A stretch of DNA of 38,114 nucleotides, taken from Desulfitibacter sp. BRH_c19. Lineage in GTDB: Bacteria; Bacillota; DSM-16504; Desulfitibacterales; Desulfitibacteraceae. The stretch spans positions 1 through 38,114 of the forward strand of contig LOER01000013.1 of NCBI GenBank assembly GCA_001515945.1, read 5' to 3'. Both the position numbers and the translations under genes were made by a program. Below, in pieces: positions 1-38,114 of the stretch. The stretch's first letter is position 1; every line of letters starts with the position of its first letter. The notes beneath the pieces were generated by a model. That model was given only the letters and a program-made list of their open reading frames with translations, did not search any database and had not been told where the DNA came from.

Positions 1-868
1 ATATAACTGGTAGCAATAAATCTGTAGCAATATTTGCAAGAACAGCTCCTTCAGCTGGACCAGCATAACCACCTATATAGGAGAAACCGCCTGCTCTTAT
101 GTTGTGGCCACAGTTTATTCCCATAACAATCCTATGGAAGTTACTCATAGATGCTTTTAATTCCACCGGGCACAATGACATTGTATTATTTCCTTCACCA
201 GGGAAAAATGCTGCTCCACCAAGATGACCATAATGTGTCACTGCACCAGCAATTCCTGTATGGCCAATTCCAGGCCTTTCGGCTCTATATGTGGCTTGTC
301 TTCTAAGTTCTGCTTCATATCTGCCCATTAATGTTTCATAAGGTGTTCCAGATCTAATTTTTTTGCCGTATACTGTTGCTAATGTAGGTCCATGTAAAAC
401 GTCTACTAACTTAGGATATTTAATCAGGCCTTCTGTAATTGGTACATATAATTCTTCAGAAACCACAATTCCTAGGGATGCACATACAATTGGCTCCACA
501 GTAGATTCGGGTCTCCTAGGTCTCATAACAACTTGGTCTTTCCCACGTCCAAACTTTATTTCTTCAGGGTATTCTCGTAGTGTTTCCTGGAGTTCCTGTT
601 CAGTTATTTTGATAATACGTTCTGTATCTGTGCAAAGCAAACCCATTTCAAGAGCTAATTCGTAACCTGCTTTAAAAAAGCGGTCTGCAAGCTCATCGTC
701 ACAGTTTATTGGGTTTTCCATATCAAGAGTTTTTTCTAATCCATGTTCTTTTAGTTTAGCCTTAATTGTCCTAGGTATAACCTTAGTATCCCATTCTTTA
801 ACTGTGCAAACAGGACCTGAATAAGCTTTATCTAGGCTATTCATAATTTTGTTAATTCTAACTGACAT
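1..868 (-). CDS. MtmB-family corrinoid methyltransferase without pyrrolysine (3' part missing)
   Basis: The frame opens at an ATG preceded by AGAGGGGGAAGG and stays open for 289 codons to the window edge, so about 170 residues of the usual ~458 are missing. It matches the monomethylamine methyltransferase MtmB as I recall it: N-terminal CTDTERIIK, a conserved ERPGIGH segment near residues 197-203 and GGYAGPAEGA near 266-275. MtmB passes a methyl group from methylamine to a corrinoid protein and uses pyrrolysine (UAG) at residue 202 in RPGMGV-Pyl-G. Here the aligned stretch reads RPGIGH-T-G, with Thr204 coded by ACA, and no in-frame UAG is seen. The substrate is therefore probably not handled by the pyrrolysine mechanism and may not be monomethylamine. 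The gene lies 64 bp after the corrinoid protein gene and is probably co-transcribed with it. Family sure; substrate unknown. Confidence 0.85.
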   Translation of the reverse strand, partial: MSVRINKIMNSLDKAYSGPVCTVKEWDTKVIPRTIKAKLKEHGLEKTLDMENPINCDDELADRFFKAGYELALEMGLLCTDTERIIKITEQELQETLREYPEEIKFGRGKDQVVMRPRRPESTVEPIVCASLGIVVSEELYVPITEGLIKYPKLVDVLHGPTLATVYGKKIRSGTPYETLMGRYEAELRRQATYRAERPGIGHTGIAGAVTHYGHLGGAAFFPGEGNNTMSLCPVELKASMSNFHRIVMGINCGHNIRAGGFSYIGGYAGPAEGAVLANIATDLLLPVI

Positions 869-932
869 TTGCCTTCCCCCTCTTATCGATATATTATGAC
901 TCAACATTATATTGCTAATAATTTATTACTTT

Positions 933-1625
933 TTATGCTTTGCCAAGGTCTACTGCTTCTATTTCTTGCCCAGGTGCTTTACTAGATGCCATTATTTTTT
1001 TACAAAGTTCTACTGCATCAGTTGCATTTCTACCATATCCATCTGCTCCAATTTTTTCTGCCCAATCTGGTGTTACTGGCCCACCACCAACAACGCAATA
1101 ATATTTATCACGTAGCTTTGCATCTTTTAAATAGGTAATAATATCTTCCTGGTATGGCATGGAAGTTGTTAATAATGTAGAAGACGCAATAATTGATGCT
1201 CCAACTTCTTCAGCCTTATTTACAAAGTCCTTAGGATCTACATCTACCCCTAAGTCATATACTTCAAATCCATTTACAGAAAGCAAGGCAGACACTACAT
1301 TTTTACCAATATCATGTAGATCACCCTTGACCTGCCCAATCACTACCTTGCCCATCCTTTCGGAGGCAGCTTCATCTCCAAGTGCCTCTAATACTAGCTT
1401 CAGAATTTCCGTCATTGAATCACCAGCTAGGATTAATTCTGGCAAGTAAGCAGTTCCTTCACTAAATCTTTCACTAACAAGCTTTAACCCTTTGGTTCCA
1501 CCTTTTTCCATGATTTCTAATGGAGGTATCCCAGCATCTAAGCCTTCTTTTACAATACTGACAGCATCATCCACTTCACCTTCAGCTATGGCATTACTTA
1601 ATCTCTCGAACAACTGATCCTTCAT
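933..1625 (-). CDS. Methyltransferase cognate corrinoid protein (MtmC/MtbC/MttC type)
   Basis: This 230-residue cytoplasmic protein carries the methyl group on cobalt between a substrate methyltransferase and a second methyltransferase. Residues 1-88 are the helical cap (B12-binding 2) domain. Residues 92-215 are the Rossmann B12 domain with the base-off signature D102-L-H104-D-I-G107, where His104 is the lower cobalt ligand, then SSTLLTTSM and VVGGGPVTPDWAEKIGADGY. The length is normal for the family. The ATG follows AAGGAGGAATAAGTAT. It is the first gene before the MtmB-like gene, so that protein is the obvious methyl donor enzyme. No activator (RamA) or methyl-acceptor methyltransferase (MtbA) gene is in the window; they may lie beyond the left edge. 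Confidence 0.93.
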   Translation of the reverse strand: MKDQLFERLSNAIAEGEVDDAVSIVKEGLDAGIPPLEIMEKGGTKGLKLVSERFSEGTAYLPELILAGDSMTEILKLVLEALGDEAASERMGKVVIGQVKGDLHDIGKNVVSALLSVNGFEVYDLGVDVDPKDFVNKAEEVGASIIASSTLLTTSMPYQEDIITYLKDAKLRDKYYCVVGGGPVTPDWAEKIGADGYGRNATDAVELCKKIMASSKAPGQEIEAVDLGKA

Positions 1626-1823
1626 TATACTTATTCCTCCTTATTTGTTATCTACCTTGTTACTTCACTCTGTAATAATAATTCGGGATAAATTGAAAAT
1701 TTGCCTTTGCTTACTTTTACAAAAAAAAACACTTTTCAGACAACTTTCTGTAGGGGTTTTGTAACAATATACAATTTGTAAATGTCCTGCCTTTTATGTT
1801 TATCCTGAGTACACTAAATAAGA

Positions 1824-1857
1824 GAGGTGTAACTAAGATTAAACTTAGTTACACCTC
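1824..1857 (-). terminator. Perfect 14-bp hairpin after the BMP gene
   Basis: Arms GAGGTGTAACTAAG and CTTAGTTACACCTC flank a 6-nt loop. It starts 16 bp beyond the stop codon of the BMP lipoprotein gene and separates that operon from the corrinoid gene. The following T-run is weak (CTTATTT), so it may be a poor terminator or an mRNA 3'-end stabiliser. The remaining bases up to 1625 hold the leader of the corrinoid gene; I see no convincing promoter there, only two TTACAAA-type direct repeats near 1755-1780. Confidence 0.6.
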
Positions 1858-1873
1858 CTTATCTAATAAGCTC

Positions 1874-2986
1874 TTATAAGGAACCTTCAATATTATCCAA
1901 AAGCCAATTCATGCTTAACATCTCTTCATCTGTTAATTTCATTCCATCCTCTGCAACAGCTACACCTTCATTATTCAATATTGGTCCTGCAAAAACTTCC
2001 AATTCTCCAGATATTAATTTTTGTTTAGTTTGTTCAACTAGATCATTTACTTCTTCTCCAACTAACTTATCATTTAATTCTGCTATTTCTGCAGCACCTT
2101 CTTCCATACTTCCCCAATAAGCATGTCCTTTCCATGTACCTTCCATATAAGCTTTAGCTTCCTCAATATAAAAGGGTGCCCAATTCCACATAAATGACGT
2201 AAGGTTTGCATCAGGAGCAAATGGTCTCATATCTGAGTGGTATCCAATACTATATAACCCTCTTTCAGCAGCTGCCTGTTGAACAGCAGGACTGTCTTGA
2301 TATTGAGCTAGAATATCGGCACCAACATCCGCTAAACTTAAGCCAGCTTCTTTTTCCGTAGCTGGATCATACCAGGTGTTAGTCCAAAGTAGTTTTACTT
2401 TTGCATCAGGATTTACCGCCTTTACTCCCATAGCAAACCCATTTATAGATCTAACTACTGATGGAATAGGATGAGCTGCTGCATAACCAATTATATTAGA
2501 TTCTGTCATCATTCCTGCGACTATACCAGTCAAATAGGTACCTTGATATTCTCTAATATCGTAAGCAGTTATATTATCTGAAACCGTCCCTCCAGTACAA
2601 TGGAGAAAATAAACGTCCGGAAACTCCTTCGCTAACTTTTCAACTGTCTCCAAATAACCGTAACTAGTTGCTGCTATTATCTTAACTCCGTCAGCTATAA
2701 GCTGACGCATCACTCTTTCGGAGTCCCCACCACCATCGGGAACATTTTCTAGTAAAATTGTTTCCACATTAGGCAATTCACTTTGTAAGCCAAGTCTTCC
2801 CTTATCGTGAGCAGTATTCCAACCTCCGTCAGTAGCGGGCCCTGTCATTATAAAGGCCATTTTTAGTTGTTCTTCCCCTGTATCATTATCATCATTAGCT
2901 TCCTGCACTCCTCCACCACAACCACTAGCAAACAACATCGATACAATAAGCATAGATACAAGAACCAACCTTATCTTTTTACTCAC
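1874..2986 (-). CDS. BMP-family ABC transporter substrate-binding lipoprotein
   Basis: The protein binds the transported solute outside the membrane. The BMP (basic membrane protein/PnrA) family is best known for purine nucleosides. The frame could start at 3067, but the GTG at 2986 sits just behind AGGAGGATGTTTT and gives a proper lipoprotein signal: MSKKIRLVLV, a hydrophobic core, then ASG-Cys23. The mature part begins with a Gly/Asp/Glu-rich linker. Family marks are KMAFIMTGPATDGGWNTAHDKG, GVKIIAATSYGYLE, DVYFLHCTGG and GIVAGMMTESNIIGYAAAHPIP. The 370-residue length is normal. It is the last gene of the molybdenum-hydroxylase/ABC operon, separated from the permease by a repeat element at 3056-3175. 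Confidence 0.92.
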   Translation of the reverse strand: MSKKIRLVLVSMLIVSMLFASGCGGGVQEANDDNDTGEEQLKMAFIMTGPATDGGWNTAHDKGRLGLQSELPNVETILLENVPDGGGDSERVMRQLIADGVKIIAATSYGYLETVEKLAKEFPDVYFLHCTGGTVSDNITAYDIREYQGTYLTGIVAGMMTESNIIGYAAAHPIPSVVRSINGFAMGVKAVNPDAKVKLLWTNTWYDPATEKEAGLSLADVGADILAQYQDSPAVQQAAAERGLYSIGYHSDMRPFAPDANLTSFMWNWAPFYIEEAKAYMEGTWKGHAYWGSMEEGAAEIAELNDKLVGEEVNDLVEQTKQKLISGELEVFAGPILNNEGVAVAEDGMKLTDEEMLSMNWLLDNIEGSL

Positions 2987-3055
2987 AAAACATCCTCCTT
3001 TTATTTTACATATTTTAGGACCGTTTGCTATTATTAAAAACTCCATCACCTCCCT

Positions 3056-3175
3056 ATTTTTATCCACAATATTCCATCCGGGTTAAGACCCCCACTTCTA
3101 TAAGTGGGCTCTAAATCAGGTGGAGTAGAGTCCCCATCTGATTTCTTGATGTTTAGTTTTGGCTGAACGAGTTCA
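3056..3175 (-). repeat. Multi-hairpin intergenic repeat, copy 1 (possible TnpB/IS605 right-end relic)
   Basis: This 120-bp element also occurs at 10741-10901 in the same orientation. Read on the minus strand it begins TGAACTCGTTCA, where the TGA is also the stop codon of the upstream permease. It continues with a weak GTTCAGC/ACTAAAC dyad, a stem AATCAGATGG ... CCACCTGATT, a stem CCCACTT-ATAG-AAGTGGG, and ends near GGATAAAAAT. The frame just after the permease stop reads ELVQPKLNIKKSDGDSTPPD, which has the flavour of a TnpB C-terminus. That link is from memory of such ends and is not proven. Confidence 0.6.
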
Positions 3176-4105
3176 TCTTCCTTCTCGGTCATAAGGTATG
3201 GTTAATGCCTTTGGCATTAAATTCTTTGCTTTTTCAGATTTGTAAGTTATAAAAGTTAAGACTACAATTGTAAAAATATACGGAAGCATTCTTACGAAAA
3301 AAGATGGCATCTCTATACCAATTGCTTGCAACCTAAATCCCAGAACATCCACCCCTCCAAATATTAATGCGCCAATCCAAGCTCTAGCCGGGTTCCAGGT
3401 AGCAAAGATGACCAGCACAATAGCAATCCAACCCCTGCCAGCTGTCATGTTTTCTGCCCAGGCTGGTGCATAAGCTAAAGACAAATAAGCACCTGCAAGT
3501 CCCGCGAAAGCTCCCCCAATGCAAATGTATAAGTATCTTATACGAAATACATTTAAACCTACCGAGTCAGCAGCGCTTGGATTTTCTCCCACCGATCTTA
3601 ATTCTAAACCAGCTCTAGAACGGTAAATTATAAACCAACATATCGGTACTAAAAGATATGCAATATATACTAGGACATCATGATTAAAAAAAACATGCCC
3701 AAAATATGGTATTTCGGAAAGAAAAGGAATTGGGACTTTTTTATAGGATATAGGAGCTGCCATTCCAATCACTTGTTTTCCCAAAAATCCACTTAACCCA
3801 GTTCCAAATATAGTGAGAACCAATCCGGTAACTACTTGATTTGCCTGCAAAGTAACCACTAAAAAGGCAAATACAAGTCCTAACAAAAGCCCGGCAAATA
3901 TTGCTACTAAGGTGCCTAGCATTAAGCTCTGAGTGTTAACCACAACTATGAATCCTGTTGCAGCCCCTACAAGCATCATTCCTTCAACACCTAAGTTCAT
4001 TACACCTGATCTCTCAGCAAATATTTCCCCAAGTGCAGCGTATAAAATAGGAGTTGCCGATATTATAGCAGCGTGAAAAATGGCAACAAGTAAAATAGAA
4101 TCCAT
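3173..4105 (-). CDS. ABC transporter permease, BMP/nucleoside type (YufQ/NupQ-like)
   Basis: This 310-residue polytopic protein belongs to the BPD_transp_2 (branched-chain amino acid/ribose) permease class. It opens with AIISATPILYAALGEIFAERSGVMNLGVEGMMLVGA, the family's hallmark first two helices. The EELR-like cytoplasmic loop is SRAGLELRSVGENPSAADSVG around residues 165-185, the contact to the ATPase. About eight to ten membrane helices are visible. The start lies 2 bp after the upstream permease stop, so translation is coupled. Its stop codon is the first base triplet of repeat copy 1. Confidence 0.92.
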   Translation of the reverse strand: MDSILLVAIFHAAIISATPILYAALGEIFAERSGVMNLGVEGMMLVGAATGFIVVVNTQSLMLGTLVAIFAGLLLGLVFAFLVVTLQANQVVTGLVLTIFGTGLSGFLGKQVIGMAAPISYKKVPIPFLSEIPYFGHVFFNHDVLVYIAYLLVPICWFIIYRSRAGLELRSVGENPSAADSVGLNVFRIRYLYICIGGAFAGLAGAYLSLAYAPAWAENMTAGRGWIAIVLVIFATWNPARAWIGALIFGGVDVLGFRLQAIGIEMPSFFVRMLPYIFTIVVLTFITYKSEKAKNLMPKALTIPYDREGR

Positions 4106-4107
4106 TA

Positions 4108-5199
4108 TTAATTACGACCCCCTCTCCCCAGCTTAATGCGATACCTTGTAAACATTTCTCCTCCTAGCACGAAAAATAATATAGCTCCCTGCAACATAGA
4201 AACCATTACGGCTGGCAACCCAACAATTTGTAAAGCATATCCTCCATTTAACAGTCCACCAAAAAATATTGCTACTAAAATTATTACAAAAGGATTAAGC
4301 CTGCTGAGCCATGCTACAATAATTGCAGTATAACCATAGCCGGGAGAGATATTATATTGTAGCCTTCCAATAATTCCTGATACTTCTGCCATTCCTGCAA
4401 TCCCTGCTATTCCGCCACTTATTAACATTACTAAAACTATATTTTTCTTTATACTCATTCCTGCATAAGATGCTACCTTTTGAGATTCACCTATAACCCC
4501 TATTTGGTACCCCCATGTTGTTCTTTTAAAAATAATGTATAGGACAACTGCAATTATTATCGCAAAGGTTATACCAGCGTGTATTCTAGTTCCTGGTAGA
4601 GTAGGTAATAAAGCATATTCTTCAAATCCCTTTGTGAATGGCATAAACCCATTCGGATCCTTCCACGGGCCATAAACTAAATACCCAACCCATAAAATAG
4701 CTACATAATTTAGCATTAGAGTGGTTATAGTCTCATTTACTCCCACCAGGGCCTTAAGAATTCCAGGTATTAGGCCCCATAAGGCCCCACCAATAAAGCC
4801 TGCGATAACCATACAGGTTAACATAACAGGTGCCGGTAACTGTGGAAAAAATAAACCTACTCCCCCGGCCATAAACGCACCCATATATAGCTGTCCTTCT
4901 GCCCCAATATTCCATAAAGACATTTTAAAGGCAAGAGATACTGCTAATCCTGTTAACATTAGAGGAATAGCCTTTACCATGGTTTCTGAGAAGTTGTAGA
5001 ATGATCCAAAAGATCCTGTAAACATCAACATATAAATCTTCATTGGGCTATACCCCGTAGCCCACAAAAATATTGCACCAAATAATAATGCCAAGGCAAT
5101 GGAGATAAGGGGAATTAGTAAAAAACTAACTTTGGAGACCTTAGCCCGCTTCTCTACACTAATGAAATTCGATAAATTTACCTTTTCTTTTACTAACAC
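4108..5199 (-). CDS. ABC transporter permease, BMP/nucleoside type (YufP/NupP-like)
   Basis: This 363-residue permease pairs with the following one as a heterodimeric membrane channel. Visible marks are the first helix near residues 24-45, KAIPLMLTGLAVSLAFKMSLWNIGAEGQLYMGAF, LVGVNETITTLMLNYVAILWVGYLVYGPWKD and the ATPase-contact loop GYQIGVIGESQKVASYAGMS. A longer frame starts at 5217, but the GTG at 5199 is chosen because GGGGAGGGGAG lies just before it; this overlaps the end of the ATPase gene by 7 bp, which suggests translational coupling. Confidence 0.92.
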   Translation of the reverse strand: MLVKEKVNLSNFISVEKRAKVSKVSFLLIPLISIALALLFGAIFLWATGYSPMKIYMLMFTGSFGSFYNFSETMVKAIPLMLTGLAVSLAFKMSLWNIGAEGQLYMGAFMAGGVGLFFPQLPAPVMLTCMVIAGFIGGALWGLIPGILKALVGVNETITTLMLNYVAILWVGYLVYGPWKDPNGFMPFTKGFEEYALLPTLPGTRIHAGITFAIIIAVVLYIIFKRTTWGYQIGVIGESQKVASYAGMSIKKNIVLVMLISGGIAGIAGMAEVSGIIGRLQYNISPGYGYTAIIVAWLSRLNPFVIILVAIFFGGLLNGGYALQIVGLPAVMVSMLQGAILFFVLGGEMFTRYRIKLGRGGRN

Positions 5200-6707
5200 G
5201 CTCTCCCCTCCCCACACATCATTAGACCAATATCATCAATAGTAGCTTCATTTGGTTTAACTACCCCCATTATTTTACCTTCATACATAACAGCAATACG
5301 GTCGGACAAACAAAATATTTCGTCCAAATCTTCAGATATTAATAAAACTGCTGTTCCTTCCGACCTTTGGCTTAATAGTATTTTATGAATGGCTTGGGTT
5401 GCACCAATATCCAATCCACGAGATGGATAAGCTGCTACAATTAATCTAGGCCGTTTTGAGATTTCTCTTGCTAATAATAATTTTTGCTGGTTACCCCCAG
5501 ACATTAATTTTATAGGAGAATAAATTCCTGCTGTTTTAATGTCAAAGTCTTTTACTATTTCTGTTGAATAGTTTGCAAGATATTCTAAGTGTAAAAAACC
5601 TTTATTGCTAAACTGAGCTTCGTTAAAGCACTTCAATATAAGATTTTGTGTAACAGTTAAATTACCTATTAACCCTGTGCCCATTCTGTCCTCTGGAATT
5701 AGAGATACACCAGAATCTATTATTTTCCTAGGTGCTGCATTGGTCAAATCTTTGTCATCTATTGTAATTATTCCTGAGATTACTGTTCTTAACCCTGCTA
5801 TTACTTCTGTAAGCTCCCTTTGTCCATTTCCTGCAACTCCGGCAATTCCTATAATTTCTCCACCGTAAACATCTAACGAAAAATCTTCGAGAGCTTTCAC
5901 CTTTTTATCATTTAAAGCAGTTATATTCTGTATGCTTAAGACTTTTGGGCCTATCTCTTTATCATCTTTATCATATGTCAGGCACACTTCTCGGCCTACC
6001 ATGAGATTGGATAATTGTTGCTTAGAGGTTTGAGTCTTCATTAGTGTTGCAATAGATTTTCCTTGTCTTAATACCGTTATCCGATCCGCAACATTCATCA
6101 CTTCATTAAGTTTATGGGTAATTACAATAACTGCCTTGCCTTCCTTTGCCATTTTACGCAGAGTTATGAACAATTCCTCTACTTCCTGCGGAGTTAAAAC
6201 TGCAGTAGGTTCGTCTAGAATTAATACTTCTACTTTTCGATATAACATTTTTAAGATTTCGACCCTCTGCTGCTCACCCACAGATAGTTGCCATATCTCA
6301 GATCTGGGATCGACCTTTAATCCATAATTAGCTGTAAATTGTTCTATCTCATTATGGAGTTTCTCTAAATCATAAAAACGCTGTATATGCTTCAACCCTA
6401 AAATAATATTTTCCGTAGCCGTTAAACAGTCAACTAGCTTAAAGTGTTGATGGACCATACCTATTCCAGCTTTTATTGAATCCTTCGGGGAATTAAACAC
6501 TACTTGTTTATCATTAATAACTATGGTTCCATCCTCTGCCTTGTATAAACCCGAAAGTATACTCATCAAAGTACTTTTTCCTGCACCATTTTCACCAAGT
6601 AATGCATGTACTTCTCCCCTATATATTTCAAGGTTTACATTCTCATTAGCTACTACCCCCGGAAACTTTTTTGTAATATTATGCATGTTTAATAAGGGGT
6701 TAGTCAT
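5193..6707 (-). CDS. ABC transporter ATPase with two nucleotide-binding domains (YufO/NupO-like)
   Basis: The 504-residue protein has two tandem ABC domains and energises the two permeases. The first has Walker A GENGAGKST (about residues 39-47), signature LSVGEQQR and Walker B VLILDEPTAVLT. The second has a degenerate Walker A GVAGNGQRE, signature MSGGNQQKLLLAREI and a degenerate Walker B RLIVAAYPSRGLD. That asymmetry is standard for the sugar/nucleoside (RbsA/YufO) class. ATG follows AAGGAGGTATTAAAA, 44 bp after the hydroxylase 2Fe-2S gene, so it continues the same operon. Confidence 0.95.
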   Translation of the reverse strand: MTNPLLNMHNITKKFPGVVANENVNLEIYRGEVHALLGENGAGKSTLMSILSGLYKAEDGTIVINDKQVVFNSPKDSIKAGIGMVHQHFKLVDCLTATENIILGLKHIQRFYDLEKLHNEIEQFTANYGLKVDPRSEIWQLSVGEQQRVEILKMLYRKVEVLILDEPTAVLTPQEVEELFITLRKMAKEGKAVIVITHKLNEVMNVADRITVLRQGKSIATLMKTQTSKQQLSNLMVGREVCLTYDKDDKEIGPKVLSIQNITALNDKKVKALEDFSLDVYGGEIIGIAGVAGNGQRELTEVIAGLRTVISGIITIDDKDLTNAAPRKIIDSGVSLIPEDRMGTGLIGNLTVTQNLILKCFNEAQFSNKGFLHLEYLANYSTEIVKDFDIKTAGIYSPIKLMSGGNQQKLLLAREISKRPRLIVAAYPSRGLDIGATQAIHKILLSQRSEGTAVLLISEDLDEIFCLSDRIAVMYEGKIMGVVKPNEATIDDIGLMMCGEGRAC

Positions 6708-6751
6708 TTTTAATACCTCCTTGAATAATAAAACAAAAATACAATCTCTTC

Positions 6752-7234
6752 TTATTTGTTGTTATGCGCTAATCTAGCCGAGGCTTTTTTGACTCCATCA
6801 ATAATTTGATGATACCCTGTACATCTACACAAGTTACCTGCCATTGCCTCCTTAATTTCTTCCTCCGTGACGTTATCTTTCTTAAGCAACAATGAATGTG
6901 CAGTCATCAAAAAGCCTGGAGTACAAAAGCCACATTGTACGGCACCCGCTTCTATGAAGCTTTCCTGCAAAATAGATAGCTTACCGTCTTTTGCTAATCC
7001 TTCAATTGTAGTTATATCTTTTCCGTCTGCCCAAACAGCTAAATAAACACATGAATCTACTGGTTCTCCATCTATTAAAACTGTACATGCCCCACACTCA
7101 CCAACCTCACAGCCCTTTTTGGTACCTGTCAATAACAACTTATTTCTAAGAACTTCTAACAGGGATTCTCTGACATCAATTTCTATATTTAGTGGCTCCC
7201 CATTTACAACTAAGGACAATGTTCTTTTTGTCAA
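6752..7234 (-). CDS. Molybdenum hydroxylase, 2Fe-2S subunit (XdhC/CoxS-like)
   Basis: The small subunit carries two [2Fe-2S] clusters and passes electrons from the Mo centre to FAD. The plant-type cluster ligands are Cys42, Cys47, Cys50 (CEVGECGAC) and Cys62; the helical-domain cluster has Cys101 and Cys104 (CGFCTPG) plus Cys136 and Cys138 (CRC). All eight cysteines are present and the 160-residue length is normal. It is third in the MoCo-FAD-2Fe-2S order, 6 bp after the FAD gene. The final AHNNK tail is unremarkable. Confidence 0.95.
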   Translation of the reverse strand: MTKRTLSLVVNGEPLNIEIDVRESLLEVLRNKLLLTGTKKGCEVGECGACTVLIDGEPVDSCVYLAVWADGKDITTIEGLAKDGKLSILQESFIEAGAVQCGFCTPGFLMTAHSLLLKKDNVTEEEIKEAMAGNLCRCTGYHQIIDGVKKASARLAHNNK

Positions 7235-7240
7235 TTTACC

Positions 7241-8113
7241 CTACCCCCTTGCTTGTTCATAAGCTACCCTTAATGCTCTTGGGACCAATTCTTCAACAAG
7301 TGCCTGCCGAAATTCTTTAGTAGCTCTCCAAGATGTCCTTGGATTTGCTTCTTTTAAAGCTGCTTCACCTATCTCTTTTAGCAGATTATTTGAAAGTGTT
7401 TTATTCCTAGATATTTTTTCCGCTTCTACACACCTAATTGGTGTAGGTGCTGCTGTTCCTAAGGCAATTCTAGAATATTTTATGGTAGTACCATCATCAT
7501 TTAGTGCACAGGTAACAGCACACCCAAGGGTAGAAATGTCCATAGCTTTTCTCCTGCTAAACTTAATATAATGACCTCCAAAATACCTATCTAGTGGACG
7601 GATAATAATGGATGTAAGTATCTCGTCAGGCCGTTTGCTCGTTTTATATGGCCCAAGATAAAAATCATTTATTGAAATGATTCTGATACCATTCAAGCTT
7701 GCAAATTCTAACTGCCCATTTAAGGCCAGCAAACTAGGAGCACTATCAGCTGATGGGGCACCATTGCAAATGTTGCCCCCAATTGTTGCAACATTTCTAA
7801 TCTGCGGTCCTGCTAAAGATTTTGCCGCTACAGCGAGTATAGGAATTTCTTCATTTATTATTGTGTTTCCCATTATCTGACTAAATGTAGCCATGGAACC
7901 TATCCGAATACTTCCGTCCTTTTGTTTATAAATGGTTTTCAAATCATTTATTTTACTTAGGCTTATTAATGTAGTATCTGCTTGCCTACTTTCTCGCATT
8001 TTTATTAACAAATCTGTTCCGCCAGCTATTAATACAGGATTGGTTTCCTTATGAGCCAATTCTAAAGCATCCGCTACTCTCAAAGGCTCAAGGTACCTCG
8101 AAAAATTGTACAT
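7241..8113 (-). CDS. Molybdenum hydroxylase, FAD subunit (XdhB/CoxM-like)
   Basis: This 290-residue subunit holds FAD and hands electrons to the final acceptor. The N-terminal PCMH-type FAD motif is IAGGTDLLIKMR near residues 29-40, and the second is IRNVATIGGNICNGAPSADS near 105-124; the CO_deh_flav_C domain follows. Its ATG overlaps the stop of the MoCo subunit by one base (TAATG) behind AAGGTGGTG, a sign of coupled translation. The electron acceptor cannot be told from sequence. Confidence 0.95.
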   Translation of the reverse strand: MYNFSRYLEPLRVADALELAHKETNPVLIAGGTDLLIKMRESRQADTTLISLSKINDLKTIYKQKDGSIRIGSMATFSQIMGNTIINEEIPILAVAAKSLAGPQIRNVATIGGNICNGAPSADSAPSLLALNGQLEFASLNGIRIISINDFYLGPYKTSKRPDEILTSIIIRPLDRYFGGHYIKFSRRKAMDISTLGCAVTCALNDDGTTIKYSRIALGTAAPTPIRCVEAEKISRNKTLSNNLLKEIGEAALKEANPRTSWRATKEFRQALVEELVPRALRVAYEQARG

Positions 8114-10401
8114 TATTTCACCACCTTAAATTCAATAGAGGTTTGGTGTTTAATGCCCTGCAAGACCCTTTGAGGAGTCATTGGAAGCTGATTTAGTTCC
8201 AACCCCGTGGCATTAAGAATTGCATTTCTAATGGCAGGAGCCGTAGGTAAAACAGGCGGTTCCCCCAAGCTTTTCTCACCATAAGCTGAAGAAGGTTCCT
8301 CAGTTTCCACAAATATCACCTCAATGGGCGGTACATCTTTTATAGTTGGTATCTTATAGTCTAGTAGATTATTATTATAAACCTTGCCGGTCATTGTATT
8401 AACTTGCATTTCCTCATATAACCCATAGGCTACCCCCATTAATACACCGCCATATACCTGACCTTCTGCCAAGAGGGGGTTAATAATTTTACCAGAATCA
8501 TGAATTGCCCAGATTTTATTAATTTTCACAGTTCCTGTTGTCGTATCTACTTCAACCTCAACAAAATTAGCCCCAAAGGAATATGCGTTGGTTTTAGGGG
8601 AATTGCTTGCTTCTCCGTAAATTGTTTTTGAGTCTCCTATTTTATAAAAAGCCTCCATGGCAACCTCTGAGATAGGACCCAATTGCTTATTGCTATCAGT
8701 ATAAATATACCCTTTCAATATTTTTAACTTCTGTGTTGAAAACCCATATTTCTTACTAGCTATTTCCAATACTTGCTTCCTACAATGAGAAGCCGCTTTT
8801 TTAACAGCTGACGCCCCCACGTATGTCTGTCTAGATGCATATGCACCCAGATCAAACGGACAAGTATCTGTATCAACGGCGATCACCTTTATGGTATCTA
8901 TGCTTATTCCTAATTCTTCTGCTACTATCTGTGCAAAAATGGTATCAGTTCCTTGACCTATATCTGCAGCACCAATAGACAAAACAGCAGAACCATCCTC
9001 ATTCATTTTTACTACTGCCCCAGACGTTTCACTCAGTTCCGGAGCAGTACATGACGCATAAGCAAAACATGCCATACCTATACCCTTTTTGATATTCCCA
9101 TAACTATTAGTTGATAAATAGTCAGTTCTTTTCTTATCCCAACCCGATTTTACTTTTCCCAGTTCTATAATATCTTTCAGACCAAAACTTTCTATTTTGA
9201 CATGACTAACAGGGTTTGTATAACCTAAGCCGCATAGATTTTTTAGTCTAAAAACAATGGGATCTAGCCTCATTTCTTTGGCTATGTTGTCAATATGGGA
9301 TTCTACTGCATATGTTAGTTGAGGAATACCATAACCCCTCATAGCACTTGCTATAGGAAGGTTAGTATAATAAGTTGTTCCTTCAAACTTAAGGTTTGAC
9401 GCAGGATACAGTACTGGAAAAACACTACATATATTTAATAAAACCGAATGTCCATGGGCACTATAAGCACCAGTATTCGAAGTAGCCTGAAGTTGCCTAG
9501 CTAGTATTTTACCTTCCTTATTTAATCCTGTTTTTATTTTGAAGGACATAGAATGTCTGGTTCGCGTAGACACCATGTCATCTTCCCGCGTGATTTCTAG
9601 CTTAACTGGCTTACCTGTTTTAATGGCAAGAAATGCGTTTAATGCTTCCTGACACATATCCTGTTTACTTCCAAACCCACCACCCACATGTGGTTTTACT
9701 ATTCTAACTTTTCCTATTGGCATGCCCAACGCTTTAGACAATAAGCGTCTAACAGTAAATGGACTTTGAGTCGAAGAGTATACTGTCAATCGCTCATTTG
9801 ACTCAGGAATGGCAATGGAAACATGGGTTTCAATAGGACAATGTTGGACAATCTGGGTTTTAAATTCATCTTCGAAAACATAGTCTGATTTATCAAAAGC
9901 AAGATTAACATTGCCGTATTCATAAGAATTTTCTCCTGCAATGTTATCTGTTTGTGCATGAACTTCAACATTTTTCATTATTGCTTCTTCAACTGATAAT
10001 ATTGGTTCTAGTTCTTTATACTCCACATTAATCAATGATACAGCTTCCTTTGCTATATCCTCTGATACTGCTACAATTGCTGCAACAGGGTCACCTATAT
10101 AACGCACCTTTTCATTTAATATCAGACTATCTAAAGGTGTATCATCGGGATAGGGGTGTCCAGTGGAGGTAAATTTATTTTTTGGTACATCCTTATGAGT
10201 AACTATCGCTTTAACCCCTGGCAATTTTAATGCTTTACTTGAATCAACTTTAATAATCTCAGCATGGGCAACTGTACTATAAAGTACCTGGGCATAAAGC
10301 ATATTTGGAAAATATAGGTCTCCTGTGAATTTTGCTTCTCCGGTTACTTTTGCTGCCCCATCTAACCTGGAGATGCTTTTTCCAACAGATGTATAAGTCA
10401 T
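8113..10401 (-). CDS. Molybdenum hydroxylase, molybdopterin subunit (XdhA/CoxL-like)
   Basis: This 762-residue subunit binds Mo-pterin-cytosine dinucleotide and hydroxylates the substrate with water-derived oxygen. Visible marks are the N-terminal a/b hammerhead domain (KVTGEAKFTGDLYFPNMLYAQVLYS), HVGGGFGSK near 241-249, AMRGYG near 359-364, GAADIGQGTDT near 470-480 and the C-terminal catalytic glutamate region GEKSLGEPPVLPTAPAI. The CO-dehydrogenase loop VAYRCSFR is absent, so this is not a Cu-Mo CO dehydrogenase. A GTG at 10404 is possible, but the ATG at 10401 is better spaced from AAGGGGG. As first gene of an operon with a BMP importer, a purine or similar heterocycle is the best substrate guess. 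Confidence 0.93.
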   Translation of the reverse strand: MTYTSVGKSISRLDGAAKVTGEAKFTGDLYFPNMLYAQVLYSTVAHAEIIKVDSSKALKLPGVKAIVTHKDVPKNKFTSTGHPYPDDTPLDSLILNEKVRYIGDPVAAIVAVSEDIAKEAVSLINVEYKELEPILSVEEAIMKNVEVHAQTDNIAGENSYEYGNVNLAFDKSDYVFEDEFKTQIVQHCPIETHVSIAIPESNERLTVYSSTQSPFTVRRLLSKALGMPIGKVRIVKPHVGGGFGSKQDMCQEALNAFLAIKTGKPVKLEITREDDMVSTRTRHSMSFKIKTGLNKEGKILARQLQATSNTGAYSAHGHSVLLNICSVFPVLYPASNLKFEGTTYYTNLPIASAMRGYGIPQLTYAVESHIDNIAKEMRLDPIVFRLKNLCGLGYTNPVSHVKIESFGLKDIIELGKVKSGWDKKRTDYLSTNSYGNIKKGIGMACFAYASCTAPELSETSGAVVKMNEDGSAVLSIGAADIGQGTDTIFAQIVAEELGISIDTIKVIAVDTDTCPFDLGAYASRQTYVGASAVKKAASHCRKQVLEIASKKYGFSTQKLKILKGYIYTDSNKQLGPISEVAMEAFYKIGDSKTIYGEASNSPKTNAYSFGANFVEVEVDTTTGTVKINKIWAIHDSGKIINPLLAEGQVYGGVLMGVAYGLYEEMQVNTMTGKVYNNNLLDYKIPTIKDVPPIEVIFVETEEPSSAYGEKSLGEPPVLPTAPAIRNAILNATGLELNQLPMTPQRVLQGIKHQTSIEFKVVK

Positions 10402-10404
10402 CAC

Positions 10405-10668
10405 ATTACCCCCTTGAAAAGTTCTACTACATTAGTAGCCGCAATCAAATAAACAATTTCCAAATTATTTATCTATAATTAAAATTCAAGATATATTTCA
10501 GTAATCCTGTCAAACATTTTTTTCTTTTCAGTATATTTCGACTTTATTCTTAATTCATTTTTACCGTTAACATCCCCTTTGCATATATAAACAAAAGTAG
10601 ATGCTTTAAGCACTCAATTTCTGTATTTGTTTTGTTAAACTGCACATATTGAAGGTAATTCCTATCAT
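10405..10668. other. Upstream region of the first hydroxylase operon
   Basis: No gene is seen. It must hold the promoter of the 8.5-kb minus-strand operon. A TTGACA occurs on the minus strand at 10513-10508, but the best -10 after 18 bp is only TTGAAT, so the promoter is not assigned with confidence. I looked for purine or xanthine riboswitch signatures and found none. Confidence 0.3.
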
Positions 10669-10706
10669 AAAAAAACGCCTAAACATTTTAGTCTAAGCGC
10701 CTTTTT
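10669..10706 (-). terminator. Rho-independent terminator of the second hydroxylase operon
   Basis: On the minus strand GGCGCTTAGAC and GTTTAGGCGTT form an 11-bp stem (with G-U pairs) around a 6-nt loop, extended by A-T pairs and followed by TTTTTTT. On the plus strand the same stem has A-C mismatches, so the RNA is meant to be made from the minus strand. It lies downstream of repeat copy 2 and ends the transcript that begins near 17640. Confidence 0.8.
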
Positions 10707-10740
10707 GAAGCTCAAGTTTGTCACAGCCTCTTCATTTCTA

Positions 10741-10901
10741 ATTTTTATCCAAAATATTCCATATGAGTTAAGTACCCCACTTCTCTTAAGGAAAGGGGAC
10801 ACACCTATGAGTGTCCCCCATATGATAAGTGGGCTCTAAAATCAGGTGGAGTAGAGTCTCCGTCTAATTCCCCGACGTTCAGCTTTGGCTAAACGAGTTC
10901 A
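10741..10901 (-). repeat. Multi-hairpin intergenic repeat, copy 2, with nested hairpin insertion
   Basis: This is the second copy of the element at 3056-3175, with the same outer boundaries (TGAACTCGTT ... GGATAAAAAT on the minus strand). It starts 16 bp after the stop of the FAD subunit gene. The first hairpin is better here: GTTTAGC-CAAA-GCTGAAC. The CCCACTT/AAGTGGG stem is kept, but its loop has grown by about 40 bp that contain a perfect GGGGACAC/GTGTCCCC inverted repeat at 10795-10818. Confidence 0.6.
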
Positions 10902-10917
10902 GTTTTAAGCAATTAGG

Positions 10918-11769
10918 TTAACTGCTTAGAATCTCTCCCACATCAAAGACTAACCCCTTAATAGCTTCCTTCTTATAGGGCATTGATGCTCTGGCACCTA
11001 TCTTTTCTTCCACAACCTTTGAAAGAAGTTCGGCCATTTCCTCAATTAGAGAGTTATTTAATTTCTTGCCTATCAGAGCTTTTTCGGATTCATATGGCCT
11101 ATAAGCAGTAGTTCCAACTGCTCCTAAACCAATACGAATTTCCTGGATAACATCACCCTCTAATTTAACAATTACTGCAAGGTTTATCCTTGCAATTGCA
11201 AGTGCTTTTCTTCTGCCTAGCTTTGCAAAACCACTTTTATAGCCTTCACCATACTTTGGAATTGTTATTTCTGAAAGATATTCCCCTGACTGTAAGGTAG
11301 TCTTTTCTACCCCAACTAGAAAATCTTCAATGTTTTCTGTTCTAGAGCCATTTGCTCCCTGAATTTTTAAGCTTGCTCCTAGGGCAACCAAAGCAGGAAG
11401 GCTGTCTGCTGCTGGTGAGGCATTTGCAACATTTCCTCCTATAGTAGCAACATTTCTAATTTGAACAGAACCAACTCCAGCGGCTGCCTGAGCTAAACAT
11501 AGTGCATATTTTCTAATTACTGGACTTTCTTCAATTGTAGTAAAGTTAGTAACTGCACCAATTTTGATTTCATTTGCTTCTTCTTTTATATACTGAAGCT
11601 CCTGTAATCTTGACAGATCTATTACAAGTTCAGGTGATATTTTCTTTTCCCTAATGTGGATTACAAGGTCTGTCCCCCCAGCTAAGAACTTACAATTAGC
11701 AGGGGCTATTTTTATACGTTCCATAAGATCAGAAACCTTTTCGGGCGAATAAACTTCAAAATTTGCCAT
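10918..11769 (-). CDS. Molybdenum hydroxylase, FAD subunit, second operon (CoxM-like)
   Basis: The 283-residue protein has the family motifs FLAGGTDLVIHIREKK near residues 29-44 and IRNVATIGGNVANASPAADS near 104-123, then the C-terminal flavoprotein domain with GFAKLGRRKALAIARINLAV. The ATG follows AAGGAGGAGAGAC and lies 15 bp after the MoCo subunit stop. It is the last gene of the operon, followed by repeat copy 2 and a terminator. Gene order here (2Fe-2S, MoCo, FAD) differs from the first operon (MoCo, FAD, 2Fe-2S), so the two sets are not a simple recent duplication. Confidence 0.94.
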   Translation of the reverse strand: MANFEVYSPEKVSDLMERIKIAPANCKFLAGGTDLVIHIREKKISPELVIDLSRLQELQYIKEEANEIKIGAVTNFTTIEESPVIRKYALCLAQAAAGVGSVQIRNVATIGGNVANASPAADSLPALVALGASLKIQGANGSRTENIEDFLVGVEKTTLQSGEYLSEITIPKYGEGYKSGFAKLGRRKALAIARINLAVIVKLEGDVIQEIRIGLGAVGTTAYRPYESEKALIGKKLNNSLIEEMAELLSKVVEEKIGARASMPYKKEAIKGLVFDVGEILSS

Positions 11770-11784
11770 GTCTCTCCTCCTTAT

Positions 11785-14001
11785 TTAATGGTTTATTTTT
11801 AAGGCATCCTGTACCCTTTCTAGCGTTGCAGGAATGGACTCAAGTCTTGCACCTATAGCATCATGAATTGCATTAGTAATGGCTGGGGAAATTGGAATAC
11901 ATACTCCCTCAGCAACACCCTTTGCACCAAAAGGGCCCGTTGTTTCAGTAACCTCTACTGGTATTGTTTCAATAACAGGTACATCTAAGGATGTTGGTAT
12001 TAAATACTTATTAAAGTTAAGGGTGTCCGTCTTTCCTTCATTTAACTCGATGTCTTCAAGTAAGGCATATCCCATACCCATTACAGTTCCGCCTTCTGAT
12101 TGACCCTCTAGGCCTTGAATGTTTATGACCTTACCAGCATCTAAAGCACATACAGACTTTATCAGTTCCACTAGCCCTGTATGCATATCAACTTCCACTA
12201 GGGCTAAGTGTGTTGTTGCACTGTAAACAAGGTGTGGTAATCCGTAAGCTCCAGGGATTCCCTTATCAGGTATTGGCACTTCAAAGTGTCCATGAACAGA
12301 AAATTCCTTTTTGTGTTTTAGGGCCTGATCAACCATTTCTTCAAGTAAATATTCTGCTTTCGAACTGTTAATGCCAGCACTAAATTCAGATAGTTGTTTT
12401 TTCATCTTTTCGGCAGCAAGTATTATGGCATTTCCTCCAGCATAGATTGATCTTGATGCTGTAGATGTTCTGGAGTCTGGTGTTGCATGACTATGCCCTG
12501 TAACTACATCTATCCTTTCTACAGGAAATCCCAGAGCTTCAGCTGCAATCTGACCGTAAGCAATTGAATTGCCTTGCCCTATCTCTGGGCAACCTACCGC
12601 GACTCTAATATTTCCGTTTTCTAATACTGTCATGTCGCAAGCCGCATAGTCAGGTAACCCTCTTCCATAACCCACTCCCTTAATTGCAGTAGCTAATCCT
12701 ATTCCTCTTTTTTTCCAGGGTTTAGTGGGGGTATTTTTGTATTTATCTTTATCTATCCACAGCTCACTATTTTTAACTGCTTCAAGTGTCTGTATTGTCC
12801 CCATGGCAGAGGTCAAAGTATGTCCTAAAGCACCCTCATCACCTTGACGAACCCCATTTTTTAAACGGATTTCCATGACATCCATGCCAATTTCCCTGGC
12901 GATAATATCCATCTGAGTTTCCATGGCAAAATTGGACTGATTAGCTCCAAATCCCCTCATGGGATTACTAATCATATTATTTGTATAAATACATAAGCCT
13001 TCTACTTTCAAGTTAGGCATTCTATAGGCGCTACAGCAATTCTCTACTGCTACATTTAAGATTGAACGTCCTAGGTTTGCATAAGCACCCGTATCGGCAT
13101 AAATTTTAACCTCATTGGCAATCAGCAGTCCATCTTTGGTAGCTCCTGTTTTCATATAAATCTTCATTGGATGCTTTTTACCACTAACTAATACAGATTC
13201 TTCTCTGCTATATACAATTTTTACAGGTCTTTTTGACTTCAAAGCAAGGATGGATAACTGACCCTGAATAGTAAGATCATCCTTACCACCAAATGCTCCC
13301 CCGACAGGGTTACTTGTTACCATAATTTTTTCTTGGGGCATATCTAAAATTCGTGATAATTGAAGTTGATCCCTGTGGGAATACTGACTTCCACAGAGCA
13401 TGTGTAGATTCTCTTTATCATCAAAAAAAGCCACACCACTTTCAGTTTCTAAATATGCATGCATTTGCCGTGCAGTTTGATAAACCTTTTCTACAACCAC
13501 ATCAGCATTCTTAAAGGCTTCTCCTAAATCTCCCTTTTCAACCTTTGTGATAAGGTGGATATTGCCCTCTTCATGAACCTTGGGGGCTTCCTCTTTTGCC
13601 CCTTCTTCCACATCAAATACTCCCGGTAATAACTCATATTCTACTTCAATCAATTCTAATGCCTTATCAGCAATTTCTTTAGTTTCTGCTGCCACTCCAG
13701 CTACAAAATCGCCTATAAATCTTACCTTATCTTTACAAAATACAGGTTGATCTTGCACAATAGCACCATAAGCATTTAATCCGGGCACATCCTCATGTGT
13801 AACTACTGCATGTACGCCTTCAACCTCCTTTGCTTTGGCGGTATTAATACTTTTAATTAAAGCATGGGCATAGGGACTTCTAAGGATTTTACCCCATAGC
13901 ATTCCGGGTAATTTAAGGTCTGACATGTATCTGGTTTCACCAGTTACTTTGCCAAAAGCATCCGGCCTCGCAACAGGTTTACCTATCCATTGATGACTCA
14001 T
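11785..14001 (-). CDS. Molybdenum hydroxylase, molybdopterin subunit, second operon
   Basis: The 738-residue catalytic subunit shows KVTGETRYMSDLKLPGMLWGKILRSPYAHA in the hammerhead domain, NPVGGAFGGKDD near 236-247, NPMRGFGANQ, VGCPEIGQGNS and the C-terminal GAKGVAEGVCIPISPAI, where the glutamate after GVA corresponds to the base that activates the Mo-OH. The CoxL CO-oxidation loop is absent. AAGGAGG just before the ATG overlaps the end of the 2Fe-2S gene, so the two are coupled. Substrate unknown; it is distant from the other two MoCo subunits in the window. Confidence 0.93.
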   Translation of the reverse strand: MSHQWIGKPVARPDAFGKVTGETRYMSDLKLPGMLWGKILRSPYAHALIKSINTAKAKEVEGVHAVVTHEDVPGLNAYGAIVQDQPVFCKDKVRFIGDFVAGVAAETKEIADKALELIEVEYELLPGVFDVEEGAKEEAPKVHEEGNIHLITKVEKGDLGEAFKNADVVVEKVYQTARQMHAYLETESGVAFFDDKENLHMLCGSQYSHRDQLQLSRILDMPQEKIMVTSNPVGGAFGGKDDLTIQGQLSILALKSKRPVKIVYSREESVLVSGKKHPMKIYMKTGATKDGLLIANEVKIYADTGAYANLGRSILNVAVENCCSAYRMPNLKVEGLCIYTNNMISNPMRGFGANQSNFAMETQMDIIAREIGMDVMEIRLKNGVRQGDEGALGHTLTSAMGTIQTLEAVKNSELWIDKDKYKNTPTKPWKKRGIGLATAIKGVGYGRGLPDYAACDMTVLENGNIRVAVGCPEIGQGNSIAYGQIAAEALGFPVERIDVVTGHSHATPDSRTSTASRSIYAGGNAIILAAEKMKKQLSEFSAGINSSKAEYLLEEMVDQALKHKKEFSVHGHFEVPIPDKGIPGAYGLPHLVYSATTHLALVEVDMHTGLVELIKSVCALDAGKVINIQGLEGQSEGGTVMGMGYALLEDIELNEGKTDTLNFNKYLIPTSLDVPVIETIPVEVTETTGPFGAKGVAEGVCIPISPAITNAIHDAIGARLESIPATLERVQDALKINH

Positions 14002-14003
14002 TT

Positions 14004-14471
14004 TTATACCTCCTTGGAATTCTCAACTGCTGTTTGAATGGCTTTAACTATTTTTACATATCCTGTGCATCTACAAAGGTTACCAGATATGGCTTTTTTA
14101 ATTTCCATTTCCGTTGGATTGGAGTTTTTTAATAGAAGAGCTTTAGCAGACATAATCATACCAGGAGTGCAATAGCCACATTGAACAGCACCTTCTTTGA
14201 CAAAAGCATCCTGTAATGGATCAAGAGTCTTACCCTTAGCCAGGCCTTCTACGGTAATTATTTCTTTATCCTCACACTGCCCTACAAGTACAAGGCATGA
14301 ATTTACCGCTTTACCATCAATTAATACAGTACAGGCTCCACATTCTCCTGCACCGCAACCTTCTTTTGTTCCGGTCAAGTCAAGAGTTTCTCTTAAAAAG
14401 TCTAGCAATCTTATACTTGGATCAACATCTCTTTCTATTAATTCATTGTTAACTCTTAATTTTACTTTCAC
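14004..14471 (-). CDS. Molybdenum hydroxylase, 2Fe-2S subunit, second operon
   Basis: The 155-residue subunit has all cluster ligands: Cys39, Cys44, Cys47 and Cys59 for the plant-type cluster and Cys98, Cys101, Cys133, Cys135 for the helical-domain cluster (CGYCTPGM, NLCRCTGY). It starts with GTG behind AAGGGGGAATTATTA. The gene begins 36 bp after the fused hydroxylase gene and supplies the electron-transfer subunit for the MoCo and FAD proteins that follow it. Confidence 0.94.
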   Translation of the reverse strand: MKVKLRVNNELIERDVDPSIRLLDFLRETLDLTGTKEGCGAGECGACTVLIDGKAVNSCLVLVGQCEDKEIITVEGLAKGKTLDPLQDAFVKEGAVQCGYCTPGMIMSAKALLLKNSNPTEMEIKKAISGNLCRCTGYVKIVKAIQTAVENSKEV

Positions 14472-14507
14472 TAATAATTCCCCCTTAAAATGTACTAGGA
14501 CACACCC

Positions 14508-17333
14508 CTATTTAGAGCTATCTTTCTTGCCTGGGAATGTCCCCAATTTATGTCCTGCTAATATTTTTTCTTTTGTTGCAGGTAAATTTTCTACTCGTAC
14601 TCCTATTGCATCATAAATAGCACTAATTATTGCTGGTGCTGTTGAATTAATAGGTACTTCGCCCATTCCTTTTGCTCCAAATGGACCATCTGATTCCTCT
14701 TCAACAAGGATAGTTTCCATTTCTGGCATATGTGTTATCTTGGGAAGCTTAAGCTTTGCAAGGTTATCTGTGATCATTTTACCATCTACAAGCTTAAACT
14801 CTTCACTTAATCCATAACCAATCCCCATAACAATTGCTCCCTCTAGCTGACAGTGACAGTTTTGGGGATGGATTGCTTTACCTAAATCTTGGGCAGCTAT
14901 AACTTTAAGTACCTTTACTTCCCCAGACGACTCATCAACCTCCACTACGGCTGCCTGAGTGTTAAAACAATATGCAAAATGAATATTATACTTTTCCAAT
15001 GGCACCTTTGCCTGATGATCAGCCCTTTCTCTTAAGGAGTAAGTTGTAGGGGCAGTATATATATAATCAGCTTTTAAATCTACTTTGTTCTCCCATGACA
15101 TTTTTGCAAGATTTATATAGCTAATAAAATTATTTTCAACATTGGTATTAAATTTTCCTTTTTTCTTTAGGTGAATTCCTCCATGTATAAACTGATAGTC
15201 ACCTTCTTTTAATCCAATGACATCAAAAAACAGCCCTTGGATAACTTTTTTAAAATTGTTTGCTGCACCAATTACAGCATGCCCTGATATGTATGTCTGT
15301 CTTGATGCTGTAGTTACACCACCATCTATAGTTTGTGATGTATCATTGGATATTACTACAAAATCCTTAAAATGGATACCTGTAATCTCTGAAGCCATCT
15401 GGGTTAGGACAGTATCTGAACCCTGCCCTATATCGGTGGCTCCAACTTTCAGATAAACATTTCCATTTTTACTTATTTCAATACTTGCTCCTGCCCTATC
15501 TTTTTTCCCTGCGCCCAATCCTACATTTTTATAGGAACTGGCTATGCCAATACCTATCCTTTTACCGCTACCAGGTTCGGGGATCTTGTTTTTATATTCT
15601 TGCAAAGCCTTCTCGACTTTCTCAACGGTTTGTATATATCCAACATCGCTCTTTAGGACCTGCCCAGTAATGGTGGCTTTTCCTTCTTTTAGACCGTTTA
15701 TCTTTCTTATAGTAAATGGATCTATGCCTAGTACCCTGGCAACCTTATCCATCTGCTGTTCAGCCCCAAAGGCAACTTGAGTACTACCAAATCCCCTAAA
15801 TGCTCCCCCAGGTGAATGATTTGTATAAACCCCATAAGAATCTATCTTTACATTAGGAATATCATATGGTCCAGCTCCGACTACAGCGGAACGAAAAACA
15901 ACAGGTTGACTAAGGGATTCGTAAGCTCCAGCATCTGCGATAACTTTAAGTTCTATAGCCAATATTTTACCATCTAAGGTTGCGCCATGGCGGTAATGCA
16001 TCTTTTCCCAGTGGCGTTTTGTAGACATTATCATAGATTCTTGTCTTGTTAAAGTCATTTTTACAGGTCTTCCTGTAAGCATAGCACCTAATGCACAGTG
16101 GATTTGGACTGTACATTCTTCCTTCCCACCAAAGGCACCTCCTGCTGGTGTATAAACTACACGTACCTTTTCCTCGGTAATATCTAGGCATGATGAAATG
16201 GATTCTCTAAAAGCATGAGAACCTTGACTTGCTGTCATAACAACAACTGTTCCATCCTCTTCCATCTTTGCTACTGCTGACTCAGTCTCAAGATAGGCGT
16301 GTTCAACCATTGGGGTTGTATATATACCTTCAATGATAATGTCCGCCTTTGCAAAAGCATTATCAATATCACCCTTTCTTACCTTGACATGTTTCATCAC
16401 ATTACCATCTTCATGAATAAGTGGAGCATCGTCTTTCATTCCATCTTCTGGTGAAAATATGCCTTTCAAAGGCTCGTAGTCTACATTTATGTATTTTAAA
16501 GCTTCATCTGCTTGTTCCTCGTTTTCTGCAAGGACAAGGGCAACAGGATCACCCATATACCTTACAAGCTCTTCTGCTAGGACAGGCTGATGAGGATTTA
16601 ATAACCCAAAACCATTTCTACCTGGAATATCTTTGGCTGTCAAAACCTTTATAACCCCTGGCTGCCTTAACGCTTCAGTAGCATCAATGCTTTTTACTTG
16701 GGCAAAGGGGTGTGCGCTTAAAAGTAATTTCCCGTAAATCATCTTATCAAAATATACATCATCTGCAAAAATAGGTTTACCTGTCACCTTTTCATAAGCA
16801 TCCTTTTTAACTGGGGACTCTCCAATGCCTGTTTTTAACCTATCCTTATCAGGACTTTCAAAAGCTCCCCCCATCATGGCTGCCGCTTTTTTAATGGCTC
16901 GTATTATAGCGGCATATCCTGTACAGCGACAAATGTTAAACTTAAGTGCATCTTTAATGTCATCATCTGTTGGATTTTGATTTACATCTAGCAAAGCTTT
17001 TGCCGCCATCACCATGCCTGGAGTACAAAAACCACATTGAACTGCACCTTCCTCTATAAAAGTCTGCTGAATAGGATGCAATTTCCCATCTTTACTTAGG
17101 ATCTCAATTGTTTCAATAGATGCTCCATCTAGCTTTAAAATTTTTAGTAGGCAGGCTCTTTTTGCCTTCCCATCAACAATAACAGTACATGTACCACAAT
17201 GTCCCTGATTGCAACCATTCTTGGCTCCTAGCAATCCCAGATAATCTCTTAAATATTTTAAGAGGCTAATGTCTGCTGAGCCATCAATCGTGTATGCCTT
17301 TCCATTTATCTTAAATGAAATTGTCTTAACCAT
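14508..17333 (-). CDS. Fused 2Fe-2S/molybdopterin hydroxylase (aldehyde oxidoreductase-like layout)
   Basis: One 941-residue chain joins a 2Fe-2S subunit (residues 1-150) to a MoCo subunit (about 165-941), the layout of Desulfovibrio Mop-type aldehyde oxidoreductases and some purine/xanthine hydroxylases. Cluster ligands are Cys41, 46, 49, 61 and Cys100, 103, 135, 137. The Mo domain has TPAGGAFGGKEE, PGGAFRGFGSTQ, VGATDIGQGSDT and the catalytic region GAKGMGEVPINSTAPAI. GTG 17342 and ATG 17339 are possible starts, but GGGGTGAT is 8 bp from the ATG at 17333. It has no FAD domain; electrons may go to a ferredoxin/flavodoxin or to the FAD subunit encoded at 10918. AFRGFG is the usual xanthine-dehydrogenase-family form; substrate not determined. 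Confidence 0.93.
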   Translation of the reverse strand: MVKTISFKINGKAYTIDGSADISLLKYLRDYLGLLGAKNGCNQGHCGTCTVIVDGKAKRACLLKILKLDGASIETIEILSKDGKLHPIQQTFIEEGAVQCGFCTPGMVMAAKALLDVNQNPTDDDIKDALKFNICRCTGYAAIIRAIKKAAAMMGGAFESPDKDRLKTGIGESPVKKDAYEKVTGKPIFADDVYFDKMIYGKLLLSAHPFAQVKSIDATEALRQPGVIKVLTAKDIPGRNGFGLLNPHQPVLAEELVRYMGDPVALVLAENEEQADEALKYINVDYEPLKGIFSPEDGMKDDAPLIHEDGNVMKHVKVRKGDIDNAFAKADIIIEGIYTTPMVEHAYLETESAVAKMEEDGTVVVMTASQGSHAFRESISSCLDITEEKVRVVYTPAGGAFGGKEECTVQIHCALGAMLTGRPVKMTLTRQESMIMSTKRHWEKMHYRHGATLDGKILAIELKVIADAGAYESLSQPVVFRSAVVGAGPYDIPNVKIDSYGVYTNHSPGGAFRGFGSTQVAFGAEQQMDKVARVLGIDPFTIRKINGLKEGKATITGQVLKSDVGYIQTVEKVEKALQEYKNKIPEPGSGKRIGIGIASSYKNVGLGAGKKDRAGASIEISKNGNVYLKVGATDIGQGSDTVLTQMASEITGIHFKDFVVISNDTSQTIDGGVTTASRQTYISGHAVIGAANNFKKVIQGLFFDVIGLKEGDYQFIHGGIHLKKKGKFNTNVENNFISYINLAKMSWENKVDLKADYIYTAPTTYSLRERADHQAKVPLEKYNIHFAYCFNTQAAVVEVDESSGEVKVLKVIAAQDLGKAIHPQNCHCQLEGAIVMGIGYGLSEEFKLVDGKMITDNLAKLKLPKITHMPEMETILVEEESDGPFGAKGMGEVPINSTAPAIISAIYDAIGVRVENLPATKEKILAGHKLGTFPGKKDSSK

Positions 17334-17355
17334 TCCCATCACCCCACACTTTAAT

Positions 17356-17619
17356 CTATCTCGTTCCTAAGATTATTAATACCATTCCTATAATTATCAT
17401 AATAATCTTATGTACCTGAAGGCTAGATGCAGCACCTGTTAACCCAATAATTGTTACAGTTGTAAAAAATATTGGTCCAATAGAACCAACTATTGCATTG
17501 ATGCGCAAGCCTGCTTCAGCAGTCCCGTATCTATATATAAAATATGCTGCAGTGAAATTTACTATTCCATAGACTGCGCGGATAGCTGCCATAGCTAATG
17601 CGCTTGACAAGGAAAACAT
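17356..17619 (-). CDS. YqhV-like small membrane protein (DUF2619)
   Basis: The 87-residue protein has three likely membrane helices (about residues 5-27, 38-60 and 66-85) and little else. The pattern IRAVYGIVNFTAAYFIYRYGTAEAGLRINAIVGSIGP resembles Bacillus YqhV, a DUF2619 protein of unknown function usually found next to spoIIIA genes. Here it is the first gene of the second hydroxylase operon, 13-22 bp before the fused hydroxylase, behind a clear GGAGG. A role in anchoring or in quinone/electron contact is only a guess. Confidence 0.75.
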   Translation of the reverse strand: MFSLSSALAMAAIRAVYGIVNFTAAYFIYRYGTAEAGLRINAIVGSIGPIFFTTVTIIGLTGAASSLQVHKIIMIIIGMVLIILGTR

Positions 17620-17645
17620 AGTATTCCTCCATTTTCTATCGATCC

Positions 17646-17651
17646 ATTATA
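17646..17651 (-). promoter_or_regulatory. Candidate -10 box of the second hydroxylase operon
   Basis: A perfect TATAAT on the minus strand lies 26 bp before the YqhV-like start codon. No good -35 box is seen 16-18 bp upstream, so this could depend on an activator or be chance in AT-rich DNA. Confidence 0.35.
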
Positions 17652-17764
17652 GTTTTTGTTAATTTTCCTTATCTACTCTAATAATAAGAAATTTTTGTTT
17701 ATAGAATAATTAATGCATTTCACTTTTTTTAGCACCTTGGTTTAGGTAATAAAAAGGAAAAATA

Positions 17765-17792
17765 TTGTTATGCTAGAATAGTAGAGTAATAT
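17765..17792 (+). promoter_or_regulatory. Candidate sigma-A promoter of the flavoprotein gene
   Basis: TTGTTA (17765-17770), 16 bp, then TAATAT (17787-17792), about 38 bp before the ATG at 17831. The region 17620-17830 is the divergent control region between the hydroxylase operon and this gene. Confidence 0.45.
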
Positions 17793-17830
17793 ACATTTAG
17801 AACTATTTCGAGGGAGATGTTGAATACGTT

Positions 17831-19081
17831 ATGACTCTTGGGAAAAAGCATGTAATTGTTATAGGGGGCGGAGCTTCTGGGATGGTTGCCGCTATTGTTG
17901 CCGCAAGAAATGAAGCTAAAGTTACAATTTTGGAGAGAAATCCCCGTATCGGTAAAAAAATTCTGGCTACTGGCAATGGGCGCTGTAATTTCACTAACGT
18001 AAATGCAGATATTACCTGCTATCAAGGAAATAATCCCCGTTTTGCCTACAGTACCTTAACTGGTTTTACTGTACAGGAAACTCTGGAATTCTTTGAGAAA
18101 CTTGGTATTGCACCTAAGGTTGAAGATCTTGGAAAAGTCTTTCCCACGTCTGATCAGGCCTCAAGCGTTCTTGATGTATTAATGTATGAATTAAATAAAA
18201 CAGGAGTTAATATTGTCTGTGACGCCTATGTAGAAAGTATTCGCAAAGAGGCTAATACCTTTAAAGTAAAGTTCGCGGAAGGCGGGGAGTTGATAGGAGA
18301 CAGCGTCATCTTAGCTGCTGGTGGTAAAGCCATGCCCTCTACTGGTTCAGATGGCAGCGGCTATGGATTAGCTGAAAAACTAGGTCATACCATTACAGCT
18401 ATCTTCCCCGCTCTGGTTCAACTCAAGCTAGAAGGTTCATTCTTCAAACAAATTGCAGGGGTGAAATTTGTTGGCACTGCTGAAATATTACAAAACAATA
18501 AAACTGTAGCCCAAGATAAAGGGGATATTCTATTTGCCAATTATGGAGTCTCTGGTCCACCTATTTTACAAATTAGTAGAAAAGCAGGTGAACTTCTCCA
18601 GAAAGGTAAAGAGGTTGTATTAAAGTTAACTATCTTAGATAAGATGGCCAAAGAGGAGCTAAGAGAGCTTATAATCAAACGATTTAATAATGACTCCCAG
18701 AAAACACTTGGATTTAGCTTGGTTGGTCTAATTAATAAAAGATTAATTCCTGTCTTACTAAAAGAAGCAGGTCTTACAGACTTAAAACGTCCCGTAGCTA
18801 GTGTTTCTTCTAAAGAACGGGAGAAAATTATTACTATCTTACAGGATTGGCGTTTTAACGTGAGTGGAACAAAAAGCTGGCCAAGTGCCCAGGTTACCGC
18901 AGGAGGAATTGTAACGAATGAGATTAACCCCACCACCATGGAGTCAAAAATTGTTAAAGGCTTATTTTTAGCCGGAGAAATCATAGATATTGACGGGCTA
19001 TGCGGTGGCTTTAATCTGCAATGGGCCTGGTCCTCCGGGTATATTGCTGGGAAAAGCGCTTCACATAATAAACCTAGTTAA
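17831..19081 (+). CDS. HI0933/BaiN-type FAD-dependent flavoprotein
   Basis: The 416-residue protein starts with a dinucleotide-binding motif, VIVIGGGASGMVAAIVAARN, then ILERNPRIGKKILATGNGRCNFTN, the diagnostic motif of the HI0933/YhiN/BaiN family. A second FAD segment is VILAAGGKAMPSTGSDGSGYGLAEKLGH and the end is GGFNLQWAWSSGYIAGKSA. Members are flavoprotein oxidoreductases, one (BaiN) proposed in bile-acid reduction, but the usual reaction is not established. AGGGAG lies about 14 bp before the ATG. It is a single gene, convergent with the D-serine ammonia-lyase gene. Confidence 0.92.
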   Translation: MTLGKKHVIVIGGGASGMVAAIVAARNEAKVTILERNPRIGKKILATGNGRCNFTNVNADITCYQGNNPRFAYSTLTGFTVQETLEFFEKLGIAPKVEDLGKVFPTSDQASSVLDVLMYELNKTGVNIVCDAYVESIRKEANTFKVKFAEGGELIGDSVILAAGGKAMPSTGSDGSGYGLAEKLGHTITAIFPALVQLKLEGSFFKQIAGVKFVGTAEILQNNKTVAQDKGDILFANYGVSGPPILQISRKAGELLQKGKEVVLKLTILDKMAKEELRELIIKRFNNDSQKTLGFSLVGLINKRLIPVLLKEAGLTDLKRPVASVSSKEREKIITILQDWRFNVSGTKSWPSAQVTAGGIVTNEINPTTMESKIVKGLFLAGEIIDIDGLCGGFNLQWAWSSGYIAGKSASHNKPS

Positions 19082-19170
19082 TATACCATGCTCCTTGCAG
19101 TAATTTAACTTCTTTAGTTAAAGAGATTTGTTTCCTTTTTCTAGCCGCTAATTAGAAAAACCTGTGCCAA

Positions 19171-19211
19171 TTGTCAATTTGTCAGTTTGTCAATTTGTCA
19201 AGCCTGACCCC
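19171..19211. repeat. REP-like tail repeat, copy a (overlaps 3' end of dsdA)
   Basis: The segment is a run of (A/G)TTTGTCA units ending in GTCAAGCCTGACCCC. The same tail occurs at 28391 and 29519. Read on the minus strand it supplies the last codons (Gly-Gln-Ala) and the TGA stop of the D-serine ammonia-lyase gene. Confidence 0.8.
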
Positions 19212-20547
19212 CACAATAGAGCTCTTTCATTAGATCATCTGGCACAAACAAGCCTCCTGTAGCCCATGCTATATGTGTGGCATTCCCAAGCGTTTCTGCC
19301 AAGTTATTTGATTTAACATACCTTTTGCCGTTTGCACCCATGAGAACAATAGGTCCTAGCAGGCCTGGTGTACCTGACGGTTCAACTTTTATATTTTCTG
19401 TATCTTTTAACATAGACAAGAGCTTAAAAAGTTCACTATCGGAGATGGTATAAATACCGCTCAAAAGCTTCTCTATAGTTTTTCCTGCAAAACTCGAAGA
19501 TCTTCCTACAGCAAGGCCATCTGCATCTGTGATATTATCTAATCCAAAATCCTTCGTAGAAACCTTTTCATTCTCTCCGGTCATCAATCCCAAAAGCATG
19601 CAGGGCGAATGTGTAGGCTCAGCAAAAAATACATGAACTGCATCTCCAAAAACCTGCTTTAAGCCAAAGCATATACCACCTGGAGCACCTCCAACACCAC
19701 AGGGTATGTATACAAACAATGGCTGGGTGCTACTAACCTCGATGCCTTTCTCTTTAAGTTGCTTTTTTAGCCGGAAGGCTGCAACACTATAGCCCAAAAA
19801 CAAGTCCTTGGAGTTTTCATCATCTATAAAATGATTCAAAGGGTCACCCTCTGCTTGTTTCCTTCCTATCTCTACAGCCTTGCTATAATCAGATGAATAT
19901 TCCAGAACATTGACTCCTCGATTTCTAAGCAAATGTTTCTTCCATTCCTTTGCATCAGAAGACATATGCACAGTAACTTTAAATCCTAATGAAGTTCCTA
20001 TAATTCCGATACTTAACCCCAAATTTCCTGTGGAACCTACTGAAAGTGAATACTTACTGAAGAATTCCAGCAAATCAGAATCTGCCAACCTTGTATAGTT
20101 ATCACTAGATTTAAGCAATCCATGTTTTAGAGCTAAAGCTTCTGCATGCTTAAGGACTTCATAAATACCCCCTCTGGCCTTTATTGAGCCTGCTACAGGA
20201 AGATAATTGTCGCATTTTAACATAAGACAGCCTTCAATGAATTCTCTATATTCTTGTGTTTCAGCTTCTTTCATTGAAGCAATTTCAATTAGTTCCGATT
20301 CGATAATCCCTCCCCATGTTCTAGTTTCCGGAAAAAGTCTACAAATTAGGGGTGCAAATCTTTCTAACCTTAACTCGGCATCCTTTATATCCTCTAGTGA
20401 TACAGCTAGTTCAGGAAGTATTATATCCACTTTACTTAATTTAGGGTTTATCCAAAATACAGGCTTATACTCCATAATATCTATTAAGAGAGGATACTCT
20501 TTTAACCATTGTTTTTTCTTCTTATTCAATATATAACTCGAACTCAT
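19198..20547 (-). CDS. dsdA: D-serine ammonia-lyase
   Basis: This PLP enzyme turns D-serine into pyruvate and ammonia. The 449 residues match DsdA: DNYLPVAGSIKARGGIYEVLKHAEALA carries the Schiff-base lysine (SIKARGG, near residue 123), SVGSTGNLGLSIG is the substrate loop, and FVYIPCGVGGAPGGICFGLKQVF and HIAWATGGLFVPDDLM complete the fold. The ATG follows a GAGGGGG site. The end LYCGGQA and the stop lie inside a REP-like repeat, so the natural C-terminus has probably been replaced by a few repeat-coded residues; the catalytic core is intact. No transporter or DsdC-type regulator is adjacent. Confidence 0.94.
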   Translation of the reverse strand: MSSSYILNKKKKQWLKEYPLLIDIMEYKPVFWINPKLSKVDIILPELAVSLEDIKDAELRLERFAPLICRLFPETRTWGGIIESELIEIASMKEAETQEYREFIEGCLMLKCDNYLPVAGSIKARGGIYEVLKHAEALALKHGLLKSSDNYTRLADSDLLEFFSKYSLSVGSTGNLGLSIGIIGTSLGFKVTVHMSSDAKEWKKHLLRNRGVNVLEYSSDYSKAVEIGRKQAEGDPLNHFIDDENSKDLFLGYSVAAFRLKKQLKEKGIEVSSTQPLFVYIPCGVGGAPGGICFGLKQVFGDAVHVFFAEPTHSPCMLLGLMTGENEKVSTKDFGLDNITDADGLAVGRSSSFAGKTIEKLLSGIYTISDSELFKLLSMLKDTENIKVEPSGTPGLLGPIVLMGANGKRYVKSNNLAETLGNATHIAWATGGLFVPDDLMKELYCGGQA

Positions 20548-20653
20548 TAGGTTGCCCCCTCGTTATAATTTAATAACTCTAATTATCTTAACATTTTTTG
20601 TTTGTCATATCTAGAAACAGTAAAACATCTTTCCATGAGTTCACCTGCTTTGC

Positions 20654-20680
20654 AAAAAAAAGAAGCCCTATTAGCCTCTT
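20654..20680 (-). terminator. Terminator of the DUF134 gene
   Basis: On the minus strand AAGAGGC-TAATAGG-GCTTCTT is followed by a T-tract. It starts 27 bp past the DUF134 stop codon. Confidence 0.7.
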
Positions 20681-20706
20681 AACCCCTTTAATCTATAACT
20701 GGATAA

Positions 20707-21180
20707 TTATTCTGTTTTTCCCCTTCTCCAGCAATTACGCTTGCAAAACTTCTGCCCCTTGGTATTGAGGCATACTATTTTCTGTGATTGACAATCCTGG
20801 CATAGATATTGACCACTAATAATTCTTTCAAAGTTCTCATAGCTTTCTTTCCACTCTTTGCCACAATCAAGACATCGTACCGGGCAAATGTTACGAGTGA
20901 AATTGCCACCATCTATCCGGATAGCCTTACCATTTATGATGCTGTCAGCAACTTTCTCCCTTGCATTATTAAGAATCCGTTGGAAGGTTTGTCTTGAGAC
21001 TTCCATCTTTTCGGCGGCTTCTTCCTGCTCCAGTTTCTCCACATCCTTCAAGCGAATTGCTTCAACTTCCTCAATTCTCAAAATGTTTTCTTCCATGTCT
21101 TTTGAATGTATGTCTAAAGGCACAAAGTGCTGTATATTAGGAATGAATTCAACCTTTTTCCATTTAGGTGGTCTAGCCAA
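20707..21180 (-). CDS. DUF134 (UPF0251) HTH protein, putative regulator
   Basis: The 157-residue protein begins MARPPKWKKVEFIP, the conserved DUF134 start, then a sigma-like helix-turn-helix (EVEAIRLKDVEKLEQEEAAEKMEVSRQTFQRILNNAREKVADSI, about residues 37-80). The C-terminus has paired cysteines, CPVRCLDC and CQDC plus a later CKRNC, likely a zinc or FeS site. The start is a TTG behind AAAGGAG. DUF134 genes sit beside the NifX/MinD genes in many anaerobes, and it is likely the regulator of that set, but it has its own terminator and is separated by another, so it is transcribed on its own. Confidence 0.88.
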   Translation of the reverse strand: MARPPKWKKVEFIPNIQHFVPLDIHSKDMEENILRIEEVEAIRLKDVEKLEQEEAAEKMEVSRQTFQRILNNAREKVADSIINGKAIRIDGGNFTRNICPVRCLDCGKEWKESYENFERIISGQYLCQDCQSQKIVCLNTKGQKFCKRNCWRRGKTE

Positions 21181-21283
21181 TTTTTTATTCTCCTTTCAAT
21201 ATACTTATTTGCAATGTTATTTTACCATTATTAATTGCTTAAAAAAAGAGCCTAGCAGTATCTGCCCAAATTTCAATATAGCT

Positions 21284-21329
21284 ATAGAAAAAATAAAAGC
21301 AAGTTCTCTATTATTTCAGAACTTGCTTT
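21284..21329 (-). terminator. Terminator of the NifX/MinD cluster
   Basis: A perfect 12-bp stem AAAGCAAGTTCT/AGAACTTGCTTT (21296-21329) with a 10-nt loop, followed on the minus strand by TATTTTTTC, 15 bp after the DUF5320 stop. Confidence 0.85.
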
Positions 21330-21344
21330 CCTAAAGGAGGCATG

Positions 21345-21662
21345 TTATTTTTCTTCAAAATTTTCCAAACGGGCTTTTACTTGTTTAAGTTGCTTTTTTA
21401 GTAGCTCTTCCTGATTTTTCAAAGCCACTTTTTCATCATAAACTTGTTCATTCGATATAGGCGTAGTATAACCTCCTTCTCCGCCTTGAATCCCTTTGAG
21501 ATAACGGATTCTTCTAAATCCTCTTCCTCCACAGATTCCTTGCCTAGATCTTGCTCCAGCATAGTTAGCAAAAACAGAATTTGTAGTACTAGCGCAGTTA
21601 CCTGCACCTCTTCCTGTCATAGGTCCCATTCCCATTGGACCTGTACCGTCCCCTCTTGGCAT
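21345..21662 (-). CDS. DUF5320-type small Gly/Met-rich protein
   Basis: The 105-residue protein opens MPRGDGTGPMGMGPMTGRGAG, the hallmark of a small family commonly coded next to NifX/MinD genes in Clostridia and Thermotogae. The middle is Gly/Arg-rich with two cysteines (C23 and C44), and the last 40 residues are a charged helix (EKVALKNQEELLKKQLKQVKARLENFEEK) that could form a coiled coil. Its function is unknown; the context suggests an accessory role in metal-cluster handling. RBS AAAGGAG. It is the last gene of the operon. Confidence 0.82.
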   Translation of the reverse strand: MPRGDGTGPMGMGPMTGRGAGNCASTTNSVFANYAGARSRQGICGGRGFRRIRYLKGIQGGEGGYTTPISNEQVYDEKVALKNQEELLKKQLKQVKARLENFEEK

Positions 21663-21689
21663 AATAAATCACTCCTTTATTAAAATACT

Positions 21690-22073
21690 TCACTCATGGG
21701 CATGATCACATTCAGTTTTTTCAACGCCATATCCTTTTCCTGCCCCAGGCGTACATAAACTCTGCCCACCTTCAAGTACACCCTTCTCCAATTTTTCTAT
21801 TACTTCATCAATGCTTCCATCTACTCCCATAATTGTTTCTATACCCAGTTCTACGAAAAATCCTTGCGCTCTTGCTCCCATACCACCAGAGACAATTCCT
21901 TTTACGTCTTTTTCATGCAGAAACTGAGGGATATAACCTGGTGAATGGCCCGGGTTTTCTATTTCAAACCTTCTTACTGTTTTTCCGTTTTCAATATCAA
22001 CTAGTGTAAATGATGGGCATCTTTCAAAATGCGGAGAAACATATTTTCCATCTGTAGATATTGCTACAGGCAT
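21690..22073 (-). CDS. NifX/NifB-type (DUF/COG1433) FeMo-cofactor-binding-like protein
   Basis: The domain (about residues 1-105) has the NifX/ORP fold: MPVAISTDGKYVSPHFERCPSFTLVDI, then GIVSGGMGARAQGFFVELGIETIMGVDG. Such proteins hold metal-sulfur clusters such as the Mo-Cu-S cluster of Desulfovibrio orange protein or FeMo-co precursors. The C-terminal tail has CTPGAGKGYG and a CDHAHE end, possible metal ligands. The frame can be extended to 22088, but its ATG is part of the GGAGG ribosome site, so 22073 is chosen (127 residues). It follows the MinD gene by 25 bp. Confidence 0.87.
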   Translation of the reverse strand: MPVAISTDGKYVSPHFERCPSFTLVDIENGKTVRRFEIENPGHSPGYIPQFLHEKDVKGIVSGGMGARAQGFFVELGIETIMGVDGSIDEVIEKLEKGVLEGGQSLCTPGAGKGYGVEKTECDHAHE

Positions 22074-22098
22074 AGCTAAAACCTCCATTGATATATTA

Positions 22099-22968
22099 TT
22101 AGTTGGTTTTTAACTTTTCCAGCTCATCTACAATTTTCATCCAGATACTTTCGATTTCATGGATGACATTTCTGTTGCCTGCCTCAATTGGAGTTTTAAA
22201 TTCCTCCAATGCCTTAACTATCGATGGATCAAACGGTATCTTACCAATGACAGGAAAACCGTTACTTTCGCATAAGCTTTCTATCTGTGAAGTTACTTCC
22301 AGATTCAGGTCGTACTTGTTAATACATACAAACGCTGGGATTCCAAAATGCCGAGCTACTCCCAGAACCCTCTCCATATCCCTATGACCTGATTTTGTAG
22401 GTTCTGAAACTACTACTACTGCATCGGCTCCTGTAATAGATGCAATCACCACACAGCCTATACCAGGTGAACCATCAATCAGTAACCATTTCTCATCTTT
22501 TTTGTTACTTTGAATGTTTTTTCTTACCTCTGTTACAAGCTTCCCAGAACCCTCGGCACCAATATCAAGTAATGCATGGGAAAAGGTGCCTCTTGAGGTC
22601 TCAGATACATACGTTTCTCCTGTTTTGACTTCTTGCAAGCATATTGCTTCCTGCGGACATACCAACATGCATGCACCACATCCTTCACATTTCATTGGTT
22701 TGATTTCAAACTCTTCGTTAATTGCATCAAATCTGCATGTTTCTTGACATAGGCCGCACCTTATACATGCTGATGAGTCAATCACCGCTTCTTTTGCACC
22801 ATAATAGTCAGCTTTTTTTAGAACATCACCCTTTAGCAAGATGTGTAGGTTCGGAGCATCAACATCACAGTCAGCGAGCATTTTGTCTTTGACCAGAATG
22901 CTTAGCGATGAAACAAGAGTGCTTTTTCCAGTCCCGCCTTTTCCGCTTATAAAGACAATCTGTTTCAT
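22099..22968 (-). CDS. MinD-superfamily ATPase with inserted 2x[4Fe-4S] ferredoxin domain (first)
   Basis: The 289-residue protein has a deviant Walker A, SGKGGTGKST (residues 8-17), a switch region DCDVDAPN, then an inserted ferredoxin domain with CIRCGLCQETC and CEGCGACMLVC (about residues 68-110). The P-loop part resumes with LLIDGSPGIGCVVIASITGADAVVVVSEPTKSG. These COG1149 ATPases form pairs and are thought to build or load metal-sulfur clusters. It overlaps the upstream MinD gene by 4 bp (ATGA), so the two are made together. Confidence 0.93.
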   Translation of the reverse strand: MKQIVFISGKGGTGKSTLVSSLSILVKDKMLADCDVDAPNLHILLKGDVLKKADYYGAKEAVIDSSACIRCGLCQETCRFDAINEEFEIKPMKCEGCGACMLVCPQEAICLQEVKTGETYVSETSRGTFSHALLDIGAEGSGKLVTEVRKNIQSNKKDEKWLLIDGSPGIGCVVIASITGADAVVVVSEPTKSGHRDMERVLGVARHFGIPAFVCINKYDLNLEVTSQIESLCESNGFPVIGKIPFDPSIVKALEEFKTPIEAGNRNVIHEIESIWMKIVDELEKLKTN

Positions 22969-23795
22969 TTGCTGGCACTCCTTTCAATCTTTTCATACAG
23001 CTCTTCGAATTGTTCTTTCCAAAAATCATTATGTTTAACAGGAAGTATACCTTTTGAATAGCTTTCAGCTATTTCTCTCGAAAAAGGTATTTCCATTAGA
23101 AGCTCGATACCTTCATTCTCGCAAAAATCATGTATTAACCTGCTGCTATCGGATGCTTTATTTAATACAATCCCAAATGGTATTTCCATCTTTCTTACAA
23201 GCTGAGTAGCAATTTTCAGGTCATGAAGTCCGAAAGGGTTAGGTTCTGTTACCAGAATACAGTAATCACATTCTTCTATTGATTGAATTACTGTACAGGA
23301 CGCCCCAGGTGAGCAATCGAGTATTACAGGCAAGACTTTTTTCATACGTTTCTTTAATGCAGATATGATAGGTATACTTATTGGCTCACCCACATTAAGC
23401 CTTCCCTGAAGAAATGTATTATCACCATTTGCTTCAACAACCCCAATAATCCTTTCTACTTCACTAATTGCATCATTAGGGCAGGCTATAACACATGCCC
23501 CACAGTGATGGCAGATTTCGGGGAAAACAAGAACATGATCCTTCACCACAGCAATTGCGTTAAACTGACATGCCTTTGAACAATAACCGCATGCATTACA
23601 TTTAGTTATATCAGCTTCTGGAACCAGTACTTTTACAGGGCTACTTTCCTGTATTTCAGGTGTTAAGAATATTGCTCCGTTTGGTTCTTCCACATCAAAA
23701 TCTATGTACTGGCATGACGATACTGACGTTGCCAAGCTTGCAGAAACAGTAGTCTTGCCTGTTCCCCCTTTGCCGCTTAAAACCGCTATTCTCAT
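22965..23795 (-). CDS. MinD-superfamily ATPase with inserted 2x[4Fe-4S] ferredoxin domain (second)
   Basis: The 276-residue partner has SGKGGTGKTT (residues 7-16), DFDVEEPN, cluster motifs CNACGYCSKAC and CHHCGACVIAC, then ILDCSPGASCTVIQSIEECDYCILVTEPNPFG. Sequence differs well from the first ATPase, so this is an old paralogue pair probably acting as a heterodimer. It overlaps the preceding NifX-like gene by 4 bp and the following MinD gene by 4 bp. Confidence 0.93.
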   Translation of the reverse strand: MRIAVLSGKGGTGKTTVSASLATSVSSCQYIDFDVEEPNGAIFLTPEIQESSPVKVLVPEADITKCNACGYCSKACQFNAIAVVKDHVLVFPEICHHCGACVIACPNDAISEVERIIGVVEANGDNTFLQGRLNVGEPISIPIISALKKRMKKVLPVILDCSPGASCTVIQSIEECDYCILVTEPNPFGLHDLKIATQLVRKMEIPFGIVLNKASDSSRLIHDFCENEGIELLMEIPFSREIAESYSKGILPVKHNDFWKEQFEELYEKIERSASK

Positions 23796-24172
23796 TTCTG
23801 TCCTCCTTGTACCCCCATACCGAAGTGTGAGGGGACTGTACTAGTTATTTTTTTAAGAAGTCCTTTTTTGAATTCATCTATGTTTTCTTTTACAGGTACT
23901 GATTCTCCATGGTATATGTCAATATTAGCAGCCTTTAGAACATTCATGGCATTTGGTCCTACATTGCCTGTAATTACTACTTCCACACCCCTATCAACCA
24001 TAAGCTGTCCTGAATTGATTCCAGCCCCACCACCGGAAGCTGCTGCACTATTTTCAATAATTTCAGACTCCATTGTATCGGCATCTGCAATAATAAAGTA
24101 TGCCGATCTCCCGAACCTTGGATCCATGCTACTTTCAATAGAATTTCCACTTGCTGAAACACAAATCTTCAT
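23792..24172 (-). CDS. NifX/COG1433 dinitrogenase-cofactor-type protein, first gene of cluster
   Basis: The 126-residue protein starts MKICVSASGNSIESSMDPRFGRSAYFIIAD and continues GGGAGINSGQLMVDRGVEVVITGNVGPNAMNVLKAANIDIYHGESVPV, both classic for the NifX/NifB C-terminal-like family (as in the ORP protein and its relatives). The short tail ends in a Gly-rich FGMGVQGGQK. The ATG follows AAAAGGGGCG. It is directly behind a strong sigma-A promoter and a dyad operator. Role: cluster carrier or scaffold in the same complex as the MinD ATPases. Confidence 0.9.
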   Translation of the reverse strand: MKICVSASGNSIESSMDPRFGRSAYFIIADADTMESEIIENSAAASGGGAGINSGQLMVDRGVEVVITGNVGPNAMNVLKAANIDIYHGESVPVKENIDEFKKGLLKKITSTVPSHFGMGVQGGQK

Positions 24173-24203
24173 ATATTTTCGCCCCTTTTAATAATATGTT
24201 CTA

Positions 24204-24225
24204 GTTATAGGCTAATGCCCATAAC
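24204..24225. promoter_or_regulatory. Dyad operator candidate at the start point of the NifX/MinD operon
   Basis: GTTATAGGC-TAAT-GCCCATAAC has 9-bp arms with one mismatch and lies directly after the -10 box, where a repressor would block the start. Related half-sites (TTATGAGCAT at about 24260-24270, GGGCATATG at 24244-24252) surround the -35 box. The DUF134 protein is the natural candidate binder, an inference. Confidence 0.55.
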
Positions 24226-24227
24226 TA

Positions 24228-24256
24228 ATTCTATTATTATTTTGGGCATATGTCAA
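24228..24256 (-). promoter_or_regulatory. Sigma-A promoter of the NifX/MinD operon
   Basis: TTGACA (24256-24251), exactly 17 bp, TAGAAT (24233-24228) on the minus strand, 56 bp before the first start codon. This is the best promoter in the window. Confidence 0.8.
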
Positions 24257-24319
24257 TAACTTATGAGCATTTTTTTATTATTCTTTAAAAAAGTTTTGAA
24301 AGATTGCCTCCTAAAAGGC

Positions 24320-24346
24320 AAAAAAAAAGCACTCATTGGGAGTGCT
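24320..24346 (-). terminator. Terminator overlapping the stop codon of the aminopeptidase gene
   Basis: AGCACTC-ATTGG-GAGTGCT followed on the minus strand by nine T. The gene's TGA stop sits at the junction of loop and second arm, so the last two codons form part of the stem. Confidence 0.85.
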
Positions 24347-25583
24347 CATAACGTAAAAGTGCAAAGTTGCCATTTTTAAATATGGATATTTCTTTTCCAT
24401 CTACTGTAGTTCCAAGAATTTCAAGATCCTCTGTTCCTATCATAAAATCCTCATGTACGATGGAATCATTTACTCCCAATTTCGTCAATTCTTCCTTGCT
24501 CATATTTTCACCATTTTGGATACATACTGGATACGCTTTTCCAATAGCCAAATGGCAGGATGCATTTTCATCAAATAATGTATTATAGAACAGTATCTTG
24601 GTGTTGGAGATGGGCGAATCATATGGAACCAATGCCACTTCACCGAGATAGCATGATCCCTCATCTGTCTCAATTAGCTTCTTAAGTACCTCTTGGCCTT
24701 TTTTAGCATTAAAGTCAACAATCTTACCATTTTTAAAAGTAAGTGAAAACCCTTCGATGAGATTACCATTATAGTTTAAAGGTATTGAGCTGACTACAGT
24801 ACCATTAACGCCTGTCTTTTTCGGCAGAGTAAATACCTCCTCAGTAGGCATATTGGCAATAAACTCTATGCCTTCAGGTGTGTATTCTGAACCCCCAATC
24901 CATAAATGCCTCTCCGGAAGCTCGACTCTCAAGTCTGTACCTAGAGAATTCTTATAATGAAGATATTTAAAGATATTGGTATTCAGGAAATCCAGGCTCT
25001 TCTTCAAATGACTCTTATGTTCATTCCATGCAGTAATAGGATCTTCTGTATCTACCCTGACAGTTTTAAAAATGGTTTCCCATAACTTCTCTATAGCTTC
25101 ATTTTCTTTATAATCCGGAAAAACCTTTCGTGCCCAAGCCTTTGTAGGAATAGATACCACACACCAGGTATTCTTGTTTGCCATTCTCCGTTCCCTATAT
25201 TCCTTTATGGCAGCACCGGCAGTTCTTTGAGCCTTGGCGATTCTTTCAGGATTCACATCCTTCATAAGCTCTGGATCTGTGGCTAAAATATTGATATATG
25301 CTGCTCCTTGACGTACATAGGAAAGGTAAAATTCCTTTTTCCATGCTGGAAATTCTTCAAACACTATTTCTGGTGCATGTAAGTATTTAATCTTGGACAG
25401 CAATTCATCCTCCCAACTAACAACTACCTCTCGTGCCCCTTCTCGATAAGCAATCTCTGCCATCATTCTAGTAAATGGTGCACATTCTATAGGAGAAGAA
25501 ATAACAAGAGTCTGCCCTTTCTGAATATTTACCCCTGTTTTTACCACAAGCTGGGCATATTTTTCTAGTAACCGTTTATCCAT
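24333..25583 (-). CDS. M29-family metallo-aminopeptidase (AmpS/PepS-like)
   Basis: The 416-residue cytoplasmic exopeptidase removes N-terminal residues using a two-metal site. It has the M29 layout: N-terminal KYAQLVVKTGVNIQKGQTLVISSPIE, and the C-terminal metal domain with GSEYTPEG, CYLGEVALVPYDSPIS (Glu ligand), FDENASCHLAIGKAYP (His ligand) and NDSIVHEDFMIGT (His/Asp ligands). Length fits the family. GGAAGGGAG precedes the ATG. It appears to be a single gene with its own terminator. Confidence 0.93.
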   Translation of the reverse strand: MDKRLLEKYAQLVVKTGVNIQKGQTLVISSPIECAPFTRMMAEIAYREGAREVVVSWEDELLSKIKYLHAPEIVFEEFPAWKKEFYLSYVRQGAAYINILATDPELMKDVNPERIAKAQRTAGAAIKEYRERRMANKNTWCVVSIPTKAWARKVFPDYKENEAIEKLWETIFKTVRVDTEDPITAWNEHKSHLKKSLDFLNTNIFKYLHYKNSLGTDLRVELPERHLWIGGSEYTPEGIEFIANMPTEEVFTLPKKTGVNGTVVSSIPLNYNGNLIEGFSLTFKNGKIVDFNAKKGQEVLKKLIETDEGSCYLGEVALVPYDSPISNTKILFYNTLFDENASCHLAIGKAYPVCIQNGENMSKEELTKLGVNDSIVHEDFMIGTEDLEILGTTVDGKEISIFKNGNFALLRYEHSQ

Positions 25584-25710
25584 GTTAAAGCTCCCTTCCT
25601 ATTCATCATTGTTTCTGCATATCAATAAATGAAAAAAACTCTCACACTAGTTATTATCTACTCTTGCGAGCAAAGTATAACACAGAAGAGTAGAAGCAGA
25701 GGAAACATAG

Positions 25711-25777
25711 GAAGGAAGCATATTCTCTTTCATATAGATCTGTGGTTCTTTCGGTAAACCGTCCATTTGCTTCCTTC
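25711..25777. repeat. REP-like inverted repeat
   Basis: GAAGGAAGCA (25711-25720) and TGCTTCCTTC (25768-25777) are perfect 10-bp arms around a 47-nt loop that contains GGTTC and ACCGTCC. The right part (CCGTCCATTTGCTTCCTTCTT-like) resembles the repeats at 28321 and 29432. It lies between the HD-protein gene and the aminopeptidase gene; no gene is seen in 25584-25804. Confidence 0.6.
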
Positions 25778-25804
25778 TTAACTTAAAATGACTACTAAGT
25801 TTAT

Positions 25805-26368
25805 TTATATGCCTGCAAGCCCAAGCTCGGCGGCTGATTCTTTCATGCCTTCTATTGTCCATAGAATGACTGTATCTAAATCCATTTCTACCATTTCACA
25901 ACCAGCAATAATTAATTCACGGTTTACGCCAGCGGCAAAACCTTTTGATTTAAATTTTTTCTTGACTGATTTAACCTCAAGATCCATTATACTTTTATTC
26001 GGTCTCATTAAAACTGCAGCTGTTATGAGTCCCGTAAGTTCATCAATTGTATAAAGTACTTTTTCCATTTTCTTGATAGGCTCTACATCAATACAGATAT
26101 TCCACCCATGGGATATAGCAGCATGAATGATATCATCATCGACACCTTCTTGTTCCAAAATTTCTTTACTCTTATGGCAATGCTCATCAGGATAGAGTTC
26201 ATAGTCAATATCGTGTATCAGTCCCACAATACCCCAGTATTCTTCATCCTCTTTATTTTTTCTAGCAAAATAGCGCATAACAGACTCTACAGCAAGGCCA
26301 TGGGTTATCAAAGATTTGTTTTTATTGTACTTCGTTAATAATGCATAAGCATGCTCTCTTGTTAACAT
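25805..26368 (-). CDS. HD-domain (HDIG-type) protein, predicted hydrolase
   Basis: The 187-residue protein has an HD phosphohydrolase core: HGLAVESVMRYFA (first His, near 24), GLIHDIDYELYPDEHCHKS (HD pair near 53-54) and a later HAAISHGW. The arrangement fits COG2316-like predicted HD hydrolases that act on nucleotides or phosphates; the substrate is unknown. RBS AGGAGGAAAATT directly before the ATG. It lies next to a decayed RAYT gene and REP-like repeats but is itself intact. Confidence 0.85.
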   Translation of the reverse strand: MLTREHAYALLTKYNKNKSLITHGLAVESVMRYFARKNKEDEEYWGIVGLIHDIDYELYPDEHCHKSKEILEQEGVDDDIIHAAISHGWNICIDVEPIKKMEKVLYTIDELTGLITAAVLMRPNKSIMDLEVKSVKKKFKSKGFAAGVNRELIIAGCEMVEMDLDTVILWTIEGMKESAAELGLAGI

Positions 26369-26402
26369 AATTTTCCTCCTCGGAATTGGTTGTATTTTTC
26401 TT

Positions 26403-26562
26403 CTATGCTTTAAATATCAAATTAGGTGAAATTCCTAATACTCTTCTTAACTGTCGTTCTTATTCTATCTTCATCATCGTGAAAGATTTCCTGCCTGTTA
26501 GCTCCTCTTAACATGAAATGATATATTCCTCTTTCACTCTTTTCTCTTGCTCTTCGTGGCAT
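26403..26562 (-). pseudogene. Remnant of a REP-associated tyrosine transposase (RAYT, Y1_Tnp family)
   Basis: The minus-strand frame from ATG 26562 reads MPRRAREKSERGIYHFMLRG, then ANRQEIFHDDEDRIR. This is the conserved N-terminus of IS200-like RAYT transposases. After about 35 residues it breaks. The overlapping +1 frame then gives ERQLRRVLGISPNLIFKA and a stop at 26403-26405, which is a typical RAYT C-terminus (a helix-turn-helix-like GIS motif). The middle, with the HUH motif and catalytic tyrosine (about 150 residues), is deleted, with a frameshift at the join. The remaining 26369-26738 holds only REP-like sequence and the leader of the chemoreceptor gene. Confidence 0.8.
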
Positions 26563-26610
26563 AATCATCACTCTCAGTATTTTTTCTACATTTTACCACA
26601 CCAAGAAAGT

Positions 26611-26640
26611 GGAAACAAGAGAACCATCCCTACGCTTCCT
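26611..26640. repeat. REP-like repeat beside the RAYT remnant
   Basis: GGAAACAAGAGAACCATCCC followed by TACGCTTCCT resembles the GGAAGCAAGAGAACCG ... GCTTCC dyad at 29434-29473. It lies 49 bp upstream of the RAYT start codon, the usual place for the substrate REP of such transposases. Confidence 0.5.
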
Positions 26641-26738
26641 GTTAAATAAAGCTCTGTCAATTATGGTTGTTTTTGGAGGAATTTGGTGAATAATGTTGAA
26701 ATTGTATTGACATGAGGTAACTAACTGGAGGTGCTAAA

Positions 26739-28259
26739 ATGAGAGCTGGTTTAATTGTGGTTGTATCGTTTATATTTGCTGCAAGTATATCTAAAGCAAT
26801 AGGTTTAAATGGGTGGTCTGAATTAGGTGTCTTGGGTATTTTTAATACAGCTTTGATATTAGTTGGTTTCAAGCTATTTTTAAAAGAAACAACTGAGGGT
26901 ACCGCTCACAAGGATAATGAATACCTTCATGAGTTTGATGATGCTGTAATAGACCAGAAGAAATTTTTTGCAGAAGCCTTACAAAATGCTATACAAGTTG
27001 CAAGTACAGTTGAGGAAGTTAAAGTTGCATCGAAAGAAGGAGTTAGTGCTTCGGAAAATGTTGTTGCTAATAATCAGCAAATAGCATCCCAAAATTTAAA
27101 ACAATTTGAAGTTATTAATAGGACAGCAGATTTTACTCAAAATATAGTGGAGATTGTTCGAAAAGCTGTGGATTTTGCACAAGCAGCGGTTAATTCCTCA
27201 AACAGTTCTACTCAGATAGCCTCTAGGGGTGAGGCTGAGGCAAGAAAGGCAATGGAGAAAATGCATCAAATTGAAGAAAGAGTCAAGGAAACTGCGGATA
27301 AGTTATATACTCTCAAGACTCGCTCTGAAAAAATCGGCCAAATAATTGAAACTATTAAGAATATATCCGACCAAACTAACTTACTGGCTTTAAATGCCGC
27401 CATAGAAGCAGCCAGAGCTGGTGAACATGGTCGGGGATTTGCCGTGGTTGCAGAAGAAGTAAAGAAGCTTGCCGAAGAATCAAATAACGCATCAAATGAA
27501 GTTGACGCTATTATACAAGAAATACAAGGAGAAATTAGCCTATCAACCGAAGCTTTTGAACAAGTGACAAACTATGTTATAGAAGGTGTTGAGATTAATA
27601 ATAATACAGGGGAAGTCTTGAAGCAAATTATACTTTCCTTCAAAGAAGCATCAGATAAAATTCATAACATTGAGCAACAGATGGGTGAAGTTAATAATGC
27701 TAGCAGTAATGTTTTAGAAAAAATGAAGGAAAATCAGATATTATCCAAAGAAACAGCAGATGCAACGGAATTAGTAGCAGCGGCCTCCCAGGAACAGAAC
27801 ACTTCCTTTGAAGAGATTAATAACTCCATGGAACATCTTTTTGAGTTAGCGGAAAACTCTAAACAAGAAATTGCGAGTCGGGTTATGGATAAGTTAATGT
27901 ATCAAAAATCCATTCAGTTCAAAAATATAGCTACTAAACTAAAGTCAAAGGACGAACTTACCTTCGATTTCCTTGTAAAAGTAGCTAAGGACCTTAAGGT
28001 AGATTATGTAAGCATTGCAGATCCAAGTGGTTTATTTAAGTATTCCAGTAAGAAAAATGGTACTGGAATTAACTTGTTTAAGCTGATGCCTGAAGTTAAA
28101 GATGCTTTTTTTGTACATAATAAATCATATTTCGCCACACATATTAAGGCAAGCTTTCAGGATGGACGCCTCTATAAGTATGTAATAGTAATGGATGAGG
28201 ATAAATATATCTATCAGATCGCTTTGTCCTTTGATTCTCTCTTGAGCTTGTTACAGTAA
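26739..28259 (+). CDS. Methyl-accepting chemotaxis-type receptor with C-terminal sensor-like domain
   Basis: The 506-residue protein has two close membrane helices (residues 3-22 and 27-48) with only a few residues between them, so no outside sensor domain. A long coiled coil leads to the signalling tip, [47 protein letters not shown] (about residues 203-250), which binds CheA/CheW. Unusually, residues about 385-506 after the coiled coil form a globular domain ([28 protein letters not shown] ... [20 protein letters not shown]) that looks like a PAS/Cache-type sensor. A cytoplasmic signal is likely. TGGAGGTGCTAAA precedes the ATG. No che genes are near. Confidence 0.9.
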
Positions 28260-28273
28260 GTAGTAACAAGCTC
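28244..28273 (+). terminator. 11-bp hairpin spanning the stop codon of the chemoreceptor gene
   Basis: GAGCTTGTTAC-AGTAAGTA-GTAACAAGCTC, perfect arms. The TAA stop lies in the loop. There is no T-run after it, so termination may be weak; it may instead protect the mRNA end. Confidence 0.55.
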
Positions 28274-28320
28274 CGACTACCTACAACCAAGCTCCTGAAG
28301 ATGAGAAAGCTAAAAATGAG

Positions 28321-28391
28321 GGCTATTCGTTTCCCTTTTGCTTCCTTCTTCCTGCTTCCTTCTAATTTGTCAATTTGTCAAGCCTGACCCC
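28321..28391. repeat. REP-like repeat, copy b
   Basis: A 71-bp unit, CTATTCG ... TTTGCTTCCTTCTTCCT ... GTCAAGCCTGACCCC, that matches 29449-29519 at all but 4 positions. It lies between the chemoreceptor and radical SAM genes. Confidence 0.85.
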
Positions 28392-28487
28392 GTATAATCC
28401 AGCTGATTTAGCATACGATATAGTCTATAAAGACTTTTGATCTGCCTTAAAAATTCAGAAAGCCATAACTGGTAGGGGGCTAAATTA

Positions 28488-29399
28488 ATGTCAAAAAAAT
28501 ATGAACCTGGCTATATAAAACTCCTTGGAACCAATAAACTAGAGGCAAAGGTCCTAAAAGCTAGAACCCATTATACAAATTGTAACCTATGCCCGCACGA
28601 ATGCAATGTAGACAGGCAGGAAAAAACTGGTTTTTGTAGAGCATTGGACAAGGCAATTATTTCGAGCAATGGTCCCCATTTTGGAGAAGAGTCTGTACTT
28701 GTAGGTAGACATGGTTCAGGAACTATATTCTTTGGATACTGCAATATGAAATGTGTTTTTTGCCAAAACTGTGAACTGAGTTTCGGAGGGGAAGGAAAGA
28801 TAATAGAGAATTCAAAGTTAGCCGAAATAATGCTGAATATACAAAACCGACACGGTTGTCATAATATAAACCTTGTTACCCCTACGCACTTTGTTCCAAA
28901 TATACTTGAAGCACTTCTATTGGCTGCCCGGAACGGCCTGAAAATTCCCATAGTTTACAACTGTGGCGGTTACGAGAGAATGAAAACCCTTGAACTCCTT
29001 GATGGTGTTGTTGATATCTATATGCCTGATTTTAAATACTCCGATGATTCACTTGGCGAAAAATACTCCAATATTAAGAGTTATAGCACCAGGGTTAAGC
29101 AAGCACTAAAAGAAATGGACCGACAGGTGGGAGGGTTAAAGGTAGATAAGAACAATATTGCATATCGGGGTTTGATAATAAGACATTTGGTAATGCCTGG
29201 CAACCTCAATAATTCTAAAGAAGTGCTAGAGTTTATACAAAAAGAACTCTCTCCAGATTGCCTAGTAAATCTAATGGACCAATACCACCCAGCCCACAAA
29301 GCATTCCAATATAAAGAAATTTCCAGAGGTCTAACCAAAATAGAATTCATGGAACTATACAGCTACGCCAAAAACCTGGGTTTAAGGCTTGCTGAATGA
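28488..29399 (+). CDS. Radical SAM protein, PflA/PflX-like (COG1313)
   Basis: The 303-residue protein has the radical SAM CX3CX2C motif C85-NMK-C89-VF-C92 in GYCNMKCVFCQNC, preceded by an extra cysteine set C32, C35, C39 and C50 (CNLCPHEC ... GFC). These are typical of COG1313, the uncharacterised homologues of pyruvate-formate-lyase activase. Later GGYERMKTLELLDGVVDIYMPDFKYSD and LVMPGNLNNSKEVLEFI match the family. Such proteins make 5'-deoxyadenosyl radicals; the target is unknown. No glycyl-radical enzyme is in the window. AGGGGGCTAAATT precedes the ATG. The short upstream region carries REP copy b, so the promoter may be partly repeat-derived. Confidence 0.92.
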   Translation: MSKKYEPGYIKLLGTNKLEAKVLKARTHYTNCNLCPHECNVDRQEKTGFCRALDKAIISSNGPHFGEESVLVGRHGSGTIFFGYCNMKCVFCQNCELSFGGEGKIIENSKLAEIMLNIQNRHGCHNINLVTPTHFVPNILEALLLAARNGLKIPIVYNCGGYERMKTLELLDGVVDIYMPDFKYSDDSLGEKYSNIKSYSTRVKQALKEMDRQVGGLKVDKNNIAYRGLIIRHLVMPGNLNNSKEVLEFIQKELSPDCLVNLMDQYHPAHKAFQYKEISRGLTKIEFMELYSYAKNLGLRLAE

Positions 29400-29431
29400 A
29401 ATGTTATCACACAAAGCAAGATTGAATGGAA

Positions 29432-29519
29432 AAGGAAGCAAGAGAACCGACTATTCGCCTCCCTTTTGCTTCCTTCTTCCTACTTCCTTCTAATTTGTCA
29501 ATTTGTCAAGCCTGACCCC
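29432..29519. repeat. REP-like repeat, copy c (overlaps 3' end of the LarA-like gene)
   Basis: AAGGAAGCAA (29432-29441) and TTGCTTCCTT (29466-29475) form a 10-bp dyad around GAGAACCGACTATTCGCC, followed by the shared tail ending GTCAAGCCTGACCCC. On the minus strand the tail is read as the last nine codons and TAG stop of the LarA-like gene. Confidence 0.85.
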
Positions 29520-30767
29520 ATAGATGTTATCTTCTGCGTCAAAGTTTAGCTTTTCTTGTCCTAATACCTCGATGTGGTCTCTTTGCTTTACTTCATCTAA
29601 AAGCGCCTCGGATACGAGAATTTCTTTAATGTCCAAAGTATTTTTGATAATCGCTACCTTGGCATCTTCCATAGTTACTTTTCTATTGCAGCTAGACAAT
29701 GCCGTCAGTATTGCATCCTTGTCCGAATCTTGAATAATGGGGATAAAGCCTCTTTCAAGAAATCCAGAGCATATTACATTGGCATAGGTAGTTTTTAAGT
29801 CTACCTTATCATAAAGCCTTCGTGTAATTACATCTGCTAGACCCATTCCCAACGCATTGTTATGACTTTCTTCAGTCAGATCAAGACATACAATTCTATA
29901 GATAGACAAGTCTCCACTCTCTTCTTGGCCCCTAACAAGTATTCTGCCAGTAACATTTGAATCCATACCCACACCACTAATGTTCTTCCCCATTTCTTGA
30001 ACAACCAGGACATCAGCTTGATTAAAAGGCAGGGTAGGCATTAAAGACTTGGCTTCAATTATAAGTTCTTTTTCTCGCTCTAAAATTTTAGCCTTAGGTA
30101 TAACTTCTATTTTAGCTGTTGTATCTTCCGCATTTTCTAGAACCGCTACCCCTAGAAGAATAGGTGCTTTTTCCATAATTACTTCAGCGACTCTAGGAAT
30201 AAGCTTGGCAAGACCATAAATACCAAATTCATGAATGGCTAACGCACCTACATGGTTTCCAAATCCTATAGCCATTTGCTTTAATACACCACTTTCAGTA
30301 ATATCATGGAAATCAGTATGTGGCTTTATCCTATTTAGCATTATTAGACCATCCATTGATAAGGCTACTTTATCGAAGTAAACTGGTAATCCTTCGGGTT
30401 CAACAGTACCTAATTGCTCAACTTTCATATTGCTTAATACAGGGGCTCCAACAGCTTCTTCAGTAATTCCATAACCCTTTAAGTACTCTTCTTGTCCATC
30501 AGCAGTTGCACCACCGTGGCTTCCCATAGCAGGAATGATATGAGGTATAGCGCCGCACTTTTTAACTTCATTAACAACTGTTATTACAAGTTTCTGGAGC
30601 GCATAAATCCCTCTACTGCCAACTGCAATTCCAATTTTAGCACCTGGAGATATTAGGCCTTTATATTGGGCAAAACCTTTTTCCATTTCCTCTTCAACAT
30701 TTTCTAGTTTTTGAACACCAAAGTTTTGTCTTATGCGATACATTTTTGGTATGCTTTTTACTCGCAA
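29490..30767 (-). CDS. LarA-like protein (nickel-pincer lactate racemase family, DUF2088)
   Basis: The 425-residue protein shows LarA_N marks: KIGIAVGSRGIYALQ, PHIIPAMGSHGGATADGQ, LNRIKPHTDFHDITESGVLKQMAIGFGNHVGALAIHEFG. The histidines and lysine are those expected to bind the nickel-pincer cofactor and substrate. LarA itself interconverts D- and L-lactate, but homologues act on other 2-hydroxy acids. GTG 30776 is possible, but TTG 30767 is better spaced (8 bp) from AAGGAG. Its nine last residues (GVRLDKLTN) come from a REP-like repeat. It follows the glcF-like gene by 115 bp. Cofactor genes larB, larC, larE are not in the window. Confidence 0.87.
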   Translation of the reverse strand: MRVKSIPKMYRIRQNFGVQKLENVEEEMEKGFAQYKGLISPGAKIGIAVGSRGIYALQKLVITVVNEVKKCGAIPHIIPAMGSHGGATADGQEEYLKGYGITEEAVGAPVLSNMKVEQLGTVEPEGLPVYFDKVALSMDGLIMLNRIKPHTDFHDITESGVLKQMAIGFGNHVGALAIHEFGIYGLAKLIPRVAEVIMEKAPILLGVAVLENAEDTTAKIEVIPKAKILEREKELIIEAKSLMPTLPFNQADVLVVQEMGKNISGVGMDSNVTGRILVRGQEESGDLSIYRIVCLDLTEESHNNALGMGLADVITRRLYDKVDLKTTYANVICSGFLERGFIPIIQDSDKDAILTALSSCNRKVTMEDAKVAIIKNTLDIKEILVSEALLDEVKQRDHIEVLGQEKLNFDAEDNIYGVRLDKLTN

Positions 30768-30837
30768 TTTATCCACTCCTTCGCTAGATTTAGTTTAATA
30801 ATAACCTTATTTTCAGCCTAAGTTGAGTTGTACAATA

Positions 30838-30867
30838 AGTTCAGCAAGTATGATTGCCCGCTGAACT
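30838..30867 (-). other. 8-bp inverted repeat between the glcF-like and LarA-like genes
   Basis: AGTTCAGC and GCTGAACT flank 14 nt. There is no T-run, so it is either an mRNA-processing hairpin or a regulatory site that lets the LarA-like gene be expressed differently from glcDEF. Confidence 0.4.
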
Positions 30868-30882
30868 ATATAAAGAATGCGG

Positions 30883-32133
30883 TTAGGTTGTAATTGCTCT
30901 TTCTAAAATCTCTATAGGGTGTAGTGTATTAGCTTTTATTTTTCTACTCCTTAACCCATGTCCCAACTGCATCATACAAGCTGGACATGAGGTTGCTAAG
31001 ATATTCGCACCTGTTTCTTTAAAATTTTCTAGCTTCATTTCAAGTATTTTTTCAGAATTGCCATCTTGGAGGAAACAGTAAGAACCTGCTCCACCACAGC
31101 ACCAGTCTGCCTGTTTCATTTCACTAAATTCAATACCTGGTATTAATTTTAGAAGTTCCCTTGGCTCTTTGGTTATCTTCAGGCCTCTAACTCCGTGGCA
31201 AGGATCATGATAACTTACTTTATATGATACCCTACCTAATTTCCGCACATCCACGTCTAACTTATCAAGTACAAATTTATTTATATCAATTATCTTTTTT
31301 GATATTTCTTCAGCCCTTTTACTATATTCCTTATCATCTTTTAAAAGCTCCGCATATTCCTTTAGAGTACTTCCACATGTTGCACAGTCTATTACAATAT
31401 AGTCAAGGTCTCGACCAACAAATCTATCAATGTTTTCCTTAGCTAACCTTTTGCCTTCCTCAAAATCACCGGCGCTTTGATGAGGACCACCACAGCACTC
31501 AACCTCTGGAGCATAAACCTGACAGTTGTAATGTTGAAGCACTTTTACGGCAGAAACAGCTATTTGGCTAAAGAAACCATTAGTAGCACAACCAACATAG
31601 TAGCCAACCTTGAACTTTGGTTTGTCAATCTTTCTAATTAAATCTGGTGCCTGCTGGAAAAAGCTCTTTTTGGGCAGGGCTGGTAATAGGTCTTCCATTC
31701 TTTTAACTTTTTTAACTATTCCCAGAATCCCACTCCCCTGAACCAACCATCTTGCACCACTATGCTGATAAAATCGAGCTAATCCGGATACTGTTTTAAA
31801 TCTCTTCCGATTTGAAAATACTCCCCTATACGCTGCCTTGTGAAACATAGAAAACCCATTGGCAGCATTTATTTTTTCTCTAGCTTCCATCATGATCTTA
31901 TCAGTTGCAACACTTGAAGGACAGTTTGTTACACAAGCTTTACAGAGCAAACAGCTTTTTATATGCTCTTCAATTTCGGGTTCACTACCCCACTTATAAT
32001 TGCCTTCACAAACTAAGCGAGCTAGCCTTACTCTACCCCTGGCAACATTAGATTCATTTTTTGATATACTATAGGTTGGACATACCTCTTGGCAAAACCC
32101 ACATTTATTACACTTCAAAATCTTTGCTTCCAT
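30883..32133 (-). CDS. FeS subunit of 2-hydroxyacid (glycolate/lactate) dehydrogenase, GlcF-like
   Basis: The 416-residue protein carries two [4Fe-4S] ferredoxin motifs, CNKCGFCQEVCP (from residue 8) and CLLCKACVTNCP (about 61-72), and two CCG domains: VGCATNGFFS ... CCGGPH and DPCHGVRGLK ... WCCGGAGSYC. It passes electrons from the FAD subunits to a quinone or electron-transfer partner. Length and layout fit GlcF/LldE-type proteins. The ATG lies 1 bp after the glcE-like stop with GAGGTGAGCTAGG before it. Confidence 0.93.
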   Translation of the reverse strand: MEAKILKCNKCGFCQEVCPTYSISKNESNVARGRVRLARLVCEGNYKWGSEPEIEEHIKSCLLCKACVTNCPSSVATDKIMMEAREKINAANGFSMFHKAAYRGVFSNRKRFKTVSGLARFYQHSGARWLVQGSGILGIVKKVKRMEDLLPALPKKSFFQQAPDLIRKIDKPKFKVGYYVGCATNGFFSQIAVSAVKVLQHYNCQVYAPEVECCGGPHQSAGDFEEGKRLAKENIDRFVGRDLDYIVIDCATCGSTLKEYAELLKDDKEYSKRAEEISKKIIDINKFVLDKLDVDVRKLGRVSYKVSYHDPCHGVRGLKITKEPRELLKLIPGIEFSEMKQADWCCGGAGSYCFLQDGNSEKILEMKLENFKETGANILATSCPACMMQLGHGLRSRKIKANTLHPIEILERAITT

Positions 32134-32134
32134 C

Positions 32135-33328
32135 CTAGCTCACCTCCATAAATCTTGGATTGTGTGGATACATAATTAGATTTGGATCGAGCTCTTTTTT
32201 CATACGATTATAAAGTATATCAAGAGGCGCTCTATTATCAGTAAAGCACATTTTAAAATCCTGTAGTTTTTCAGTTATCATCTTTTTAGCTTCATTGAAA
32301 TCTGAACTTGTAGATAATTCGACCATTCCATTTCCGCCATCTAGTATAATCTCCATCGAATTATTGTTTAGTAATTCATCTAAGTTTCTTGGCAATAAAT
32401 CCAAAAGGCTTCTACGATCGGTCCCAAATCTGATTTTTGATACTGACCCTTTGCTACTGAATAACTTTTCTAAATAAGCATCTACATTATCTCTACCTGT
32501 AATCAATCCTTTAATATCTACTATGCTTTTTAAAACTTGCAACTGGTGTTCAACGGCAATCTTAGACCCTGCTAATACAAAGAAACTGGCATATTTTGAA
32601 TCTTCAGTTAGCCCCAGCATTTTTGCAGACATTCCCATAAAAGACACTAAAGCAAATCTTTTAGATAAAACCTCTTTCATTGCCTGAGTTAGATCATCGA
32701 CTGAAGCTGCTTCAGTAATAAATAATGCTTTTTCCTCTGGCATGGGAATGAGTTTAAAGGTAGCTCTTACAATTACGCCTAATGTACCCCAGCTCTTTGC
32801 AAATAACCTAGTAAAATCATATCCTGTAACATTTTTTACAGTTTTTCCGCCTGTTTTAATCAACTCTCCAGTTGGAGTCACAAATTCCAAACCTAATAAA
32901 TAATCGTTTATTGTACCATAAGCATATTGTTCAATGCCCCCAGCATCTCTAGCTAACAGACCACCTATTGTAGAGCTGGGTTTCTCATGGTAGCTTATAG
33001 GAAGCAAAAAGTTTTCTTGCCTCAAGATATCTGCTAACTCCTTAATACTAATGCCACCCTCTACAGAAACAGTTAAATCATTTTTTGCTAACTCAATAAC
33101 CCTGTTCATTTTACGTGTAGAGAGATATACTTGTGGTTGCTTAGCACCTATAATTTGACTTCCACTACCAATAGGAATTATTTGAATGGCTTTATGATTA
33201 CATAACTTAATAAAGGAACTAATTTCCTCAGAGTCCTGAGGATAAACTACAATATTTCCTTGAATATCATCAACCTTTAAAGCCGGCAGTTTCTCATTGA
33301 TGATTATTTTAATAGAATCTAAATTCAT
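32135..33328 (-). CDS. FAD-binding subunit, GlcE-like
   Basis: The 397-residue PCMH-type flavoprotein has QDSEEISSFIKLCN, IPIGSGSQIIG and the FAD motif PSSTIGGLLARDAGGIEQYAYGTINDYLLGLEFVTPTG, then KTVKNVTGYDFTRLFAKSWGTLGVI, which marks GlcE. It is the smaller flavoprotein of the GlcDEF complex. AGGAGGTAGGCAC lies before the ATG. It sits between the glcD-like and glcF-like genes. Confidence 0.93.
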   Translation of the reverse strand: MNLDSIKIIINEKLPALKVDDIQGNIVVYPQDSEEISSFIKLCNHKAIQIIPIGSGSQIIGAKQPQVYLSTRKMNRVIELAKNDLTVSVEGGISIKELADILRQENFLLPISYHEKPSSTIGGLLARDAGGIEQYAYGTINDYLLGLEFVTPTGELIKTGGKTVKNVTGYDFTRLFAKSWGTLGVIVRATFKLIPMPEEKALFITEAASVDDLTQAMKEVLSKRFALVSFMGMSAKMLGLTEDSKYASFFVLAGSKIAVEHQLQVLKSIVDIKGLITGRDNVDAYLEKLFSSKGSVSKIRFGTDRRSLLDLLPRNLDELLNNNSMEIILDGGNGMVELSTSSDFNEAKKMITEKLQDFKMCFTDNRAPLDILYNRMKKELDPNLIMYPHNPRFMEVS

Positions 33329-33350
33329 GTGCCTACCTCCTATTAATGCC

Positions 33351-34730
33351 TTATCCAGCCTTAATCACCTTGCCGGGATTTAGAATTAAATTGGGATCTA
33401 AGAGATTTTTAACTCTTGTTTTAAAATGTAAGTCAGCTTTAGTAAATGCAAGCTCCATATATGGCAATTTTTCTAACCCAATTCCATGCTCTCCTGTCAA
33501 GCACCCCCCCATATCAAGGGCAGCTTTAAATATCTCTTTACTAGCCTCTTCTACTCTATGATGTTCAGCATCATCCTTAGGATCATATAGTAAGTGTGGA
33601 TGTAGGTTTCCATCCCCCGCATGGGCTATCTGAGCAATTGTAATATTATATTTCTTACCTACTTCCGTAACCTTTCGAAACATTTCTGGGAGTTTGCTCC
33701 TTGGAACTGTAACATCTTGAACCATGTAGGCAGGCTTTATCCTACCTAAGGCACCATTACCTGAACGTCTAGCGAGCCATAAACTTTCTCTTTCCGCATC
33801 ATTTTCTGCTTTCTTGTAGCTACTAGCACCCATTTCTTTGCATATCTCAGTAATAGTATCAATCTGTGCATCCAGTTCAACTTCATAACCATCTACCTCA
33901 ATTAACAGTAAAGCCTCTGCGTCTTTTGGAAAGCCAAGATTCAGAAAATCATCTACTGCTCTAAGAGTAGCCCTGTCCATAATTTCTAATGTGGTAGGAA
34001 CAATGCCCCTGGAAACTATAGTGGAAACTACTTCCGCAGCTTTATCCAAACTATCAAATATTGCAACCATTGTTCTTACCGCTTCTGGTTTTTTGGTGAG
34101 TTTAACTAATATTTTTGTAACAATTCCAAAGGTTCCTTCAGATCCATTAAATATACCTGTTAAATCTGGTCTATTATCAGCTGGATTTGGAAAACCACCC
34201 AACTGTACAATCTCCCCAGTTGGCAGTACTACCTCCATGCCCAAAACATGTTCTTTAGTCACTCCATATTTTATTCCTTTGATTCCTCCGGCGCATTCTG
34301 CAACGTTGCCACCTATAGTTGCAACCTTAAGACTAGCTGGATCAGGAGCAAACATATATCCCATTGGTTCAACAACCTTGGTTAAATTAAGATTTATAAC
34401 CCCTGGTTCAACTAGTGCTGTCTCATTAATGATATCTATATCTAAAATCTTATCCATTTTAGTTAGAACAAGAATAATTCCAGCATCTGGGGTAACCGCT
34501 CCACCACTTAGACATGTTCCAGCTCCCCTTGGTACTACCTTAATACCCGTTTCATTAGCAAGTTTTATTATTTCAGCCACTTCTTCAGTAGTTTCAGCAA
34601 ATACAACCGCCCCGGGTTGATAAATGAAAGGAGAAGAATCGTAGGAATACATTTCCATAGATATCTTACTGGTTAAGATATTGTCGCTACCTACAATCTT
34701 CTTTAGACTATTTATAATATCTGTCTTCAC
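33351..34730 (-). CDS. FAD-linked 2-hydroxyacid dehydrogenase, catalytic subunit, GlcD-like
   Basis: The 459-residue flavoprotein oxidises a 2-hydroxy acid (glycolate or D-lactate) to the keto acid. It has VVPRGAGTCLSGGAVTPDAGIILVLTKM, the FAD motif LKVATIGGNVAECAGGIKGIKYGVTKEHVLGMEVVLPTG, FNGSEGTFGIVTKI and the C-terminal IAQIAHAGDGNLHPHLLYD and GEHGIGLEK. The start is GTG behind AAGGAGG. It is the first gene of the glcD-glcE-glcF-larA-like operon. Without the substrate pocket being diagnostic, glycolate and D-lactate remain equally open; the LarA-like gene favours lactate. Confidence 0.94.
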   Translation of the reverse strand: MKTDIINSLKKIVGSDNILTSKISMEMYSYDSSPFIYQPGAVVFAETTEEVAEIIKLANETGIKVVPRGAGTCLSGGAVTPDAGIILVLTKMDKILDIDIINETALVEPGVINLNLTKVVEPMGYMFAPDPASLKVATIGGNVAECAGGIKGIKYGVTKEHVLGMEVVLPTGEIVQLGGFPNPADNRPDLTGIFNGSEGTFGIVTKILVKLTKKPEAVRTMVAIFDSLDKAAEVVSTIVSRGIVPTTLEIMDRATLRAVDDFLNLGFPKDAEALLLIEVDGYEVELDAQIDTITEICKEMGASSYKKAENDAERESLWLARRSGNGALGRIKPAYMVQDVTVPRSKLPEMFRKVTEVGKKYNITIAQIAHAGDGNLHPHLLYDPKDDAEHHRVEEASKEIFKAALDMGGCLTGEHGIGLEKLPYMELAFTKADLHFKTRVKNLLDPNLILNPGKVIKAG

Positions 34731-34815
34731 CTGTAGACCTCCTTTTAAGGTGTCACATACAACTTAACAACGGTATTATCTATTTCAGAAGTAATAAGTC
34801 ATACCATTAAAGACT

Positions 34816-34843
34816 CCCCTCTCAAGTTACTGACTTTAAGGGG
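34816..34843. other. Leader hairpin of the glc operon
   Basis: CCCCT ... AAGT and ACTT ... AGGGG pair around TACTG, with a small internal loop. It lies in the 5' leader of the glcD-like gene; its role is not clear. Confidence 0.35.
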
Positions 34844-34865
34844 ACACTAATAGTAGAATATTCTT

Positions 34866-34895
34866 AGTATAACATGTAACATGTTACTGCTTCAA
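34866..34895 (-). promoter_or_regulatory. Sigma-A promoter of the glc operon
   Basis: TTGAAG (34895-34890), 18 bp, TATACT (34871-34866) on the minus strand, about 135 bp before the glcD-like start. Confidence 0.6.
34870..34886. promoter_or_regulatory. Palindromic operator, probable GntR-family site
   Basis: TAACATGTAACATGTTA has 7-bp arms around a TAA spacer. It fills most of the gap between the -35 and -10 boxes of the glc promoter and lies 83 bp upstream of the GntR gene, so bound regulator would shut the operon and could control its own gene. Confidence 0.6.
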
Positions 34896-34968
34896 TGCAA
34901 ATGCAAAAAATATACAAATATCTAGATGTTTGGTATACTGTTCATATCTATTGCTAGGATGTGAATTA

Positions 34969-35649
34969 ATGCATATAAAAAAAGCCCCAAGTTTAAAAGA
35001 ACAGGTATATAGTTACCTTCGTGAATCAATACTAAATTTAGAGCTTGAAGTGGATAAGCTTTATTCTGATCAATGGGTTGCTAATAACATTGGTGTAAGC
35101 AGGACCCCTGTTAGAGAAGCTGTCTTACAATTGCAGCACGAAGGCCTAGTTGATATTGTTCCATACAGAGGTTTTATAGTTAAAATGATTTCTACTGAAG
35201 AAATTATTGATGTCTTTCAATTAAGAGAAGCCATTGAGGGCTTTTGTATTAAGCATTTAATACGGTGCAAGGAAACCCATTCTGTTGCCTTTAATAAATC
35301 ATTGTATAAGCTAAAAGAATCACTACTCTTCCAAGAGAAAGCCAGCAAAAATGAAAGCTCAAATGAGTTTTGGGATGCAGACAGGTTATTCCATGAAAGC
35401 ATTATAAAACATTCCAATAATAAATGCTTTAATGATATCTACAAATCCCATCGAGATAAAATACAAATTATATCTCTTGAAACCTTAAAAGATAAGAGCA
35501 GAATATACTCTGCATTATCTGAACACAACGCCATAGTAGCTTCCATAGAAAATGGCTCAGAAGATGATGCATATCAAAAGATATTGGACCACCTAAGCAG
35601 TACTAAATCACTAATGATGAAATCTCTTGACAAACGCAACAATAGATGA
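34969..35649 (+). CDS. GntR/FCD-family transcriptional regulator
   Basis: The 226-residue protein has an N-terminal winged HTH (SLKEQVYSYLRESILNLE ... ISVSRTPVREAVLQLQHEGLVDIVPYRGFIV-type pattern, here NIGVSRTPVREAVLQLQHEG) and a C-terminal FCD ligand domain (VFQLREAIEGFCIKHLI ... DADRLFHESIIKHSNNKC ... EHNAIVASIENG), whose histidines often bind a metal and a carboxylate. The frame could begin at a TTG at 34930, but the ATG at 34969 with AGGATGTG gives the normal start. It is divergent from the glc operon and, by the usual LldR/GlcC pattern, probably represses it until the hydroxy acid is present. Confidence 0.93.
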   Translation: MHIKKAPSLKEQVYSYLRESILNLELEVDKLYSDQWVANNIGVSRTPVREAVLQLQHEGLVDIVPYRGFIVKMISTEEIIDVFQLREAIEGFCIKHLIRCKETHSVAFNKSLYKLKESLLFQEKASKNESSNEFWDADRLFHESIIKHSNNKCFNDIYKSHRDKIQIISLETLKDKSRIYSALSEHNAIVASIENGSEDDAYQKILDHLSSTKSLMMKSLDKRNNR

Positions 35650-35720
35650 CCATTATTTTCTTTAGGTTTACCAAAGCTTAATAGTTTTTAGGTAAAAGAA
35701 ATTCTGCATAATCGTAATAG

Positions 35721-35757
35721 AAGGGGCCTCACCGGGATATACTGTGAGTTGCCCCTT
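35721..35757. terminator. Bidirectional terminator between the GntR and dehydratase genes
   Basis: AAGGGGC plus CTCAC pair with GTGAG plus GCCCCTT around CGGGATATACT. It stands between two convergent genes. Confidence 0.7.
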
Positions 35758-35760
35758 TAT

Positions 35761-37485
35761 CTACTTATTCCACTCTAGGTATGCACCTTTCATGGGTGAT
35801 GCAGCTAATGATTGAAATAATCCAAGAACACCTTTGTTTTCTTTAATAGGTCTATTCCATTTCTTTTTGCGTTCTACTAGTATTTTTTCTACTTCTGCTT
35901 TGTCTGCTTCTTTTCCAGCTATTCCTACTATATCTAATTTCCTCTCAGGAATGTTTATTGATATAAGGTCACCCTCTGCTACTAATGCTAGCGGGCCTCC
36001 GGTTGCTGCTTCTGGAGATACGTGTCCGATTGCTGGACCTCTTGTTGCACCTGAAAACCTTCCATCTGTTATTAGGGCTGTTGTTGCTACTAATTCTGGA
36101 TTTGTGTATATTGCTTCTGTTGTACGAAGCATTTCTGGCATTCCTGCTCCTTGAGGTCCTTCATATCTGATTATTATAAGATCTCCTGGTTTAATTTGTC
36201 CTGATAGGATTGCTTCTACTGCCGCTTCTTCACTATCATATGGTCGTGCTGGCCCTGTATGGACATGCATTTTTGGGTCTACTGCTGCGTGTTTTACTAC
36301 TGCTCCCTCTGGAGCTAAGCTTCCGTATAATACTGCTAATCCGCCACCTTGCTTATATGGCTTATCTATTGGCTGGATAACCTCTTCTGCTGTTAGTCCG
36401 TAGTTTCTTAAATATCCTTTACCTACTCCGAAGTAGCCGTTTCTTTCTAGTTCTTCTAGATTTTCTCCTACTGTTTTGCCTGTAACTGTCAGGGCATCTA
36501 GGTGCAGATATTCTTTTAGTTGCATCATGACCCCTGGTACTCCGCCTGCAAACCATAGTAATTCTGTTGGCCATTTGCCACTTGTCTTTAGGCTTACTAG
36601 TACTGGTATCTTAGAATGTATTTCTTCAAATAGGTCTGCTGTGATTTCTAAGCCTACTTCATGAGCTATTGCAGGTAAATGTAGCGTTGCATTTGTTGAA
36701 CCAGAGATTGCTGCATGTACCATTATTGCGTTTTCAAAGGCTTTTCTTGTTAGTATTTGTTTTGGTGTGATACTCTTGTCCATTAGTTCTTTTACTTGTT
36801 CTGCTGCTCTATATGAAAGATGCTCTAACTGGTTTATGCTCGCCGGCATCAATGCGTTTCCTGGTAGGCTCAAGCCTAGAGCCTCCGACATTGTTTGCAT
36901 TGTGCTTGCTGTTCCCATAAACTGACATGCTCCACAGGATGGACAGGAGTTTATTTGTTCTACCAGTAACTCTTGGCTTGTGATTTCGCCTCTTTTTTCT
37001 TTGTCGCCTGATCCATATAGTTTTTCTGAGGATAAGTAATCCGGTCCTGGCATCATTGCTCCTCCACAGATATGAAGCCCTGGCATATCCAGTCTCGCTA
37101 AGGCTTTTAAATGAGCTGGTATTGATTTATCACAGCTTGATACTAGCATCAGTCCATCAAAGGGTGAACTTAATGCATGGATTTCTACCATCATGGCTAT
37201 GATTTCTCTAGATAGTAATGAAAAGTTCATTCCATCATGAGCCATGGCTATTCCATCACAAATGTCTGTTACTGTATATACTGCAGGCTTACAGCCTACG
37301 CTGTATAGTCCATTTTTTGCTGAATTTACAAGTTTGTCTAAATGATGGCTCCCCGGATGACTGTCTCCAAATACGCTATCTATCAGCACTTGTGGTTTTG
37401 CCAAGTCTGATGGTGTCCATCCACTTCCTAAGCGAAGTCCATCTCCCTGAGTGTTTACTTCTCTAAGGTGTTGACTTTTTAGCAT
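35761..37485 (-). CDS. IlvD/Edd-family dehydratase, likely sugar-acid dehydratase
   Basis: The 574-residue FeS enzyme removes water from a 2,3-dihydroxy acid. Marks are FGDSHPGSHHLDKL, TVTDICDGIAMAHDGMNFSLLSREIIA, LMLVSSCDKSIPAHLKA and SCPSCGACQFMGTASTMQ (FeS cysteines), and the C-terminal TDGRFSGATRGPAIGHVSPEA. No other branched-chain amino-acid genes are near, but a TRAP permease follows by 71 bp, so a sugar acid such as an aldonate is more likely than dihydroxyisovalerate. Codons end in A more often than in the neighbouring genes. AGGTGGAG lies before the ATG. Confidence 0.88.
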   Translation of the reverse strand: MLKSQHLREVNTQGDGLRLGSGWTPSDLAKPQVLIDSVFGDSHPGSHHLDKLVNSAKNGLYSVGCKPAVYTVTDICDGIAMAHDGMNFSLLSREIIAMMVEIHALSSPFDGLMLVSSCDKSIPAHLKALARLDMPGLHICGGAMMPGPDYLSSEKLYGSGDKEKRGEITSQELLVEQINSCPSCGACQFMGTASTMQTMSEALGLSLPGNALMPASINQLEHLSYRAAEQVKELMDKSITPKQILTRKAFENAIMVHAAISGSTNATLHLPAIAHEVGLEITADLFEEIHSKIPVLVSLKTSGKWPTELLWFAGGVPGVMMQLKEYLHLDALTVTGKTVGENLEELERNGYFGVGKGYLRNYGLTAEEVIQPIDKPYKQGGGLAVLYGSLAPEGAVVKHAAVDPKMHVHTGPARPYDSEEAAVEAILSGQIKPGDLIIIRYEGPQGAGMPEMLRTTEAIYTNPELVATTALITDGRFSGATRGPAIGHVSPEAATGGPLALVAEGDLISINIPERKLDIVGIAGKEADKAEVEKILVERKKKWNRPIKENKGVLGLFQSLAASPMKGAYLEWNK

Positions 37486-37556
37486 TGCTCAACTCCACCT
37501 TTCACGAATTTTTGAAACTAGCTAAGCTAGAAGTTCCATAGGTATTAAGTTTCGCT

Positions 37557-38114
37557 CTAATTAAGAATACTTGGCAACCATAAACTTAACCCTGGGAAAT
37601 AAGTGATCACAAGCAGGGCTACAATAGAAGCTAATAGATACCACCAATTAGCATTTATTAATTTTTCTATTGGCATCTTCCGCATACTAGAGGCAACAAA
37701 CAAGTTTACTCCAAGAGGTGGTGTGATCATACCTATTGCCAAGTTCACTACCATAATTATCCCAAAGTGAATTGGATCTATCCCTAGATGAACAATGGCT
37801 GGATACAGAATTGGTGCTAAAATGATAATGGCTGCGTTTGTTTCCATAAATGTTCCAACTACCAGTAGTAATACATTTAGTATCATCAGCAACATAATGG
37901 GATTTTCTGTTATCCCTATTAACATTTCAGCAACCTTCATAGGTATCTGCTCTCTAGTCAACACTAGTCCAAAGGCTGATGCTGCTGCTACTATTAAAAG
38001 TACTAATGAACTACTTATGGCTGCGGCCCTTAAAATTTTTGGTAAGTCTTTAAAAGATAATTCCTTGTAAATAAATACGCCTACAAGTATTCCATAAACA
38101 ACTGCAATATTAGC
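37557..38114 (-). CDS. TRAP transporter large permease (DctM-like), C-terminal part
   Basis: The frame is open to the window edge and 185 residues are visible out of about 430. It has repeated membrane helices, and the marks TREQIPMKVAEMLIG, GTFMETNAAIIILAPILYPAIVHLGIDPIHFGIIMVVNLAIGMITPPLGVNLFVASSM, which are diagnostic for DctM. It imports an organic or sugar acid with a binding protein (DctP) and small permease (DctQ), expected to the right of the window. It precedes the IlvD/Edd gene in the same direction. Confidence 0.93.
   Translation of the reverse strand, partial: ANIAVVYGILVGVFIYKELSFKDLPKILRAAAISSSLVLLIVAAASAFGLVLTREQIPMKVAEMLIGITENPIMLLMILNVLLLVVGTFMETNAAIIILAPILYPAIVHLGIDPIHFGIIMVVNLAIGMITPPLGVNLFVASSMRKMPIEKLINANWWYLLASIVALLVITYFPGLSLWLPSILN

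Follow-up and report, generated by a model that had tools for sequence, protein, structure and literature searches.

The window analysed here, a stretch of 38,114 nucleotides from Desulfitibacter sp. BRH_c19, is contig C13 of a 3.85-Mb genome and begins within a gene that raises one question: what does an MtmB-type methyltransferase act on when it has no pyrrolysine (Pyl)? The sequence-only reading of the window had taken this left-edge gene to be an MtmB homologue with Thr204 (ACA, 259-257) at the Pyl position and with no UAG among its 289 visible codons. All three claims held, and the third could be extended to the whole gene of 467 amino acids. The two features concerned are as follows.

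1..868, minus strand: Pyl-free MtmB homologue (group I, defined below); PF05369, E of 4e-41; 289 of 467 codons visible, remainder on contig C42
257..259, minus strand: codon 204, ACA (Thr), in the Pyl202 column of Methanosarcina barkeri MtmB; alignments to 1L2Q and to 70 homologues

The open reading frame (ORF) starts with the ATG at position 868 of the minus strand, preceded by the ribosome-binding site GGGGGAAGG, and is truncated by the contig end at position 1. In a Pfam scan, the protein matched PF05369 (MtmB) with 141.7 bits against a curated cut-off of 25; this was the sole family found, with no match to PF06253 (MttB superfamily), and NCBIfam assigned no family name. The alignment with M. 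barkeri MtmB (1L2Q/1NTH) begins near the N-terminus and places T204 opposite Pyl202, the local segments being RPGMGVXGPETS in M. barkeri and RPGIGHTGIAGA in the left-edge gene. The active-site motif RPGxG(V/H)-X-G proposed earlier was only partly confirmed, since the residue before position 202 is not restricted to V or H but is variable (H, C, N or K in group I). Over its first 420 bases, the window is exactly identical to the end of contig C42, whereas the nearest paralogue in the same genome (L001) differs at 4 of these positions (416/420 identical), so that the gene can be completed across the two contigs to 467 codons, none of which is an in-frame UAG. That the ORF leaves the contig could have indicated a split gene or a pseudogene; this was rejected, as the exact overlap completes an open gene.

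The host genome encodes three intact MtmB homologues, namely the left-edge gene, L001 (95% identity to the completed gene) and L002 (41%). None of the three contains an in-frame stop, and none uses pyrrolysine. PylS is nevertheless encoded in the genome (352 bits against a cut-off of 178), and the MttB family gave 40 matches, several of them partial, about 10 of which contain an in-frame TAG. The absence of UAG from the MtmB genes hence does not result from a missing Pyl system. The host as a whole appears acetogen-like, and its complement of methylamine-type methyltransferases is unusually large.

We collected homologues from named and whole genomes and placed them in a single alignment and tree with M. 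barkeri MtmB. The left-edge protein falls in a group of 24 sequences (group I, 65-95% identity) from Clostridia including Oscillospiraceae, spirochaetes and one member of the Coriobacteriales; 23 of these sequences carry Thr in the Pyl column, and one carries Val. Group II comprises 18 sequences with about 39-43% identity to the left-edge protein and has Met, Ala, Ser, Pro or Thr in this column, and about 22 more distant Pyl-free sequences carry many different residues there. In one related genome (G062), two fragmented MtmB homologues, probably decaying, were observed on contig C1 at about 1186395-1187742 and 998592-999966 (L011, L016, L018 and L019).

The surroundings of Pyl are lost together with Pyl itself. 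Glu229, Glu259, Gln333 and Tyr335, which contact Pyl in the crystal structures of MtmB, are invariant in all eight Pyl enzymes and are replaced in group I by Met/Gln, Gly, Ile and Asn, respectively; Glu259 is retained in 11 of the 18 group II sequences. What is shown here for these four residues is only their strict conservation alongside Pyl. Furthermore, Asp302, Lys334, Asn337, Glu338 and Arg370 (L001 numbering) are among the residues conserved in group I and not in the Pyl enzymes, and their columns sit at barrel strand ends. Structure modelling, which the sequence-only reading had suggested, was carried out with AlphaFold on full-length L001 (41 aligned sequences, mean pLDDT 95, pTM 0.94). 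The model has the full-length MtmB TIM-barrel fold (Z of 54 and 1.7 Å over 449 residues against 1NTH), with MttB and MtgB as the next structural matches at Z of about 24, and its Thr lies on the barrel strand at 203-205.

The earlier reading also held that the chemistry cannot be that of methylamine demethylation. This is well supported, by inference and not by assay, because Pyl and its conserved surroundings are gone despite the presence of PylS and of UAG-containing MttB genes. A Pyl-independent methylamine methyltransferase could be argued from the 28% identity and the shared fold with MtmB. However, the replacement of Pyl and of all four accompanying residues in a host able to make Pyl, which is unused here, and the different gene context of Pyl-MtmB (below) leave this reading with very little likelihood. 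It could also be supposed that the protein transfers no methyl groups and is a pseudo-MtmB, or that it serves as a sensor or regulatory paralogue, since the catalytic Pyl is absent and G062 carries frame-broken MtmB copies. Against this stand the full-length open genes, the 65-95% identity across distant genomes, the near-invariant Thr and a corrinoid partner gene at all 24 group I loci, and we regard this explanation too as highly improbable.

If not methylamine, the substrate must be sought in the gene context, which the sequence-only reading had not considered with respect to purines and which is now the main lead. The genes upstream of the left-edge gene in the window are listed below.

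933..1625, minus strand: cognate corrinoid protein, MtxC type, whose gene lies immediately upstream of that for MtmB; PF02310/PF02607; TIGR02370
1874..3067, minus strand: BMP-family substrate-binding lipoprotein; PF02608; 6pi5, E of 2e-89
3173..4105, minus strand: ABC permease of a BMP-type transporter; ORF with homologues in the operons of relatives
4108..5217, minus strand: ABC permease; PF02653
5193..6707, minus strand: ABC transporter ATPase; ORF, position conserved in relatives
6752..7234, minus strand: xanthine dehydrogenase 2Fe-2S subunit; tblastn family match
7241..8113, minus strand: xanthine dehydrogenase FAD subunit; tblastn family match
8113..10404, minus strand: xanthine dehydrogenase molybdenum subunit XdhA; scores above the two NCBI equivalog cut-offs
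10918..17342, minus strand: further xanthine dehydrogenase-family molybdenum hydroxylases (FAD, Mo, 2Fe-2S and fused Mo/2Fe-2S)

The neighbour had been read as a corrinoid protein, and this held: the product of 933-1625 is over the Pfam B12-binding cut-off, with a TIGR02370 score of 204 bits that is slightly below the cut-off of 215. XdhA exceeded its two equivalog cut-offs with 940 against 780 and 927 against 916 bits. The window contains three Mo subunits, including a 944-residue molybdenum hydroxylase fused to its own 2Fe-2S subunit (14508-17342), and a D-serine ammonia-lyase gene (19198-20547, over its curated cut-off) adjoins the purine cluster.

The closest solved relative of the binding protein is AtzT (6pi5), which has an affinity of 110 nM for guanine (PMC6834077). 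In AtzT the ring is stacked between two positions, and both are aromatic (Trp and Trp) in the window's binding protein; E165, N218 and N220, which hold guanine in AtzT, correspond to S, Y and D, and these three exchanges count against the purine reading. A kept sandwich with changed edge residues would possibly fit a related but modified ring, an inference from sequence alone.

On the C42 side, the completed gene is accompanied by genes for a PucR-family regulator, an MtgA-like methyltransferase, two MttB homologues and another xanthine dehydrogenase. The MtgA-like gene lies next to the completed gene (L021:6333-7184) and supplies the system with a second methyltransferase, inferred to act on tetrahydrofolate (THF); its homologue at locus L042 is over the NF005719 cut-off. 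Given the two MttB homologues and PucR, a further methylated substrate may be handled by the cluster. The neighbours of L001 encode xanthine dehydrogenase, an amidohydrolase, SsnA (over its cut-off), YgfK (partial) and an NCS1 permease. The amidohydrolase resembles 8-oxoguanine deaminase and scores 530 bits against a cut-off of 532, and 8-oxoguanine deaminase is the nearest match of the deaminases in the clusters. The group II paralogue L002 has a xanthine dehydrogenase gene on one side and a series of SsnA-like, UacX-type, YgeW-like and YgeY genes on the other, the UacX-type product being dihydroorotate/dihydropyrimidine dehydrogenase-like, and group II genes are embedded in urate-degradation genes in three genomes. 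Enzymes of the SsnA, UacX, YgeW and YgeY types belong to a reductive urate pathway described in 2025 (PMC12507026). No match to YgeX over the cut-off was found anywhere in the host genome, so that the full reductive urate gene set is lacking; without YgeX, urate breakdown in the host may be incomplete or proceed via another route. In the genome of strain DCMF ('Ca. Formimonas warabiya'), the group I gene has as neighbours a xanthine permease gene and an adenine deaminase gene whose products each exceed the respective cut-off. Across the clusters, the neighbours that pass curated cut-offs include XdhA, xanthine permease, adenine deaminase, SsnA, YgeY, PucR and the MtgA-like NF005719.

This context is reproducible. 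A corrinoid-protein gene is adjacent at 24 of 24 group I loci, and within 10 kb, where the contig allows, xanthine dehydrogenase occurs at 15 of 24 and an amidohydrolase at 16 of 24, together with PucR at eight, a BMP transporter at nine and an NCS2 purine permease at six. Purine-catabolism neighbours are present at every group I locus for which 12 kb or more of flank is available (17 of 17) and at none of the seven Pyl-MtmB loci. Given how densely xanthine dehydrogenase genes are spread over the genomes, chance alone would place one nearby at 1.3 of 24 loci, against the 15 observed (P of about 7e-15). All counts over whole genomes are based on family searches. Xanthine dehydrogenase is present in 53 of 101 related genomes and is so common that co-occurrence at the genome level is weak evidence; the adjacency is what counts. 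A control with MttB addresses the objection that these genomes are simply rich in methyltransferases. In 13 genomes, xanthine dehydrogenase was found within 10 kb of at least 19 of 25 MtmB homologues but of at least 3 of 60 MttB homologues (Fisher 5e-11), both counts being lower bounds. Two of the three MttB matches belong to the window's own cluster.

Two observations at other loci touch on this context. The 2.6-Mb genome of Clostridia bacterium CSMAG_109 (G117; loci L068-L076) gave 14 matches to the MtmB family, not all of full length, and 24 to the xanthine dehydrogenase family, and several of its Pyl-free MtmB genes of distant clades adjoin PucR regulators and BMP binding proteins; the purine link may possibly extend beyond groups I and II. 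At L060, L040, L041 and L049, group I MtmB is repeatedly accompanied by proteins of the URO-D family (MtaA/CmuA superfamily), CobW-like proteins and DUF1638 proteins, which may serve as the second methyltransferase or as cofactor-delivery parts where MtgA is absent.

The purine neighbours might be incidental if the enzyme, like MtqB, demethylated a quaternary amine such as tetramethylammonium or choline. MtqB is the one Pyl-free MtmB whose function has been demonstrated (PMC13044021), and the 40 MttB-family matches indicate a broad methylated-amine metabolism in the host. However, the purine context recurs in Clostridia, in Oscillospiraceae, in spirochaetes and in one genome of the Coriobacteriales, and the MttB genes of the same genomes show it far less strongly. 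In addition, the polar residues conserved in group I (Asp302, Lys334, Asn337, Glu338 and Arg370) differ from the Met/Cys/aromatic set reported for MtqB, and the recurrent neighbours include no recognised BCCT-type transporter. We consider this alternative unlikely. Another N-methyl heterocycle, such as trigonelline (N-methylnicotinate) or a creatinine/N-methylhydantoin derivative, is likewise not favoured. The xanthine dehydrogenase family includes nicotinate hydroxylases, amidohydrolases serve several ring-opening routes, and the NCS1 permeases of the clusters are not purine-specific by score; on the other hand, the purine-specific neighbours XdhA, xanthine permease, adenine deaminase, SsnA and YgeY all pass curated cut-offs and are accompanied by PucR regulators.

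Since genes for purine uptake, deamination and oxidation keep recurring beside this corrinoid methyltransferase, a methylated purine is its simplest substrate. We therefore lean, by a modest margin, towards the left-edge enzyme being an N-methylpurine:corrinoid methyltransferase that passes methyl groups on to THF under anaerobic conditions, with the substrate inferred from gene context and not from an assay. The enzyme would transfer a methyl group from a ring nitrogen of the purine to Co(I) of the adjacently encoded corrinoid protein; both the position of this methyl and the direction of transfer are inferred. Possible substrates are methylxanthines (caffeine-like), methylurates and methylated bases, for instance methylguanine. 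A deaminase gene is frequent in the clusters, which accords better with methylguanine or methyladenine than with caffeine, and we hold these two as likely as a methylxanthine. The MtgA-like methyl-corrinoid:THF methyltransferase of the C42 cluster would then form methyl-THF for the Wood-Ljungdahl pathway. An acetyl-CoA synthase is encoded in the host genome, so that methyl-THF would be usable there, and the freed purine would pass to the neighbouring deaminases and xanthine dehydrogenases. The N-H groups of purines have pKa values of about 7.5-10, and Pyl is inferred to be unnecessary because the leaving group would be a purine anion, as good as phenolate or a tertiary amine; aryl methyl ethers and quaternary amines likewise manage without activation of the methyl group by Pyl. 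A bulky purine would occupy the space of the Pyl-methylammonium adduct in MtmB.

Of the 21 genomes with a group I gene, 15 also have group II, and in six the two are no more than 20 kb apart. The two groups differ in the residue at the Pyl position, and together this suggests two methyl positions needing two enzymes, or else two substrates. A bolder reading, which in our judgement is as apt to fail as to hold, is that pairs of Pyl-free MtmBs of different regiospecificity demethylate purines anaerobically and pass the methyl groups via corrinoid proteins to the Wood-Ljungdahl pathway. The same joint claim would include methylxanthines (caffeine, theobromine), methylurates and methylated nucleobases as substrates and the freed purine entering xanthine dehydrogenase and urate-reducing routes.

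Comparison with known systems shows partial likenesses only. M. barkeri MtmB shares the full-length fold, PF05369 and a corrinoid partner gene at 28% identity, but it has Pyl202, Glu229/Glu259/Gln333/Tyr335 and a methylamine context instead of Thr and a purine context. MtqB is likewise a Pyl-free MtmB-family enzyme with a cognate corrinoid protein (PMC13044021), but it comes from a methanogen, acts on quaternary amines and has the reported Met/Cys/aromatic site. The Pyl-free MttB superfamily (MtgB, MtcB, MtyB) offers a parallel for the loss of Pyl with a change of substrate and for methyl transfer via a corrinoid protein to THF, whereas its members have about 10% identity and Z of 24, use quaternary amines and show no xanthine dehydrogenase link in the same genomes. 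The aerobic caffeine N-demethylases NdmABC use separate enzymes for each position, as proposed here for methylxanthine N-demethylation; however, they are Rieske oxygenases, unrelated proteins that oxidise the methyl group to formaldehyde with oxygen. The reductive urate cluster (PMC12507026) resembles the SsnA-, UacX-, YgeW- and YgeY-like genes beside the group II paralogue, but no corrinoid methyltransferase has been described for it and YgeX is absent from the host genome.

That Pyl-free MtmBs are little described, as the sequence-only reading stated, is fair: the first function (MtqB; tetramethylammonium and choline) was published in March 2026, with a tree that covers 1,061 MtmBs, both with and without Pyl, and in which those outside the highlighted clades are listed as of unknown function (PMC13044021). 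In a 2022 proteomics study of strain DCMF, a Pyl-free MtmB was the most increased protein in dichloromethane-grown cells, and a role beyond methylamine was suggested (PMC9768040). By locus-tag interpolation between UAG-containing MttB genes, this protein (Ga0180325_111810) maps to about 1.84-1.87 Mb, where the group I gene of the purine-type locus L042 (about 1.87 Mb) adjoins a more distant paralogue, and it could be either of the two. In the literature searched, which left out most subscription papers, we found neither corrinoid-dependent demethylation of caffeine, methylxanthine or methylguanine nor a link between MtmB and purines. Pyl-free MtmB is thus already recognised as a kind; the purine context is new here, and a purine substrate class would be new if confirmed.

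The reproducible purine context gives a large MtmB subfamily a concrete and testable substrate class. If the proposal is true, purines would be N-demethylated without oxygen, and Pyl-free MtmB would gain a further class of substrates, much larger than the first. The oxygen-independent breakdown of methylated purines in guts, digesters and sediments would then be explained, and purine breakdown would be linked to acetogenesis. Pyl-free MtmBs, like the MttBs, would then have spread over activated N-methyl compounds once Pyl had become dispensable.
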